Positions 1 through 64,000 of a stretch of 64,000 bases of DNA are shown piece by piece. The notes beneath the pieces are model-generated. The model did not search any database, had not been told where the DNA came from, and saw nothing but the letters and a program-made list of their open reading frames with translations. Position 1 is the first letter of the stretch; the number at the start of each line of letters is the position of its first letter. Source of the stretch: Arthrobacter sp. zg-Y238 (GTDB lineage Bacteria; Actinomycetota; Actinomycetes; Actinomycetales; Micrococcaceae); contig NZ_JANFLU010000004.1 in the NCBI RefSeq assembly GCF_024385525.1, positions 1 through 64,000 of the forward strand, written 5' to 3'. Position numbers and translations under genes: made by a program.

Positions 1-47
1 GGGTGCCCCGCCCGCGGGTCCCCGATTGGACCTCGCCAAACGTGTGG

Positions 48-78
48 GAGGCGCCGCACCCACAAGGTGCGGCGCCTC
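48..78. terminator. Rho-independent terminator-like hairpin
   Basis: A perfect 13-bp inverted repeat (48-60 paired with 66-78) closes a 5-nt loop, with a T-rich stretch on the plus side. It lies just past the stop of the leftward PPOX gene and could terminate that gene, a rightward gene beyond the window edge, or both. The structure is visible; the function is inferred. Confidence 0.7.
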
Positions 79-98
79 TTCTGCTTTCCCGGAGTGGA

Positions 99-560
99 CT
101 ACTCCGTGTAAAGCCCCATTCCACGCAGCACATTGCGGCGGGCCGCATTGGAGATAAGGAACCGGCGGCCGGTGGTGACCTCCGGTTCAATGCGGACAAA
201 CGCGTTTCTCGTCCCCGACTGCCACGGAAAGAGCGCGAGTTGTTCGGAGTCCATGATCTCCGAGAAGTCGTCGAGCAGGGTGGCGCCGCCCTTGAGCACC
301 ACGCTCCAGGCGGAGGACAGCGTGTCATCGTAACCGTCAATTTCGAACGCAACCGGGTTGCCCGAGAGTGCGCCGGCCAGTTTGGTTCCCGCCGCGGTGC
401 GGAAAACCACCGTGCCGTGGTCGACGGCAAAGTTAATGGGGAAAATTTCGGGATGTCCGTCGACAATCACGGCGAGCCGGCCGAACTTGGCCTGCCGGAC
501 GTATGTCCAGCACTGGCTGGAAGTCAGGTGGTCTGCGGGGTTCTCATCGCTGATCGGCAT
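99..560 (-). CDS. Pyridoxamine 5'-phosphate oxidase (PPOX) family flavin-binding protein
   Basis: This 153-residue protein has the split-barrel PPOX fold pattern. The core around residues 25-65 (FGRLAVIVDGHPEIFPINFA, then VVFRTAAGTKL) resembles small FMN- or F420-binding proteins of actinobacteria. Members of this group bind flavin, or occasionally haem, and reduce or oxidise small molecules; the substrate cannot be read from sequence. The ATG start is supported by a TAGACT -10 box 6 nt upstream (567-572), which suggests a leaderless mRNA. No operon partner is visible. It could be a nitroreductase-like or F420-dependent enzyme, but only the family assignment is firm. Confidence 0.8.
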   Translation of the reverse strand: MPISDENPADHLTSSQCWTYVRQAKFGRLAVIVDGHPEIFPINFAVDHGTVVFRTAAGTKLAGALSGNPVAFEIDGYDDTLSSAWSVVLKGGATLLDDFSEIMDSEQLALFPWQSGTRNAFVRIEPEVTTGRRFLISNAARRNVLRGMGLYTE

Positions 561-566
561 GGCGTC

Positions 567-572
567 AGTCTA
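567..572 (-). promoter_or_regulatory. -10 box of leaderless PPOX-family gene
   Basis: TAGACT on the minus strand ends 6 nt before the ATG, which would place the transcript start at or next to the start codon. No clear -35 hexamer is seen. Confidence 0.45.
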
Positions 573-647
573 GGGCAGGTGCAGGCGGGCGGGTATGCAG
601 GCAGAGAAGCCGTGGCTTATCTGTGCCGTGTGGAGAACAATGGAGCC

Positions 648-1112
648 ATGAAAGCGATCCTGAACGTCATCTGGCTGCTGTTCGGCGGTATCTGGCTCGC
701 GCTCGGTTATGCGGTGGCGGGTGTGGTCTGCTGCCTGCTGATTGTCACCATCCCGTTCGGCATCGCATCCTTCCGCATCGCCAACTATGCGCTCTGGCCG
801 TTCGGCCGGACGGTTGTGGACCGGGGCGGGTTCACCGGTCCCCTCAGCCTGCTGGGAAACATCATCTGGCTGCTGCTGGCCGGCATCTGGATCGCCATTG
901 GACACGTCCTCACGGCCATCCCGATGTTCGTGAGCATCGTCGGAATCCCGCTGGGCATCGCCAACCTGAAGATGCTGCCGATTTCGCTGATGCCGCTGGG
1001 CAAGGTCATCGTGCCTACGGACACCTGGCAGATCACGCCGTACGCCGGGAACGCGTACCGGCAATCCGGTTATCAGGGCCGGGTTGCACCCCAGCAGCAG
1101 TGGCCTTCCTGA
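648..1112 (+). CDS. YccF domain-containing inner membrane protein
   Basis: The 154-residue protein begins MKAILNVIWLLFGGIWLALG and contains two YccF repeats (about residues 1-55 and 65-120). Each has a long hydrophobic helix followed by a conserved IPFGIASF or GIPLGIANL turn. Three to four membrane segments are predicted by eye. YccF proteins are widespread but their function is unknown. The ATG at 648 was chosen because it starts at the first YccF helix and has a GGAG-like sequence upstream; the same frame stays open far to the left, where it overlaps the opposite PPOX gene and is not credible. The C-terminal 30 residues are polar. It converges with the PBP lipoprotein gene. Confidence 0.85.
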   Translation: MKAILNVIWLLFGGIWLALGYAVAGVVCCLLIVTIPFGIASFRIANYALWPFGRTVVDRGGFTGPLSLLGNIIWLLLAGIWIAIGHVLTAIPMFVSIVGIPLGIANLKMLPISLMPLGKVIVPTDTWQITPYAGNAYRQSGYQGRVAPQQQWPS

Positions 1113-1158
1113 TCCGGTCCGTAGCCTGACTGGCTGACAGGGCTCCGGGGCCTGCTGC

Positions 1159-3114
1159 TTAGCCCTGGGCGCCCTCAAGGAAGGCCTTCATGAGCGGTCC
1201 TCCGGAGGTGGAGCCCCGCTCGCCCTGCTCCACGAACACGGCAACGGCCAGGTCGCCCTGGATGGCCAGCACCCATGCGTGGGTCTCCGGCGGCGTCTGG
1301 CTGCCGAACTCAGCGGTCCCGGTCTTGGCGAGCACGGGTTCGCCGGGCACCCCGAGCAGCATCTGCACTCCGCCCTCGGCGACGACGGCGCGCATCATCT
1401 CCCGCAGTGATGCTGCCTCCTCTGCCGTGAGGTTGCCCGGAACGGGAGCTGTCGATTCCGAGGGGGAGGCAGTGGGAGAAGCCGAAGCGGAGCCGGCTGC
1501 CGGGGCCGGCGGGGCGGATTCCCGGATCAGCGTGGGGGAGACCCGTTCGCCTTTGCCGATGGAGGCACCGGCAACCGCCATGGCCAGCGGGGACACGAGG
1601 ACCTGCCCTTGTCCGATCAGCGAGGCGGCGTGTTCGGTGCCTTCAGCCTCCGCGGGCACGGACCCCAGGAACGCGTCGGTGCCGATGGACGCGTCCACAC
1701 CGATGCCCAGGTCTCCGGCGGCAGCGGAGAGGCTCTGCTGGGAAACGGTGCCCTGGGCATTGAGGAAGGCAGTGTTGCAGGAGTTCGCGAATGCCGTGCG
1801 CAGCGGGATGCTGCCGGTGGCCTCGGCCGGGTAGCCGGGGACGTTGTTGAACTTGCGGCCGTCGACGTTGAGTTCCGACGGGCACTCCACGGTGCTGGCC
1901 GGTGTGGTGCCGTTGCGCAGCATCGCCAACGCGGTGGCTGTCTTGAACGTGGATCCCGGCGGGTACTGGCCCAGGAGGGCGGTTTGCTGGCCCTCGCTGC
2001 CGGGGCCGTTGGCCACGGTCAGGATCTCGCCGGTGGAGGGCTGGATAGCCACGATGGCCGACGCCGACGGTTCTTGTTCCAGGACTTCCTCGGCCAACTG
2101 CTGCAGCTTCGGGTCCAGGGTGGTCTGCAGGTCCGTGCCCGTTTGCGGATCGGAGCTATGGACGGTTTCCTTGGTTCCGGCCTCGTTGTCGACGGTAACC
2201 GTGACGCCGGGGCTGCCCTGCAGCTGCGAGTTGTACTGCCTCTGCAGGCCGGAGAGCCCCGTCTGGTCCCCGGCGGACACCCTGCCCTCAGACTCCTCGA
2301 CCAATTCCGCAGTCGCCTCGCCCACGGTGCCCAGCAGGGCACGGCCGAAGCCACGGGTGGGTGCCAGGATCCGCTGGGCGGGAAGGGAAAGGGCACCGGG
2401 GATGGCTTCGACAGCCGCTGGGGTTGCGGGCCCCTCGGCCTCCTCACGTTGCACAATCGCCTCGACAAAGGCTTCGGGGCCTGAGGCCTGCACCTTTGCG
2501 GTGTAGGCGGCGGGATCCAGCCCCACCAGTTCAGCAAGGGCAGCCGACGAGGAGGCATACTGCTCCTCGGAGAGGTCGGGTTTGTTGATGCCGATACGAA
2601 GCACCGGCCGCGCATTCATCAGCGGTTCCCCGTTGCGGTCCAGGATGTCGGCACGGTCGCCGGGGGTGGTGGAGCGGACCAGCCGGTCGCCGTCGGCCAG
2701 GGAATCGAACACTACGGAGGGTGCCCACTCGACAAGCCACTGGTCGTCCTCTCCGCGGCGGAGCTGGGCGGAGCTCTCATAGGACCAGTCCGGCTGCGAA
2801 TCGCTGTTGACGTCCCAGGCATAGGCCAGCCGTGCGGTGGCGGCGGAGTCGTCGTCCTCATCTTCGTCAACGCCGGCCACCGTGACCTCGGGACGGAGCG
2901 GGCCCATGTCGGCGAGCAACTGCTCCAGCTCCGCATTCACTTCCGCAGGGGTGCCCGCCGTAAAGGCAGATGCTGAAACGTCCATTTGGCTCAGGCCCTG
3001 GGCGAGGACGGCAGCGGCGTCGTCAGGCGACGGCTTGTCCCCTGAACAGGACACCAGCGTCAGGGCCAGTGCGGCAACGGCAAGGACAGAAACGGAAGTA
3101 CGGTTTTTCGCCAT
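1159..3114 (-). CDS. Penicillin-binding transpeptidase lipoprotein (class B PBP, MecA/PBP2-like)
   Basis: This 651-residue D,D-transpeptidase crosslinks peptidoglycan outside the membrane. It has a lipoprotein signal with lipobox LVSC near residue 23, an NTF2-like N-terminal domain (about 30-140), a PBP dimerisation region (about 150-300), and a transpeptidase domain (about 330-640). The active-site motifs are STFK (about residue 385), SCN (about 443) and KTGT (about 596). A Ser/Ala/Pro-rich insert of about 25 residues lies before KTGT. The start at 3114 (MAKNRTS) is preferred over the GTG two codons earlier because a TAGCCT box ends 6 nt before it. A hairpin with T5 lies in the upstream region. 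The physiological role, whether growth, division or intrinsic beta-lactam tolerance, cannot be told from sequence. Confidence 0.9.
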   Translation of the reverse strand: MAKNRTSVSVLAVAALALTLVSCSGDKPSPDDAAAVLAQGLSQMDVSASAFTAGTPAEVNAELEQLLADMGPLRPEVTVAGVDEDEDDDSAATARLAYAWDVNSDSQPDWSYESSAQLRRGEDDQWLVEWAPSVVFDSLADGDRLVRSTTPGDRADILDRNGEPLMNARPVLRIGINKPDLSEEQYASSSAALAELVGLDPAAYTAKVQASGPEAFVEAIVQREEAEGPATPAAVEAIPGALSLPAQRILAPTRGFGRALLGTVGEATAELVEESEGRVSAGDQTGLSGLQRQYNSQLQGSPGVTVTVDNEAGTKETVHSSDPQTGTDLQTTLDPKLQQLAEEVLEQEPSASAIVAIQPSTGEILTVANGPGSEGQQTALLGQYPPGSTFKTATALAMLRNGTTPASTVECPSELNVDGRKFNNVPGYPAEATGSIPLRTAFANSCNTAFLNAQGTVSQQSLSAAAGDLGIGVDASIGTDAFLGSVPAEAEGTEHAASLIGQGQVLVSPLAMAVAGASIGKGERVSPTLIRESAPPAPAAGSASASPTASPSESTAPVPGNLTAEEAASLREMMRAVVAEGGVQMLLGVPGEPVLAKTGTAEFGSQTPPETHAWVLAIQGDLAVAVFVEQGERGSTSGGPLMKAFLEGAQG

Positions 3115-3120
3115 CCGCAC

Positions 3121-3126
3121 AGGCTA
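3121..3126 (-). promoter_or_regulatory. -10 box of leaderless PBP lipoprotein gene
   Basis: TAGCCT on the minus strand lies 6 nt before the ATG at 3114. It matches the TAnnnT plus 6-8 nt spacing seen at many other genes in the window. Confidence 0.45.
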
Positions 3127-3240
3127 CCCGGCGTGTGCCCCGGACAGGGGGAGCAAGCACCGGAAACCACTCGCCGGGTTGCCCTGGTCCGCGCCGGTCG
3201 GCCGACCCTGTGCAGGGCATTGTTTCCCTGCTACGGTTTG

Positions 3241-3262
3241 AAAAACGGCCGGGAAACGGCCG
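3241..3262 (-). promoter_or_regulatory. Hairpin followed by T5 upstream of the PBP gene
   Basis: On the minus strand a 6-bp CGGCCG/CGGCCG stem (3257-3262 with 3246-3251) is followed directly by TTTTT. It sits about 125 nt before the PBP start, pointing toward it. It could be an attenuator, or a terminator for antisense transcription. The stem is short, so the assignment is weak. The rest of the 280-bp divergent gap (3115-3393) shows nothing else I can name. Confidence 0.3.
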
Positions 3263-3393
3263 CTGAAGGTAACTCAGAACTGTAACCCTGAATACAACTC
3301 GCTTCCACCGGCATCCTGCGGACAGCCGGGTGGCCCTAATGGCCGCTGGAGGACCGGATCGGTTGCCGGTTGTTCTACGGCAGGAGTGGGCAA

Positions 3394-3990
3394 ATGTCCG
3401 ATCTGGACATAATTCTCGAGAAGACGGTGCGGTCCTACGGGCGGCGGCAGATCCAGGCTGGCCACGCACTGATGATCGTCATGGAGCGTGACATTCCGCA
3501 TCCCATCGGAGAGGTGTGGTCGGCCCTCGCTGATCCGGAACAGCTGCGCCAATGGGTGGCGGATCCGGAAGGGGACCTGCGCCGCGGCGGCACCTACACC
3601 CTGCCGGACGGATCCCACGGGACGATCCTGCGTTGCGACGGACCCCGCCTTCTCACCGTGTCCTGGGCGCGGGAGGGGTCCTCCGTGGCGGAAGTGGAGT
3701 TCCACCTGACCGGAGAGGACGGGTTCACCCGCTTCGAGCTGCGGTACGCCTCCGTACGCAAGGGATTCGCGGTAACCGCCGCCCCCGGCGCAGGCCTCTG
3801 GACCGGCGGTGCGGGGTGGGAATATTTCCTCGATGTCCTGGAGGAGTATCTGGCCGGAACCATTCCTGACGAGCCCCAGGGAATCCGGTTTGAAATCGAG
3901 GCTGAGGGACCGCTCGCCCAGCTCTTCGAAGCCCGCAATGAACGGTGGCTGCGAACCGCCCATGACTTCGATCAGGAGCATATTCCCTAG
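3394..3990 (+). CDS. SRPBCC (AHSA1/START-like) domain protein
   Basis: This 198-residue protein carries an Activator-of-Hsp90-homologue-like domain from about residue 30 (ERDIPHPIGEVWSALADPEQ) to residue 150. It includes the typical pattern of a Trp after the first helix and alternating beta strands. Bacterial members bind hydrophobic ligands, but few have known functions. The ATG at 3394 was chosen over an upstream TTG because AGGAG lies 8 nt before it. The gene is upstream of clpB, but the 115-bp gap carries clpB's own heat-shock operator, so co-regulation is not implied. The last 20 residues are polar and probably not part of the fold. Confidence 0.8.
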   Translation: MSDLDIILEKTVRSYGRRQIQAGHALMIVMERDIPHPIGEVWSALADPEQLRQWVADPEGDLRRGGTYTLPDGSHGTILRCDGPRLLTVSWAREGSSVAEVEFHLTGEDGFTRFELRYASVRKGFAVTAAPGAGLWTGGAGWEYFLDVLEEYLAGTIPDEPQGIRFEIEAEGPLAQLFEARNERWLRTAHDFDQEHIP

Positions 3991-4031
3991 GCTTCGCGCA
4001 CAGCGGCGGAGGTGCGCACGGCTTTACTTCG

Positions 4032-4058
4032 AAAGTTGAGCCGATTAGACTCAACTTT
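4032..4058. promoter_or_regulatory. HAIR (HspR-associated inverted repeat) operator of clpB
   Basis: The inverted repeat AAAGTTGAG / CTCAACTTT with a 9-nt centre matches the HAIR consensus (CTTGAGT-N7-ACTCAAG) in the core TTGAG-N9-CTCAA and in exact spacing. It lies about 48 nt before the clpB GTG and overlaps a plausible promoter (TTGAGC, then TAGCAT). In actinobacteria HspR with DnaK represses clpB and dnaK through such sites. No hspR gene is in the window. Confidence 0.8.
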
Positions 4059-4105
4059 GTTTAGCATTGCGGAAGCATTCTTCGCTGAGGTTTTGAGGAG
4101 CCACC

Positions 4106-6730
4106 GTGGACACGAAATTCACGAACAAGAGCCAAGAAGCACTTTCGGCTGCGGCCATGAACGCGAACACTGCCGGAAATCCACAGATTGAACCGGCGCA
4201 TCTGCTGAAAGCGCTGATGGATCAGCGGCAAGGGGTCGCCGTCGCTCTCCTGAAGGCTGCCGGAATCAACGTGGATACCGTCAGTGCCGCTGCCAGCACT
4301 GCCATCCACCAGTTGCCGTCCTCCTCCGGCAGTTCGGTGGCGCAGCCCCAGTTTTCCAGGTCCTTGCTCCAAGTCATCAACGCAGCGCAGCAGGAAGCCG
4401 AGAAGCTGGGGGATGCCTTTGTCTCCACCGAACACCTCCTGCTTGGGTTGTCTCTCGATAACGGCCCTGCAGGAAAAGCGCTTCGGGATAACAACGCCGG
4501 GCACGACGCGCTCAGCGCCGTCCTTCCATCCGTACGAGGAGACCGCAAAGTGACCAATGCCGATCCGGAGAACACCTTCCAGGCTCTGGAAAAATTCAGT
4601 ACCGACCTGACTGAAATGGCCCGCTCGGGCAAACTGGACCCCGTGATCGGCAGGGACGCCGAGATCCGGCGCGTCATCCAGGTGCTCAGCCGCCGCACCA
4701 AGAACAACCCCGTGCTTATCGGCGAGCCCGGCGTCGGCAAGACCGCCGTCGTCGAGGGACTTGCCCAGCGCATTGTCGCGGGGGATGTGCCGGAAAGCCT
4801 GAACGGCAAGACCCTGCTGTCCCTGGACCTCGGGTCCATGGTCGCCGGGGCCAAATACCGCGGTGAGTTCGAGGAGCGGTTCAAGGCAGTGCTGGAGGAA
4901 ATCTCCAGCGCCGAAGGGCAGATCGTCACCTTCATCGATGAGCTGCACACCGTCGTAGGTGCGGGCGCAGCCGAGGGATCCATGGACGCCGGCAATATGC
5001 TCAAGCCGATGCTGGCGCGCGGGGAACTGCGGCTGATCGGCGCCACCACCTTGGACGAATACCGCGAAAACATCGAAAAGGACGCGGCATTGGAGCGCCG
5101 CTTCCAGCAGGTGTACGTCGGTGAACCCAGCGTCCCGGACACCATCGGCATCCTGCGCGGCCTGAAGGAGCGCTACGAGGCCCACCACAAGGTCGCCATC
5201 GCCGACTCGGCTCTTGTTGCCGCTGCAACGCTGTCCAACCGGTACATCACCGGACGCCAGCTTCCGGACAAGGCCATTGACCTGGTGGATGAGGCCGCAT
5301 CCCGGCTGCGGATGGAGATCGATTCCGCCCCCGAGGAAATCGACGAGCTCCGGCGTGCAGTGGACCGGCTCACCATGGAAGAACTCGCACTGGCGAATGA
5401 AACGGACGAGGCCTCGATGGAGCGGCTGGCCGTTCTGCGCGAGGACATGGCCAATAAGAAGGAACAGCTGTCGGCACTCAACGCTCGGTGGGAGGCCGAG
5501 AAGGCGGGCCTTAACCGGGTCGGCGACCTCAAGGCGAAGATCGACGAGCTGCGCAGCGAGGCAGAAAAATTCCAGCGCGACGGCGACCTCACGGAAGCCT
5601 CCCGCATCCTGTACGGCGAAATACCCGCCCTGCAGAAGGAACTGGAGGCAGCTCAGCAGGCCGAGGAGAACAGCTTCGGCGAAGAAACCCGGGAACTGAT
5701 GGTCTCCGAGGAAGTCACTGCGGACGACATTGCGGAAGTGGTCTCCGCCTGGACCGGCATCCCGTCCGGACGCATGCTGCAGGGTGAATCCCAGAAACTG
5801 CTGGACATGGAAGCAGCCATCGGCTCGCGCCTGATCGGGCAGAGCAAGGCCGTGGCCGCGGTCTCCGATGCCGTGCGCCGCTCACGGGCCGGCGTCAGCG
5901 ACCCGGACCGGCCCACCGGATCCTTCCTGTTCCTTGGCCCCACCGGCGTCGGCAAGACCGAACTGGCGAAGGCTCTCGCGGACTTCCTCTTCGACGATGA
6001 GCGGGCCATGGTCCGCATCGATATGAGTGAGTACTCCGAGAAGCATGCGGTGTCCCGACTGGTGGGGGCACCTCCCGGATACGTGGGCTATGAAGAGGGC
6101 GGCCAGCTCACTGAAGCGGTACGCCGCCGCCCCTACTCGGTGATCCTGCTGGACGAAGTGGAGAAGGCACATCCGGATGTCTTCGACATCCTGCTGCAGG
6201 TGCTCGACGACGGCCGGCTGACGGACGGCCAGGGCCGGACGGTGGACTTCCGAAATGTCATCCTGATCCTGACGTCCAACCTCGGGTCCCAGTTCCTGGT
6301 CGATCCGGGCCTGACCGAGGAGCAGAAGCGCGAATCGGTGATGTCCATGGTCAACGCGAACTTCAAGCCGGAGTTCCTCAACCGACTCGACGACGTGATC
6401 CTGTTCGATCCGCTGAGCCTGGAGGACCTGACCCGGATCGTGGACATCCAGGTGCGTGCCCTGGCCAACCGGCTGCATGAGCGCCGTCTGGTGCTGGACG
6501 TGACCGATGCAGCGCGGGAATGGCTGGGCCTGACCGGCTACGATCCGGCCTACGGTGCACGGCCGCTCCGCCGCCTGGTGCAGCGGGAGATCGGCGATCA
6601 GCTGGCCCGCGGGATCCTGGCCGGAAAGATCAGCGACGGCGACACAGTGCGGGTGGACAGGCCATCAGACGGGCTGGACGGCGACGGGCTGGTGGCCGAG
6701 CCCGGGCTTACGGTGGCTGCGGTCGCCTAG
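4106..6730 (+). CDS. clpB: ATP-dependent disaggregase ClpB (Hsp104 family)
   Basis: ClpB is a cytoplasmic hexameric AAA+ machine that extracts polypeptides from aggregates together with DnaK. The 874 residues match the usual length. There is a Clp N-domain (about 1-145), a first AAA domain with Walker A GEPGVGKT (about 205-212), a coiled-coil middle domain (about 405-530), and a second AAA domain with GPTGVGKT (about 611-618) and LLDEVEKAH. The C-terminal domain follows. The GTG start has GAGGAG upstream. The HAIR operator at 4032-4058 points to HspR repression relieved on heat shock. A strong hairpin terminator follows at 6740-6776. Nothing in the catalytic motifs looks altered. Confidence 0.97.
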
Positions 6731-6739
6731 ACCACAGCA

Positions 6740-6776
6740 AAAGGCGCGCGGCGGTTGATGCCCGCCGCGCGCCTTT
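6740..6776. terminator. Strong hairpin terminator after clpB
   Basis: A perfect 15-bp stem (6740-6754 with 6762-6776), A3 at one side and T3 at the other, encloses a 7-nt loop. It lies between the convergent clpB and the septum-formation-like gene and can serve both. Confidence 0.85.
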
Positions 6777-6789
6777 CTGCTGTTACCAG

Positions 6790-6821
6790 CGCTTACTCCT
6801 GCACCCGCTTACTCCTGCACG
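6790..6821. repeat. 16-bp tandem duplication across a stop codon
   Basis: CGCTTACTCCTGCAC occurs at 6790-6804 and again at 6806-6820. The right copy holds the stop codon (TTA read on the minus strand) of the leftward gene and the left copy lies just beyond it. It is probably a recent slippage duplication with no effect on the protein. Confidence 0.7.
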
Positions 6822-8446
6822 AGGGACTCGGTGAGTTCCTGGCCCTCAGGGGCGAAAACGATGCAGTCCACGCGGCGGTCACCAGAGGCCCAGGTCTGCT
6901 CCGTGGGGATGGACTTGGCCAGCTTCAAGCCCGGGAACTCCGAGGCGGCGTCGGCATACTGCACAGCCTCGCAGACATCGTTGACCCGCTCTTCCAAGGC
7001 GCCGGTGCCGGGGAAGGCAGCGTCCTCGGTGAAACTGTCGGTGGCGACCAACTGGGCGTTGTGCGGCGTTTCGCAGGTGACTACGGTGGCACTGGAATTG
7101 ACGTCGTCCCAATCCTTCAGGCACGCGCCGTCTTCCAGCTCCAGCGGACTTACGTCCTCGGAGATGACGCCTTCCTCCTTGCCGTTAAAAACAAACACGA
7201 AAAGCAGGATGGCGACGACGGCGGCGAGTACAACGCCGCCGAGCACCAGAATCAGGCGGGTGTTCCGCTTGCTCTTGCCGCTGTCCTTTGCCCCGGTGGG
7301 GGCGGTGCCAACCGCCCTCGCTGCCCCTGTCGCGGGCTCCGTGGTGCCGGAGGATGCACCCGGCTGGTTGAATGCTGCTGTTGCCCCCGCTGCCTGGCTT
7401 TCGGCCAGCCGGCGTGACCGGCGGGTGTCGCCGGCCGGCACAGCTGCCGTAACGGGCTCCGGTTCGCCTGACGCAGCCACCGGCGCGGGTGTGCGCTCCT
7501 GGTGCGCGGCAGTCATCGGAGCCGCCGCGTTGATGCCGTGCAGGGGGTGAGGCTCTGCGTCCCCTTGGGACGGTTCGTGCTCCGCTTCGCCAGCCGGTTC
7601 ACGTTCTTCCACTGGCTCCGGGGTGTCTGACCTTGATGCGGTTTCAGCCTCGGCACCATCGGCCTGGGACGCGTCCGCAACGGCTGCGCTGTCCGGCACC
7701 GCTTCGGCCTCGGTGCCATTGGCCTCGGCGCTATCCGCGCCGGGGCTATCGGCCTTGGGGTCGGCTGGGTCCTCTGCGCTGCCTGTCGCCGCTCCGTCCC
7801 CGCTGCCATCCGTCGCGGCGTCAGTTTCGGCGCTGCCTTCGGAGGCGGTGCCGGCAGCCGAATCGGGATCGGAGGCCGTTGCCTCGCCGTCCTCGGGCGT
7901 TGGGCCGGAAAGAGTAGTCGCCTCGCCGGTTTCGCCGGGCCGATTGGCGCCGGCGGCGTTAGCGTCCACCTGGACTTCCGTCCCGGCAGGAGCGGGTTCC
8001 AGTCCGGACAGGCGTCCCGCTTCGGCCGCGGTGGCCTCGGCTGCAGCGGTTTCCGAAGCAACCTGGTCGAGGGCTGCTGCTTCCACGGCGTCATCGCTCA
8101 GGGTCGGCTCGGCCAGGGAAGGTTCCTCCAGCTTGAGTTCCTCGGGTGCCACTACCACCGGTTCCGGGGGAAGCTCCAACGCAGCGGTACCGTCGCCGTC
8201 AGCTTCGGCGTCCGTAGTCGGTGCATCCACCACGGAGCCTACGCCGTCGGCCTCTTCGGCTGCGGCCGTTTCACCGCTCACGGCACCTTCGAAACTGCGT
8301 TCCCAGACGCCGGCGTCGTGCGTTCCATCTTCGGAGAGCCACGCGGGGGAGTCCGAATGCGCGCTCAGATCGGGGAAGGCGCCCGGCGTACTTTCCTTCT
8401 CCGGTGGCGGAAAACCCGCTCCCGGTGTACTTTTCTGATCGCTCAT
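6809..8446 (-). CDS. Single-pass membrane protein with C-terminal septum-formation-like domain
   Basis: This 545-residue protein has a very acidic, Ala/Glu/Asp/Ser-rich, probably disordered cytoplasmic region (about 1-385). One strong membrane helix follows (RLILVLGGVVLAAVVAILLF, about 393-415), then an extracytoplasmic domain of about 130 residues. That domain has spaced Cys residues in CLKDW, VTCETPH, VCEAVQ and DCIVF, the pattern of the actinobacterial Septum_form family. Members are often linked to cell envelope or division, but the function here is inference. The long tail is low complexity, so length will vary among relatives. The start has GGAGGA about 12 nt upstream. The gene ends in a small tandem duplication that contains the stop codon. 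Confidence 0.75.
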   Translation of the reverse strand: MSDQKSTPGAGFPPPEKESTPGAFPDLSAHSDSPAWLSEDGTHDAGVWERSFEGAVSGETAAAEEADGVGSVVDAPTTDAEADGDGTAALELPPEPVVVAPEELKLEEPSLAEPTLSDDAVEAAALDQVASETAAAEATAAEAGRLSGLEPAPAGTEVQVDANAAGANRPGETGEATTLSGPTPEDGEATASDPDSAAGTASEGSAETDAATDGSGDGAATGSAEDPADPKADSPGADSAEANGTEAEAVPDSAAVADASQADGAEAETASRSDTPEPVEEREPAGEAEHEPSQGDAEPHPLHGINAAAPMTAAHQERTPAPVAASGEPEPVTAAVPAGDTRRSRRLAESQAAGATAAFNQPGASSGTTEPATGAARAVGTAPTGAKDSGKSKRNTRLILVLGGVVLAAVVAILLFVFVFNGKEEGVISEDVSPLELEDGACLKDWDDVNSSATVVTCETPHNAQLVATDSFTEDAAFPGTGALEERVNDVCEAVQYADAASEFPGLKLAKSIPTEQTWASGDRRVDCIVFAPEGQELTESLVQE

Positions 8447-8723
8447 GGTGAACGTCTGTCCTCCCTGTAGGCGGTGGCATGATGCACCCCAAAACTGTCT
8501 CTACCCCCGACTTTAGCCAATATCGGAGGGCAGGCGCAGGGACCGGCGTGCCGGAGGCGCTGTGCTAATGCCCGGGGAACACCCCCTGCTGCGGCGGAGG
8601 GGGCACAAGCCAGCGGGAAAACATGTAACCTGTACTTACGACAAATTGACCAAATATTCCGGGGCCCTCGTTCATCTGCCCGAACGACTAACCTCCGGAT
8701 CGACGCAAAAAGGGGGTCACGCC

Positions 8724-8957
8724 ATGGGGCGCGGCCGTCAAAAGGCAAAAGCAACCAAGCAGGCACGGGAGATGAAGTACTTCACCCCTGCCACGGACTA
8801 CTCGGCGCTGCAGCGTGAGCTCTCAGGACCGACGAGTCGTCCATCCAGTCGATATCCCGAGGAGCCGGCTGAACCCGACTACTCGGCGTACGAAGATAAG
8901 TACGCGGATCAATTTGGCGACGATGACGATGATGAGGGTAACCGCCGCGTAGGCTAG
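8724..8957 (+). CDS. DUF3073 family protein
   Basis: This 77-residue protein starts MGRGRQKAKATKQAREMKYF, the hallmark of DUF3073. A basic N-terminus is followed by a Tyr/Pro-rich middle and a very acidic tail (DDDDDEGN). The family is confined to actinobacteria and often lies beside purM, as here, where it converges with purM. Function is unknown; the basic then acidic layout would suit nucleic acid binding, but that is speculation. The ATG at 8724 has AGGGGG upstream. A shared terminator follows at 9063-9103. The 277-bp divergent gap before it shows no other recognisable feature. Confidence 0.88.
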   Translation: MGRGRQKAKATKQAREMKYFTPATDYSALQRELSGPTSRPSSRYPEEPAEPDYSAYEDKYADQFGDDDDDEGNRRVG

Positions 8958-9062
8958 CGGTAATTTCCTCAACGACGTTGGCCAATTGCCTCCTTCAGCG
9001 GATCACCTCAGGGTGGGTCCGCTGAATGGCGTTAAGCCTGTATGTTCAGTTCACAGTTAAAT

Positions 9063-9103
9063 GCCAAGGCCCCGCACCGGTGTATCCGGTCCGGGGCCTT
9101 GGC
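9063..9103. terminator. Bidirectional terminator between DUF3073 and purM
   Basis: The 12-bp stem at 9063-9074 pairs with 9092-9103. An inner ACCGG/CCGGT stem extends the hairpin, and CTTT follows on the plus strand. It lies between convergent genes. Confidence 0.8.
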
Positions 9104-9121
9104 TTTGCCCGGCGGGACTGC

Positions 9122-10231
9122 TCAGGCGTAGGTGCCGACCAGGCGGACCGCGCCGCCGTCAACGCCCTTGGCGCCCTGGACGAAATCGGAATCGGCGCCG
9201 GACGGCGTTTCGATCCCGCCGACGGTGCCCATGACCCAGGCGGGGACGCCGCGGGCCGCGAGGCGCTCAAGCGCCGCGTCCGCGCTTTCCGCGTCGACGA
9301 TCGCCACCATGCCGACGCCGAGGTTCAGCGTGCGTTCGAGGTCCGGCTGAGGGACGTTCCCCAGTTCGGCGATCAGCTTGAACACGGGTGGCAGTTCCCA
9401 GGTGGAGCGGTCCACCGTCGCCTGCAACCCCTTCGGCAGCACGCGGGCCAGGTTTGCTGCCAATCCACCGCCGGTCACGTGGCTGAAACCGTGCACTCCG
9501 GCCGCGTCGTAGCGGGCCAGGTCCAGACAGTCGGCGGCGTAGACGCGGGTAGGTTCGAGCAGTTCCTCGCCCAGGGTGCGCCCCAGCTCGGAAACCTGGC
9601 GCTCAAGCTGCCAGCCGGCATGGTTGATGACGCGTCGGACGAGGGAGTAGCCGTTGGAGTGGATACCCGAGGACGCCATACCGATGACTACGTCGCCGTG
9701 GCGCACGCGGTCGGGGCCGAGGAGCCGGTCCGCCTCCACAACGCCCGTGGCAGCGCCCGCGACGTCGTACTCGTGCTCACCCAGCAGGCCCGGGTGTTCG
9801 GCGGTTTCCCCGCCCACCAGTGCCGTACCGGCCACCTCGCAGGCCGCCGCAATGCCGCGGACTATGTCGGCGATGCGCTCCGGCACCACTTTGCCGCAGG
9901 CAATGTAGTCGGTCATGAACAGCGGCTCGGCTCCCACCACAACGATGTCGTCCACAACCATGCCCACGAGGTCGAAGCCGATGGTGTCGTGGATGTCCAT
10001 GGCCTGCGCGATGGCAACCTTGGTACCGACGCCGTCCGTGGACGTTGCGAGCAGCGGCTTCCGGTATTGGAGCAGCCGGGAGGCGTCGTAAAGGCCGGCG
10101 AAACCTCCCACGCCGCCCAGCACCGACGGATTGTGGGTGGCCTTTACGGCCGCCTTCATCAGTTCAACGGCTTTGTCGCCGGCTTCAACGTCCACTCCTG
10201 CGGACGCGTAAGTGATGGGGGCGGCGTTCAT
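9122..10231 (-). CDS. purM: Phosphoribosylformylglycinamidine cyclo-ligase (AIR synthetase)
   Basis: PurM converts FGAM and ATP to AIR, the fifth step of purine synthesis, in the cytosol. The 369 residues include the N-terminal signature TYASAGVDVEAGDKAVELMK, the conserved TDGVGTK and DIVVVGAEPLFMTDYIA blocks, and the ATP-binding GGETAEHPG and GGGLAANLARVLP segments. All are intact and the length is normal for actinobacteria. The ATG overlaps the end of purF by 4 nt, so the pair is translationally coupled and read from the purF promoter. It converges with DUF3073. Confidence 0.97.
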   Translation of the reverse strand: MNAAPITYASAGVDVEAGDKAVELMKAAVKATHNPSVLGGVGGFAGLYDASRLLQYRKPLLATSTDGVGTKVAIAQAMDIHDTIGFDLVGMVVDDIVVVGAEPLFMTDYIACGKVVPERIADIVRGIAAACEVAGTALVGGETAEHPGLLGEHEYDVAGAATGVVEADRLLGPDRVRHGDVVIGMASSGIHSNGYSLVRRVINHAGWQLERQVSELGRTLGEELLEPTRVYAADCLDLARYDAAGVHGFSHVTGGGLAANLARVLPKGLQATVDRSTWELPPVFKLIAELGNVPQPDLERTLNLGVGMVAIVDAESADAALERLAARGVPAWVMGTVGGIETPSGADSDFVQGAKGVDGGAVRLVGTYA

Positions 10232-11796
10232 ACGGCTTCTTTCTTTTCGGCGTCGGTAAGCAGGTTCTCGTATTCGCTGTCCGGTCCCGGGTCACAGCCG
10301 TTGGAGCCGGCGTCCTCCGCGGGATTGGCGGGGTTGGCGGGTTCCAGCAGGTTCTTCCCCAGCCGGTCCGCGGCGGGCAGCTCGATCGGGTAGACACCGG
10401 TGAAGCAGGCCGTGCACAACCGTTCCCGCGGCTGCAGGGTTGCGTTGATCATGCCGTCTTCGGAAATGTAAGCCAGGCTGTCCGCGCCGATGGATGCGCG
10501 GATTTCCTCCACGGCAGCGCCGTTGGCGATCAGCTCGGCGCGCGAGGCGAAGTCGATGCCGTAGAAGCACGGCCACTTGACCGGGGGAGAGGAGATCTTC
10601 ACGTGTACCTCAAGGGCACCGGCTTCGTGCAGCATCCGGACAATGGCACGCTGCGTATTGCCGCGCACGATCGAATCATCCACCACCACTACCCGCTTGC
10701 CGCGGATCACGGATTCGAGGGCGTTCAGCTTCAGCTTGATGCCGAGCTGGCGAAGGGTCTGGCTGGGCTGGATGAAGGTGCGTCCCACGTAGGAGTTCTT
10801 GACGAAGCCATGGGCGAAGGGAATGCCGGATTCCTCGGCGTATCCCACCGCGGCCGGGGTGCCGGATTCCGGGACCGGGATCACAATGTCCGCCTCAACC
10901 GCGTTCTCCCGTGCCAGCTGGCGGCCCATCTCAACGCGGGATTCGTATACGGACCGGCCGGCAATGGTGGCATCGGGGCGGGCGAGGTAAACGTACTCGA
11001 ACACGCAGCCGGCCGGCGTCGGCTCACCGAAGGTACGGCTGCGGACCCCGGATTCGTCAATGGCGATGAACTCGCCCGGCTTGATCTCCCGGATGAAACT
11101 GGCTCCCACCGTCGCGAGGGCGGAGCCTTCAGAGGCCACCACCCAGCCGCGCTCCAGGCGCCCAAGCACCAGCGGCCGGACGCCGTAGGTGTCCCGCGCG
11201 GCATAGAGGGTGCCCTCATCCATAAACACAAAGGAGAACGCGCCGCGCAGTTTCGGCAGCAGTTCCATGGCCGTGTCCTCGAGTGACCGTCCGTCGCTGC
11301 CGTTGAGGAGGGCGGTGACCAATGCCGTGTCCGAGGTGTTGCCCTGGGCGATTTCACCGGCGCGGGGCCGGCCCTCGCGCTCGAGGATCAGTTCATACAG
11401 TTCGGCGGAGTTGGTCAGGTTGCCGTTGTGCGCCAGGGCCACGGTGCCGCTCGCCGTGGCGCCGAGGGTGGGCTGGGCATTGGCCCAGTGGGAGGCTCCG
11501 GTGGTCGAATACCGGCAGTGCCCAACGGCTATGTGCCCCAAGAGGGTATTGAGCGTGGTTTCGTCGAAGACCTGGGAAACCAGTCCCATGTCCTTGTAAA
11601 CGCTGATGCGGTTGCCGTCGCTGGTGGCGATGCCGGCGGACTCCTGTCCCCGGTGCTGCAGGGCGTAAAGACCGTAATAGGTTAGCTTCGCTACCTCTTC
11701 GCCGGGGGCCCAGACTCCGAAGACCCCGCAGGCATCCTGTGGGCCTTTTTCGCCGGGCATCAGATCATGGGAAAGCTGTCCGTCTCCACGTGCCAT
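10228..11796 (-). CDS. purF: Amidophosphoribosyltransferase
   Basis: PurF makes 5-phosphoribosylamine from PRPP and glutamine, the first committed step of purine synthesis. The 522-residue precursor has a 22-residue propeptide before the catalytic Cys23 (DACGVFGVW). The class II glutamine amidotransferase domain includes HRGQESAGIA and AHNGNLTN, and is followed by a PRTase domain with the PRPP loop VVVDDSIVRGNTQ. The C-terminal tail after about residue 480 is low complexity. The ATG is preceded by GACAAT 6 nt upstream, consistent with a leaderless transcript. It is coupled to purM by a 4-nt overlap. Confidence 0.97.
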   Translation of the reverse strand: MARGDGQLSHDLMPGEKGPQDACGVFGVWAPGEEVAKLTYYGLYALQHRGQESAGIATSDGNRISVYKDMGLVSQVFDETTLNTLLGHIAVGHCRYSTTGASHWANAQPTLGATASGTVALAHNGNLTNSAELYELILEREGRPRAGEIAQGNTSDTALVTALLNGSDGRSLEDTAMELLPKLRGAFSFVFMDEGTLYAARDTYGVRPLVLGRLERGWVVASEGSALATVGASFIREIKPGEFIAIDESGVRSRTFGEPTPAGCVFEYVYLARPDATIAGRSVYESRVEMGRQLARENAVEADIVIPVPESGTPAAVGYAEESGIPFAHGFVKNSYVGRTFIQPSQTLRQLGIKLKLNALESVIRGKRVVVVDDSIVRGNTQRAIVRMLHEAGALEVHVKISSPPVKWPCFYGIDFASRAELIANGAAVEEIRASIGADSLAYISEDGMINATLQPRERLCTACFTGVYPIELPAADRLGKNLLEPANPANPAEDAGSNGCDPGPDSEYENLLTDAEKKEAV

Positions 11797-11802
11797 GTGT
11801 GA

Positions 11803-11808
11803 ATTGTC
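11803..11808 (-). promoter_or_regulatory. -10 box of leaderless purF-purM operon
   Basis: GACAAT on the minus strand lies 6 nt before the purF ATG. No purine riboswitch or PurR-type palindrome is visible next to it. Confidence 0.45.
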
Positions 11809-11846
11809 TCATGGACAGCCGACGGTGCGGGCTGTGTGCGCCAGCG

Positions 11847-12167
11847 TTACGACGGCGGCTGTTCCCGGCTTTCCGGCTCGGCGGGATCCACGCTTTCAAC
11901 CGTGGACCGGCGAGCCCTGCGGACACTGATCCAATCGAGGATGAGGGCGGTCAAGGCTCCCAGCAGCAGCCCCGGGAGGCCGAACATTATGGTGAAGAAC
12001 CCGAGGGTGGCCTCACGGGTGAAGCTGGGGTTCTCGGCCCCGCCATAGGCGACAAAGAGGGCAGCAATAAACCCGGCAACCACGCCCAGTGCCAGGAAAG
12101 GGACGAAACGGGGAGCGCGGCGGACCGTAATCTCGCGGCGCTCAGGGCTGTGCTGCTCGGAAACCAT
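11847..12167 (-). CDS. Small two-helix membrane protein, conserved hypothetical
   Basis: This 106-residue protein has two hydrophobic helices (about residues 20-42, FVPFLALGVVAGFIAALFVAY, and 53-80, LGFFTIMFGLPGLLLGALTALIL) joined by a short loop. Both ends are charged. I recognise no domain with a function; similar proteins are common between the purine genes of Arthrobacter relatives. A TAGAAT box ends 6 nt before the ATG, so it probably has its own leaderless transcript, reading toward purF across a 50-bp gap. Confidence 0.7.
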   Translation of the reverse strand: MVSEQHSPERREITVRRAPRFVPFLALGVVAGFIAALFVAYGGAENPSFTREATLGFFTIMFGLPGLLLGALTALILDWISVRRARRSTVESVDPAEPESREQPPS

Positions 12168-12173
12168 GCTCCG

Positions 12174-12179
12174 ATTCTA
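12174..12179 (-). promoter_or_regulatory. -10 box of leaderless small membrane protein gene
   Basis: TAGAAT on the minus strand, 6 nt before the ATG at 12167, is one of the better -10 matches in the window. Confidence 0.5.
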
Positions 12180-12248
12180 CCGGGCGGGTACCCTCCTGCT
12201 GTGCCGATGGAGTTTAGGCGCGGACGGGACGGACCAGGCCCCGGGACG

Positions 12249-12614
12249 CTACGACCCGGTCCGGAACAGCGGCAGCACATCCGAAAGGTCGGCGCGCAGC
12301 CCCGAGGCCGCGACCTTCCCGGCGGCAACGGCGTCGGCCCAGGACTGCCGGCCGGTAACCAGCGCCAGCCAGGTGGCGCCGTCGGTCTCGATGACATTCG
12401 GGGGAGTGCCGCGGGTATGCCGGGGGCCGGCCACGCACTGGGTCACCCCGAACGGCGGAACCCGGACCTCGACGCTGTTGCCGGGGGCGCGTTCGGCGAG
12501 TTCTTCCAAGGCATAGCGCACTGCCATGGCAGTGGTGCCGCGGTCAGTTGCCCCGGCGGCTGCTGCCTGCAGTGCCGCCCGGCCGTCTTCGCCGGAGATC
12601 CGGCGCCGTGCCAC
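12249..12614 (-). CDS. Sterol carrier (SCP2-like) family protein
   Basis: This 121-residue protein resembles the actinobacterial 'sterol carrier family protein' (about residues 25-118: [27 protein letters not shown], then [16 protein letters not shown]). It has the hydrophobic ligand-cavity pattern of SCP2 proteins. No sterol or lipid ligand is known for this branch, which usually lies near purF, as here. It begins 4 nt after the asparaginase stop, so the two are very likely one operon. The ATG at 12614 gives the usual length. Confidence 0.75.
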
Positions 12615-12618
12615 GCTT

Positions 12619-13623
12619 CTAGCCCAGCAGCGCCGTGACCGGCGCGCCCAGCCGCAGGCTTCCCACGGGCTGTCCGCCGCCGAGCACCGGCTGCATGATC
12701 TTGTCCAGCACCTTCTCCACGGCCAGCGGGTCGACGGCGCCGCTCGCAGCCAGCAGCGTCAGGCCCACCAGGGATGCGGCGCGGGTATTGCCGTCGAGCA
12801 TCTTCAGTGCCACGGAAGCGCCGGTGTCGGTGCCCAGCACCAGGACACCCTCGGCACCGTTCTTGGCGATGATCCCGAGGTCCTCCATCACAACCGAGTT
12901 CTCGCGGCCGTGTCCGTGCACCGCCCAGGGGTAGTCGAGCATCGCGGTGGCTACCGTTGCCGCACGGGCGTTGCCGTGCTTGCCGGACGGCGCCTTGGCC
13001 AGCCGGCCGATGCCGCGGGCCAGCCCGGTCAGCGAGACAGCGGCCAGCGGTGCACCGCAGCCGTCCACCGCCCAGTGCTGCACGGTTTCACCGGTGAACT
13101 CCTCGATCACCTCGGCGATGCGGCGCTGCAGCGGATGCTGCGGGTCCAGGTAGGTTGCGTGGTCCCAGTTGTTCTCGGTGCAGGCCCAGAGGAAGGCGGC
13201 GTGCTTGCCGGAGCAGTTGAACGCGATCCGCTGCGGCCCCTTGCCTTCGCGGATGAGTTCATTGCGGGCCTCAGCGTCCTGCGGCCAGTCCTCGGGGCAC
13301 TGCAGGTGCCCCTCGGTGACGCCGGCGGCAGCCAGCATGCCGCGGACGACGTCGGTGTGTTCCCGGGAGCCGACGTGGCTGGCGGCGGCAAGGGCCACCT
13401 GCGGTCCACGCAGGGGCACTCCGGACTGCATGGCTGCGACGGCCTGGAACGGCTTGAGCGTGGAGCGGGGGAAGATCGGCGTAGTGATGTCACCGAGTTC
13501 CGTGACCACGGTGCCGTCGGCGGCCATCACGACGGCGGAACCGATGTGGCGGGACTCAATAAAACCGTTGCGCTCCAGCACGGCCAGTTCAACGGCGTCG
13601 GACGCGGTAAAAGTTGCGTTCAT
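12619..13623 (-). CDS. L-asparaginase (AnsA/type II Rhizobium etli-like family)
   Basis: This 334-residue enzyme belongs to the thermolabile asparaginase family typified by Rhizobium etli, unrelated to the classical E. coli type. It should hydrolyse asparagine to aspartate and ammonia. Diagnostic segments are [29 protein letters not shown] (Ser-Thr-Leu-Lys), [13 protein letters not shown] and [13 protein letters not shown]. The start at 13623 (MNATFTAS) was chosen because a TAGACT -10 box ends 7 nt before it; a longer reading to 13677 adds 18 residues unlike the family. It is followed after 4 nt by the SCP2-like gene. Confidence 0.88.
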
Positions 13624-13630
13624 GTTCTTC

Positions 13631-13636
13631 AGTCTA
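13631..13636 (-). promoter_or_regulatory. -10 box of leaderless asparaginase gene
   Basis: TAGACT on the minus strand, 7 nt before the ATG at 13623. It is identical to the box at the PPOX, PBP1 and methyltransferase genes. Confidence 0.5.
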
Positions 13637-13915
13637 AAGGGGAGCGGGAGGCGAACCGGCGATGACGGCCCCGGCACCGCCGTCGATCTCGCTGCCCCCC
13701 GCTGTTCCCCGGCGTGCGCTTTACCGCTGCAGCGTCCGCAGTTCCACTATCGATCCACCTTTGGCTACCTGCAAGGGGTGCGGGCCTACAGGTACCGGGC
13801 GGGTGGCAAATAGGTAGCCACGGGGTTTCGAACCGTCGCCGGCAGGCATCCCGGCGGCAATCCGCGCCGCGGCGTCATGTTGGGCAGGTGCTTTCGAGCG
13901 GTCCATCCCAGCAAG
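13637..13915. other. Divergent intergenic region before purD
   Basis: This is the body of the 306-bp gap between the asparaginase and purD genes. It has a 9-bp inverted repeat TGGCTACCT (13762-13770) / AGGTAGCCA (13812-13820) separated by 41 nt. Its role is unknown. No coding sequence or known RNA is seen. Confidence 0.4.
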
Positions 13916-13921
13916 TACCCT
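13916..13921 (+). promoter_or_regulatory. -10 box of purD-purC operon (possibly leaderless)
   Basis: TACCCT ends 8 nt before the purD GTG. A TTCGAG sequence at 13893-13898 gives a 17-bp spacer as a weak -35. There is no Shine-Dalgarno sequence, which supports leaderless initiation. Confidence 0.5.
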
Positions 13922-13929
13922 GATCTACT

Positions 13930-15273
13930 GTGAAGGTTCTCGTAGTAGGCCCAGGCGGCCGCGAACATGCCCTTGTCCGAGCGCTCCTGGCCGATCCCTA
14001 CGTCCGTGAGGTCCACGCGGCACCCGGGAACGCAGGCATTGCCCAGATGGTCCCGGTCCACCCGGTCGAGGCCACCGACCCCGCCGCTGTCACGGACCTG
14101 GCCCGGTCCCTCGGTTCCGACCTAGTGGTTATCGGCCCCGAGGCGCCGCTCGCGGCAGGTGTTGCCGACGCACTGCGGGAGGCAGGGATTGCCGTGTTCG
14201 GCCCGTCGCAGGCGGCCGCGCAGCTCGAAGCTTCCAAGGCCTTTGCCAAGCAGGTCATGGCGGCCGCCAACGTTCCCACCGCGATGGCGCGCATGGCCGG
14301 GACCGTGGAAGAAGCCGCCGACGCGCTTGACACCTTCGGCGCCCCGTACGTGGTCAAGGACGACGGGCTGGCCGCGGGCAAGGGCGTGGTGGTGACCTCG
14401 GACCGGAACGAAGCACTGGAGCACGCCCGAGCCTGCTTCGAGGCAGGCGGAACCGTGGTGATTGAGGAGTTCCTGGACGGCCCCGAGGTCTCCCTCTTCG
14501 TGCTCTCCGACGGACGGCACGTGGTGCCGCTGGCTCCCGCCCAGGACTTCAAACGGATTTTCAACGACGACGCCGGCCCCAACACCGGCGGCATGGGCGC
14601 CTACTCGCCTCTGGACTGGGCACCGGCCGGGCTGGTGCAGGACGTGGTCCGCCGGGTCGCGCAGCCGACCATTGACGAAATGGCTTCCCGCGGCACCCCT
14701 TTTGTGGGTGTGCTTTACTGCGGGCTTGCCCTGACGACGCGCGGGGTGCGGGTCATCGAATTCAACGCCCGCTTCGGTGATCCGGAGACGCAGGCAGTGC
14801 TGGCGCGGTTGAGGACCCCGCTCGGTGGTCTGCTGATGGCCGCGGCCAAGGGTGGCCTGGACGCCATGGAGCAGCTTAAATGGGACCCGCGCCCCGCCGT
14901 CGCCGTGGTGGTGGCAGCGGAAAACTATCCCGGCACGCCGAAGACCGGTGACCGGGTGCGGGGGCTGAAGAAAGCCGCGCAGCTGGAGGGTGTGCACGTG
15001 CTGCACGCCGGCACGAAGCTCAAGAAGGACAAGGTGCGCAGCGCCGGCGGGCGGGTACTTTCCGTGGTCGCGCTGGGTTCCACCTTGGACGAAGCGAGGG
15101 ACCGCGCCTACGCCGGCGTCGACCTGATCCGGCTGGAAGGCTCCCAGCACCGCACCGATATTGCCTTGAAGGCTGCCCGCGGCGAAGTGCGGGTCCCGGA
15201 AGGCAGTTCGGGACAGTCCGGCAGCATGCCTGCGCAGGACGCGGCTGCGGCCCGCGAAGGGAACCCGGCATGA
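13930..15273 (+). CDS. purD: Phosphoribosylamine-glycine ligase (GAR synthetase)
   Basis: PurD joins phosphoribosylamine to glycine using ATP, the second purine step. The 447 residues show the N-terminal KVLVVGPGGREHAL, an ATP-grasp core with YVVKDDGLAAGKGV (about 138-151), the FNDDAGPNTGGMGAY segment, and the FNARFGDPETQ metal-binding block near residue 280. The last 25 residues are extra and low complexity. The GTG start lacks a ribosome binding site but has a -10 box 8 nt upstream. The stop overlaps the purC start by 4 nt, so translation is coupled. Confidence 0.97.
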   Translation: MKVLVVGPGGREHALVRALLADPYVREVHAAPGNAGIAQMVPVHPVEATDPAAVTDLARSLGSDLVVIGPEAPLAAGVADALREAGIAVFGPSQAAAQLEASKAFAKQVMAAANVPTAMARMAGTVEEAADALDTFGAPYVVKDDGLAAGKGVVVTSDRNEALEHARACFEAGGTVVIEEFLDGPEVSLFVLSDGRHVVPLAPAQDFKRIFNDDAGPNTGGMGAYSPLDWAPAGLVQDVVRRVAQPTIDEMASRGTPFVGVLYCGLALTTRGVRVIEFNARFGDPETQAVLARLRTPLGGLLMAAAKGGLDAMEQLKWDPRPAVAVVVAAENYPGTPKTGDRVRGLKKAAQLEGVHVLHAGTKLKKDKVRSAGGRVLSVVALGSTLDEARDRAYAGVDLIRLEGSQHRTDIALKAARGEVRVPEGSSGQSGSMPAQDAAAAREGNPA

Positions 15274-16175
15274 GTGACGGTACGGGCCGTGCGCCCAAGC
15301 TGCCGGGCTGGCGGCATGTGTATTCCGGCAAGGTCCGCGATCTGTACGTGCCCGAGGGAGCCGGGGACGACGCCGGCCGCGTGCTGGTGGTGGCCAGCGA
15401 CCGGATCAGCGCGTACGACCACGTGCTGGCCAGCACCATTCCGGATAAGGGACGGATCCTCACGCAGCTCAGTCTGTGGTGGTTCGACCAGTTGGCGGAA
15501 ATTCCGAACCACGTGATTTCCGCACAGGAAGGCATTCCGGAGGCCGTGGCCGGCCGGGCGATGATCTGCAAGAAGCTTGAGATGTACCCGGTGGAGTGCA
15601 TTGCCCGCGGCTACCTGACCGGCTCCGGGCTGGCCGAGTACCAGGCCTCCCGAACAGTGTGCGGGCTGCCGCTGCCTGCCGGGCTGGTGGACGGTTCGCG
15701 GATTGAACCGGCCGTTTTCACCCCCTCGGCCAAGGCCGAGCAGGGCGAACATGACGAGAACATCACCTTTGAAGCGGTGGTGGACACGGTGGGCGCCGGC
15801 ACGGCCGACGAGCTGCGTTCGCTGACGCTGCAGATCTACACCCGTGCCGAAGCCGTCGCACGGGAACGCGGGATCATCCTTGCCGATACCAAAGTGGAGT
15901 TCGGGAAGGATCCGCTGACCGGGGCGGTCACCTTGGGGGACGAGGTGCTGACCCCGGATTCGTCCCGTTTCTGGGATGCGGCACTGTATTCGCCCGGTCA
16001 GGCCCAGCCGTCCTTCGATAAGCAGTATGTGCGGGACTGGCTTACCTCACCGGCCTCGGGCTGGGACCGGCACTCCGATACGCCGCCCCCTGCCCTCCCG
16101 GACGACGTCGTCGAACGAACCCGGGCCCGGTATGTGGAGGCCTATGAACGGCTGACCGGGGAGGGATTCGTGTAA
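15270..16175 (+). CDS. purC: SAICAR synthase
   Basis: PurC condenses CAIR with aspartate using ATP. The 301-residue protein is of the longer eukaryote/actinobacterial-like type. Motifs include YSGKVRDLY (about 16-24), VASDRISAYDHVL, the ECIARGYLTGSG block and LADTKVEFG. The start overlaps the purD stop (ATGA). It ends before a terminator shared with tRNA-Pro. With purD it forms the right half of a purine cluster whose left half, purF-purM, is read the other way. Confidence 0.97.
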   Translation: MSDGTGRAPKLPGWRHVYSGKVRDLYVPEGAGDDAGRVLVVASDRISAYDHVLASTIPDKGRILTQLSLWWFDQLAEIPNHVISAQEGIPEAVAGRAMICKKLEMYPVECIARGYLTGSGLAEYQASRTVCGLPLPAGLVDGSRIEPAVFTPSAKAEQGEHDENITFEAVVDTVGAGTADELRSLTLQIYTRAEAVARERGIILADTKVEFGKDPLTGAVTLGDEVLTPDSSRFWDAALYSPGQAQPSFDKQYVRDWLTSPASGWDRHSDTPPPALPDDVVERTRARYVEAYERLTGEGFV

Positions 16176-16206
16176 GTTTCCCCGAGGCGCGGGGCGCTTA
16201 ACGCAA

Positions 16207-16238
16207 AAGGGCCGGTCAGATTTCTCTGACCGGCCCTT
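16207..16238. terminator. Terminator between purC and tRNA-Pro
   Basis: A perfect 14-bp stem (16207-16220 with 16225-16238) closes a TTTC tetraloop. TTTT follows on the minus strand and the stem itself ends CCTT on the plus strand, so it can stop both the tRNA and purC transcripts. Confidence 0.88.
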
Positions 16239-16239
16239 G

Positions 16240-16317
<78 letters not shown>

Positions 16318-16458
16318 TAACCACTGCTTCGCTGAAGTGTTTGACGACCTCGCGAAGCAACTTTACAAGGATACTAGACAAATCCCGATTCCGCGAAACG
16401 GGCGTTTTGAACGTCTCCGGCGGCACCTGCGAAAGGCAGGTCCGGACCCCGATCCGAG

Positions 16459-17409
16459 CTAGGCGTCCCGCGCCGTCAGGGTCAGCAGGACTGCCTCGGG
16501 ACGGCAGGCAAAGCGCACCGGCGCGTAGCGCGAGGTGCCGATGCCGGCGGAGACGTTCAGTGGCACCCGGCGTCCCGCATGTGCCCAGGAGGTCAGGCCG
16601 CGGGCCTGCCAGGTCGGCAGGTCGCAGTTGCTGACCAGGGCGCCGTAGCCGGGAATGCAGACCTGTCCGCCGTGGGTGTGCCCCGCAAGGATGATCTCGG
16701 CGCCTCCACCGGTGAATTCGTTTAGTACGCGCTGGTAGGGAGCGTGGGCGACGCCGATTTTCACTTCGGGCGCTGTGTTGGTTCCCGTGGAAGCGGGTAC
16801 GCCGGACGGTGCAAAGCCCTGATATTTGTCCCGCCCCAGATGCGGGTCATCCACGCCGGAGAAGTTCAGGCGTAGGCCGGGCAGGTCCATCACGCTGTTG
16901 GTGTTGGTGAGGTTCTGCCAGCCGGCGTCCTGGAAAGATCCGAAGAGGGTTCCCCAAGGCAGCTTCTCCGGCTCGCGCCGATGCTTGGAGGGGCCCGTGA
17001 AGTACGTAAACGGGTTCTTCAGTACCGGGGCGTAGTAATCATTGGAGCCCGGGACAAATACGCCCGGGAAACGCATTACGGGTTTCAGCGCCTCAAGCAC
17101 GGCTGGTACTGCCTGGGGGTGGCTGAGATTGTCACCGGTGTTGACTACCAGGTCCGGTTCCAGGTCAGCCAGGCCCTGCAGCCAGCGGACTTTCCGTTCC
17201 TGGCCGGGAACAAAATGGATGTCCGAAAGGTGCAGGACCCGCAGGGGAGTGCTTCCGGCCGGAAGGACCCGGACGGTTTCTTCACGGACACCGAAGAGGT
17301 TCCGTTCTATCAGGGAGCCGTAGGCGAAGGCCGCAGCACCGGTGCCGGCCAAGCCGCCGGCCAGCCATGCCGCCTTGCGTCCCACGGATGACAGGGTTGA
17401 ATCAGCCAC
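16459..17409 (-). CDS. Calcineurin-like metallophosphoesterase (YkuE/YaeI-like)
   Basis: This 316-residue protein has an N-terminal hydrophobic segment (about 12-31), so it is probably membrane-anchored. The metallophosphoesterase signatures are LSDIHF (about 63-68), NTGDNLSH, GSNDYY in place of the usual GNHD, and GHTHGGQ (about 237-243). Relatives of the YkuE/YaeI group act on phospholipids such as UDP-diacylglucosamine-like substrates, but the substrate here is unknown. The GTG start overlaps the stop of the class A PBP gene by one base (TAGTG), implying co-transcription and coupling with a peptidoglycan synthase, so a cell-envelope role is reasonable. Confidence 0.88.
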   Translation of the reverse strand: MADSTLSSVGRKAAWLAGGLAGTGAAAFAYGSLIERNLFGVREETVRVLPAGSTPLRVLHLSDIHFVPGQERKVRWLQGLADLEPDLVVNTGDNLSHPQAVPAVLEALKPVMRFPGVFVPGSNDYYAPVLKNPFTYFTGPSKHRREPEKLPWGTLFGSFQDAGWQNLTNTNSVMDLPGLRLNFSGVDDPHLGRDKYQGFAPSGVPASTGTNTAPEVKIGVAHAPYQRVLNEFTGGGAEIILAGHTHGGQVCIPGYGALVSNCDLPTWQARGLTSWAHAGRRVPLNVSAGIGTSRYAPVRFACRPEAVLLTLTARDA

Positions 17410-19796
17410 TATCCGTTACCGCCGCCGTTGCCGGGACCGCCGCCTTCACCGCCGCCGCCGTTGCCGGGACCGCCGCCTTCACCGCCGCCGCCGTTGCCGG
17501 GACCGCCGCCTTCACCGCCGCCACCGTTGCCGGGACCGCCGCCTTCACCGCCGCCACCGTTGCCGGGACCGCCGCCTTCACCGCCGCCGCCGTTGCCGGG
17601 ACCCTGATCTGCAGCCGGGGACGCCGGCGGGGAGGCAGGGGGTGTGGCGCGCGGGGCAGGAGCCGTGTTGCCGACCATGCTGGCCGGGGGAGCGGTAAAC
17701 GCATTGGCTTCGTACTGTCCGGCAATCCGCTGGATGTAGTTCTTCCACGAGGGGCCGGCGATCAGGGAGCCGTCGATCTCCGGGTAGGTCCGTCCGCCGA
17801 TCAACTTGTCCGACATGGTGGTGTTATTGGCTTTCCAGTTGCCGATCCACGAGGCGGTGACCATTCCGGTGCTGTAACCCATGAACCAGGTCTGCGAGCG
17901 GGTGTCGTTGGTGCCGGTCTTGCCTGCGGTGGGAACACCGACCTGCAGGTTCACACCGGAACCGTTGGTCATAACCCGCTGGGTGGCCATGTTGACGCCT
18001 TGGGCAACCTCTTTACGCATCACCTGTTCGCAGGACTGCTCCGGAACCTGATATTCGGTGCCGTCGGCGCCGGTGACGGATTCAAGGGCAATGGGGTCAC
18101 ACTGCAGGCCTTCGGCGGCCAGAGTTGCAAAACCGGTGGCCATGGACAGCGGAGAGGCGTCGCCGCCGCCGCCGAAGGTTGACGGCGGGTTGACGGAGAG
18201 CATGTCCTCTTTGCCTTCCGAGCTCTTGCCGTCGTGGATTCCTGCAGCGAAGGCTATTTGCTGGAAGGAGCACAGATCGAGCTGGTTGATCTCGGCGAGG
18301 GTGATGGTGTTGTAGGACTGGGCCAGGCCGTCCAGGACGGTGGTGGTTTTGTAGTTCGTATCCCCGTAGTTGATGGGCGTCCACGGTTCCAGTGCCACAT
18401 AGCGGCCGCCGGGCAGGCACGAGGCGTTCCAGGAGTGTCCGGCGGGGTAGGTGCGCTTGGAACCGTTCAGTGTGGTGTTCAGGGTCTTGCCCGCATCCAG
18501 CCAGGCAGCAACCGTAAACGGTTTGTAGGTGGATCCGGGCTGGAATCCGCCGAGGCCGTTAAGGGGTTTGGTCGGATCACCGCCCTGGTTAACGTCCACG
18601 TTGAAGTTCTGGACGGAGTTGCCGTCCGCGAGTTCGGGTGTGTACCGGGTGTTCTGGGCCATCGTCAGGATCTTGCCGGTGCCGGGTTCAACGCTGACCA
18701 TTGCGTGGCCGATCTCAGCATCGGTGGTGTCCGGATTGGCCGTTTCGTTGACGGCTGTCTGCGCGGCGTTCTGGAACGTCGGGTTCAGCGTGGTCTTGAT
18801 GGTCAGGCCGCCGCGCTTGAGCAGCTTGTCCCTGTCGTCCTCCGTGGCACCGAAGTTCTCGTCATTGAGCACAAGGCGCGTTACGTAGTCACAGAAGTAG
18901 GGGGCCTGTGAGGCCCCAACGCAGTTGCTGGACACCGGCGTGATCTGCAGGTCCAAACCGGTGGCAACAGAAGCGTCGAAGTCTTCCTGGCTGATGCGGC
19001 CCTTATCCAACATGGCCTGAAGCACCAGGTTCCGGCGTTCGAGGGAGCGCTCGGGGTTCAGCTCCGGGCTGTAGAACGTGGGACCGTTTACGACGCCGGC
19101 CAGCAGCGCCGACTGCGCAATGTTCAGGTCCTTGGCGTCCACGTTGAAGAAGTAGCGCGCCGCAGCCTGGACGCCGTACGTGGTGCCGCTGAAGGGAACG
19201 ATATTGAAGTAGCCCTCAAGGATTTCGTCCTTGCTCAGCTCTTTCTCCACCGCAATTGCAAGCTTCATTTCGCGAAGCTTGTCGCCCACCGATTTACCGC
19301 CGCTGAAAACAACTTCCTTGTTGTTCTGCATGTTGGTGTCAATGATGACGTTGTTTACGTATTGCTGGGTGATGGTGGAAGCACCGCGGGTGCTGTCACT
19401 GGTGGCGTTGGACACCAGGGCGCCCATGATGCCCTGCAGGTCCACCCCGCCGTGTTCGTAGAACCGGTCATCCTCGATGGCCAGCATGGCGTCCACCATG
19501 TTGGGTGACACCTGGTCGAGGGTCACGGGCTGGCGGTTCTCCTCGTACACGGTGGCGATCAGGGAGCCGTCGTTTGCATAGATCTTTGACGGCGTGGCCA
19601 GTGCCCCGCGCTCCAGTTCCGACGGAAGCTGGTCAAAGAACTGGATGGATCCGGATGCGGCTGTGCCTGCTGCTGCGGCTACCGGAACCAGGAGACCGGC
19701 AGCCAGGACTCCGCAAAGAGCACTGATGCCGAAGAACGCGACGAGCTTCCCGAGAGTGGTCGCCGTGTCAAAGAACGGTGATTTGCGTGCTGCCAT
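17409..19796 (-). CDS. Bifunctional class A penicillin-binding protein (PBP1a/PonA type)
   Basis: This 795-residue enzyme polymerises and crosslinks peptidoglycan. One membrane helix (about 14-42) is followed by a GT51 glycosyltransferase domain with AIEDDRFYEHGGVD (about 96-109) and STITQQYVNN. The transpeptidase domain has STYK, SYN and KTGT motifs. After the catalytic domain comes an Ala/Pro linker and a tail of about five 11-residue repeats GPGNGGGGEGG, encoded by a 33-bp tandem repeat. The ATG lies 7 nt after a TAGACT -10 box, so the mRNA is probably leaderless. It is coupled to the downstream metallophosphoesterase. The divergent DUF4177 gene starts only 35 bp away. Confidence 0.95.
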   Translation of the reverse strand: MAARKSPFFDTATTLGKLVAFFGISALCGVLAAGLLVPVAAAAGTAASGSIQFFDQLPSELERGALATPSKIYANDGSLIATVYEENRQPVTLDQVSPNMVDAMLAIEDDRFYEHGGVDLQGIMGALVSNATSDSTRGASTITQQYVNNVIIDTNMQNNKEVVFSGGKSVGDKLREMKLAIAVEKELSKDEILEGYFNIVPFSGTTYGVQAAARYFFNVDAKDLNIAQSALLAGVVNGPTFYSPELNPERSLERRNLVLQAMLDKGRISQEDFDASVATGLDLQITPVSSNCVGASQAPYFCDYVTRLVLNDENFGATEDDRDKLLKRGGLTIKTTLNPTFQNAAQTAVNETANPDTTDAEIGHAMVSVEPGTGKILTMAQNTRYTPELADGNSVQNFNVDVNQGGDPTKPLNGLGGFQPGSTYKPFTVAAWLDAGKTLNTTLNGSKRTYPAGHSWNASCLPGGRYVALEPWTPINYGDTNYKTTTVLDGLAQSYNTITLAEINQLDLCSFQQIAFAAGIHDGKSSEGKEDMLSVNPPSTFGGGGDASPLSMATGFATLAAEGLQCDPIALESVTGADGTEYQVPEQSCEQVMRKEVAQGVNMATQRVMTNGSGVNLQVGVPTAGKTGTNDTRSQTWFMGYSTGMVTASWIGNWKANNTTMSDKLIGGRTYPEIDGSLIAGPSWKNYIQRIAGQYEANAFTAPPASMVGNTAPAPRATPPASPPASPAADQGPGNGGGGEGGGPGNGGGGEGGGPGNGGGGEGGGPGNGGGGEGGGPGNGGGGEGGGPGNGGGNG
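17412..17603 (-). repeat. 33-bp tandem repeat encoding the Gly-rich PBP tail
   Basis: About 5.5 near-identical 33-bp units encode the 11-residue unit GPGNGGGGEGG. The units differ only at a few third positions (CCGCCG against CCACCG). It is in frame within the PBP gene, so copy number can change without a frameshift. Confidence 0.9.
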
Positions 19797-19803
19797 GCGA
19801 GAC

Positions 19804-19809
19804 AGTCTA
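19804..19809 (-). promoter_or_regulatory. -10 box of leaderless class A PBP gene
   Basis: TAGACT on the minus strand, 7 nt before the ATG at 19796. It shares a 35-bp divergent gap with the DUF4177 promoter. Confidence 0.5.
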
Positions 19810-19818
19810 CAAGCACGT

Positions 19819-19824
19819 TACGCT
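19819..19824 (+). promoter_or_regulatory. -10 box of leaderless DUF4177 gene
   Basis: TACGCT, 7 nt before the ATG at 19832. Its -35 region would fall inside the divergent PBP gene. Confidence 0.4.
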
Positions 19825-19831
19825 TTCCCTT

Positions 19832-19990
19832 ATGACCAAATGGGAATACTTCATTACGCCTCTTCCACTGCACACACCCGGGCAAGTCCTGAATATGCAC
19901 GGGGAAGAAGGTTGGGAACTGGTACAGATCGCTTCGGCGCCGAATGGAACCGGTTCCGTCGCCTACATGAAACGCGAAAAAAACCAGTGA
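19832..19990 (+). CDS. DUF4177-like small protein
   Basis: This 52-residue protein has the DUF4177 pattern: an opening KWEYFITPL strand, then a short helix and GEEGWELVQIAS, ending AYMKREK. Such proteins form small beta sheets; no function is known. The ATG at 19832 starts right at the domain and has a -10 box 7 nt upstream. Its TGA overlaps the GTG of the RidA gene (GTGA), so it is the first gene of a three-gene coupled operon. Confidence 0.8.
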   Translation: MTKWEYFITPLPLHTPGQVLNMHGEEGWELVQIASAPNGTGSVAYMKREKNQ

Positions 19991-20469
19991 CTGGCGCTGC
20001 CGGTGCAGTCTCGGCTGTTGAGACCAGGCTCCGGGAACTGGGCCTGAGCCTTCCCGCCGTCGCATCTCCGGTGGCTGTCTACGTTCCGGCCGTGATCACC
20101 GGCAACCTCGTCCACACGTCCGGCCAGTTGCCGTTTGTGGACGGGGTCCTGCCGGCCACGGGCAAGGTGGGTGCGGAAGTGGGCGCAGAGGATGCGGCGT
20201 CCTACGCGGCCGTCTGTGCCGTCAATGCCCTGGCCGCCGTGAAGGCTCAGATCGGTGACCTTGACCGCGTGGTACGGGTGGTCAAAGTGGTGGGCTATGT
20301 CGCTTCCGACCCTTCCTTCACCGGCCAGCCGGCCGTCATTAACGGTGCTTCCGAGCTGCTGGGAAATGTCTTCGGCTCCGCGGGAAGCCATGCGCGTTCC
20401 GCCGTCGGCGTCGCAGTCCTGCCTCTGGATGCGCCGGTTGAAATAGAAATGATCGTTGAATTTGCCTAA
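19987..20469 (+). CDS. RidA (YjgF/YER057c) family protein
   Basis: This 160-residue protein matches the longer RidA branch with similarity to chorismate-mutase-like YjgH proteins. Blocks are GNLVHTSGQLPFVDG (about 38-52), ASYAAVCAVNALAAVKAQIG and GSAGSHARSAVGVAVLPLDAPVEIE near the C-terminus, where the Arg of RidA enzymes lies. Canonical RidA hydrolyses reactive enamines such as 2-aminoacrylate in the cytosol; this branch may have another substrate. The GTG start overlaps the preceding TGA, and its end overlaps the next gene. Confidence 0.88.
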   Translation: MTGAAGAVSAVETRLRELGLSLPAVASPVAVYVPAVITGNLVHTSGQLPFVDGVLPATGKVGAEVGAEDAASYAAVCAVNALAAVKAQIGDLDRVVRVVKVVGYVASDPSFTGQPAVINGASELLGNVFGSAGSHARSAVGVAVLPLDAPVEIEMIVEFA

Positions 20470-21373
20470 CACCCCAGTCCGGCTGTTCCCGGTGGCGCCC
20501 TCGGAACGGGTGGCGGCCCAGACCTGGTTCGAGCGCCCCGACCGCACGCCCCGCAAACCGCGGCTGGCGTCCTCAGTAGTGCTGCTGCGGGACTCTCCGC
20601 GCGGCACCCAGACGTACCTTTCCTACCGGCGGGGCGAATCGCCCCTGGGTAAGGTCGCCTTCCCGGGCGGCAGCATCGAGGAGAACGACGACGCGCAGGT
20701 CACCTGGTACGGTCCGGCACCGGCGCTGTGGGCGAAGTCCATGGGGGCCGACGACGCCCGGCTGGCCCGCCGCCACGTCGTGGCCGCGATCCGCGAGTTG
20801 TTCGAAGAAACCGGCATCCTGCTGGCCGGCCCGGACGAGTCCACGCTGCTGGAAAGCAACCGCGGCCCGGAATGGATGGCTGCACGGACGGCGATTGCCA
20901 CCCAGGAGGCATCCTTCCTGGAGTTGCTTGGAAAGCGCGGCCTCGGTCTGCGCACGGACCTTTTGCGCCCGCTGTCCAACTGGCACAGTGCCGACTTTGC
21001 GCTCCGGCGCTTCGATACCCGTTATTTTGCTGCGGTCCAGCCGGTAGGCCAGGACGCCACCCTGCTGGAGGGTAAAGGTGTCTGGGCAGACTGGAAACCG
21101 GCGGCGGAAGTCATCGCCGCGCGGGAGAGCACCGCGCTGGGCGACGAAATCGGCCAGCCGGACACCTCCGGACTGACCCTGGGCGAACTGGTGGTTCCCG
21201 CCGTCGAAATCACCCTGGAAAAGGTGGCGTCCGCCCGTGGCTGTATCGCTTACCTTTCGAGCCGCCGGCCCGCCGCTGTTTATCAGCCGGAACTGGTGGA
21301 AGTTGACGGAAAGCCCTGCGTAGCCGTTCGTGCAGGCGGCGGTGCCGAAGGATCCTCTCAGCACGGGCGCTAA
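20456..21373 (+). CDS. NUDIX hydrolase
   Basis: This protein of about 305 residues is a NUDT19-like NUDIX hydrolase. It has YRRGESPLGKVAFPGGSIEE followed by the helix RRHVVAAIRELFEETGILL; the Nudix box is split by an insertion of about 35 residues, as in NUDT19 relatives. It should cleave a nucleoside diphosphate-linked substrate, perhaps CoA esters; this is inferred. The start is uncertain: TTG at 20456 or TTG at 20462, both overlapping the end of ridA, so translation is coupled. It ends before the odd poly-G region and converges with the Crp gene. Confidence 0.82.
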   Translation: MNLPNTPVRLFPVAPSERVAAQTWFERPDRTPRKPRLASSVVLLRDSPRGTQTYLSYRRGESPLGKVAFPGGSIEENDDAQVTWYGPAPALWAKSMGADDARLARRHVVAAIRELFEETGILLAGPDESTLLESNRGPEWMAARTAIATQEASFLELLGKRGLGLRTDLLRPLSNWHSADFALRRFDTRYFAAVQPVGQDATLLEGKGVWADWKPAAEVIAARESTALGDEIGQPDTSGLTLGELVVPAVEITLEKVASARGCIAYLSSRRPAAVYQPELVEVDGKPCVAVRAGGGAEGSSQHGR

Positions 21374-21390
21374 CCGCCGCGGGACCGTCG

Positions 21391-21406
21391 GTGCACAAAT
21401 GTGCAC
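21391..21406. repeat. 16-bp palindrome downstream of the NUDIX gene
   Basis: GTGCACA-AA-TGTGCAC is a near-perfect palindrome just after the NUDIX stop and before the poly-G structure. It may be part of a terminator; no T-run follows. Confidence 0.4.
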
Positions 21407-21414
21407 GGGTTTGA

Positions 21415-21566
21415 ACCAACAACGGCGGGGGGGGGGGGCGCGGGCGGCGGCCCCCGGGGTGGTGGTTGTGGGTGGTGTTGGGGGGGGGGGGCGGTCAACA
21501 TGTGTCCGGGGTTCCCAACACCCCCGGGCGGCCCGGGCCCCCGGCCCCGCCCCCGCCGTTGTTGGT
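21415..21566. repeat. Inverted repeat enclosing two 12-G runs
   Basis: Perfect 17-nt arms at 21415-21431 and 21550-21566 enclose 118 nt made almost only of G and C, with two runs of exactly 12 G (21427-21438 and 21480-21491). It lies between the convergent NUDIX and Crp genes, where a terminator is expected. The arms could be a real terminator stem. The composition of the centre is unlike the rest of the window and may be low-quality or misassembled sequence. Confidence 0.6.
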
Positions 21567-21577
21567 GTTTCGTGCCT

Positions 21578-22255
21578 TTAGCGGGAGCGCTGGCGCAGCC
21601 GCTGCACGTCAAGAATGACAACCGCGCGGGCTTCCAGGCGCAGCCAACCGCGCTGGACAAACTCGGCGAGGGCCTTGTTCACGGTTTCGCGGGAGGCGCC
21701 CACCAGCTGGGCCAGTTCCTCCTGCGTGAGCTCGTGCGCAACGAGGATGCCGTCCGTCGCCGGACGGCCGAAGCGGTCCGCCAGGTCCAACAGCGCCTTT
21801 GCCACGCGGCCCGGAACGTCGGAGAACACGAGGTCCGCCAGGGACTCGTTCGTGCGGCGAAGCCTGCGGGCCAGCGCCTGCAGCAGCTGAACGGAAACCT
21901 CGGGGCGGGTTTCAATCAGGGCGCGCAGGTTCTCGTGGCGGAGGCCCGCAAGACGGGTTTCGGAAACGGCGGTTGCCGTGGCGTTCCGGGGCGACGGATC
22001 AAAAAGGGCCATCTCGCCGAACAGTTCGCCCGGGCCGAGGATCGCCAGCAGGTTTTCACGGCCGTCCGGGGCGGAGCGGCCAAGCTTGATCTTGCCGGAG
22101 ACGATGAAATAGAGCTGGTCGCCCTGATCGCCTTCGCGGAAGACGGAGGCGCCGCGTGAGAGGTCGACCTCAGTGAGCTCTTCGGTCAGGGCGGCGAAGA
22201 CGTCGTCTCCCAGAGAGGCGAACAACGGCGCGCGGCGCAGTACCTCGATATCCAT
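21578..22255 (-). CDS. crp: Crp/Fnr family transcription regulator (GlxR/Crp-like)
   Basis: This 225-residue regulator has a cyclic-nucleotide-binding domain (about 10-120) with the phosphate-binding cassette GPGELFGEMALFDPSPRNATA, which keeps the Glu and Arg contacts for cAMP. The C-terminal winged helix (about 150-220) contains TQEELAQLVGASRETVNKAL. It matches the actinobacterial Crp/GlxR group, a global regulator of carbon use and envelope genes. The ATG at 22255 has AGGAG upstream. A matching half-degenerate site lies upstream of acs (29828-29843), a likely target. Confidence 0.93.
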   Translation of the reverse strand: MDIEVLRRAPLFASLGDDVFAALTEELTEVDLSRGASVFREGDQGDQLYFIVSGKIKLGRSAPDGRENLLAILGPGELFGEMALFDPSPRNATATAVSETRLAGLRHENLRALIETRPEVSVQLLQALARRLRRTNESLADLVFSDVPGRVAKALLDLADRFGRPATDGILVAHELTQEELAQLVGASRETVNKALAEFVQRGWLRLEARAVVILDVQRLRQRSR

Positions 22256-22476
22256 GAAATCTCCTGTAAATAGTGGTCTCTCCTTATTATCTTGCCGCAC
22301 GTCACCCCCTAGTGATACCTAAAGCACGTTTGTTCACTGATAGCTCCGAAAAAGAGGGCAGGACCACAGGCGCGGGGTCAATCCTGATAACGGGTTCCGG
22401 AGGTTGTCCCTATAAACTCGCACTGCAGCGGCCTTCCACCGCCCGGCTACCCCGATTGACACGCTTGGAGCTCTTT

Positions 22477-23658
22477 GTGCTCGGACTGACACTTCTGGAC
22501 ATCATCCTGCTCCTTGTCCTGATCTTCTACTTGGCTGCAGGTCTGCGCAACGGACTGGTGGTCACCCTCGGCGGGATCGTCGGATTCGTTGCCGGCGCCG
22601 TCGGCGCGTTCTTTGCCATTCCGCTGGTTGCCGAATGGGTTCCGGATAACGGCTGGCGGCTGACGGTGGTCATTGCCACGGCCGTCGTCCTGGTGCTCGT
22701 GGGCCACGCGGCCGGAGCCGCGCTTGGCGGAATGATCCGCAGGTGGCTGAATTTCCCGCCGCTGAGGTTCCTGGACCGCGTACTCGGCGGCGCCGCCAAC
22801 CTTGCAGTGGCTGCGCTGGTCATGGCGATGCTTGCCTTCAGCGTGACGACGCTGGGCGTCCCGTTCCTGTCCCAGCAGATTGCCGCCTCGAAGGTACTCA
22901 CCGCCATTGACGATGCCACCCCCGAGCAGGTGAAGACCTGGAGTGCGCAGATCCGTTCCTTCACTGTTTCCGAGGGGCTGCCGACCATCCTCGACAGCGC
23001 CGCGCCCCAAACGGCTGTCCCGCCGAGCGCCGAGGTGGACTCCGAAGAGCTGCGGACCGCGTCGGCGTCGGTCCTCAAAATCACGGGCACGGCATATCAG
23101 TGCGGACAGAACCAGACAGGTTCAGGCGTTGTGGTGGCGGATGACCGCGTGGTCACCAACGCCCACGTGGTTGCCGGCGTGAACGAACCGGTGGTGGAAG
23201 TTCCCGATGGCAGCGTACTGCCCGGACGGGTGGTCCACTTCGATCCGGCCCGCGACCTGGCCGTCCTCGCGGTGGACGGCCTCGACGCCGATCCCGTCCC
23301 CATGGGTGAGGCGCTGGCTGCCGGCACCACCGCGGCCTTTGCCGGTTATCCGGCGGGCGGCCCGTTCCGGCTGCAGGCAGCAAGTGTCGAGGGCCTGTCC
23401 AACGTGTCCGTCCGGGATATCTACGGAACCTCCCCCGAAGTGCTGGAGGTCTACACCCTGGCCGCGAACGTGCAGCAGGGCAATTCCGGCGGGCCGCTGC
23501 TGGACATGGATGGCCGCCTCGCCGGCATCATTTTCGCCAAGACCACCAGCGACCAGCCCATCGGCTACGCCCTCTCGCTGGCCGAAGTCGGCCCCGTGGT
23601 TGACGCCGCGTCGGATTACGACAGCCCGGTTTCAGCCGGTCAGTGCACGAGCAAATAA
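22477..23658 (+). CDS. MarP-like membrane serine protease (CvpA domain plus trypsin-like domain)
   Basis: This 393-residue protein has four membrane helices of the CvpA/colicin V production type (about 1-125). A periplasmic trypsin-like domain follows, with catalytic His in VVTNAHVVAG, Asp in ARDLAVLAV and Ser in GNSGGPLLD. Two Cys (YQCGQNQ, near the domain start, and the C-terminal QCTSK) could form a disulfide. MarP of mycobacteria processes a peptidoglycan hydrolase and supports acid resistance; that role is inferred here. The GTG at 22477 was chosen over upstream TTGs because TTGGAG precedes it and it starts at the first helix. It is divergent from crp. Confidence 0.88.
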   Translation: MLGLTLLDIILLLVLIFYLAAGLRNGLVVTLGGIVGFVAGAVGAFFAIPLVAEWVPDNGWRLTVVIATAVVLVLVGHAAGAALGGMIRRWLNFPPLRFLDRVLGGAANLAVAALVMAMLAFSVTTLGVPFLSQQIAASKVLTAIDDATPEQVKTWSAQIRSFTVSEGLPTILDSAAPQTAVPPSAEVDSEELRTASASVLKITGTAYQCGQNQTGSGVVVADDRVVTNAHVVAGVNEPVVEVPDGSVLPGRVVHFDPARDLAVLAVDGLDADPVPMGEALAAGTTAAFAGYPAGGPFRLQAASVEGLSNVSVRDIYGTSPEVLEVYTLAANVQQGNSGGPLLDMDGRLAGIIFAKTTSDQPIGYALSLAEVGPVVDAASDYDSPVSAGQCTSK

Positions 23659-23695
23659 AGCTGCCCCGCTCAATACACGGCCAGCAGTTAACCCG

Positions 23696-24676
23696 TTAGA
23701 GCCAGTGCAGGGACTGCCCGTGCGCTCCGGTGCGGGCCACGGCCCTGCCGTTGTGGTGCAGGACGAACAGTCCCGGTTCTGTACCGGGCTCAGGCTCCAC
23801 CGGCCCCGGAAGAGCACCGCTGCCCTCGTTGGAAATCCAATGCACCGGGCGTCCGGGGATATCCACGTAGCTGGACACCTTCTCCCGGAAGATTTCCCGG
23901 TCCGCCTTCGGAATGTAGGCCAGGACGGCGGTGTGGAACACAACGACGGCGGCCTCGGCCGGGGCTGCTTCAATTAATCCGGCGATTTCGGCGTTGAGGT
24001 CCCCCTTGACGATCCGGGCTGGGGACTGGCCGGCGGTTTCGGCCGCTGCCTTCAGGAGTGTTCGGCGGTCTTCCATGCCGGGCCAGATCAAGGCATCCAA
24101 CCAGGCCAGGTCTTCGGGGTCGGCAGGGTCCAGCGGCGACAGGTCCACGCCGGTTCGGTGGATGATCTCGGGACAGGCCCGCGGCAGCGGCGGATTGCCG
24201 GTGGTTGTGCAGTCCAGGACCAGGTCCGGGCGGCCCGGATCGTTGAGGAGGTCGCCGTCGTCGTACCGGTAACCGTAGCGGTCCGGATACAGGCACAGCC
24301 CGGCGGAAGCGCCGACTTCGATCAGGGCCAGCGGGCGCCCCTCCGTCCGCGCGATTTCGGCGAACAGGGGAAGGAGGACGGCGCAGCGGCGGGGTTCGTT
24401 GGTCTGCGTGCTCCGGCGCAGGATGACCGACCGGATGTCTTCCCAATGCTCCTGAAGGAAGGAGCGGAACTGCGCGTAGGGTTCGGCGGCGGCGCCACGG
24501 CTCCGGGCGGCCGCCAGCACGAGGTTGGGTTGGCGCTTGGCCTCCGGAAGGCTGTCAATCAGCTCCAGCACCTCAGGGTCCGCACTGATAGCCGCGGTCC
24601 ACTGCTCGTAGACAGGGGAGGATCCCCGGGCCTCGAATTCGGCGAACCGGGCATACCGCTGCGCAGTGGCGGCCAT
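23696..24676 (-). CDS. DUF2332 family protein
   Basis: This 326-residue protein matches DUF2332 throughout: YARFAEFEARGSSPVYEQW at the N-terminus, then LIEVGASAGLCLYPDRYGY near residue 150 and FHTAVLAYIPK later. The central LIEVGASAGL resembles a SAM-binding glycine loop, so a methyltransferase-like fold is possible, but no activity is known. It starts 2 nt after the aroQ stop and so is the third gene of the MHS transporter-aroQ-DUF2332 operon. Confidence 0.85.
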   Translation of the reverse strand: MAATAQRYARFAEFEARGSSPVYEQWTAAISADPEVLELIDSLPEAKRQPNLVLAAARSRGAAAEPYAQFRSFLQEHWEDIRSVILRRSTQTNEPRRCAVLLPLFAEIARTEGRPLALIEVGASAGLCLYPDRYGYRYDDGDLLNDPGRPDLVLDCTTTGNPPLPRACPEIIHRTGVDLSPLDPADPEDLAWLDALIWPGMEDRRTLLKAAAETAGQSPARIVKGDLNAEIAGLIEAAPAEAAVVVFHTAVLAYIPKADREIFREKVSSYVDIPGRPVHWISNEGSGALPGPVEPEPGTEPGLFVLHHNGRAVARTGAHGQSLHWL

Positions 24677-24678
24677 GG

Positions 24679-25140
24679 CTACTCCGCGGCCTGCCCGGCG
24701 GACCCGATCAGGTAGTCCACCGCCATGCGGTAGCCGCTGATACCGGCTCCGCAGATCACTACCTCCGCCACGGCGGAGACGAAGGAATGGTGGCGGAACT
24801 CCTCGCGGCGGTGGATGTTGCTCAGGTGAACCTCGACCACCGGCAGTTCCACGCCGGACAATGCGTCCGGGATGGCAACCGACGTGTGGCTGTAGGCAGC
24901 GGGATTGATGACAATGCCGTCCGCAGTGCCGCGCGCCGCGTGGATGGCATCGATCAGATCGCCTTCGTGGTTGGACTGGACACAGTCCACGGTCCAGCCG
25001 TGGGCGGAGGCCGCGGCCATGGCCGCGGCCTCCACATCCGCCAGGGTGGAGCTGCCGTAAATCGCCGGTTCACGGGTGCCCAACAGGTTTAGGTTGGGGC
25101 CGTTAAGGACGAGGAGGTTGCGGGTGCCGGCTGCAGTCAT
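24679..25140 (-). CDS. aroQ: Type II 3-dehydroquinate dehydratase
   Basis: This 153-residue enzyme interconverts 3-dehydroquinate and 3-dehydroshikimate. Type II motifs are intact: [18 protein letters not shown] with the catalytic Tyr, [26 protein letters not shown], and [18 protein letters not shown] with the catalytic His. In the shikimate pathway it would be biosynthetic. Here it is coupled by a 4-nt overlap to an MHS-family transporter, which fits use of quinate or shikimate as carbon source instead. Which role applies depends on whether a second aroQ or aroD exists elsewhere. Confidence 0.95.
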
Positions 25141-26498
25141 GGCTTAACTATGCCGGAGTTCAGTTGCGAAGCGGACTGCAGCGCGTCCGTGTTGCGCGCT
25201 GTCATGCGGCGGGCGGCCAGCGCGCCGGCAATGGTGATCAGGGACATCAGGGCCAGGACGACGCCGGGATGCCACCACGCGCCGCCGGTTGCGTTGGAGA
25301 ACACCTGGGTGATGGACGGGGTGAATCCGGAGAGGATGCCGGCCAAGCTGTAGGCCAGGGACATTGCCGTGAACCCGGTTCGGGCCGGGAACAGATCCGC
25401 CATCAACCCGCCCAGCGCCGCCCACGCGGCCGTCGGCGCGATGCCGCCGATCAGGATGGTCAGGATATAGACCGGTGTGGTGGCGTTGCTGATGATGAAG
25501 TACAGCGGGAAGGAGATCAGCAGGGTCGCAACGGCCCCGGCCATCACCATCCGTGCCGAACCGATCCGGTTCGCCAGGAAACCGAACGCGGGGATGGTTG
25601 CCAGCTGCAGCACCGAACCGACCAATGCGGCGTTCAGGACCGTGGATTCGGACAGCCCCAGCACCGTTGTCCCGTAGGACTGGGTGTAGGTGGTCATCAG
25701 GAAGTAGGAGCCGATACCCAGCAGCGCAGCGGCGGCTGCCACCAGGACCGCAGCCCACTGGGTGCGGAGCACCTCCAGCAGCGGAACCCGGGTGATCTGG
25801 TGGGCCTGTGCCACGCCCTTGAAAACGGGGGTTTCATCGATGGCCAGCCGCAGGTACAGGGCGATGCCCATGAACGGGAAGGCCAGCAGGAACGGAATGC
25901 GCCAGACCCCTGCTGCCAGGTCTGCGTCGGAGACCTGGGTGAGCAGCAGGAAGATGCCGGTGACCATGATCGTGCCTACCGGTGAACCGATCTGCGGGAT
26001 GGCCGCGTACAGCGCGCGCTTTCGGGGAGCGGCGTGCTCGGTGGCGATCAGGATGGAACCGCCCCATTCGCCCCCGACGGCCAGGCCCTGGAGCAGGCGC
26101 AGACCCACCAGCAGCAGCGGCGCCCAGATCCCGATGGTGTCGTAGTCCGGCAGCAGGCCGACGGCTCCGGTGGCGGTACCCATCAGGACGATGGTTCCGA
26201 TCAGGGACGTTTTGCGTCCTACCCGGTCGCCGATGTGGCCGAAGAGAATGGCGCCCAGCGGTCGGGCGATGAAGCCCATGCCCAGGGTGAGGAAGGACAG
26301 CAGAATGCCTGTTGCTGCATCCACGTCGGGAAAGAAAATCCGGTTCAGGATCAGGGCTGCGGCGGTGCCGAAGACATAGAAGTCGTAGGACTCCAGGGCG
26401 GTGCCGATAAACGAGGCGCCCGCAACTTTGCGGGCCATCTTGGAAGAGGAGGGGGTGGGGGAAGCGGGCGGTGCGGCCGCTGCGGGTGTAGTAGACAC
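25137..26498 (-). CDS. MFS transporter, metabolite:H+ symporter (MHS/ShiA-like) family
   Basis: This 453-residue protein has 12 predicted membrane helices. The MHS signatures are [36 protein letters not shown] (loop 2-3 motif) and [19 protein letters not shown]. Relatives import shikimate, alpha-ketoglutarate, proline/betaine or protocatechuate with protons. Coupling to aroQ (4-nt overlap) makes shikimate, quinate or dehydroshikimate a reasonable guess. The start is GTG at 26498, with GACAAT 8 nt upstream as a possible -10 box. The divergent neighbour on the other side of a 79-bp gap is a TetR gene read the same way, so it is not a dedicated divergent regulator. Confidence 0.88.
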
Positions 26499-26577
26499 AG
26501 ACAGGAATTGTCCTAGCAGCGGAGGCTTTCACCAAGTCCATGAGTCCAACGTCACACCGGGCCGGATTTCCGCGGCG

Positions 26578-27153
26578 CTACGAGGACTGTCCCGGCTCCG
26601 GAAGGTGCGGGAGGATCAGCGCCTTCCCGGCGGTGATCAGTGCCGGTTCGACGGCGGTCCCGTCCGCCACGTATCCATGCACCATTGCCCCGTCCCGCAG
26701 CATAAGCAGCTGGTCCGCGAGCTGTCCGGCGTCTGCGGCGCCCAGTTGCTGCAGCCGCCCGGTGACCAGGGAATGGAGCCAGGCCCGGTGCTCCGAAACA
26801 ACCACGCGGACGGGGTGGCCGGGATCGGCATATTCCGCTGCCGCATTGATGAACGGGCAGCCGCGGAAGCCTGCGCTGCACGCCTCGGAACCCATCGCTT
26901 CGGCGAACTGCAGCAGCCCGGTGCACGGATCCGGATCCAGCTCCGCTGCCCGCGCCTGCATCGCCGCCGACTGCTCCCGCAGGTACGCGACCACGAGATC
27001 ATCCTTCGAGCGGAAGTAGCGGTAGAAGGTCACCTTCGTGGTGCCGGCAGCGGCAATGATCTTGTCCGCGCTGACTGCCCGGATCCCCTCTCGGTAAAAC
27101 AGGAGAGAGGCCTGTGCCAGGATCCGCTCCCGCACGGGTGTAGCTGCCATCAT
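26578..27153 (-). CDS. TetR/AcrR family transcription regulator
   Basis: This 191-residue repressor has an N-terminal helix-turn-helix (about 8-55: RERILAQASLLFYREGIRAVSADKIIAAAGTTKVTFYRYFRSKDDL in parts) and a C-terminal ligand domain with a CSAGFRGCPFIN segment holding two Cys. The ATG at 27153 has AGGGGA upstream. It is divergent from ohr across 87 bp carrying a palindrome (27179-27200), so it very likely controls ohr and itself. The paired Cys could sense peroxide, but that is speculation. Most ohr genes are controlled by a MarR-type OhrR, so this pairing differs from the usual. Confidence 0.88.
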   Translation of the reverse strand: MMAATPVRERILAQASLLFYREGIRAVSADKIIAAAGTTKVTFYRYFRSKDDLVVAYLREQSAAMQARAAELDPDPCTGLLQFAEAMGSEACSAGFRGCPFINAAAEYADPGHPVRVVVSEHRAWLHSLVTGRLQQLGAADAGQLADQLLMLRDGAMVHGYVADGTAVEPALITAGKALILPHLPEPGQSS

Positions 27154-27178
27154 GGTTCCCCTGACTCCCTCACTTGCA

Positions 27179-27200
27179 GTAGACGTACTAGTTAGTCTAC
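27179..27200. promoter_or_regulatory. Palindromic operator between tetR and ohr
   Basis: GTAGAC (27179-27184) and GTCTAC (27195-27200) flank a central ACTAGT palindrome. A third GTCTAC half-site lies at 27207-27212. The size and position, between divergent genes, fit a TetR dimer site. Confidence 0.6.
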
Positions 27201-27240
27201 CTTGAGGTCTACCGACTTTCCCCCACAAAAGGAGTTCCCC

Positions 27241-27663
27241 ATGAGCGCTTTGTACACTGCCGCTGCCACCGCCACCGGAGACGGACGCAACGGCGAAGCC
27301 CGTACCAGCGACGGCAAGCTCGAGGTGAACCTGTCCACTCCGACCGAAATGGGCGGTTCCGGCGAAGGCACGAACCCCGAGCAGCTTTTTGCCACCGGTT
27401 ACGCCGCCTGCTTCCTTTCCGCACTGAAGATGATTGCCCGCGCAGAAAAGGCGCCGATCTCGGATGCCGCCGTAACGGCGGACGTCAGCATCTTCAAGAA
27501 CGACGACGGCGGCTTCAAGCTGGGCGTTGAACTCCACGTGGAGATGTCCGGCGTCGACGAAGCAACTGCGGACAAGCTGACCCAAGCCGCCCACCAGGTC
27601 TGCCCCTACTCCAACGCCACCCGCGGCAACATTGACGTGAACCTGGACGTCACCGTCGGCTAA
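27241..27663 (+). CDS. ohr: Organic hydroperoxide resistance protein (Ohr/OsmC family)
   Basis: Ohr reduces organic and fatty acid hydroperoxides with a pair of Cys, in the cytosol as a dimer. The 140 residues show the reactive Cys in YAACFLSALKMIA (about 60) and the resolving Cys in HQVCPYSNATRGNI (about 124), with the GTNPEQLFATGYAACF signature. The ATG at 27241 has AAAGGAG upstream; a 13-residue longer reading is unlikely. It is divergent from a TetR regulator with a palindromic operator in between, and is followed by a long terminator. Confidence 0.95.
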   Translation: MSALYTAAATATGDGRNGEARTSDGKLEVNLSTPTEMGGSGEGTNPEQLFATGYAACFLSALKMIARAEKAPISDAAVTADVSIFKNDDGGFKLGVELHVEMSGVDEATADKLTQAAHQVCPYSNATRGNIDVNLDVTVG

Positions 27664-27676
27664 GGGTTACAGGGTT

Positions 27677-27728
27677 AAACAACAGCAGGTGCCGTCCCCC
27701 GGATCGGGGAGGGCACCTGCTGTTGTTT
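27677..27728. terminator. Long bidirectional terminator between ohr and acs
   Basis: A perfect 17-bp stem (27677-27693 with 27712-27728) is flanked by A3 and T3. An inner CCCC/GGGG pair extends it. It lies between convergent genes. Confidence 0.88.
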
Positions 27729-27752
27729 GGTGCTGTGTCTATTTCGCTGTGC

Positions 27753-29741
<1,989 letters not shown>

Positions 29742-29827
29742 GGTTGAACCCTTTCACTTCGCTGAAAATCCATCACTTGGGGAATCGTGCATGGCTGCAA
29801 ACCACCCTATCGCCGGATTTGGGTCGA

Positions 29828-29843
29828 TGTGTCCGCGCTCACA
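29828..29843. promoter_or_regulatory. Candidate Crp/GlxR site upstream of acs
   Basis: TGTGTCCGCGCTCACA matches TGTGA-N6-TCACA with one mismatch. It sits 87-102 nt upstream of the acs start codon. A crp gene is in the same window, and acs is a known Crp target in other bacteria. Binding is inferred. Confidence 0.5.
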
Positions 29844-29880
29844 TAATCAGTCACAAAACGGCGTGATTATGCGGTGAGCG
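29836..29880. repeat. Bipartite inverted repeat upstream of acs
   Basis: CGCTCAC (29836-29842) pairs with GTGAGCG (29874-29880), and ATAATCA (29843-29849) with TGATTAT (29864-29870). The two arms are nested and share a centre. It overlaps the Crp-like site. The remaining 300-bp gap (29742-30044) shows nothing else I can name. Confidence 0.6.
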
Positions 29881-30044
29881 GTATGTCACTCCGCCGGGAC
29901 GCGCCGCCCCTGCGCTAGTCTGCCTCGCCGTCGTTGATTAGGCTGTCTGAAGGAAGCAACCGCCTACGTACCGTAGATGCGCACCTCCCGTTGCCTGGCG
30001 CCCCCGTGCGGTCTAGGGACAGGTGGTCGTGAATGGAGATCAGT

Positions 30045-31310
30045 ATGAACAACCCCCCTGTTGAGAACGAGGCCCGCACCACGGCCGGATCTTCGGAAAC
30101 CGGCGGACACCCCTCCGCGACAGACAAGGGCCTGCCGGCACATCCGGCTGCCACGGACCAGGAAGCCCTCATTGGGCCCTTCGGGCTTCGGGACACCGTT
30201 GTAGGCGGCTCGGTCCTCGTCATGCTCGTGGGTAGCATCCTGCCGTTCTTCACGGTGACCCGTCTCGGGTTTGAAGAGGACTTCAACCTTTGGAATGCGT
30301 TCTCCCTGTTCTTCATCGGCATCGGCATCCTGCTGCCGCTGCTGGTTGCCGGACTGTTTGCCGGCCGCCGCCTCGCCCCCACGATGAAGCCCCGCGTGGG
30401 ATCGCTCTCCCTGGACCAGTTCGCCTCTGTGACGGCTGTGCTGGCCCTGGCTTTCTTCTTCATCCAGACGGTGACCGACTTCAGCGTCGGCGCGATGGTC
30501 GCGTTGGTCGGTTCCCTGGGCCTGGTGGTGTCCACCACCCTGGCGCCGCACCTGCCCTTCTTTGCCCGGGAATTCCGTAACCGCCCCGAAGCAGCCGCCG
30601 CACTGACTGCCCGCGACGCTTTGCCGCTGCGTCCCCGTCCGGCCCGCCCGAAGCCGGAAGCAAAGCCGGAGACGGAGAACGCCGCCGGCGCCCGCCGTTT
30701 CACCAACCCGCTGCGCCGCAACGAGGACGCCCACCGCAACGAGGACGCCCGCACCACCGTGCATGAGGCGCCGAGCCAGAGCAGCACTGATGTTTCCGCT
30801 CCCGGCGGCACCGCCGTCGTCGGAACCTCCGGTGCATCGGCCGCCGCTCCCGCCACCTCCGTGCAGGAGACCTCCACCCCGTCGACGCAGGTTTCCCCCG
30901 CCACGGCATCACCGGCTACGCAGGCGCAGCCCGCTGCCGCTCCCGCCGCCGGCTTGCGGGCCGAGGAGCCCATGGCCGCCACCACCGTGAACCCGGTGGT
31001 CCGCGATGCCGGAGCCCGCGAAGCGTCCGCAGCAGGGGCCCACGAAGCGGAATCCGCCTCAGCGGAACCCATCACCGCTACCCGTGACGAGTCCGAAGCA
31101 GTGGTGGAAGCCTTCTGGTTCGCCGTGGGCACTCCCCGCCAGATTGTGGACGAGCGCACCGGACTGCCGCTGTTTATGTTCCACCCGGGTGACTGGGAAC
31201 TGGGTCTTGAGGACCGCGGCGACGAGTTCCTGGTCCAGGACAAGCGCACCGGACGCATCGGCGTGCTGCGCGATCTCAGCAACATTGAGCGCGTCGACGC
31301 CGACCAGTAA
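30045..31310 (+). CDS. Multi-pass membrane protein with long Ala/Pro-rich linker, function unknown
   Basis: This 421-residue protein starts with a polar tail, followed by four membrane helices (about 50-170). A very Ala/Pro/Thr-rich low-complexity linker (about 190-345) comes next, then a C-terminal segment of about 75 residues (AVVEAFWFAVGTPRQIVDERTGLPLFMFHPGDWELGLEDRG in parts) that looks globular and conserved. I recognise no functional domain. The ATG at 30045 is preferred over one 12 nt earlier because GGAG precedes it at normal spacing. Downstream nth starts after 60 bp and may be co-transcribed. Confidence 0.7.
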   Translation: MNNPPVENEARTTAGSSETGGHPSATDKGLPAHPAATDQEALIGPFGLRDTVVGGSVLVMLVGSILPFFTVTRLGFEEDFNLWNAFSLFFIGIGILLPLLVAGLFAGRRLAPTMKPRVGSLSLDQFASVTAVLALAFFFIQTVTDFSVGAMVALVGSLGLVVSTTLAPHLPFFAREFRNRPEAAAALTARDALPLRPRPARPKPEAKPETENAAGARRFTNPLRRNEDAHRNEDARTTVHEAPSQSSTDVSAPGGTAVVGTSGASAAAPATSVQETSTPSTQVSPATASPATQAQPAAAPAAGLRAEEPMAATTVNPVVRDAGAREASAAGAHEAESASAEPITATRDESEAVVEAFWFAVGTPRQIVDERTGLPLFMFHPGDWELGLEDRGDEFLVQDKRTGRIGVLRDLSNIERVDADQ

Positions 31311-31370
31311 GCCAGGCTCGCAGCAGCGGCCACCAGCAGCATCCAACCGTCAGTAGAAGGAATCCCAGCA

Positions 31371-32168
31371 GTGGCAAAGGCAACCGGCAGCGATCCGTCC
31401 CTTCTCGCTTTGAAGCGGAGGGCACGGCGGATCAACCGGATGCTCGGCGAGGTTTATCCCTACGCCGTGGCCGAGCTGGACTTCACCAACGCGTTTGAGC
31501 TGCTGGTGGCCACTGTGCTTTCGGCACAGACCACGGACATCCGGGTTAATGCCGTCACGCCCATCCTGTTTGCCCGCTACCCCGATGCCAAGGCGATGGC
31601 GGAGGCCGGCGAGGAAACGCTGCAGGAGATTCTCCGGCCCACCGGGTTCTTCCGAGCCAAAGCGGCCAGCGTGAAAGCGTTGTCCACCCGGCTGGTCGAT
31701 GAGTTCGACGGCGAAGTGCCGGACCGGCTCGAGGACCTGGTCACCCTGCCCGGCGTCGGCCGGAAGACCGCCAACGTGGTGCTCGGCAATGCCTTCGGCG
31801 TTCCGGGCATCACGGTGGACACCCATTTCGGGCGCCTGTCCCGCCGGTTCGGCTGGACCACCGCCACGGACCCGGTGAAGGTGGAGGAAGACGTCGCGGC
31901 GCTGTTCGAGCCGAAGGACTGGACACCGCTTTCCAACCGGGTGGTGTTCCACGGCCGGCGGGTCTGCCACGCCAAGAAACCCGCCTGCGGCGCCTGCCCC
32001 GTCGCCCAGCTCTGCCCCTCATACGGCGAAGGCGAAACGGACCCCGCGAAGGCACGCAAGCTGCTCAAGTATGAGCTGGCGCCCGGCCGCGAGGAACTGC
32101 ACGCCCGGATGATGGCCGCCGAAACCCGGGCCCAGCTGCGGGCCGCCGGCTTCGGCCTCGAAGCATGA
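31371..32168 (+). CDS. nth: Endonuclease III (DNA glycosylase/AP lyase)
   Basis: Nth removes oxidised pyrimidines and nicks the abasic site. The 265 residues include the helix-hairpin-helix [18 protein letters not shown] with the catalytic Lys (about 126-143), the catalytic Asp in [12 protein letters not shown], and the iron-sulfur loop with Cys spacing C-x6-C-x2-C-x5-C ([17 protein letters not shown]). An extra C-terminal stretch of about 40 residues is present. The GTG start has AAGGA upstream. The stop overlaps the start of the NUDIX gene by 4 nt. Confidence 0.97.
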
Positions 32169-32848
32169 GCGCCTACGCCGATCTGCGGGCGCTGGGCGTC
32201 TCCGCAGCTACCCGCTCCACCTCCTTCGACGCGAACCTGGAGCTGCTGCGCCGCAGCGTGGACCCGGCCACGGCCCGCCGTGCCGCCGTGCTCATTCTCT
32301 TCGGCAACCTGGATGACAATCCCGCGGACTTCCGCTCCGCCGGGGTGCCCGCCGAACTCGACGTCCTGCTGGTCGAGCGGGCAGCCACACTCAACGACCA
32401 CCCCGGCCAGGTGGCCTTTCCGGGCGGCTCCCTGGATGCCGCCGACGCCGGAACGGAAGCCGCAGCCCTGCGCGAAGCCCGGGAAGAAACCGGGTTGGAC
32501 CCCGACGGCGTCACGGTGCTGGGAACCCTGCCGGAAGTGGGACTGCCCGTCAGCAACTTCCTGGTCACCCCGGTGCTGGGCTGGTGGGACCGGCCCACGC
32601 CGGTGGACGTGGTGGACTACGGGGAATCGGCATCGGTGTTCCGCGTACCGGTGGCGGACCTGCTCAATCCGGAAAACCGGCGCACCGCGGTAATCACCAA
32701 CGGCTCGCGTGCTTACCGTTCTCCCGCCTTCCTCGTGAACGGGGTGCTGGTCTGGGGCTTCACCGGCATCATCCTCAACGCCGTGCTGGAGGAACTGGGC
32801 TGGACCCTGCCCTGGGATGAGAGCCGGGAAATCGTTCCCGCTGTTTAG
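32165..32848 (+). CDS. NUDIX hydrolase of the CoA pyrophosphatase type
   Basis: This 227-residue protein has [16 protein letters not shown] followed by the Nudix box ending [11 protein letters not shown], the UPF0035-like signature of CoA/acyl-CoA pyrophosphatases (NudL/CoAse). It should cleave the diphosphate of CoA derivatives, but substrate choice is inferred. The ATG overlaps the nth stop (ATGA), a pairing common in actinobacteria. It converges with the DNA polymerase gene; only 30 bp separate them and no strong hairpin is seen. Confidence 0.88.
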
Positions 32849-32878
32849 CCTTCGCCGGCGCGTCCCGTCGCGGAAACG

Positions 32879-34591
32879 CTACTTGGCGTCCGCGTAGGAG
32901 TCCACGGCAACGGCGACCACCGGGCACTCCAGCGGAATCGGCCCGAACAGCAGTCTCGTGGCCGCCGCCGCTGCTTCCGTCACCAGTGCGCTGACCTCCT
33001 CGACCCGTTCGGCCGGCACCTGGAGCATCACCTCGTCATGCAGGAAAAACACCAGTTCCCCTGCGGGGGAGGACGACGACGCCGCCCGCAGCCGCCGTCG
33101 TATCTCCGCCAGCCAGCACAACGCCCATTCCGCCGCCGTCGCCTGGACCACGAAGTTGCGGGTGAACCTGCCCTGGGCGCGGGCCAGCGAATCGGCGCGG
33201 CGCTGCTCTTCGGCGCTGGTGCTCTGCTGGGCGCGGAGCCAGCGTTCCGATACCGGCGGTGAACTGCGGCCCAGATGGCTGCTCACCGCCTGCCCGGCTT
33301 CACCCGCCCGCGCGCCGCGTTCCACCACGCCGATGGCCTGCGGGTAGGCGCGGGTCAGTACCGGCATCAGCCGGCCCGATTCCCCGCTGGTGGCACCGTA
33401 CATAGCCCCGAGCATCGCCATCTTTGCCTTGGCCCGGTCGCCGTCGAAACTGCGGTCTGCGATGCCCTGGTAGAGGTCCTTGCCACGGGCTGCTGCCGCC
33501 AGTGCATTGTCCTGCCCCAGGGCGGCGAGGACCCGGGGTTCCAGCTGCGCGGCGTCGGCCACGATCAGCCGGTGGCCCGGGTCGGGGCGAACGGCGTCCC
33601 GCACCGTCCTGGGAATCTGCAGCGCACCGCCGCCGCGCGAGGACCACCGCCCGGACACCACGCCGCCCACCACGTATTCGGGCCGGAAGCGGCCGCCGTC
33701 CACCCAGGCATCCAGCCAGGCCCACCCGTTGGCGGTGAGGAGCCGGGAGAGCTTTTTGTACTCCAGCAGCGGCTCGATGGCGGGATGGTCCTGCTGCTGC
33801 AGCTCCCAGGAGCGGGTGCTGCGGACCTCGATGCCGGCGCGGTGCAGGGCGCGCAGCAGCTCCTGCGGGGAATCCGGATTGAAGCCGGGGTTGCCCAGCA
33901 GCCGGCGCAGCTCCGAGACCAGATGTTCGAGCTTTTCGGGGCGCCGGCCCTCCGGCGGCCGGGGGCCGAGGGTGTCCCGGAGCAGGGCTTCGTGAATGTC
34001 CCGGCGCCACGGGATGCCGGATTTTTCCATTTCCACAGCAATCAGGCCGCCGGTGGACTCCGCGACGGCGAGCAGGTTCAGTTTCGCCGGCGACGTGGAA
34101 CGGGCGATCGCCTCCAACTGGTCCGCCAGTTCAGCGGCGAGCTCGGCAGCGGTGGCCTGCTGCGGACCGGCCGCCGCTCCGGCGGGGGCGTCGAGCGTAT
34201 CGAAGATCGAGGTCTGGTCGGGGGAGTGCTGGACGGGGAGCAGCTGGCGGGGCGCCGGATCGGGATCGTCCACCGCGGCGCGCAGCTTTTCGATGTACGG
34301 CGTCGGAGGCACCGATTCGGCAAACCGCAGGATCCCGCGCACCAGCGCGAGGTCATGGCAGCGCTCCACCGTGAGTCCGTCGTCCAGCAGCCGGGAATAG
34401 ACTCCACGGGCGGTTTCCCAGACCCAGCGGACCGGCGCCTGCTCGTAGTGCCTGACGGCTGCAGCCAGCCGGTCCCGGGTAATCACGACGGGGGGCGCGG
34501 ACGGAAGGCCGGCGTCGTCGGTTTCCTGCAGGGTCCAGGTCTCGTCCTTCGCCTGGGCAGCGCCGGTGCCGGGTGCGAGGACGATGTACAT
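32879..34591 (-). CDS. Family A DNA polymerase with degenerate 3'-5' exonuclease-like N-domain
   Basis: This 570-residue protein is the actinobacterial 'bifunctional 3'-5' exonuclease/DNA polymerase', a second Pol I-like enzyme lacking the 5' nuclease. The N-terminal 200 residues are exonuclease-like without clear DEDD acids. The polymerase part has motif A DAAQLEPRVLA (for DYSQIELR), motif B RAKAKMAMLGAMYG and motif C FFLHDEVML. The catalytic Asp and the HDE are present, and Arg, Lys and Tyr of motif B are kept, but the position equal to E. coli Phe762 is Leu. The start at 34591 (MYIVLAPG) has GAGAAT 6 nt upstream. A role in repair synthesis is likely but not shown. Confidence 0.85.
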   Translation of the reverse strand: MYIVLAPGTGAAQAKDETWTLQETDDAGLPSAPPVVITRDRLAAAVRHYEQAPVRWVWETARGVYSRLLDDGLTVERCHDLALVRGILRFAESVPPTPYIEKLRAAVDDPDPAPRQLLPVQHSPDQTSIFDTLDAPAGAAAGPQQATAAELAAELADQLEAIARSTSPAKLNLLAVAESTGGLIAVEMEKSGIPWRRDIHEALLRDTLGPRPPEGRRPEKLEHLVSELRRLLGNPGFNPDSPQELLRALHRAGIEVRSTRSWELQQQDHPAIEPLLEYKKLSRLLTANGWAWLDAWVDGGRFRPEYVVGGVVSGRWSSRGGGALQIPRTVRDAVRPDPGHRLIVADAAQLEPRVLAALGQDNALAAAARGKDLYQGIADRSFDGDRAKAKMAMLGAMYGATSGESGRLMPVLTRAYPQAIGVVERGARAGEAGQAVSSHLGRSSPPVSERWLRAQQSTSAEEQRRADSLARAQGRFTRNFVVQATAAEWALCWLAEIRRRLRAASSSSPAGELVFFLHDEVMLQVPAERVEEVSALVTEAAAAATRLLFGPIPLECPVVAVAVDSYADAK

Positions 34592-34597
34592 GCTTCT

Positions 34598-34603
34598 ATT
34601 CTC
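34598..34603 (-). promoter_or_regulatory. -10 box of leaderless polymerase gene
   Basis: GAGAAT on the minus strand, 6 nt before the ATG at 34591. The same box with the same spacing precedes the helicase gene at 45334. Confidence 0.4.
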
Positions 34604-34728
34604 ACCCGGAACGGGCAGCACGGTGATTTGCCGCTGCTTAGCCGCTCCTTTGCCGAGCCGGGCCCGGGAAACCGGCGGCGCGGCGATAGGGGAGACTGGA
34701 AGCTCACCAACTCTCAGGGCGGAACCAC

Positions 34729-34995
34729 TTGATCACTCTTCAGCAGGACAATGACGGCTTTATTCGGATGGACCGGCATTTCCCGGCCTCGGCCTCCATC
34801 GCGGTCCGCTTCAGCGACGGCACCAGCGAAGTGCTCACCGGCGCCCGGCTGAACCAGGCGTACGACGACGCCGTGGCCGTTTTCCGTGCCAAGAACCATC
34901 TGGATGCCAAGGGCTTCTCCCGCGTACCAAAGAAGGTTTTCCCCGGCGCCAACAAGATCAATGTTGTTCCGGTGCAGCCCGGGATGGGCAACTAG
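34729..34995 (+). CDS. Small protein of unknown function
   Basis: This 88-residue protein starts at a TTG with AGGGCGG upstream; no ATG or GTG fits better. It is basic and appears globular (FPASASIAVRFSDGTSEVLTG, then LNQAYDDAVAVFRAKNH and SRVPKKVFPGANKINVVP). I see no membrane helix, signal or known domain. It is divergent from the polymerase gene and ends 7 bp before the convergent monooxygenase fusion. Codon use looks like its neighbours, so it is probably real. Confidence 0.6.
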   Translation: MITLQQDNDGFIRMDRHFPASASIAVRFSDGTSEVLTGARLNQAYDDAVAVFRAKNHLDAKGFSRVPKKVFPGANKINVVPVQPGMGN

Positions 34996-35002
34996 CCCAG
35001 AC

Positions 35003-37435
35003 TCAGACGGACCCCACCGTGCGGGCAGCCAGATGCCCGGTGACGAGCCTCAGCAGCTCGGGCACCACCGAGGGGGAGAAATAGTGGCCCATACCGGGGA
35101 TCGTGGCCAGCCGTGAACCGGGAATCGCGGCCACCGTCGCCGCGCCCCCGCTGGGATGCACAATCGGATCCCGGTCGCCGTGGATTACAAGGGTCGGAAC
35201 CCGGATCCCGGCCAGGGCCGCGGTGCGGTCGCCGGAGGCATTGATGGCACCGAGCTGCCGAGCCCGGGCCGTCCCACCGTCCGGATAGGCTCCGCGGTCC
35301 CAGGCCTGGCCGGCCAGTTCGGCTTCCCTTGCCGGATCCGCCGGGTGGGTCCGCCCGGCAAGATGACGCATCAGAGCTACCCGCGCCCGGATGAACTCCT
35401 CCCGGGTCCGCGGCGGCCGCGCCGCGAACCGGCGCTTGGTGGAGAAAGCTGCGGCGCCCACATCCCGGGCTCCGGTGGTGGAGATGAGGGAGGTCAGGGT
35501 CAGGACGCGGTCCGGGTGATGAGCGGCCACGGACTGGGCGATCATGCCGCCCAGCGACATCCCCACCATGTGTGCCCGGCCCACCTGCAGATGCTCCAGC
35601 AGCCCCGCGACGTCGTCGGCCATGTCCTCAATCCGGTAGGCGCCGGGCATCGGCCGGCCCAGTGCCTGACGCAGCAGCGTGGGGGCGGGTGTATCCATCC
35701 GGCCGGAGCGGCCGGCGTCCCGGTTATCCGGCCGGATGACGCGGTAACCGGCAGCAGCCAGGCCCTGTACGAATTCCGCCGGCCACGCCGCCAGGTCCAG
35801 GCCGAGACCGGACAGCAGGACCACCGGCTCGCCGTCGTCGGGTCCCTCGACCCGGTAACACAGCCGCATCCCGGACTCGAGCGTGACGAACCGGTCCGCC
35901 GCTGAGCCCGCGGCACCGCCGGCCCTGCCGGCGTCGCCGCTGAAGTGCAGGTGCTCGTCTGCCAGTGCGCCCTTCTGCAGGTCCCTCCGGTCAGCCAGGA
36001 AGTTCATGGTCATCAGCCAGGGAGCCTGCAGGCCCTGCCGGGGAAGGGATGACAGGCTGCGCTGGACATACCCGGCGCCAAAGTCCAGCAGCGGCCGGGT
36101 GGGCATGCCCGGCGGGGCCACGGGGACCGCCGATGTGTAGCCGTGCCGGTCCATGGAGCTAAGCAGGCGCGAGAACCACTGCGTCAGCAGCCCGACCTTC
36201 AGCGTCCAGGAAGCGTTGGTGTAGCCGATGGCGAAGGCCATGTTGGGGACGCCGCTGAGCATCACTCCGCGGTAGGCAACGTGCTCGGCCAGGTTCACCG
36301 GCACGCCGTCGAGCTTCAGTTCCATACCGCCCAGGACCTGGATGGTGAATCCGGTGGCAGTCACCACGACGTCGGCCTCCACTTCCGCTCCGGAGGCCAG
36401 ACGGAGGCCGCGCTCAGTAAACCCCGTGGTCAGGCCCGTAACCACGGTTGCTCTGCCGCTGCGCAGGGCGGTGAAGAAATCGCCGTCCGGCACCGCGCAC
36501 AGCCGCTGGTCCCACGGCCGATACGGCGGATTCAGGTGCTTATCCAGCTCAAAACCCTCCGGGACCTTGCGGGACTGGATACCGCGGATGAGCTTCCGGG
36601 CCAGGTTCGGCCACCGCTGGCAGAACACCCAGATGTACCGCTGCCGGCGGGCGCTGACCTCGGCCATGATCCGGCCGGTGCGTTCCGGGCCGACGACGCC
36701 GCGCAGCCGCCGGGCGATCGGATCCTTCGCCGGAACGGGAAGGATATAGGTGGGCGTGCGCTGGACCATCGTTACGCGGGCGCCCAGCTCCGCCAGCGCC
36801 GGAACGAGGGTGACGGCCGTGGCACCGCTGCCGAGTACGGCAATCCGCTTACCTGCGACGTCGAGGTCCTCGGGCCAGTGCTGCGGGTGCACTATCGGTC
36901 CGGCGAACAGTTCCCGGTCGGGGAGCTCCGGCGCGTAGCCCTCCCCGTAGCGGTAGTAGCCGGCGGCATTGAAGATCCAGCCGGCGGTGAGGTGCAGGAT
37001 CTCCCCGGTCCCCACAGGTTCGGCCGGGGCGAGGTCAGGGCCGGATTCCGGCGTGCGCGTGCGCTCCACCGTGACGGTCCAGTGCGCGTCCCGGCTGGAC
37101 CAATCCGCGGAGAGTACGCGGTGGTGGTAGCGGATCAGGGAATCCACGCCGTATTCGGCGGCGGTCTCCTTGAGGTAGTGCAGGATGCTGGGGCCGTCGG
37201 CAATGGCTTTCTCTTCACGCCACGGCCGGAAGTCATAACCGAAGGTGTAGAGATCCGAGTCGGAGCGGATCCCGGGGTAGCGGAACAGATCCCAGGTGCC
37301 GCCGGGGCGGCCGCGGGTCTCCAAGAGGGCGAGGGAGCGCCCCGGATGGTCCATGCGCAGGCGGCAGGCGGCGCCGATGCCGCTCAGACCGGCGCCGATG
37401 ATCAGCACGTCCAGGTGTTCCATGTCGGTTTCCAT
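35003..37435 (-). CDS. Baeyer-Villiger-type flavin monooxygenase fused to an alpha/beta hydrolase
   Basis: This 810-residue protein joins two enzymes. Residues 1 to about 500 are a flavin-dependent monooxygenase with FAD site GAGLSGIGAA, NADPH site GSGATAVT, the BVMO fingerprint FAGPIVHPQHWP (about 175-187) and ATGF. After a short linker, residues 530-805 are an alpha/beta hydrolase with Ser in GMSLGG (about 624), Asp in HGDRDP (about 753) and His in GMGHYF (about 783). BVMOs turn ketones into esters and esterases cut them, so the fusion could do both steps of ketone breakdown. The substrate is unknown. A second ATG 12 nt in (MEHLDV) has better ribosome-site spacing. No operon partner is seen. 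Confidence 0.9.
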   Translation of the reverse strand: METDMEHLDVLIIGAGLSGIGAACRLRMDHPGRSLALLETRGRPGGTWDLFRYPGIRSDSDLYTFGYDFRPWREEKAIADGPSILHYLKETAAEYGVDSLIRYHHRVLSADWSSRDAHWTVTVERTRTPESGPDLAPAEPVGTGEILHLTAGWIFNAAGYYRYGEGYAPELPDRELFAGPIVHPQHWPEDLDVAGKRIAVLGSGATAVTLVPALAELGARVTMVQRTPTYILPVPAKDPIARRLRGVVGPERTGRIMAEVSARRQRYIWVFCQRWPNLARKLIRGIQSRKVPEGFELDKHLNPPYRPWDQRLCAVPDGDFFTALRSGRATVVTGLTTGFTERGLRLASGAEVEADVVVTATGFTIQVLGGMELKLDGVPVNLAEHVAYRGVMLSGVPNMAFAIGYTNASWTLKVGLLTQWFSRLLSSMDRHGYTSAVPVAPPGMPTRPLLDFGAGYVQRSLSSLPRQGLQAPWLMTMNFLADRRDLQKGALADEHLHFSGDAGRAGGAAGSAADRFVTLESGMRLCYRVEGPDDGEPVVLLSGLGLDLAAWPAEFVQGLAAAGYRVIRPDNRDAGRSGRMDTPAPTLLRQALGRPMPGAYRIEDMADDVAGLLEHLQVGRAHMVGMSLGGMIAQSVAAHHPDRVLTLTSLISTTGARDVGAAAFSTKRRFAARPPRTREEFIRARVALMRHLAGRTHPADPAREAELAGQAWDRGAYPDGGTARARQLGAINASGDRTAALAGIRVPTLVIHGDRDPIVHPSGGAATVAAIPGSRLATIPGMGHYFSPSVVPELLRLVTGHLAARTVGSV

Positions 37436-37657
37436 AACTTCCCGCTTCGTTCGGTGGCACGTCGCTGGGCTGGGTTGCCGGTGCTGAACCGTTCCTGCCG
37501 GATGGTTTGCTCCCGGTTAGCGCCGACCCTATCGGATTCCGCCGCCGGTAGCCGATGGAGCCGGACCTTTCCTCCACAACCTTCTTGCCGGCGGCAGTTT
37601 CCCTGATGGTTCGGTCCGGGGATAGGACTGACCGGTCCGTGGTGCGACGGTAGGCGC

Positions 37658-38830
37658 ATGGACATGGAACGAGGTGCGCCGGGCGCCGCGCGGGTACGCA
37701 CCCGGCGGCTGCCGGAAACCGGGTCGGGCCGACGGCTGCTGGGCACAGCGGGCGGGGACGCCGTCGTCGCTGTGCTGGTGGCGGAGGATCAGGCCCTTCA
37801 GGACGAAGTGGCCCGGGTCGCTGCAGCTGCGGGCGTGGAAATTCCCGTGGCTCCGGGCATCCCGGAGGCCCTGGCTTTGGTGCCGGATCTGCTGCTGCTG
37901 GGCAGCGGGCACCTTCGGTTCCTGGCCGAACAGGGAGGACCGTGGCGTGCGCTCGCTGCCGCGGGAGCCGTTCCGGCCGGAACGGGGAAACCCGAGGTCA
38001 TTGTGGTCAGCCTGGCGGAGGACACCACCGTCTGGGACGCAGCTGCGGGAAGTTCCGCGGGCCGGGTCGCGGTCCTCCCCGCAGCAGCCGGCTGGCTCGC
38101 CGGCTTTCTGGGCAGGCGGCGGAGCCTCTCCGGAGGTACGGTCCTGGGTGTCTTGGGTGGAGGCGGATCCGGCGCCTCCACCGTGGCCTGCTGGTTGAGC
38201 GCCAATGCCGCTGAGACCGGCCGATCGGTGCTGTTGCTGGAGGGGGACGCCTGGGGAGCCGGCTTGGAGTGGGCCCTGGGTGCTGCCGAGCTGGAGGGCA
38301 TCCGATGGCCGGACCTGGAGGGGCTGAGCGGCAGCCTGAATCCCGTGCAGCTCGCGGCCGGGCTGCCGGCGCTCGCAGGCTTTTCACTTCTGGGCAGGGG
38401 GACAGGGATACCTCCGGCTGATGAGGCAGTTGCCGCGGCAGTTGTGGAGGCAGCGCGGAGCGGATATCAGCTGACCGTTGTTGATTTGGGCCGGACCGTC
38501 GGGGCAGCGTCGCTGCTGCGTTTCTGTGACCAGGTGCTCTTGGTGGTCCCGGGCCGGACCGGCGGCGTCCTGGGGGCGCAGACGTTGCTGGCGTACCTCG
38601 GGGAGGTGCCGGCCCACGTAGTGGTGCGCGGACCCCTCGGGAACGGATTGGACGAAGTCCTGGTGGCCGAAGCCCTGGGGTTGCCGCTGTCCGGTTACCT
38701 GCCCTTCCAGCGGGGAACGGGCCGGGAATACGGCCAGGTGCTGGCGGGTGCGGGACGCCCGCGGGTCAGGCGCGTGTCACAGCGGATTCTGGCGACGGTG
38801 TTGCCCCGGCCGGTTGGAGCGGCGTCGTGA
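37658..38830 (+). CDS. Ssd/CpaE-like ATPase-related protein of the tad locus
   Basis: This 390-residue protein is the 'helicase/secretion neighbourhood CpaE-like' protein, called Ssd in mycobacteria. A receiver-like N-terminal half (about 30-135) is followed by a ParA/MinD-like domain. Its P-loop GGGGSGASTVACWLS (about 168-182) lacks the Lys residues of the deviant Walker A motif, a known trait of Ssd proteins. It probably positions or regulates the Tad apparatus or septum rather than acting as a normal ATPase. The ATG at 37658 starts the seven-gene tad operon; its end overlaps tadA by 4 nt. Confidence 0.85.
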   Translation: MDMERGAPGAARVRTRRLPETGSGRRLLGTAGGDAVVAVLVAEDQALQDEVARVAAAAGVEIPVAPGIPEALALVPDLLLLGSGHLRFLAEQGGPWRALAAAGAVPAGTGKPEVIVVSLAEDTTVWDAAAGSSAGRVAVLPAAAGWLAGFLGRRRSLSGGTVLGVLGGGGSGASTVACWLSANAAETGRSVLLLEGDAWGAGLEWALGAAELEGIRWPDLEGLSGSLNPVQLAAGLPALAGFSLLGRGTGIPPADEAVAAAVVEAARSGYQLTVVDLGRTVGAASLLRFCDQVLLVVPGRTGGVLGAQTLLAYLGEVPAHVVVRGPLGNGLDEVLVAEALGLPLSGYLPFQRGTGREYGQVLAGAGRPRVRRVSQRILATVLPRPVGAAS

Positions 38831-40065
38831 GTATGTCCGGTGCCGGAAGCGGCGGAGTGCACCGCCAACGGTTGGGTCAGCCGATTGGGCCGGATCCGCT
38901 GTTGGCCCGGGTGCGGGACCGGATGCTGGCGCGCTCCGAACCGGTGACAGGAGCACGGCTGGCGGCGGCGGTGCAGGCCAGCGGGCAGCTGCTCGGTTCG
39001 GAGGGGACACTGCACGCGGTGGACCGCATGCGTGCCGAGCTGCAGGGCCTGGGGCCGCTGCAGCCGCTGGCATTGCTTCCCGGCGTCAGCGACATCCTGG
39101 TGAACGGTCCGGACCGGGTCTGGGTAGATGCCGGCCGCGGTTTGGAACTGACAGCCATCCGGTTTGCCTCCGACTCGGAGGTGCAGGCCCTTGCGACCCG
39201 CCTGGTGGCGGCCGGGGGCAGGCGGCTGGACGATTCCTGTCCCTGCGTTGATGTCCAGCTGCAGGGTTACCGCGTGCATGCAGTGCTCCGCCCGGTCTCC
39301 ACCGGGTCTACGCTCCTGTCGGTCCGCATTCACCGGAACCGGTCCTTCACCCTTGCGGAACTGACACGCGGCGGAACCCTGGACCCGCAGTGTGAAGCCC
39401 TGCTCCGAACCATTGTCCGCCGACGCCTGAACTTCCTCGTCAGCGGAGCCACCGGCACCGGGAAAACGACGCTTCTCTCCACGCTGCTTTCCCTCAGCGG
39501 ACCGCAGGAACGGCTGGTGCTGGTGGAAGACGCCGCAGAACTGGAACCGGACCATCCCCATGTGGTGGGCCTGCAGAGCCGGCACGGAAACGTGGAGGGC
39601 AGCGGGGTACTGGATCAAGCCGAACTGGTGCGGCAGGCCCTGCGCATGCGGCCGGACCGCCTAGTGGTGGGCGAGTGCCGGGGAGCCGAGGTCCGGGAAC
39701 TCCTGGCAGCGCTGAACACCGGCCATGACGGAGCCGGCGGAACCATTCACGCCAACTCGGCCGCGGGGGTGCCGGCCCGGTTGGCGGCGTTAGGCGCACT
39801 GGCCGGCATGGCGCCCGAAGCAGTGGCGCTGCAGGCGGCAGCAGCACTGGACGTGGTGGTCCATCTGCACCGGTCCGCCGGCACCCGCACCATTTCGGAG
39901 ATCGCGGTCCTGGTGATCGCCGACGGGAAACTGACTGCCGTTCCTGCGTTGGTCCTCAGCGGAGGGGAATACCGGCGCGGCAGCGGGTGGGCGGAGCTCG
40001 AACGGCGGCTGGAGGTGCGGGCAGCCGCTGACAACGGTGCCGTATCCGCGCCGGCGGGCAGTTAG
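38827..40065 (+). CDS. tadA: TadA/CpaF-type secretion ATPase
   Basis: This 412-residue cytoplasmic ATPase drives assembly or retraction of Tad pili. It has Walker A GATGTGKTTLLSTLL (about 206-220), an Asp box LVEDAAELEPDHPHVV, Walker B with LRMRPDRLVVGECRGAEV, and a His box GHDGAGGTIHANSA. All match the CpaF family. The GTG start overlaps the ssd stop (GTGA). It is followed by the two membrane platform genes tadB and tadC, as in mycobacterial Rv3659c and its neighbours. Confidence 0.95.
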   Translation: MSMSGAGSGGVHRQRLGQPIGPDPLLARVRDRMLARSEPVTGARLAAAVQASGQLLGSEGTLHAVDRMRAELQGLGPLQPLALLPGVSDILVNGPDRVWVDAGRGLELTAIRFASDSEVQALATRLVAAGGRRLDDSCPCVDVQLQGYRVHAVLRPVSTGSTLLSVRIHRNRSFTLAELTRGGTLDPQCEALLRTIVRRRLNFLVSGATGTGKTTLLSTLLSLSGPQERLVLVEDAAELEPDHPHVVGLQSRHGNVEGSGVLDQAELVRQALRMRPDRLVVGECRGAEVRELLAALNTGHDGAGGTIHANSAAGVPARLAALGALAGMAPEAVALQAAAALDVVVHLHRSAGTRTISEIAVLVIADGKLTAVPALVLSGGEYRRGSGWAELERRLEVRAAADNGAVSAPAGS

Positions 40066-40072
40066 CGTCAGC

Positions 40073-40849
40073 GTGGCAGGGCTGACCGTCGCAGTGCTCC
40101 TTGCCGTGGCATCGGCCATGACAATCGGGTTTCCGCCGCTCCGGCCGCCGGTTGCCCGCCGCCTGGCTGCACGCAGAACGGAAGGCCAGCTTCTCCGACG
40201 GCACCGGCCGAACCGTCGGAATCGTCGGCACCGTCCCCCGGGGCTCGACGGTGATGCCCCGGCGCTGCTCGTGCGGGAACTGGCGGGGCTGCTGGCAGCG
40301 GGACGCTCGGCCCACCGGATCTGGGCGGACGCAGCCACCCTTTATGAAGCGCCGGGTCCGGCGGAGACCTCCGTTCACCCCTTTTTCCCGGTGCTGCAGT
40401 CGGCCGCGGCTTCGGCAGCGTTGGGCCTTAGCCCGGTGCCGGTACTTGCCGCCGCAGAGCATCCGGACGGCGGGGAAACGGATCCGGCGCTGCAGCAGCT
40501 GTGGTCCGGTTTGGCTGTCTGCCTGCGGGTATCGGAGCGGAGCGGCGCCCCGCTGGCCGCTGTGCTCAGCCGGTATGCCGGACAACTGGAAGCTGCCCGT
40601 GACGCCGCCTCGGACCGGGAGGCGGCAATGGCCGGCCCGCGGGCCACCGTGCGGCTCCTGACCTGGCTGCCGGGCGGCGGGATATTCCTGGGCTACCTGC
40701 TGGGCGGTAACCCGCTGCAGATCCTGACCGCGACACCGTTGGGGTGGCTCGCGGCTGCAGCCGGAACCGGGTTCTGGCTGGCAGGGCGTTTTTGGTCTTC
40801 ACGGCTGGTGCGGAACGCCCAGACTCCGATTCAGGGCAATTACGGATGA
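40073..40849 (+). CDS. tadB: TadB-like type II secretion F domain protein
   Basis: This protein of about 258 residues has an N-terminal membrane helix, a cytoplasmic T2SSF-like domain (about 70-190, including ALLVRELAGLLAAGRSAHRIW) and two C-terminal helices. It would form the inner-membrane platform of the Tad machine with TadC. The start is uncertain: GTG at 40073, after the tadA stop, is preferred to an upstream GTG at 40037 that overlaps tadA. The stop overlaps the tadC ATG. The sequence is poorly conserved apart from the T2SSF helices. Confidence 0.8.
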   Translation: MAGLTVAVLLAVASAMTIGFPPLRPPVARRLAARRTEGQLLRRHRPNRRNRRHRPPGLDGDAPALLVRELAGLLAAGRSAHRIWADAATLYEAPGPAETSVHPFFPVLQSAAASAALGLSPVPVLAAAEHPDGGETDPALQQLWSGLAVCLRVSERSGAPLAAVLSRYAGQLEAARDAASDREAAMAGPRATVRLLTWLPGGGIFLGYLLGGNPLQILTATPLGWLAAAAGTGFWLAGRFWSSRLVRNAQTPIQGNYG

Positions 40850-41478
40850 CCGGATTGCTGGTGTTCGCTTTCCTCTCGACGGCTGCCCTGCTCCTGACCG
40901 GAGCCGGCGGGCATCCGCGGCAGCAGCACCTCCGGCAGCATCTCCGACAGAGGAGCGTGCCCCGGCCGGAGGGCAGCACCGGCGACCCCGCGCTGATGCT
41001 GGACCTGATTGCGGCAATGTTGGAAGCAGGACAACCGCTGCCCTCGGCGTTGGCCATCCTGCGCGACGGTGTGGACCCGGCTACGTCCCGGGACCTCGAC
41101 CGGCTCCTGCAGGCACTGGACCTCGGAATTCCCTGGGATGCCTCGTGGCAGTTGTCCGCCGGTTCCGCTTCCACCGGAACGCAGCCATCGGGTGCAGAAC
41201 AGATATCCCGTGTCGGCAGGGTACCAACCGGACAGGTCTCGGCACTCGCGGCACTCGGCCCGGCCCTGCGTTTCACGGCCGTTACGGGGGCCCCGTCAGC
41301 TGCGGTGCTTCATTCCCAGGCGGACGCCCTTCGGCGGCGTCGGCAGACGGAGAGCAGACGGCGGGCAGCTGCGCTCGGGGTCCGCCTGGTGATGCCGCTG
41401 GGGCTGTGTTCGCTGCCCGCGTTTGTGGCGCTGACCGTGGTGCCGCTGCTGATGTCTCTGCTTCCGGGGTGGACCTAA
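40846..41478 (+). CDS. tadC: TadC-like type II secretion F domain protein
   Basis: This 210-residue membrane protein has an N-terminal helix, a T2SSF-type helical region (about 45-160, with ALMLDLIAAMLEAGQPLPSAL) and C-terminal helices (VRLVMPLGLCSLPAFVALTVVPLLM). The ATG overlaps the tadB stop (ATGA). Together TadB and TadC make the membrane platform that the TadA ATPase works on. An upstream in-frame start inside tadB is not credible. Confidence 0.82.
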   Translation: MTGLLVFAFLSTAALLLTGAGGHPRQQHLRQHLRQRSVPRPEGSTGDPALMLDLIAAMLEAGQPLPSALAILRDGVDPATSRDLDRLLQALDLGIPWDASWQLSAGSASTGTQPSGAEQISRVGRVPTGQVSALAALGPALRFTAVTGAPSAAVLHSQADALRRRRQTESRRRAAALGVRLVMPLGLCSLPAFVALTVVPLLMSLLPGWT

Positions 41479-41624
41479 CCGGTTCGGCAGGGCAACGTCC
41501 CTGTTCGTTCCTCCACAAGCCACCGCCGGACCGGGGTTGTCCCCACCGGTGTAGAGGCCGCGGCCTGCAACCGGCGGCCGGAGGCAGGATCAAATGACAA
41601 ACGTTTCAGCAGGAGGAAAGACAC

Positions 41625-41990
41625 ATGCCACTCAGCACCAGATCCGTCTCCGCACCATCCCAAGCCGCTGCCCGCCCCGACATGGACGGGGGAGGGCAGG
41701 GGGCGGCTTGCCCGAACCCGGAATCGGACGGCAGCCACGGGGTGTACAGCCTGTCCGGGCACACGGCCGCGGATAAGCCCCGCCTGACACTGGTGAAGCC
41801 GCTGCCGGCACCACAGGCACCGGTGGATCCGCCGTGGACCGACCGGGATGCCGGTATGGCCACGGCCGAATATGCCATTGCCACGCTGGCCGCCGTGGCC
41901 TTTGCCGGTCTGCTGGCCATCATCCTGGGCGGCGACGAGGTCCGAGGCATGCTCGTCTCGCTCATCCGATCCGCACTGACCCTGGGGTAG
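41625..41990 (+). CDS. DUF4244 pilin-like protein (Flp-type)
   Basis: This 121-residue precursor ends in a pilin-like segment. Cleavage between Gly77 and Met78 (DAG/MATAEYAIATLAAVAF) would leave a mature chain of 44 residues with Glu at position 5, the hallmark of Flp and type IV pilins. The 76-residue leader is unusually long, but typical of DUF4244 in actinobacteria. A strong AGGAGGAAAG ribosome site and a 146-bp gap set it apart from tadC, consistent with higher expression of the structural subunit. No prepilin peptidase is in the window. Confidence 0.88.
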   Translation: MPLSTRSVSAPSQAAARPDMDGGGQGAACPNPESDGSHGVYSLSGHTAADKPRLTLVKPLPAPQAPVDPPWTDRDAGMATAEYAIATLAAVAFAGLLAIILGGDEVRGMLVSLIRSALTLG

Positions 41991-41992
41991 GA

Positions 41993-42394
41993 GTGCAGGC
42001 CAAGAGCGCCGGGAAAAAGGCTTCGAAACAGGGCGACCGGGGAGCGGTGACAGCCGAATTTGCGGTGGCGCTGCCGGCGATCGTGCTTGTACTGGTCGGA
42101 GGATTGACCGGTATTTCGGCAGGTATCACCCAGCTTCGGTTGGAGGAAGCCGCCCGGGCGGCGGCACGCGAGGTCATGCGCGCAGATCAACCCGCCGCGG
42201 CGGCGGCCGTTCAGCGGCTGGCCGGAAATTCGGCCGAGCTGATCCTCTCTGCTGAGGGGCACTGGACGGCCGTGGAGGTTCGCAGTTCCCTGACCTTGCC
42301 CGTGCTGAGCCTGCTCCCGCTGGAACTTTCAGCCGACGCCGTAGCTTTTCCCGGGGACGGAGGCCTGCCGAATGGCGTTCCGTCCACCGGGTAA
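41993..42394 (+). CDS. TadE-like pseudopilin
   Basis: This 133-residue protein has a short basic N-terminus and then GDRGAVTAEFAVALPAIVLVLVGGL in parts, the TadE motif with conserved Glu in the hydrophobic helix (about 22-45). The C-terminal part is a small extracytoplasmic domain. TadE proteins are minor pilins of the Tad system. The GTG at 41993 lies 2 nt after the DUF4244 stop; readings farther upstream run through the pilin gene. Its end overlaps the next gene by 23 nt. Confidence 0.83.
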   Translation: MQAKSAGKKASKQGDRGAVTAEFAVALPAIVLVLVGGLTGISAGITQLRLEEAARAAAREVMRADQPAAAAAVQRLAGNSAELILSAEGHWTAVEVRSSLTLPVLSLLPLELSADAVAFPGDGGLPNGVPSTG

Positions 42395-42974
42395 AGGTCA
42401 AGCCGATCCTGGGTCAGCAGTCCTGGGCGATGCCGACGTTGCGGCCGGGGCACAAAGTGACACCGCAGCCGTGGTTGGAGCCCACGTTATGGCCGGAGCC
42501 TGCGACGGGAAAGGCAGGGCGGAACCTGTCAACGCCGAGCCGAATGACCGGGGAGCGGGAACGGTTACCGCGCTCGCGATCTGCATGGTGTTGCTGGGGC
42601 TTTCAATGGTTGCACTGGTGATGGTGCAGGCATCCGTGGCTGCTGTAAGGGCTGCCACGGCTGCGGACCTTGCAGCGCTTGCCGGTGCGGATGCCCTGCG
42701 CGGGCTGCAGCCGCTTGGAACCTCCGCGGGCATTTACCTCGATGCCGGCGGGTCTGAAGCCGGTGACTTCGATGCTGACGACGGACCCGGCGCCGCTAGC
42801 ACCACAGGCGATGCCTGCGGGGTGGCCCGAGAGGTGGCTGCGCGCAACACTGCTGCACTGCGCGGCTGCACCGCAGATCCCGGTTCCGGAACCGTCACAG
42901 TGGAAACGGAGGTGCAGGTCCCCGCGCTGCCGGTTCCTGCCCTGGCCCGGGCACGAGCCGGACCTCCCGGCTAG
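42372..42974 (+). CDS. Rv3654c-like (TadE-related) secretion-neighbourhood protein
   Basis: This protein of up to 200 residues carries NDRGAGTVTALAICMVLLGLSM (in parts) followed by ASVAAVRAATAADLAALAGADAL, the signature of the 'helicase/secretion neighbourhood TadE-like' family. One membrane helix is present, and two Cys (GDACG, RGCTADP) may form a disulfide. The ATG at 42372 overlaps TadE by 23 nt; a later ATG at 42489 is a second candidate, since residues 1-40 look like low-complexity sequence. It ends 17 bp before the convergent helicase. Confidence 0.75.
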   Translation: MAFRPPGKGQADPGSAVLGDADVAAGAQSDTAAVVGAHVMAGACDGKGRAEPVNAEPNDRGAGTVTALAICMVLLGLSMVALVMVQASVAAVRAATAADLAALAGADALRGLQPLGTSAGIYLDAGGSEAGDFDADDGPGAASTTGDACGVAREVAARNTAALRGCTADPGSGTVTVETEVQVPALPVPALARARAGPPG

Positions 42975-42991
42975 GCCCGGCGGCCGTCCGG

Positions 42992-45334
42992 CTAGGGAGT
43001 AAGGGCCAGGGCCTCGTCCGGCGCATGGTCGAGCAGGACGTTCAACAGCGTAACGGCGCCCTTCTTATCCAGCGGATTGTTCTTGTTGCCGCATTTGGGG
43101 GACTGCACGCAGGAAGGGCAGCCGCCGTCGCACTCGCAGGCACGGATGGCATCGCGGGTGGCTGCCAGCCAGATCCGGGCCGCCTCGTAACCGCGCTCGG
43201 CAAAGCCTGCACCGCCGGGATGCCCGTCGTACACGAAGATGGTCGGCTTCTCGGTGTCCGCATGCAGGGCAGTGGAGACCCCGCCGATGTCCCAGCGGTC
43301 ACTGGTTGCCACGAGCGGCAGCATGCCGATGGAAGCGTGTTCGGCGGCATGCAGGGAACCCGGGAAATCGGCAGGGGCAAGCCCGGCAGAGACGAGGAAC
43401 TTCTCATCGATGACAAACCACACGGCTTTGGTGAACAGTTCCTTGGCTTCAAGCTCCAGCGGCTCCTCGCCGAGGATCTCGTTCGAGATCAGGGCCTTGC
43501 GCTGGTAGGAGACCACCTGCGTGGTGACCTTCACGGTGCCGAAGCAGACCTGGATGCCGTTCCACTCGGAGGTGCGGTCCGTTTCCAGCACCTCCACCTG
43601 GGTAATGTCACGGGCCTGGGTGTAGAACTCCGGATTGGTCCGGGTGACCATGGCGCAGTGGTCAGCCTCGTTGAGCTCATCCACCAGGAACGTCTGCCCC
43701 TGATGGACGTAAATCGCGCCGGTATGCGCCTGGTACTGCGCCTGCGGGGAGTCCATGGTGCCCAGCAGCGTGCCCGTTTCGGTCTCGACGATGTTGATCG
43801 GCCCGCCGCCGGCGGCCCGCAGATTGACCATGGACGCGGCGCTTTCCGGATGCGTCCAGAACCAGCCGGAGGGCCGGCGCCGCAGATAGCCCTGGTCTAC
43901 CAACTGCTCCAGCAGCCCGCCCGCGGTGGGACCGAAGAGTTCCCGCTCGTCCGGAGTTATCGGCAGCTCGGCTGCGGCAGCGCATAGATGCGGTCCCAGC
44001 ACGTACGGGTTGGACGGGTCGAAGACCGTCGCCTCCACCGAAATGTCGAAAATGGCCTCGGGATGGTGCACCAGATAGGTGTCCAGCGGATCGTCGCTGG
44101 CCACAAACGCGGCCAGCGCGTCCTGGCCCGAGCGTCCGGCCCGGCCGATCTGCTGGAACAGCGACGCCCGGGTGCCCGGCCAGCCGGCCACCAGCACGGC
44201 GTCCAGCCCGGAAATGTCGATGCCAAGTTCCAGCGCCGAGGTGCTGGCGATGCCCAGCAGTTCACCGCTGCGCAGCCGCCGTTCCAGCTCCCGCCGTTCT
44301 TCGGGCAGGTAACCGGAACGGTAGGCCGCTACCCGGTCCGGCAGGGAAGGGTGCACCTCGTCCAGCAGCCGCCGGGTGATGGTCGCAATGGTTTCGGCAC
44401 CGCGGCGGGATTTGATGAAGGCGATGGTGCGGACCTGCGCTGCCACCAGGTTGGCGAGCAGATCGGCGGTCTCGGCCACCACCGTGCGCCGCGACCGTGC
44501 TCCGTTCTCGCCCTTCAGCTCGGTCAGTTGCGGCTCCCACAAGGCCACCGTGGTGGAACCGTGCGGTGAACGGTCCTGCGTCACTGCAGTGACCGGCGCA
44601 CCGATCAACCGGCTGAAGGAATCCGACGGTTCGGCGGACGTGGCCGAGGCGCCGATAAACACCGGATCGGCACCGTAGTACCGGCAGATCCGCCGCAGCC
44701 GGCGCATCAGGTTGGCGACATTCGAACCGAAGACACCGCGGTAGCTGTGTGCCTCGTCGATGATGACGTATTTCAGGCGGCGGAAGAACCGCGCCCACCA
44801 GGCATGGTTCGGCAGGACGCCGAAGTGCAGCATGTCCGGGTTGGCGAGCACCAGGTTGGCATGGTCCCGGATCCAGCGCCGGGCACCCGTGTCCGTGTCG
44901 CCGTCGTACGTCTCGGCACGGACCGTGGGCAGCTGCAACGACTTGACGGCGGCTAGCTGATCGGCGGCCAGCGCCTTGGTGGGGGCCAGATACAGTGCGA
45001 CGGCGCCGGACGGCTCCAGCGTGGCCCGGTCATCGAGGGAAGTGCGGTGGATCGCGTCAAGGACGGGCAGCTGGTAAGCCAGCGACTTTCCCGAAGCCGT
45101 GCCGGTGGCAATGATCGTGTGCTGCCCGCTGTGCGCGGCTTCGGCAGCTTCCATCTGGTGCGCCCACGGCTCGTGGATGCCGCGGCGCTGGTAGGCGGCA
45201 ACGACGTCGGGGTGCGCCCATTCTGGCCACGGCGCGGTAACGGCACGGCGCGCAGGAATGTGGTGCACGTGCATCAGCTGCTCGGGCTCGGCGCCGCCGC
45301 CCAGCAGCGGAATCAGGGAATCATGAAGAGCCAC
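42992..45334 (-). CDS. DEAD/DEAH-box helicase with DUF1998 zinc domain (MrfA/YprA-like)
   Basis: This 780-residue helicase has superfamily 2 motifs: Walker A ATGTASGKSLAYQLP (about 75-89), DEAH (VIIDEAHSYRG), SAT (GASATSAEP) and the Arg finger region QQIGRAGRSGQ. The C-terminal DUF1998 domain holds CECDGGCPSCVQSPKCGN, a four-Cys zinc site. Bacillus MrfA with the same layout removes DNA crosslinks. Its convergence with the tad operon is conserved in actinobacteria, hence the name 'helicase/secretion neighbourhood', but no functional link is established. The GTG start has GAGAAT 6 nt upstream. Confidence 0.93.
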   Translation of the reverse strand: MALHDSLIPLLGGGAEPEQLMHVHHIPARRAVTAPWPEWAHPDVVAAYQRRGIHEPWAHQMEAAEAAHSGQHTIIATGTASGKSLAYQLPVLDAIHRTSLDDRATLEPSGAVALYLAPTKALAADQLAAVKSLQLPTVRAETYDGDTDTGARRWIRDHANLVLANPDMLHFGVLPNHAWWARFFRRLKYVIIDEAHSYRGVFGSNVANLMRRLRRICRYYGADPVFIGASATSAEPSDSFSRLIGAPVTAVTQDRSPHGSTTVALWEPQLTELKGENGARSRRTVVAETADLLANLVAAQVRTIAFIKSRRGAETIATITRRLLDEVHPSLPDRVAAYRSGYLPEERRELERRLRSGELLGIASTSALELGIDISGLDAVLVAGWPGTRASLFQQIGRAGRSGQDALAAFVASDDPLDTYLVHHPEAIFDISVEATVFDPSNPYVLGPHLCAAAAELPITPDERELFGPTAGGLLEQLVDQGYLRRRPSGWFWTHPESAASMVNLRAAGGGPINIVETETGTLLGTMDSPQAQYQAHTGAIYVHQGQTFLVDELNEADHCAMVTRTNPEFYTQARDITQVEVLETDRTSEWNGIQVCFGTVKVTTQVVSYQRKALISNEILGEEPLELEAKELFTKAVWFVIDEKFLVSAGLAPADFPGSLHAAEHASIGMLPLVATSDRWDIGGVSTALHADTEKPTIFVYDGHPGGAGFAERGYEAARIWLAATRDAIRACECDGGCPSCVQSPKCGNKNNPLDKKGAVTLLNVLLDHAPDEALALTP

Positions 45335-45340
45335 GTGCTC

Positions 45341-45346
45341 ATTCTC
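45341..45346 (-). promoter_or_regulatory. -10 box of leaderless helicase gene
   Basis: GAGAAT on the minus strand, 6 nt before the GTG at 45334. No ribosome site is seen. Confidence 0.4.
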
Positions 45347-45404
45347 CCACCCGGAAATCCGAGGGCACGTATGTTCACTGCCGGGGGAAAAGGGGGTGCG
45401 AAGA

Positions 45405-46058
45405 TCAGAGCCGCGGCTCGAACATGACGACGGCGGCGAGGGACTCCCAGCCCAGGTACCGGTAGAGCTCCTGCCCCTCCAGCGAGGCGATAAGCAGTCC
45501 GGCGTCGGCGTCGTCCTCCAGGGCCAGTGCGGTCAATGCCCGCATCACGTAGCTTCCCAAACCCCGCCGCCGGTACGCAGGCTCGGTGATGATCCGGTCA
45601 AACACGGCGTAACCGTCAATCACGGCCACCCTTCCGGCGGCTATCGGCTGCCCCGCGTCGAGCACCGTTACGGTGCCCACCTTGTTCTCGTGGGTGCTTT
45701 CGGTTTCATAGCCGTCCCACGGCAGCACGGGGTACTCGATGTCCTGGCCCGCCATATCGGCCGCCATCAGGACCTCGTCGCTTGACCGGATCTGCATCCC
45801 GTACACCGATGCCGCGCCGTGGATTTCGTGAACCCGCGTAGTCACGATGGTGAACAGCCGGGTGGGGCTGTGCCGTGCGGAAGAAGCAAGGGCGGCGAAC
45901 TCGTCATGGGAGGGTTCGAGAGCGAAATACTCCCAGTCGTTGGTTCGGTCATGCAGGAGTGCAGCCGGGAAGCGGCCCTCATGACGGGTCCGGTACCCCC
46001 TCGCCTGGGCCCACCCGGAGACCCAGGTCTCAAGCAAATCGTCATCCAGCGCTCTCAT
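45405..46058 (-). CDS. GNAT family N-acetyltransferase
   Basis: This 217-residue protein has a C-terminal GNAT domain with the acetyl-CoA loop AYRRRGLGSYVMRALTALAL (about 158-178) and the following GLLIASLEGQELYRYLGWESLA. The N-terminal half is less conserved. The acceptor is unknown. The start has TAGTGT 6 nt upstream on the minus strand, fitting a leaderless mRNA. It is divergent from trhO across 83 bp. The gene is not coupled to the helicase, which lies downstream after 70 bp. Confidence 0.85.
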   Translation of the reverse strand: MRALDDDLLETWVSGWAQARGYRTRHEGRFPAALLHDRTNDWEYFALEPSHDEFAALASSARHSPTRLFTIVTTRVHEIHGAASVYGMQIRSSDEVLMAADMAGQDIEYPVLPWDGYETESTHENKVGTVTVLDAGQPIAAGRVAVIDGYAVFDRIITEPAYRRRGLGSYVMRALTALALEDDADAGLLIASLEGQELYRYLGWESLAAVVMFEPRL

Positions 46059-46064
46059 AGATGC

Positions 46065-46070
46065 ACACTA
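46065..46070 (-). promoter_or_regulatory. -10 box of leaderless GNAT gene
   Basis: TAGTGT on the minus strand, 6 nt before the ATG at 46058. Confidence 0.4.
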
Positions 46071-46129
46071 GCGGCCACCCGGTGGGAACGGTATGCATCG
46101 GAGATGAAATGCGGATGCCTGCCTCGGTC

Positions 46130-46135
46130 TACCCT
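46130..46135 (+). promoter_or_regulatory. -10 box of leaderless trhO
   Basis: TACCCT, 6 nt before the GTG at 46142. It is the same hexamer as before purD. It decides the start, since no ribosome site is seen. Confidence 0.45.
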
Positions 46136-46141
46136 TATCTT

Positions 46142-47035
46142 GTGGCACTGAACCGAATCGCACTGTATTACGCTTTCACTCCCCTTCCCGACCCGGATGC
46201 AATCCGCCTCTGGCAGCGCGCACTCTGCGAAAAGCTGGGCCTGCGCGGGCGCATCCTGATCTCGCAGGACGGCATCAACGGCACCGTCGGGGGTGAGCTG
46301 GACGCCGTCAAGGCCTATGTGAAGGCCACCCGGGAATATCCCGCCTTCAAGAAGATGGACATCAAGTACTCCGAGGGCTCGGCGGAGGATTTCCCGCGCC
46401 TGAGCGTGAAGGTGCGCAACGAGATAGTGAGTTTCGGCGCACCGGGCGAATTGAAGGTGGACGAGAACGGCGTGGTCGGCGGCGGAACGCACCTGCGCCC
46501 CGAAGAACTCCACCAGCTGGTGGAGGAGAAGGAAAAGGCCGGCGAGGAAGTGGTCTTCTTCGACGGGCGCAACGCCTTCGAAGCGCAGATCGGAAAGTTC
46601 AAGGGCGCCGTGGTGCCCGATGTTTCCACCACGCATGACTTCATCGCCGAACTGGAATCTGGCAAGTACGACGACCTCAAGGACAAGCCGGTGGTCACCT
46701 ACTGCACCGGAGGCATCCGCTGCGAGGTGCTCTCCAGCCTCATGGTGAACCGCGGGTTCTCCGAGGTCTACCAGATGAAGGGCGGCATTGTCCGCTACGG
46801 GGAAACCTACGGCGACAAGGGCCTCTGGGAAGGTTCGCTCTACGTTTTTGACAAGCGGATGCACACGGAGTTCACGGACGACACCGTGACCATCGGCCAG
46901 TGCGTGCGCTGCCAGGCTCCCACGAGCAAGTTCGAGAACTGCTCCAACCCGTCCTGCCGCAAGCTGACCCTGTACTGTGCGGACTGCGCATCGGACCCCG
47001 CCACGCTCCGCTGCCCTGACGGCTGCGACGGGTGA
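46142..47035 (+). CDS. trhO: tRNA uridine(34) hydroxylase, rhodanese-like (TrhO/YceA)
   Basis: TrhO makes 5-hydroxyuridine at the wobble base of tRNAs using oxygen. The 297-residue protein has an N-terminal acylphosphatase-like domain ([11 protein letters not shown], then [16 protein letters not shown]), a rhodanese domain with the reactive-Cys loop YCTGGIRCE (about 178-186) and a C-terminal Cys-rich zinc-binding region ([23 protein letters not shown]). The GTG at 46142 was chosen because TACCCT lies 6 nt upstream and the family begins at [11 protein letters not shown]; a longer reading adds 27 residues overlapping the promoter region. Confidence 0.93.
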
Positions 47036-47193
47036 CCTCCGGCAATACTTAGGCCGCCCCTAACTGCCTCTATACTTCCCCACCCGGCGTTGTTAGCATC
47101 GCGGGCACGGGCGCTGACGCCCGGAACAGGCCTGACCGGAACCGGCGTCTGCCGGGCACGCCGGGATCGGGCGTAGCCCAAAGGCGGGGGAGT

Positions 47194-48972
47194 ATGGAAA
47201 CGGTTGGCACGGCGGCGGACGCCGCAGAGAATACAAATGAGTGGGACCGGATAGTCGACGTCCTTGTGGTGGGGTCGGGTGCGGCCGCGCTGACGGCGGC
47301 CATCACGGCAGCGGATGAGGGACTGGACGTCCTGGTCGTGGAGAGCACCAAACTCTGGGGCGGCACCACCTCCATTTCCGGCGGCGGTCTCTGGATGCCC
47401 AACAACCCCCTGATGAAAGCGGCAGGGGTGCAGGACAGCCAGCAAAACGCCCTCACCTATATGGAAGAGGTGATTGCCGACGTCGGCCCCGCCTCCTCGC
47501 GCGAACGCAAGTTCGCGTTCCTGCGCTCCGTGCCCGAAGTCGTGACGTTCCTGGGCGGTCTCGGGGTCCAGTGGATGCGTTCCAAGGACTACCCGGACTA
47601 CTATCCGGACCGGCCCGGCGGAATGGTCGGCCGCTCCCTTGAGGTGAAGCCCTTCGACACGAAGCTCCTGGGCCCCTGGTTCAAGCACTCGCGCGCCGCG
47701 GCGTCGGGCATTCCCGCACCCCTGGCCACCGACGACGTCTGGGAGCTCTCCCGGGCCTGGTCCACGCCGAGCGGGTTCATCCGCGGCGCCCGCTTCGTTT
47801 TCCGCACCCTCGGCGGGCTGGTCCGGGGCAAGCGGCTGTATGGTCTGGGTGGAGCCCTGTCCTCCTCGCTCATGTACATCGTGCGTAACCAGCAGACGCC
47901 GGTCTGGCTCTCGGCGCCGCTGACGGACCTGATCCAGGACGACGACGGCGCGGTGCTGGGCGCCGTCGTCCGCCGGCAGGGACGGGACGTCCGGATTCGG
48001 GCAAGGCACGGCGTGGTTCTGGGCGCCGGCGGCTTTGCACGGAACGCCGAATGGCGGGAAAAGTACCAGGGCCTGGAGAAGGAGTACTCCTCGGCCCCGG
48101 AAGGCGACCTCGGCCAGGCCATCGACATTGTGGCCGCTCGGGGCGGTGCGCTGGCCCTCATGGACGATGCCTGGTGGGGACCGACCGCCGTTGGACCCAA
48201 GGGGAAGGTGACGTTCACGCTTGCGGAGCGGTCCATGCCGTTTTCCCTGGTGGTGGACGCTGCGGGCAAACGGTTCCTGAACGAGTCCGAATCCTATGTG
48301 GATTTCGGCCACCACATGCTCGAGAACAACAGGAAAGTACCGGGGGACCCCGCCTGGCTGGTGTTCGAGGCCCGGCACGCCCGCCGCTACCTGTTCAACG
48401 CCCTGCTGATCGGGCGCAAGGACTGGACGCGGCAGGGGCTGCTGCTTCGGGACGACACGGTTGCGGGGCTGGCGGAGAAGATGGGTGTGCCGCCGGCGGC
48501 GCTGCAGGCCACGGTGGAACGGTTCAACGGCTTCGCGCAGACCGGCATCGACGAAGATTTCCATCGCGGCGACACCGTCTATGACAACTACTACAGCGAT
48601 CCGCGGGTGAAGCCGAACCCGAACCTGGGGCCGCTGGAGAAGGGACCGTTTTCCGCCGTGCGCCTGTACCCCGGGGACCTGGGCACCAAGGGCGGTCTGG
48701 TGACGGACAGCGATGCGCGCGTGCTCCGCGAGGACGGCAGCGTCATTCCCGGACTGTATGCCGCTGGAAACACCACCGCCTCCGTCATGGGCCGGACCTA
48801 TCCGGGGGCCGGGGCAACCATCGCACCGGCCGTAGTCTTCGGTTACCGCGCTGCCCGGCACGCGGCTGCCCACGCTCCCTCGGCTGTCAGTCGGGTGAAG
48901 GCGGCCACATCGGCAGCCGCGCCGGCAGCCGCACCGGCAGCGGACGTCCCGGTGCAGGGAACGGCCGGTTAG
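47194..48972 (+). CDS. FAD-dependent oxidoreductase, 3-ketosteroid-delta1-dehydrogenase-like
   Basis: This 592-residue flavoprotein has an N-terminal FAD site VVGSGAAALTAAITAADEG (about 26-44) and a C-terminal FAD block GLYAAGNTTASVMGRTYPGAGATIAP (in parts). Both match the KstD and fumarate reductase flavoprotein superfamily. The catalytic Tyr set of true KstD enzymes cannot be confirmed by eye, so steroid activity is not certain; no other steroid genes are nearby. The Ala/Pro-rich last 45 residues are low complexity. The ATG has GGGGGAG upstream. A hairpin follows at 49023-49061. Confidence 0.83.
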   Translation: METVGTAADAAENTNEWDRIVDVLVVGSGAAALTAAITAADEGLDVLVVESTKLWGGTTSISGGGLWMPNNPLMKAAGVQDSQQNALTYMEEVIADVGPASSRERKFAFLRSVPEVVTFLGGLGVQWMRSKDYPDYYPDRPGGMVGRSLEVKPFDTKLLGPWFKHSRAAASGIPAPLATDDVWELSRAWSTPSGFIRGARFVFRTLGGLVRGKRLYGLGGALSSSLMYIVRNQQTPVWLSAPLTDLIQDDDGAVLGAVVRRQGRDVRIRARHGVVLGAGGFARNAEWREKYQGLEKEYSSAPEGDLGQAIDIVAARGGALALMDDAWWGPTAVGPKGKVTFTLAERSMPFSLVVDAAGKRFLNESESYVDFGHHMLENNRKVPGDPAWLVFEARHARRYLFNALLIGRKDWTRQGLLLRDDTVAGLAEKMGVPPAALQATVERFNGFAQTGIDEDFHRGDTVYDNYYSDPRVKPNPNLGPLEKGPFSAVRLYPGDLGTKGGLVTDSDARVLREDGSVIPGLYAAGNTTASVMGRTYPGAGATIAPAVVFGYRAARHAAAHAPSAVSRVKAATSAAAPAAAPAADVPVQGTAG

Positions 48973-49022
48973 CGGGCTCTCCGGCACGGCGTTCCGGGCG
49001 GTGACCGAACGTCCGGGCAGAG

Positions 49023-49061
49023 CGGACGGGTACTTCATCGACTTGTTGGAGTGCCCGTCCG
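49023..49061 (+). terminator. Terminator-like hairpin after the KstD-like gene
   Basis: A 14-bp stem with two G-T wobbles (49023-49036 with 49048-49061) closes an 11-nt loop. A short T-stretch follows. It lies between co-directional genes. Confidence 0.6.
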
Positions 49062-49092
49062 TCGTTTGCACGGACCGCCGATAGCGCGGCCC

Positions 49093-49098
49093 TAGACT
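49093..49098 (+). promoter_or_regulatory. -10 box of leaderless methyltransferase gene
   Basis: TAGACT, 7 nt before the GTG at 49106, with no ribosome site. Confidence 0.5.
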
Positions 49099-49105
49099 GG
49101 GGGAT

Positions 49106-50725
49106 GTGATTGATTTCTCTTCCGTTCCTTCCGCACCCCGTAGCCGTGACACCTGGCTTCTCAAGGCGCTCGCCGCCGATCTGGAGGAAGCCGGATACAC
49201 CGTAAACGGTGTGGCCGGGTTCCTTGGCGAGGAAGCATCGGCGGCCCTGCAGCGGGACCAGCTGGTTCCCGCCCTGCTGGCCTGCCGTGCGGAAGCGGAA
49301 GCCGCAGATCCCCGTCGGGTGGCGGTTCCCATCCAGCTTTGGCTATTGGGGGAAACGGCTGAGCGGGCCGCACTGGACAGCGCGCTGCCGCGCACCGGCA
49401 CCGAAGGCCTCCTGGAACTCGGGCTCATTGAACGCGGACGCATCTTCGGCACCTTCCGTGCAGCAGTGGACCTGCGCCCCTACGGCACCGATGACGGCGG
49501 CACCGGTTCCGCCGGCAATCCGGACGGTGATCTCTGGGTGGCCAGCGACCTGGGCAGCCACCAGCGTCCCGGCGTGCTGCGGCGCGACCACGTCCTCGGC
49601 ATCGGACAGGCTTCCCTGAGCCTGGCCCAGCTCACCGTACGCACGCCTGTGGGACGCGCCTTGGACCTGGGCACCGGATGCGGGATCCAGACCTTCCATC
49701 TGCTCCGGCACGCGGACCATGTGACGGCGACCGACGTTTCCGAGCGTGCCCTCGGCTTCACCCGGTTCAACCTGATGCTCAACGCCCCCCAGCTGGACAT
49801 CGATCCGGACCAGCCCGAGGAGCGGTTCACCCTCCGGCTGGGCAGCCTGCTGGAGCCGGTGGCCGGCGAAAAGTTCGATCTGGTGGTCTCCAACCCGCCG
49901 TTCGTCATCACTCCGCGCACCGGCGGCGACAACGATGAAAGGTACACCTACCGCGACGGCGGCCTGGCCGGTGACGGCATCGTCGCTGCCCTGGTGGCCG
50001 GCCTCGAGGAGGTCCTGCGTCCCGGCGGCACCGCCCAGATGCTGGGGAACTGGGAGATCCCGGCTGGCCGGGACGAGGAATGGTCCGCCAGGCTCGAGGA
50101 ATGGCTTCCGGAGGGGACGGACGCCTGGGTCATCCAGCGCGAAACCCTCACCCCGACGGAGTACGCCGAAATGTGGCTCCGCGACGCCGCGCAGGGCCGT
50201 GAACGCGAGGAATACACTGCGGCGTACGCCGGTTACCTGGAGGACTTCGCTTCCCGGAATGTTGGAACTGTGGGGTTCGGCTCACTTTGGCTGCGCCGAC
50301 GGCGGAAGCCCGGCGCCGAGCCGCTGCGCAGGTTCGAGGAAATCACCCACCCCATTGAACAGCCCGTGGGTCCGCACCTCGATGCCGCCGTACGCCGGTT
50401 CGACTGGGTCACCAGCCGCACCAAGCTGGAGAACGTGCACCTTCTGGTCGCGGAAGACGTTACTGAGGAGCGCCACCAGCGCCCCGGCGCCGAGCATCCG
50501 GGTGTGATTCTGCTCCGTCAGGGCGCCGGACTGCGGCGGACCAACCTCATGAGCACGGAGCTCACCGGGTTCGTTTCCGCCTGTGACGGCGAGCTCTCCG
50601 TAGGACAGATAGTCTCAGCCCTGGCCGCCCTGCTGGATCGCCCTGAACCGGAGTTTGGCGAAAACCTGATCGCGGAAGTGCGTAATCTGGTCTTGGACGG
50701 GTTCCTCGTTCCGGACCGCTGGTAG
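49106..50725 (+). CDS. Class I SAM-dependent methyltransferase (HemK/RlmG-like)
   Basis: This 539-residue protein has an N-terminal domain of about 170 residues, a Rossmann methyltransferase core with ALDLGTGCGIQTFHLLRHA (about 189-207) and the SNPPFV motif (about 262-267), and a C-terminal domain of about 190 residues. The NPPF tetrad is typical of enzymes methylating N atoms of bases or glutamine amides. This long form usually sits just before topA in actinobacteria, as here. The substrate is unknown; rRNA is a fair guess. The GTG start lies 7 nt after TAGACT, so the mRNA is likely leaderless. Confidence 0.87.
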   Translation: MIDFSSVPSAPRSRDTWLLKALAADLEEAGYTVNGVAGFLGEEASAALQRDQLVPALLACRAEAEAADPRRVAVPIQLWLLGETAERAALDSALPRTGTEGLLELGLIERGRIFGTFRAAVDLRPYGTDDGGTGSAGNPDGDLWVASDLGSHQRPGVLRRDHVLGIGQASLSLAQLTVRTPVGRALDLGTGCGIQTFHLLRHADHVTATDVSERALGFTRFNLMLNAPQLDIDPDQPEERFTLRLGSLLEPVAGEKFDLVVSNPPFVITPRTGGDNDERYTYRDGGLAGDGIVAALVAGLEEVLRPGGTAQMLGNWEIPAGRDEEWSARLEEWLPEGTDAWVIQRETLTPTEYAEMWLRDAAQGREREEYTAAYAGYLEDFASRNVGTVGFGSLWLRRRRKPGAEPLRRFEEITHPIEQPVGPHLDAAVRRFDWVTSRTKLENVHLLVAEDVTEERHQRPGAEHPGVILLRQGAGLRRTNLMSTELTGFVSACDGELSVGQIVSALAALLDRPEPEFGENLIAEVRNLVLDGFLVPDRW

Positions 50726-50893
50726 GTCCCGCGCCTGTCCCGGTGCGGGTCAGTGCCTGCGGTGCTTTCCGGTTACCCTAGTGCTGGGGCATCGCGCATA
50801 CTGTCTGTGGATGTACCGGACTGCCGATGCACCAAAGCGCCGGAACAACGCGCCCCAAAACTTATTTGAACCACCCCGTTACGTAGGAGAACA

Positions 50894-53629
50894 GTGCCAG
50901 TTAAGGCAACGGACAAGAAGACCGGCAAGAAGAAGCTTGTAATTGTCGAGTCTCCGGCCAAGGGCAAGACCATCGCCGGGTACCTCGGCGAAGGCTTCGA
51001 GGTGACGGCGTCGATGGGTCATATCCGCGATCTTCCGCAGCCCTCCGACCTGCCCGCGGAGCTGAAGAAGACGGGCGTCGGCAAGTTTGCCGTGGACCTC
51101 GACAATGACTTCGAGCCGTATTACGTGGTGTCTGCGGACAAGAAGAAGAAGGTGGCCGAGCTCAAGGCCGCATTGAAGGACGCCGACGAGCTCTATCTCG
51201 CAACTGACGGTGACCGTGAAGGCGAAGCCATTGCCTGGCACCTGCTGCAGGTGCTCAAGCCCAAGGTCCCCGTTCACCGGCTGACCTTCCCGGAAATCAC
51301 CCGCGAAGCCATCCAGCGTGCCCTGCTGGAAATGCGCGACGTCGACGTCGCCATGGTGGACGCCCAGGAAACCCGCCGCATCCTTGACCGCCTCTACGGC
51401 TACGAGATTTCCCCTGTGCTCTGGCGCAAGGTAGCCCGCGGCCTGTCCGCCGGACGTGTGCAGTCCGTCGCCACCCGGCTCGTGGTCGAACGCGAGCGGG
51501 AGCGCATGGCGTTCCGCGCGGCGTCGTACTGGGACCTTGTGGGAACCTTCGCCACGGAAGCCGCCGAGAAATTCAAGGCCCGCCTGGTCTCCGTCGACGG
51601 CGCCCGCGTCGCCACCGGCAAGGATTTCACCGACCGCGGTGAGCTGAAGTCCAAGACCGCCGTGCACCTGGACGAAGCAGCTGCCGTCTCGCTTGCCGCC
51701 GGCCTGGAATCGGCCGCATTCACCGTCCGTTCCGTGGATACCAAGCCGTACACCCGCCGTCCGGCAGCGCCGTTCACCACCTCCACCCTGCAGCAGGAAG
51801 CCGGCCGCAAGCTGCGCTTCTCCTCGCGGGTGACCATGCAGGTGGCCCAGCGGCTGTACGAAAACGGTTACATCACCTATATGCGTACGGACTCCCCGGC
51901 GCTGTCGGACCAGGCCATCAACGCCGCCCGCCGCCAGGCCTCGGAGCTTTACGGCCCCGAGTACGTGCCCGAAGCCCGGCGCGTCTACAAGGGCAAGTCC
52001 AAGAACGCCCAGGAAGCACACGAGGCCATCCGCCCCGCCGGTGACTCCTTCCGCACCCCCGCACAGGTGGCCTCCTCGCTGCGCGGCGACGAGTTCCGGC
52101 TCTACGAGCTGATCTGGAAGCGAACCGTCGCCTCCCAGATGGCCGACGCCAAGGGTTCCACCGCTTCCGTGCGCCTCGGTGCGGTGTCCGCTGACGGGCG
52201 CGACGCCGAGTTCTCGGCTTCCGGCACGGTCATCACCTTCCGCGGCTTCATGGCTGCCTATGAAGAGGGCCGCGACGCCGTCCGCGAGGACGACGAGGCC
52301 GAGGGCACCGAAGGCGCCCGCCTGCCGGTGCTGAAGGCCCAGGACACCTTGACTGCTGCAGACATCGCTGCCGGCGGACATGAGACCTCCCCGCCGCCGC
52401 GGTTCACTGAAGCGTCCCTGGTGAAGATGCTCGAAGAACTCGGCATCGGCCGCCCCTCCACGTACGCCGCCACCATCTCCACGATCATGGACCGCGGCTA
52501 TGTCACCAGCCGCGGCCAGGCACTCGTGCCGAGCTGGATCGCGTTCTCAGTGGTCCGCCTGCTGGAGGAACACTTCACGGATTACGTGGATTACGACTTC
52601 ACCGCTGAACTCGAAGAAGACCTGGACCGCATTTCCCGCGGCGAAGCCGGCCGCGTGGAGTGGCTGAACCAGTTCTACTACGGCGACCGTGTGGAAACCG
52701 GCCTGCACACCATCGTGAACGACCTCGGCGAAATTGACGCCAAGGCGATCAACTCGATCGAGATTGCCGACGGCATTGTGCTGCGCGTGGGCAAGTTCGG
52801 CCCCTACCTGGAGCGTCCGCTGCCCGCAGACGCCCCCGAAGGGACCGAGCCCGAGCGGGCAAACGTTCCCGAGGACCTGGCCCCTGACGAACTCACCGCC
52901 GAAAAGGCCGTGGAACTGATGGAGACCGCCGCTCCCGAAGAGCGCGTGCTGGGCACCGATCCGGAGACGGGCCGGACCATCGTGGCCCGCAACGGGCGCT
53001 ACGGTCCGTACGTGATCGAGCTGATCCCGGAACCCACCGAAGAGGACCTGGCCAACCAGCCGGTGGAGTACTACAAGAACGGCAAGCCCAAGCCTCCGAA
53101 GAAGCCGGTGAAGGTCAAGCCCCGCACCGGCTCGCTCTTCAAATCAATGAGCGTGGAAACGGTGACCTTGGACGAGGCGCTGAAGCTGATGAAGCTGCCG
53201 CGTGTCCTGGGCACAGACGCCGAAGGCAACGAGATCACGGTGCAGAACGGCCGGTTCGGTCCGTACCTGAAGAAGGGCACGGATTCGCGCTCGATCGGCT
53301 CCGAAGAGGAAATCTTCACGATCACGCTCGAGCAGGCGCTGGAGATCTATTCCCAGCCCAAGCAGCGCGGCGGCCGGCAGGCTGCGGCACCGCTGGCGGA
53401 ATTCGGTGCTGATCCCGTGTCGGAAAAGCCGATTGTGGTCAAGGACGGCCGCTTCGGGCCGTACATCACCGACGGCATCACCAACATCACGGTGCCCCGC
53501 TCCACGGCCATCGAAGAGCTGACCCGCGAGCAGGCCATTGAACTGCTGGCGGAGAAGCGCGAGAAGGGCCCGGCGAAGAAGCCCGTGAAGAAGCGTGCGG
53601 CTCCGCGGAAAGCTACAGCGAAGAAGTAG
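50894..53629 (+). CDS. topA: DNA topoisomerase I (type IA)
   Basis: TopA relaxes negative supercoils through a covalent 5'-tyrosyl link. The 911 residues start with a Toprim domain (KLVIVESPAKGKTIAGYL, about 16-33), with DREGEAIAWHLL as the acidic metal motif. The active-site Tyr lies in GYITYMRTDSPALS (about 325-338). The C-terminal region has repeats with GRYGPYV, GKFGPYL and GRFGPYI in place of Cys4 zinc fingers, of which I see none, as usual for actinobacteria. A Lys-rich tail ends the protein. The GTG has AGGAG upstream. ppx follows after 25 bp. Confidence 0.97.
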   Translation: MPVKATDKKTGKKKLVIVESPAKGKTIAGYLGEGFEVTASMGHIRDLPQPSDLPAELKKTGVGKFAVDLDNDFEPYYVVSADKKKKVAELKAALKDADELYLATDGDREGEAIAWHLLQVLKPKVPVHRLTFPEITREAIQRALLEMRDVDVAMVDAQETRRILDRLYGYEISPVLWRKVARGLSAGRVQSVATRLVVERERERMAFRAASYWDLVGTFATEAAEKFKARLVSVDGARVATGKDFTDRGELKSKTAVHLDEAAAVSLAAGLESAAFTVRSVDTKPYTRRPAAPFTTSTLQQEAGRKLRFSSRVTMQVAQRLYENGYITYMRTDSPALSDQAINAARRQASELYGPEYVPEARRVYKGKSKNAQEAHEAIRPAGDSFRTPAQVASSLRGDEFRLYELIWKRTVASQMADAKGSTASVRLGAVSADGRDAEFSASGTVITFRGFMAAYEEGRDAVREDDEAEGTEGARLPVLKAQDTLTAADIAAGGHETSPPPRFTEASLVKMLEELGIGRPSTYAATISTIMDRGYVTSRGQALVPSWIAFSVVRLLEEHFTDYVDYDFTAELEEDLDRISRGEAGRVEWLNQFYYGDRVETGLHTIVNDLGEIDAKAINSIEIADGIVLRVGKFGPYLERPLPADAPEGTEPERANVPEDLAPDELTAEKAVELMETAAPEERVLGTDPETGRTIVARNGRYGPYVIELIPEPTEEDLANQPVEYYKNGKPKPPKKPVKVKPRTGSLFKSMSVETVTLDEALKLMKLPRVLGTDAEGNEITVQNGRFGPYLKKGTDSRSIGSEEEIFTITLEQALEIYSQPKQRGGRQAAAPLAEFGADPVSEKPIVVKDGRFGPYITDGITNITVPRSTAIEELTREQAIELLAEKREKGPAKKPVKKRAAPRKATAKK

Positions 53630-53642
53630 GGACCGGTAGAGC

Positions 53643-53648
53643 GATAAT
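53643..53648 (+). promoter_or_regulatory. -10 box of leaderless ppx gene
   Basis: GATAAT, 6 nt before the ATG at 53655. It is one of the closest matches to TATAAT in the window. It lies just after the topA stop. Confidence 0.5.
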
Positions 53649-53654
53649 GGAATC

Positions 53655-54677
53655 ATGCGCCTAGGCGTTCTCGACATCGGGTCCAATACCGTCCACCTCC
53701 TGCTGGTGGACGCCCATCCCGGTGCCCGTCCAGTCTCCTTCGCCTCGCACAAGCGTCCGCTGCAACTGGTGTCCTACCTGGACGCCGACGGCGCGATAAG
53801 CGAGGCCGGGCAGGAAGAACTCATCGGGTTCGTCAACGAGGCCTGGAACTTCGCCCGCCGGCACGGCGCGCAGGACCTGCTGGCCTTCTCCACCTCGGCC
53901 ATCCGGGAATCGGCCAACGGTGCCGAGGTCCTGGCCCGGGTGCAGCGGGAGACACCGGTGCGGCTGGAAGAACTCTCCGGCGGAGACGAAGCGGCGATGA
54001 CGTTCCTCGCCGTCCGCCGCTGGTACGGCTGGGGCGCCGGTTCCATCCTGGACCTGGACATCGGCGGGGGTTCCTTCGAGATGGCACTGGGCCAGGACGA
54101 ACTTCCGGAAATCGCCCGGTCCCTGCCGCTCGGCGCCGGACGGCTGACTCGGGACTGGCTTCCCGAGGATCCGCCCTCACCCAAGAGCGTCAAAAAGCTG
54201 CGCAAATACATCCGCGGGTTGGTCGGGGAAGCGGCTGAGGAGTTCAGCGCCTTCGGCCGTCCGGACCTCGTTGCCGGAACGTCCAAGACCTTCCGGTCAC
54301 TGGCGCGCATTGCCGGCGCCGCGCCGTCGGCCGCCGGACCGTTTGTGCCCCGCGTGCTCACGCTGGAGGACCTGTCCCTCTGGACCAAGCGGCTGGGCGC
54401 CCTGAGTGCCCGGGACCGTGCCGGTCTGGACGGTGTGTCCGCGCTGCGCGCCCCGCAGATGCTGGCCGGAGCTCTGGTGGCGCAGGCCGCCATGGAAGCC
54501 TTCGACGTGCAGTCCCTGAAGATCTGTCCGTGGGCGCTGCGCGAGGGCTTGATCCTGCGCCGGTTCGACACCCTGCGCTTCGAAACAACCGGTGACCTGC
54601 CCCGCGGCCCCGCCGAAGGAGAGGAATTCCTCGTGGCTGCCGGGGTGGGTCCTTCCTCCAACGGAAAGCCAACCTGA
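53655..54677 (+). CDS. Ppx/GppA phosphatase family protein
   Basis: This 340-residue protein belongs to the ASKHA-fold family that cleaves polyphosphate or pppGpp. Motifs are VLDIGSNTVHLLLVD (about 5-19), STSAIRES with the catalytic-region residues, and LDLDIGGGSFEMA (about 134-146). It lacks the long C-terminal HD-like domain of E. coli Ppx, as actinobacterial Ppx proteins do. Polyphosphate or ppGpp turnover is the likely role. The next gene starts 1 nt after its stop and is likely co-expressed. Confidence 0.9.
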   Translation: MRLGVLDIGSNTVHLLLVDAHPGARPVSFASHKRPLQLVSYLDADGAISEAGQEELIGFVNEAWNFARRHGAQDLLAFSTSAIRESANGAEVLARVQRETPVRLEELSGGDEAAMTFLAVRRWYGWGAGSILDLDIGGGSFEMALGQDELPEIARSLPLGAGRLTRDWLPEDPPSPKSVKKLRKYIRGLVGEAAEEFSAFGRPDLVAGTSKTFRSLARIAGAAPSAAGPFVPRVLTLEDLSLWTKRLGALSARDRAGLDGVSALRAPQMLAGALVAQAAMEAFDVQSLKICPWALREGLILRRFDTLRFETTGDLPRGPAEGEEFLVAAGVGPSSNGKPT

Positions 54678-54678
54678 C

Positions 54679-55515
54679 ATGCCGACGTCCCTGCCGCAGC
54701 CCGGACGCGCCGCCATTCCGGTGGCGCTGTCCAGCGCTTCCGTATACCCGCTGTCCGTGCATGACACCTTCGCGGTGGCTCATGACCTGGGCTATGACGG
54801 TGTGGAAATCATGGTCACCAACAGCCAGGTCAGCCAGGACCCGGAGTCCCTCAGGGAGCTGAGCGAGCAGTACCGGCAGCCGATCCTTGCCATCCACGCC
54901 CCCACCCTGCTCCTGACGCAGCAGGTCTGGGGTGCGGCCTGGACCAAGATCGAGCTGTCTGCGGCGATGGCCGCGGAAGTAGGTGCTTCCACCGTCGTGG
55001 CGCACCCACCGTTTAGGTGGCAGACGGGTTATGCGGAGAACTTCGCCGAAGGCGTGAAGGATATCGCCGAGCAATACGGCGTCACCATCGCCGTGGAGAA
55101 CATGTATCCGTGGCGGGTGCGGGGGCGTGAGGCAAAAGCCTACCTGCCGCATTGGAACCCGATTCCTGAGCCGTATGAAAACGTCACCTGGGACTTTTCC
55201 CATGCTGCCATCGCCGGCATGGACTCCTTTGAGCAGATCCGGAAGCTCGGGGACCGGCTCCGGCACGTCCACCTGACGGATGGAACTCCCAACGGCAAGG
55301 ACGAGCATCTGCTGCCCGGTGACGGCACGCAGCGGTGTGCCGAGGCGCTGTCCTACCTCGCCGGCGCCGGGTTCGACGGCGTGGTGGCCGTGGAAGTCAG
55401 TACCCGAAAGGCCCGTGGCGCGGGGGAGCGCGAGGAACAGTTGAAGCAGACCCTGGAATTCGCACGGGAGCACCTCCGGCCCAAAGCCGTCCTGACCGGG
55501 CACAGCGCCAGCTGA
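54679..55515 (+). CDS. Sugar phosphate isomerase/epimerase-like TIM-barrel protein
   Basis: This 278-residue protein is of the xylose isomerase-like AP endonuclease family 2 fold. Conserved pieces are LGYDGVEIMV near residue 40, ILAIHAPTLLL, VVAHPP, TIAVENMYP, WDFSHAAIAG and HVHLTDG. The metal ligands (His, Glu, Asp, His, Glu) can be placed on these strands. The substrate is not known; the family includes sugar epimerases and endonuclease IV relatives. It begins 1 nt after the ppx stop, so the two genes are almost certainly one operon. A longer reading inside ppx is not credible. Confidence 0.83.
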   Translation: MPTSLPQPGRAAIPVALSSASVYPLSVHDTFAVAHDLGYDGVEIMVTNSQVSQDPESLRELSEQYRQPILAIHAPTLLLTQQVWGAAWTKIELSAAMAAEVGASTVVAHPPFRWQTGYAENFAEGVKDIAEQYGVTIAVENMYPWRVRGREAKAYLPHWNPIPEPYENVTWDFSHAAIAGMDSFEQIRKLGDRLRHVHLTDGTPNGKDEHLLPGDGTQRCAEALSYLAGAGFDGVVAVEVSTRKARGAGEREEQLKQTLEFAREHLRPKAVLTGHSAS

Positions 55516-55559
55516 CCGGCCGCCTTTGCCGGTCCGCAAACCCCTTAGAAGCGGCATGA

Positions 55560-55565
55560 CAGAAT
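55560..55565 (+). promoter_or_regulatory. -10 box of leaderless proC
   Basis: CAGAAT, 7 nt before the ATG at 55573, with no ribosome site. The match is weaker than at other genes. Confidence 0.35.
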
Positions 55566-55572
55566 CGAAGTC

Positions 55573-56418
55573 ATGGAAAGCGCACAGAATCCCCGACTGA
55601 CATTCCTTGGCTGCGGCTCGATGAACGAAGCCATCCTCGGCGGAATCCTCGCCGGAGGCCTTGCCGCCGAGCAGGTTACCGCCACCGTCCGGCGGACCGA
55701 GCGGGCTGAAGAGCTTCGCACGGCGCACGGCGTCACTGTCCTTGCGGGCGGCGAGGATCCGGACGCGAACCGGAAAGCCGTCGCCGGTGCTGACCTGGTC
55801 ATCGTCGGCGTCAAACCCGTGGGTGTGGCTGATCTGCTGCGCGAAATCGCCGCGGACCTGCCCCGCGGCGCCGTGGTCCTTAGCGTGGCTGCCGCCGTGC
55901 CGCTGCACCTGATGGAGTCGCTGCTGCCGGCCGGCCAGTCCGTCATCCGTGCGATGCCCAACACCCCGTCCCGCCTCGGCCGAGGCGTTACGTCCATTTC
56001 CGCCGGCAGTTCCGCCGGCCCGGAGGCGATGGACCTGGCCCGCCGGGTGCTGTCCGCCACCGGCACCGTGGTGGAAGTGCCCGAAGAACAAGTCGACGCC
56101 GTTTCCGCTGTCAGCGGTTCCGGCCCCGCCTACGCGTTCTACCTGGCCGAGGCCATGGCCCGGGCCGGCGTCGAACTCGGCCTGGACCCGGACCTCTCGG
56201 CCCTGCTGGCCCGCGAAACGGTGGCCGGTGCCGGGTACATGCTGGCCGAGCCCGACGCCGATGCCCCGTCCCTGCGCCGAGCCGTCACCAGCCCCAACGG
56301 CACCACGGAAGCGGCCATCCGCACCTTCGACGAGCTGAACCTGCCCGGTGTGATCGAGGCCGGTGCCCGTGCGGCAGCGGCCCGGGCCGAAGAGATCACG
56401 AAGCAGCTGACTTCTTAG
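55573..56418 (+). CDS. proC: Pyrroline-5-carboxylate reductase
   Basis: ProC reduces pyrroline-5-carboxylate to proline with NAD(P)H. The 281-residue protein has the Rossmann start LTFLGCGSMNEAILGGIL (about 9-26), VIVGVKPVGVADLL, RAMPNTPSRLGRGVT and the C-terminal signature VSGSGPAYAFYLAEAMARAGVELGL (in parts). The length is normal. In mycobacteria proC is next to bldC and bS22; here about 7 kb, including the palindromic island and ktrAB, lies between them. Confidence 0.96.
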   Translation: MESAQNPRLTFLGCGSMNEAILGGILAGGLAAEQVTATVRRTERAEELRTAHGVTVLAGGEDPDANRKAVAGADLVIVGVKPVGVADLLREIAADLPRGAVVLSVAAAVPLHLMESLLPAGQSVIRAMPNTPSRLGRGVTSISAGSSAGPEAMDLARRVLSATGTVVEVPEEQVDAVSAVSGSGPAYAFYLAEAMARAGVELGLDPDLSALLARETVAGAGYMLAEPDADAPSLRRAVTSPNGTTEAAIRTFDELNLPGVIEAGARAAAARAEEITKQLTS

Positions 56419-56467
56419 TCCTGCCCGGTTCGTTGGCTCGCCGGCTGGCTGGGCCGGCCTCCGGGCC

Positions 56468-56534
56468 TGGCTCCGGCGGCAACGAAATTCCTACGCTCGC
56501 AGAGCTCGCGCGGAATATTAAAGCCCCCTCCGCC
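56468..56534 (+). repeat. Left outer arm of long inverted repeat
   Basis: This 67-nt arm matches the reverse complement of 56969-57034 with one 1-nt indel and three mismatches. The outermost 25 nt are identical. It contains the AT-rich GGAATATTAAAGCC block. Confidence 0.85.
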
Positions 56535-56663
56535 AGGCCCTGCGGCCGGACGGTAACGCTGCCGCCTCCGCCAGGCCCTGCGGCCGGACGGTAACGCTGC
56601 CGCCTCCGCCAGGCCCTGCGGCCGGACGGTAGAGCCGCCTCCGTGAGGCCCTTCGGCCGGTCC
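56527..56663 (+). repeat. 38-bp tandem repeat, three full copies plus a partial
   Basis: Copies start at 56527, 56565 and 56603, each opening CCTCCGCCAGGCCCTGCGG. A diverged fourth copy starts at 56638 (CCTCCGTGAGGCCCTTCGG). The three are nearly identical, suggesting recent amplification. Confidence 0.88.
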
Positions 56664-56693
56664 GTGCCCTGCGAGGCAAGCACTGCGCCAGAA

Positions 56694-56793
56694 TCCCTCC
56701 GGTTTGTCGGGATCCCTTCGGTTTGTGACAATCCCTGCGCTGCGCCGTGCAGGAAAGTGCACAAACTGCAGGGACTTGCACAAACCGCAGGGA
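56694..56793. repeat. Inner palindromic array of four 14-nt motifs
   Basis: The motif TCCCTNCGGTTTGT occurs directly at 56694-56707 and 56713-56726, and as its reverse complement at 56761-56774 (one further change) and 56780-56793. Both pairs are spaced 19 nt apart. The centre is near 56743, within about 8 nt of the centre of the outer arms. Confidence 0.85.
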
Positions 56794-56968
56794 GCATTAC
56801 CGACTCTGGCCCCGCGAGGCACATCCCTGCGGGGCATTCGTCCGTCCGCACCCGGGAAACCACGAAGCAGCTCACCGTCTGGCCCCTGTGCAGGACCTGC
56901 GCCTGCCGCTGAGAGGTGGCGTGTCGCCGTAGGGTGCGGGAAGGCGCCGTGCCGCCGCCGTAAGGCGT

Positions 56969-57034
56969 GGCGGAGGCGGCTTTAATATTCCAAGCGAGCT
57001 CTGCGAGCGAGGAATTTCGTTGCCGCCGGAGCCA
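56969..57034 (-). repeat. Right outer arm of long inverted repeat
   Basis: Partner of 56468-56534. A lower-identity continuation of the inverted symmetry runs inward from 56968 for about 25 nt against the 38-bp repeats (CCGCCACGCCTTACGGC against CCGCCAGGCCCTGCGGC). Confidence 0.85.
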
Positions 57035-57041
57035 CGCCTGA

Positions 57042-57125
57042 AGGCGACCCGAAGGTGACGAAAGCTGACCCGAAGCCGACCCGAAGCCGACCCGAAGGCG
57101 ACCCGGAAGGCGACCCGGAAGGCCG
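57042..57125 (+). repeat. 11-12-bp tandem repeat (GACCCGAAG-type)
   Basis: About seven imperfect units of GACCCGAAGGC, GACCCGAAGCC or GACCCGGAAGGC run up to the end of ktrA. They do not lie in a gene. They directly adjoin the right arm of the palindromic island. Confidence 0.8.
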
Positions 57126-57130
57126 AAAAC

Positions 57131-57799
57131 CTACGGCCGCGCCGCGAAGCGTTCGAGCAGATCCACGTGGCCGGACACGATCAGGGTGTCACGGCTGGAG
57201 ACCTTGGTGTTCGGCTGCGCGTAGGTGAAGTCCTCGCCCGGGGATTTCACCCCCACGACAGTGACGCCGTACTTGGCCCGCACATTGGACTCGCCCAGGG
57301 TGAAGCCCTGCGTCTCCTTCGGCGGGTACATCTTCACGATCGCGAAACCGTCGTCGAACTCGATGAAGTCCAGCATCCGGCCGCCCACCAGGTGCGCGGC
57401 CCGCCGGCCGGCGTCGGCCTCCGGATAGATCACGTGGTTCGCGCCGATGCGCGTGAGGATCTTGCCGTGGGCAGGCGTGATGGCCTTGACCCACAGGTGC
57501 TCGATGCCCAGGTCCACCAGGTTCACGGTGATGAGCACGCTGGACTCGATCGAGGTTCCAACGCCCACGACGGCGGCCGAGAAGTCCTCGGCGCCCAGCT
57601 GCTTGAGTGCCTCGATGTTCGTCGCGTCGGCCTGGACCACGTGCGTCAGCAGGCCCGAGGCCTTCTGCACCAGCGCCGGATCGCGTTCCACGGCCAGGAC
57701 TTCGCGGCCCTGCCGGACCAGCTGCTCGGCGGTGGCTGCACCGAAGCGGCCAAGTCCGATGACCAGCACCGGGGCATTGTGGGGAGGTCTGTCAGCCAA
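57131..57799 (-). CDS. ktrA: Potassium uptake regulatory subunit KtrA (TrkA family)
   Basis: KtrA is the cytosolic gating ring of a Ktr potassium channel. The 222-residue protein has an RCK N-domain with VLVIGLGRFGAATAEQL (about 12-28), which binds ATP/NAD, an acidic ligand VERDP at the end of the second strand, and an RCK C-domain (about 140-220) that may bind c-di-AMP. The TTG start at 57799 was chosen because it overlaps the ktrB stop by 8 nt, has AAAGG 7 nt upstream and begins right at the RCK domain; the frame continues upstream without a good start. Confidence 0.9.
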   Translation of the reverse strand: MADRPPHNAPVLVIGLGRFGAATAEQLVRQGREVLAVERDPALVQKASGLLTHVVQADATNIEALKQLGAEDFSAAVVGVGTSIESSVLITVNLVDLGIEHLWVKAITPAHGKILTRIGANHVIYPEADAGRRAAHLVGGRMLDFIEFDDGFAIVKMYPPKETQGFTLGESNVRAKYGVTVVGVKSPGEDFTYAQPNTKVSSRDTLIVSGHVDLLERFAARP

Positions 57800-59201
57800 T
57801 GATCGGCCTTTCTTCGGGGTAGTGGTAAAGGGTGTTGCGGTGGCGCACGGCGAGGGCCGCGGCAAGGGTGATGGTGCCGACGCGTCCGGCGAACATCAGC
57901 ATCGACAGGACGTACTTGCCCGAGGGTGGCAGGGCCTCGCTGAGTCCGGTGCTCAGCCCCACTGTGGCGAAGGCGGAAATCACCTCGAACACGACCGGCT
58001 CCAGGGACTCATCCGTAATGACCAGGAGCGCGGACGTGGCCACCGCCACCAGTGTGGCGCCCAGGATGGTCACCGAGATGGCCACCCGCATGGCGCCCTG
58101 GGGGATGGTGCGGCCGAAGGCGCGGACATCGGTGTCGCCGCGGGCCTCGGCCACCACGGCCAGGAACAGGACGGCGATGGTGGTGACCTTGATGCCGCCG
58201 GCCGTGGAGGCGGAACCGCCGCCCGCGAACATCAGCATGTCAGTGACGAGCAGGGTGCTGGAGTCCAGATCCGTCATGGAGACCAGATTGAAGCCGCCGG
58301 AGCGGGTCATCACCGAGGCGAAGATCGAGTGGATGATCTTGTCGCCCAGGGACAGGTCCCCGATGGTGCGGGAGTTGAACCACTCGAACGCACCCCAGAT
58401 CACGGCACCGGCCACCAGCAGGATGGAGGACACCAGTATTGTCAGCTTGGTGTGCAGGTTCCATTTGCTGACCCGGGCCCGGGTCTGCAGCAGGACCATG
58501 ATGACGGGAAAGCCGAGCGAGCCGATAAACACACCGAGCATCAGCGGAATGAGGATCCACAGGTCCTCTTCATACGGCACCAGGCCGTCGGAGTGCGGCG
58601 TGAAACCGGCGTTGTTGAACGCGGAGATGGAATAGAAGACCGCATGCCAGATGGCCTGGCCGGGGGACTCGCCCAGGATCATGAAGCGCGGTGCCATGAT
58701 CAGGGCGAGGGCCAGCTCAATTACGACGGCGGTGCTGAAGACAATGCGCAGCAGGTGGCCCACTTCGCCGAGCCGGCCCGTGTTCATGCCTTCCTGCGCC
58801 ATGAGCTTGCCGCGGACGCCGAGCCGCTTGTTCACGGCCAGGGCCAGCAGGGAGGCCAGGGTCAGGATGCCCAGGCCACCCACCTGGATCGCGATCAGGA
58901 TCAGCACCTGCCCGAAGGTGGACCAGTAGGTGGCGGTGGAGACCACGGTCAGGCCGGTGACGCAGACCGCCGAGACAGCGGTAAAGAAAGCATCGTGCAG
59001 CGGTGCGGATTCGCCGCTGCTGGAAGCAGCAGGCAGGCTCAGCAGGGCGGTGAACAGCAGGATGACCAGGCTGAAGACGATCAGCGCCAGCCGGGCCGGC
59101 CGGCCGGTGACCATTCCGCCCACGAACCCGCGGACCCCGGCAACAATGGCGGCACCGCTGCGCTGATCTTTCTCCAGCAGTGATTGCCGTGGGATTGCCA
59201 T
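57792..59201 (-). CDS. ktrB: Potassium transporter membrane subunit KtrB (TrkH family)
   Basis: This 469-residue protein has eight to ten membrane helices forming four M1-P-M2 repeats. The P-loop filter pieces can be seen: TGLTVV, NNAGF, TRSGGFN and TVGLSTG, each with the filter Gly. Coupled to ktrA, it makes a Na+- or ATP-gated K+ uptake system for osmotic adjustment. The ATG at 59201 (MAIPRQ) gives the usual N-terminus; an upstream ATG 42 nt earlier is less likely. The gene is divergent from acuC across 106 bp. Confidence 0.93.
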   Translation of the reverse strand: MAIPRQSLLEKDQRSGAAIVAGVRGFVGGMVTGRPARLALIVFSLVILLFTALLSLPAASSSGESAPLHDAFFTAVSAVCVTGLTVVSTATYWSTFGQVLILIAIQVGGLGILTLASLLALAVNKRLGVRGKLMAQEGMNTGRLGEVGHLLRIVFSTAVVIELALALIMAPRFMILGESPGQAIWHAVFYSISAFNNAGFTPHSDGLVPYEEDLWILIPLMLGVFIGSLGFPVIMVLLQTRARVSKWNLHTKLTILVSSILLVAGAVIWGAFEWFNSRTIGDLSLGDKIIHSIFASVMTRSGGFNLVSMTDLDSSTLLVTDMLMFAGGGSASTAGGIKVTTIAVLFLAVVAEARGDTDVRAFGRTIPQGAMRVAISVTILGATLVAVATSALLVITDESLEPVVFEVISAFATVGLSTGLSEALPPSGKYVLSMLMFAGRVGTITLAAALAVRHRNTLYHYPEERPIIG

Positions 59202-59295
59202 GGTGGTCAGATCTTTTCCGCGGGTTTCCGCAAGTAGTAGCACTTATCCGTCAGATGGGCGCGGACACCAATATCAGAGTAGCGCCCGCATCACG

Positions 59296-59301
59296 TAGCC
59301 T
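59296..59301 (+). promoter_or_regulatory. -10 box of leaderless acuC
   Basis: TAGCCT, 6 nt before the ATG at 59308. It is the same hexamer and spacing as at the PBP lipoprotein gene. Confidence 0.45.
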
Positions 59302-59307
59302 GTCTGC

Positions 59308-60516
59308 ATGATCAGTTCCGGGCTAAGCCTTCCCATTATGCCGACGTGCATTGTCTGGGATGAATCCATGCTGGCTTACGACTTCGGTGCAGGCCATCCC
59401 ATGAGCCCGGCGCGCCTGGACCTTACCGCCCGGCTGGCCCGTGAACTGGGACTTTTCGACCTCCAAGGGGTCTCCATGGCCGAGCCGTATGTCGCCTCGG
59501 CGGCCGACCTGCTGACCGTCCACGGCTTCGACTACATCAGTGCCGTGCAGGCCGCCGGAGCCGATCCGGCGAACTGCAATACGCTGCTGGGGCTGGGCAC
59601 CGAGGACACCCCCGCCTTCGCCGGCATGCACGAGGCCAGTGCCCGGCTGGTCGGCGGTTCCCTGGCCGCTGCGGACGCCATCCTGTCCGGCGAAGCTACG
59701 CATGCGGTCAACTTTGCCGGCGGGATGCACCATGCCGGCTATGAAAAGGCGTCCGGCTTCTGCGTGTACAACGATGCCGCGGCCGCCGTCGCGCGTCTCC
59801 TCGCCAACGGTGTGCAGCGGGTGGTGTACATCGACGTCGACGCCCACCACGGCGACGGGACGCAGAACATCTTCTGGGACGATCCGCGCGTGATGACCAT
59901 TTCGCTGCATGAAAGCGGTCTGACCCTGTTCCCGGGGACGGGATTCGCCAATGAAACCGGCGGCAAGGCAGCCGAAGGAACCGCGGTCAACATCGCCGTC
60001 CCGGCGCGCACCTCCGACGCCGGCTGGCTGCGGGCGTTCCATGCAGTGGTTCCGCAGCTGACGGAGGCCTTCGCTCCGGAAGTGATTGTCAGCCAGCACG
60101 GCTGCGACAGCCACACGGATGATCCCATGACCAGCCTCCGGATCAGCGTGGAGGCGCAGCGGCAGGCCGCCCTGACCATCAGCGATCTGGCCGGCCGGCT
60201 GTGCGAAGGCCGTTGGATCGCCACCGGCGGAGGCGGCTACAACGTCGCCTCCGTGGTGCCGCGGTCCTGGGCGCTGCTCATGTCAGTGGCTGCCAACGGG
60301 CGGGTGCGTCCCGCCACCCCGCTGCCCCCGGCCTGGCGCGACTATGTGCTGGAGAAGCACGGAGTGAAGTCCGGCGAGACGCTGGGGGACGGGGCGGATA
60401 TCTGGTGGCGGTCCTGGGAAGTGGGCTACGACCCGAATGACGAGATTGACCGGACCGTGATGGCCACGCGCAAGGAACTGTTCCCGCTGCACGGGCTGGA
60501 TCCATGGTTCGACTAG
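59308..60516 (+). CDS. acuC: Acetoin utilization protein AcuC-like deacetylase (class I HDAC family)
   Basis: This 402-residue enzyme is a zinc-dependent deacetylase. It has GGMHHAGYEKASGFCVYNDAA with the catalytic His pair (about 142-162), DVDAHHGDGTQNIFW with metal Asp and His, and the metal-region Asp in SQHGCDSHTDDP. In Bacillus AcuC removes the inhibitory acetyl group from acetyl-CoA synthetase; acs is in the same window but 30 kb away. No acetoin genes are nearby, so the name describes the family only. The start is the ATG 6 nt after a TAGCCT box; a second ATG 30 nt in is possible. Confidence 0.9.
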   Translation: MISSGLSLPIMPTCIVWDESMLAYDFGAGHPMSPARLDLTARLARELGLFDLQGVSMAEPYVASAADLLTVHGFDYISAVQAAGADPANCNTLLGLGTEDTPAFAGMHEASARLVGGSLAAADAILSGEATHAVNFAGGMHHAGYEKASGFCVYNDAAAAVARLLANGVQRVVYIDVDAHHGDGTQNIFWDDPRVMTISLHESGLTLFPGTGFANETGGKAAEGTAVNIAVPARTSDAGWLRAFHAVVPQLTEAFAPEVIVSQHGCDSHTDDPMTSLRISVEAQRQAALTISDLAGRLCEGRWIATGGGGYNVASVVPRSWALLMSVAANGRVRPATPLPPAWRDYVLEKHGVKSGETLGDGADIWWRSWEVGYDPNDEIDRTVMATRKELFPLHGLDPWFD

Positions 60517-60564
60517 CCGGTTGCCGGCCCGAGGCTGTAGGCGGGAAACGGTAAAAACTTTTTC

Positions 60565-60593
60565 TTGACTGATTGTTCTTGAATGACTATTCT
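60565..60593 (+). promoter_or_regulatory. Promoter of the TetR-PH operon, leaderless
   Basis: TTGACT (60565-60570), a 17-bp spacer and TATTCT (60588-60593) form the best promoter in the window, ending 6 nt before the ATG at 60600. Two TTCTTGA copies (TTCTTGA-N7-TTCTTGA) overlap it and could be operator sites for the regulator itself. Confidence 0.75.
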
Positions 60594-60599
60594 CAAACC

Positions 60600-60974
60600 A
60601 TGGGTCGTCCACGTAAGTTTGAGGAAACGGGTGCAGTGGAAGCCGCCGCGGCGGTGTTCCGGCAGCGAGGGTATGCGTCGGCCTCGGTAGACCACCTTGT
60701 CGAAGCGACGGGTGTGCACCGGGGCAGCCTGTATGGGGTCTTCGGGAGCAAGCATGGGCTGTTTCTGCGGGTTCTCGATGCGGTCGACGCGGCAAGCGGC
60801 TCGGATGAAAGCCTCGACGTGATCCTGGTCGGATTGCTCGAACTCGCCCCTACCGACCAGCGTGTCCGCGAGCGGATCACGGGTCTTCTCGAAGCGAACA
60901 ACATCACCGAAGAGCAACTAGGCAGGCGCCTGCTGACCCGCGCAGGGCTGCGTAAGGAGAAGGATTCGGCATGA
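60600..60974 (+). CDS. Short TetR family regulator
   Basis: This 124-residue protein is a TetR helix-turn-helix (about 5-60: GRPRKFEETGAVEAAAAVF, then VDHLVEATGVHRGSLYGVFGSKHGLF) with a much shortened ligand domain of about 60 residues. The family norm is about 190-210. The DNA-binding part is intact. It ends in a proper stop that overlaps the next gene by 4 nt, so it is not obviously a frameshift. The start has a strong promoter 6 nt upstream. Self-regulation is likely. The ligand, if any, is unknown. Confidence 0.82.
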   Translation: MGRPRKFEETGAVEAAAAVFRQRGYASASVDHLVEATGVHRGSLYGVFGSKHGLFLRVLDAVDAASGSDESLDVILVGLLELAPTDQRVRERITGLLEANNITEEQLGRRLLTRAGLRKEKDSA

Positions 60975-61333
60975 GCAGCAATGAAGTCACGGTCACCCCG
61001 GCGAACCTCGTGGTCGAACCGGTCGGACTGAACAAGATGTGGTCGTTCAAGCGCCGCCTGCGGTTTCCACTCGAGCACGTCCGGGGAGCGACCTTCGATC
61101 CAGGTATGCGAGACGAACCGAAGGGCTGGCGCGGTCCCGGCCTGGGACTACCGGGGAAGCTGTCCGGCACCTTCCATTCCGGTGGGAAAAAGCAGTTCTG
61201 GAATATTTCCGGATATGACCGCGCCGTCGTCATCACTCTCGATCCCGCGGAGCAATTTGACCGTCTTGTGATCACGGTCGAGGACCCGCACCAGCTAGTG
61301 GACATGATCAACAACGCAGTGGGCGCACGCTAG
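60971..61333 (+). CDS. Small soluble protein with PH-like fold, function unknown
   Basis: This 120-residue protein has no signal or membrane helix. Its beta-rich pattern (TPANLVVEPVGLNKMWSFKRRLRFPLEHVRGATFDP in parts, then GKKQFWNISGYDRAVVITL) resembles bacterial PH-like domains that end in a helix (PHQLVDMINNAVGA). The fold call is tentative. The start overlaps the stop of the short TetR gene (ATGA), so both are made from one mRNA and the regulator probably controls this protein. Confidence 0.65.
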   Translation: MSSNEVTVTPANLVVEPVGLNKMWSFKRRLRFPLEHVRGATFDPGMRDEPKGWRGPGLGLPGKLSGTFHSGGKKQFWNISGYDRAVVITLDPAEQFDRLVITVEDPHQLVDMINNAVGAR

Positions 61334-61425
61334 AGCAGCAGAACCGCGCAAAAACATCAAACAACGTCCGTGCCTCGTGCAGCTGGCCTTACGTTCCTTC
61401 GGGATGCTCCCGGTTCCATATCCGC

Positions 61426-61431
61426 TAGGGT
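61426..61431 (+). promoter_or_regulatory. -10 box of leaderless ArsR gene
   Basis: TAGGGT, 7 nt before the ATG at 61439. Confidence 0.35.
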
Positions 61432-61438
61432 AAATGCC

Positions 61439-61918
61439 ATGGTCTTTGACGATGTGTTTGCAGTAATCGCGGAAGGTACGCGGCGAGAAATCCTGGGCGC
61501 CCTGCGTACCGGCGACAAGTCCGTAGGGGCACTGGTGGAAGAACTTGAGGTCAGCCAGCCCACGGTTTCCAAACACCTCAAAGTGCTCCGCGAAGCCGGG
61601 CTCGTCTCCATGCGGGCCGAAGGCCAGCGCCGGTACTACTCGCTGGAGACTGCCCCTCTGGAGGAGCTGGTCCTGTGGCTGCGGGCCTTTGACCTTCCGT
61701 CACTCACGGAATCCCGCCTGGCGTCCGTTGCTGCAAGCCCGCAGCCCGCCACCGCGGCCGCCGCGGCGGCCGGCGCGCTGGTGCCCGGCGCCGCAGAGGC
61801 CCGCCCGCTACCGGTGGACGCGGGCGGGCAGAACCTCGGCCGCACCGTGGGACGGGCCGCCGAGCGGGCCGCTGACCTCTTCGGCCAGTTCCCTAAATTC
61901 CGCCGCCGCCGGCCCTAG
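61439..61918 (+). CDS. ArsR family transcription regulator
   Basis: This 159-residue protein has a winged helix (about 1-85): FDDVFAVIAEGTRREILGAL, then VEELEVSQPTVSKHLKVLREAGLV and AEGQRRYYSLE. The C-terminal half is Ala/Pro-rich and unstructured. No metal-binding Cys is visible, so it is not a classical metal sensor. The ATG at 61439 has TAGGGT 7 nt upstream and starts at the first helix; longer readings add upstream sequence unlike the family. It precedes gdhA by 103 bp but gdhA has its own ribosome site. Confidence 0.82.
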   Translation: MVFDDVFAVIAEGTRREILGALRTGDKSVGALVEELEVSQPTVSKHLKVLREAGLVSMRAEGQRRYYSLETAPLEELVLWLRAFDLPSLTESRLASVAASPQPATAAAAAAGALVPGAAEARPLPVDAGGQNLGRTVGRAAERAADLFGQFPKFRRRRP

Positions 61919-61979
61919 GGGCGCGGCGCGCAGGCACTTTGGTCCGCCTCCATCGCATCCCCGGCGTCCGCGGGGCTAG

Positions 61980-63362
<1,383 letters not shown>

Positions 63363-63427
63363 GACCGGCTTGCACCGGCCGTGCCCGCGGCTGCGGAAAG
63401 AACTTCCACTATGGTTACTCCTGCCAC

Positions 63428-63433
63428 TACAGT
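63428..63433 (+). promoter_or_regulatory. Candidate -10 box upstream of bldC
   Basis: TACAGT lies about 128 nt before the bldC start, with only a weak -35. It would give a long leader. The 63363-63560 gap shows nothing else I recognise. Confidence 0.25.
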
Positions 63434-63560
63434 AGGGACCGTACGGGGCCATCAGTGACGCACGTCGCAGCAGGCCGGTGACGCGATGTCCTTCAGCCGC
63501 AGGTGCTCCCACATGGCTTGCTGTGGGAAACGGCGGCAATGAGCAAAGGAACGGGACTAA

Positions 63561-63773
63561 ATGGCAGACGAGGGAAACTTCTCGGATGTGCGGTTTCTGA
63601 CGGTATCGGAAGTTGCCGACGTCATGCGGGTCTCCAAGATGACCGTGTACCGGCTGGTCCATTCCGGCGATCTGCCGGCCGTCCGTTTCGGCCGGTCCTA
63701 CCGTGTGCCGGAATCGGCCGTTCAGAAGGTACTCCGCGACGCCGTCATCGACCGGCGTACCGACACCGCCTGA
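63561..63773 (+). CDS. bldC: BldC-like MerR-type helix-turn-helix regulator
   Basis: This 70-residue protein is nearly all helix-turn-helix: RFLTVSEVADVMRVSKMTVYRLVHSGDLPAVRFGRSYRVPESAV (in parts), the BldC/excisionase signature. In Streptomyces BldC binds DNA cooperatively and controls development; in other actinobacteria its role is unknown but it is strongly conserved. The ATG has AAAGGA upstream. It precedes bS22, a gene order shared with mycobacteria (Rv0500A and Rv0500B), which supports the assignment. Confidence 0.93.
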   Translation: MADEGNFSDVRFLTVSEVADVMRVSKMTVYRLVHSGDLPAVRFGRSYRVPESAVQKVLRDAVIDRRTDTA

Positions 63774-63808
63774 GCCCTGCACCGGGTACCGCGTCGGTGA
63801 ACAGCGCC

Positions 63809-63830
63809 GCAACGGGCCGTTCCCCGTTGC
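63809..63830 (+). terminator. Hairpin after bldC
   Basis: An 8-bp stem GCAACGGG/CCCGTTGC (63809-63816 with 63823-63830) lies 36 nt past the bldC stop. No T-run follows, so termination is uncertain. Another imperfect hairpin is at 63917-63940 upstream of bS22. Confidence 0.4.
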
Positions 63831-63979
63831 TGGTATGCGCTGGCAAATTCCACAGCCTTGAAGCTGTACCCTGTTAAGGAACGTTTTAATTGTCGCCAGT
63901 AACTACCGGCAACCAGCCCCTCTGCCCACGGCAGCAGGGGAGGGGAACCGGTGACTCCTAATAAGTTTGTGAGGACTCT

Positions 63980-64000
63980 GTGGGTTCAGTAATCAAGAAG
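63980..64000 (+). CDS. Small ribosomal protein bS22 (AURKAIP1/COX24 domain), cut by window end
   Basis: Only seven codons are present (GTG then GSVIKK), reading MGSVIKK. This is the exact start of the 32-33-residue, Arg/Lys-rich actinobacterial protein bS22, a subunit of the 30S ribosome. GAGG lies 6 nt upstream of the GTG. The position after bldC matches mycobacteria. The call rests on these few residues, the ribosome site and the gene order. Confidence 0.8.

Follow-up and report, generated by a model that had tools for sequence, protein, structure and literature searches.

Facing copies of a dispersed, REP-like hairpin repeat and an unrelated repeat between them form the inverted island between proC and ktrA in Arthrobacter sp. 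zg-Y238

The gap between proC and ktrA in Arthrobacter sp. zg-Y238 raises the question of whether its long inverted repeats form one nested structure or several elements lying side by side. The island gives the top inverted match of the window, i.e., the whole 64-kb stretch of DNA analyzed (626 columns of self-inverse match, E = 1.5e-36), and positions 56419-57130 are predicted to fold with a z score of -14.9 against 20 shuffles. Only two other inverted matches in the window have E values of 1e-5 or less (4.8e-11 and 1.1e-6). The second-strongest inverted match is a strong plain hairpin at 27677-27728, just past an ORF ending at 27663, and appears terminator-like by eye; a 28-nt perfect palindrome at 25006-25033 lies within an ORF (24679-25140) that presumably encodes a type II 3-dehydroquinate dehydratase. 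A preliminary description had proposed that the island is a nested, nearly concentric palindrome with outer arms of 66 to 67 nt. The outer arms are real, as 56494-56546 is complementary to 56957-57009 (53 nt, 89%) and 56457-56492 to 57010-57045 (36 nt, 92%), but the proposed length was too short, the combined arms spanning about 89 nt (56457-56546 versus 56957-57045). The inner inverted set was likewise recovered (56713-56738 and 56768-56793, 85%). The symmetry reported to run inward from the arms is also present and is explained by a tandem array (56523-56660, plus strand, from repeat analysis) in which a 38-nt unit, a repetition of the first outer element's 3′ arm, occurs 3.7 times. The island is not an assembly error, because an independent genome of the same species (G009) carries the same arrangement, arms included, at proC-ktrA.

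When the island was compared with its own genome by BLAST, the 70 matches sorted into two dispersed repeat families, designated A and B. Each outer arm is a separate hairpin of approximately 97 nt that belongs to family A; since both copies are oriented like the genes they follow, they point toward each other. Copy 1 (56453-56550, plus strand, as proC), detected by own-genome BLAST and by R1, a covariance model built from 19 family A copies (82.5 bits), starts 34 nt past the stop of proC (55573-56418, plus strand; TIGR00112 proC, 224.2 bits, over the cut-off). Copy 2 (56953-57049, minus strand, as ktrA; R1 match of 89 bits) lies 81 nt past the stop of ktrA (57131-57865, minus strand), which encodes a TrkA-N domain protein (PF02254, 5.1e-25) and matches no NCBIfam family at E = 1e-30. 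An 11-nt tandem array of 7.5 copies (57040-57123, from repeat analysis, unstranded) occupies the interval between copy 2 and ktrA, and the gene next to ktrA is TrkH (57792-59243, strand not given; PF02386). Between the two family A copies lies an element of family B (56681-56810, from the repeat search, unstranded), a hairpin of 19-nt units, e.g., TCCCTGCGGTTTGTCCGGA, placed in both orientations around a GC-rich center and containing the inner inverted set. Family B is distinct from family A; it occurs in 13 of the 29 genus genomes among the matches listed, nine genomes carry it at proC-ktrA, and it has no match in the plasmid collection. Four near-identical B elements about 200 nt apart adjoin a family A copy at another locus (L013:2444-3129, i.e., G000:C11:336643-337328).

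The symmetry axes of the outer arms and the inner set, reported as nearly shared, are indeed 5.5 nt apart here, but in seven relatives with both arms and B they are 25.5 to 262 nt apart; concentricity is therefore accidental in this genome. A single concentric palindrome was ruled out on this basis, the arms being two separate copies of one repeat with an unrelated repeat between them. Folding was predicted on both strands, and the elements fold stably on each: the z scores of copy 1 are -3.45 on its own strand and -4.68 on the opposite strand, those of copy 2 are -5.16 and -5.82, and those of the B element are -7.19 (plus) and -5.55 (minus). The antisense strand of family A thus folds about as well as the sense strand.

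The R1 search found 20 family A copies in the own genome. The block common to 40 aligned distinct sites, CGGCGGCAACGAAA ... TATTAAAGCCGCC, is invariant and is predicted to fold into a 6-bp GC helix, an asymmetric 3x3 internal loop (AAC/AAA), a G.U and an A-U pair, and an A/A mismatch, with a covarying inner stem and, at the apex, a small hairpin predicted further inward. Outside the block, the outer stem is longer, and its sequence is site specific yet self-complementary. At the 40 distinct sites, 94.8% of the cells are paired, compared to 85.8 ± 0.6% after shuffling, and the covariation score is 0.281, compared to 0.116 ± 0.010; none of 500 shuffles reached either the score or the pairing. 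Slid controls of the alignment gave at most 52.2% pairing, a comparison biased in favor of the structure, which was derived from the same alignment as was tested. In a separate test, the own arms outscored the 95th percentile of the swapped-arm scores at 31/43 sites. Family A shows covariation beyond the shuffled and slid controls, as for a structured RNA element. The earlier suggestion of a large RNA hairpin therefore holds insofar as the covariation fits a folded single strand, although the island comprises two separate hairpins rather than one structure. One family A copy (L024:2481-2553) carries extra GCAGAGTTC units in its apical loop, with fewer units in the same-species orthologue (L243) among the matches listed.

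Among the matches listed, family A is present in 29/29 genomes of the genus, with 2 to 22 copies each. Using stricter filters that lose weak matches, it was found in 21/149 genomes of the family (7 of 32 genera), in 9/396 genomes of the order sample, and in 1/296 genomes of the phylum sample, which was the own genome. One of the nine order-level matches, in G482, lies outside the family, is weak (4.8e-5), and was not recovered by the pattern search. That search returned at least 108 named matches, of which 100 belonged to records titled Arthrobacter, 1 to Paenarthrobacter, and 7 to other bacteria, these 7 being taken for chance and left out of the counts.

Of the 20 own-genome copies, 19 were assessed together for gene context, and 18 of these lie 17 to 132 nt downstream of a same-strand gene stop. 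Their host genes include proC, ktrA, rpoB, pyrH, hisD, and an RseP-like gene (the assignments of RseP, GrpE, and DnaJ used here are matches below the NCBIfam cut-offs). At the exception, L018, no gene was called in the vicinity, and the gene caller, a simple codon-usage script, missed genes at this site as it did at L258 and L291; the twentieth copy (L011:1452) is 852 nt from the nearest called same-strand gene. By majority context, 49 script-defined distinct sites, drawn from 75 of the 108 pattern-matched stretches, comprised 19 convergent, 13 codirectional forward, 8 codirectional reverse, and 0 divergent sites, together with 4 at locus edges and 5 inside a gene call, the last mostly chance matches. 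The script pattern is loose, and chance matches inside genes were removed by eye or by means of the invariant block. Only 2 of 259 raw copies had a divergent context, compared to a background in the same loci of 223 codirectional, 126 convergent, and 66 divergent gaps of at least 100 nt. In convergent gaps, the same-strand gene was the nearer one in 16/21 cases, and the excess of forward over reverse codirectional sites was not significant. Nearly all family A copies lie in gaps bordered by the 3′ end of at least one gene.

The proC and ktrA genes are adjacent in all 29 genus genomes, but the gap between them ranges from 0 nt (touching or overlapping) to 1,359 nt. Two family A copies are present in 8 of these genomes, the ktrA copy alone in 2, and none in 19. 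The comparison of this gap suggested in the preliminary description thus revealed neither a constant length nor a structure restricted to one locus, as the element occurs at many loci. In other species (L212, L214, L215, and L221-L224), different repeated palindromes occupy the gap, so this gap resembles a general hotspot of repeats peculiar to individual species. Gaps inside core operons also contain family A. Between rpoB and rpoC it is present in 22 of the 29 genomes, 20 times forward and twice reversed with another arm type (G005 and G013), while in the remaining seven inspection by eye shows nothing beyond a plain hairpin of roughly 11 bp. Copies at rpoB-rpoC are found in other genera as well; after rpoB in the named and family loci, family A is forward in 16 and reversed in 7 of 23 loci, a partly redundant set (the same genome twice, or genomes of the 29-genome set) counted over 101 of the 108 stretches. 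Between grpE and dnaJ, the element is forward in eight genomes (L070/L189, L073/L373, L075, L079, L100, L195, L162/L381, and L382) and reversed in two (L152 and L371). The pyrH-frr gap holds it too, and in one other genus three genomes (L383, L388, and L390) carry at gyrB-gyrA a variant with a short loop and a similar fold. The occurrence of either orientation, presence, or absence at one gap suggests repeated gain, loss, or inversion, and absence at rpoB-rpoC in 7/29 and at proC-ktrA in 19/29 genomes implies that the element is dispensable there. In a further set of loci, facing family A copies bracket approximately 0.8 to 13 kb of differing gene content (L346 [G024], 1182-14103; L347-L353 and L355); for L347-L353 and L355, the sameness of the flanking genes was judged by gene length only.

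Against five relatives, the mean identity of the family A core was 94.8% and that of the arms 94.1% (81 comparisons, restricted to copies still showing the block, which favors high values), compared to 86.6% for host third codon positions (77 comparisons), 73.3% and 71.9% for the flanks, and 60.9% for shuffled flank. The core exceeded the third codon positions in 66 of 77 comparisons. Within the species, the cores were less conserved than third codon positions (95.5% versus 97.2%), whereas in G028 they were far more so (94.1% versus 78.2%, in a comparison that took in 12 of 16 grouped regions). Since core identity is nearly flat with distance, some positions vary fast while the rest are held. 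Sites keep their own arms across species among the matches listed, which speaks against gene conversion between copies. Family A is conserved where its flanks diverge.

The identification of the elements is firm: a REP-like hairpin repeat occurs twice in the island, once past the end of proC and once past the end of ktrA, and one B copy separates the two. As to why family A persists, we lean toward the view that it is kept as an mRNA hairpin acting at 3′ ends or in processing. In related bacteria, the element recurs in gaps within core operons and is therefore probably useful to the mRNA. Some copying process would have multiplied it, after which copies would have spread into gene-end and intra-operon gaps and been kept by selection; the transcribed hairpin would then cap or segment the message. 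At facing genes such as proC and ktrA, it could serve as a 3′-end hairpin against 3′-5′ decay or read-through. A review (PMC7509114) states that 3′ stem-loops block 3′-5′ exoribonucleases and lists repeated extragenic palindromes among the structures that degradosomes help process. Inside rpoB-rpoC, grpE-dnaJ, gyrB-gyrA, and pyrH-frr, the hairpin may instead mark a boundary for mRNA processing or stability and so set the ratio of the genes on either side, and its invariant loop is perhaps bound by a protein. A bolder version, which we advance only tentatively, is that family A represents a new class of operon-segmenting hairpin in the Micrococcaceae whose AAC/AAA loop is read by a dedicated factor; it would occupy the rpoB-rpoC, grpE-dnaJ, and gyrB-gyrA gaps in several genera or species and, having turned mobile in one Arthrobacter lineage, would have reached about 20 gene ends in each genome there.

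It is rather doubtful, though worth serious consideration, that family A is a selfish mobile hairpin and nothing more, i.e., a non-autonomous MITE- or REP-type element whose siting at gene ends reflects tolerated or targeted insertion and whose block is the recognition site of an enzyme. Its dispersal, the arm subfamilies common to unrelated sites, the presence or absence and both orientations at one gap, and the conservation of the block in whichever orientation would all be expected of such an element, and to this extent the earlier proposal of a MITE-like mobile palindrome fits a mobile-type repeat, although not as one palindrome. However, among the matches listed, sites with site-specific arms are common to several species, and the most distant of these (G028) has diverged by an average of 22% at third codon positions; the shared copies are therefore old yet well conserved. 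In addition, the RAYT-type transposase domain Y1_Tnp (PF01797) was detected in neither the own genome (0/1) nor any genus genome (0/29), while the same search found it in 5/14 control genomes, and a RAYT-driven REP was ruled out on this basis. A search with one family A copy gave no match in plasmid or phage collections. Carriage by phages or plasmids was likewise rejected, the only IMG/VR pattern match being without complementary outer arms and judged by eye to be chance. Nor did a comparison by eye of proC-ktrA and rpoB-rpoC gaps with and without the element identify a target duplication, the flanks being too diverged to place the junction.

Less probable still is an element acting at the DNA level, in which a protein binds the block or an extruded hairpin without transcription and template switching at quasi-palindromes keeps the arms complementary. 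The retention of reversed copies at the same gaps (rpoB-rpoC and grpE-dnaJ) agrees with this reading and argues against a purely sense-strand RNA motif. The excess of G.U over A.C, which would mark pairing in RNA, is also not clear: at 43 distinct sites the ratio was 22:13 (swapped control, 477:312), in a redundant set 190:77 (787:420), and in a cruder first count 335:375 (1148:1263), and at two positions of the inner stem C-A mismatches outnumber G.U (12 and 14 versus 2 each). The near-absence from divergent gaps is nevertheless unexpected for a chromosomal protein-binding platform, one of the three readings offered in the preliminary description, and the asymmetric internal loop persists although template switching would be expected to level it. 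Finally, that the arms are ordinary bidirectional intrinsic terminators of two convergent genes, as the facing genes and strong hairpins might suggest, is very improbable, because the element recurs inside core operons (rpoB-rpoC, pyrH-frr, grpE-dnaJ, and gyrB-gyrA), where a strong terminator is unlikely, and has no T tract (by eye, a T-run follows neither arm, and a scan of loops of 3 to 8 nt found 0 T-tailed terminator-like sites in 55900-57600, with 1.3 expected), and its sequence is conserved far beyond the needs of a terminator.

By type, family A belongs with REP-like extragenic hairpins. REP and BIME elements are dispersed, extragenic, and hairpin forming, often occur as inverted pairs near gene 3′ ends and in operons, and contain roughly 30 to 40 nt of constant sequence. 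Family A shares with them the dispersal, the palindromic extragenic form, and the location near gene 3′ ends or within operons but differs in its size of approximately 97 nt, its invariant asymmetric loop, its site-specific, covarying outer stem, and its occurrence in a genus in which the Y1_Tnp search found no RAYT-type transposase. Correia and NEMIS elements are MITEs, small and non-coding with inverted repeats, that are cotranscribed and fold in mRNA; family A is likewise a small non-coding inverted-repeat element, but its outer stem is not a constant terminal repeat, and the search for Y1_Tnp identified no parental insertion sequence. As in Rfam-type cis-acting RNAs, invariant loop letters lie between covarying helices; family A differs in occurring in both orientations, and Rfam 15 returned no family at gathering score, with three sub-threshold matches. 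An integron attC-like site and a kink-turn were set aside on comparison with the consensus features alone. No description of family A was apparent in searches of the open-licence literature; the RepRanger work tabulates counts for Arthrobacter livingstonensis (PMC12306157).

Family A thus offers a compact case of a hairpin repeat that is both dispersed and structurally constrained. The search of the genus yielded no RAYT-type enzyme, and the gaps in which the repeat recurs include those separating the genes for subunits of RNA polymerase, of gyrase, and of a chaperone system. Should it segment mRNA, the repeat would amount to a portable device for tuning operon stoichiometry; should it be selfish, interest would shift to the enzyme that copies it.
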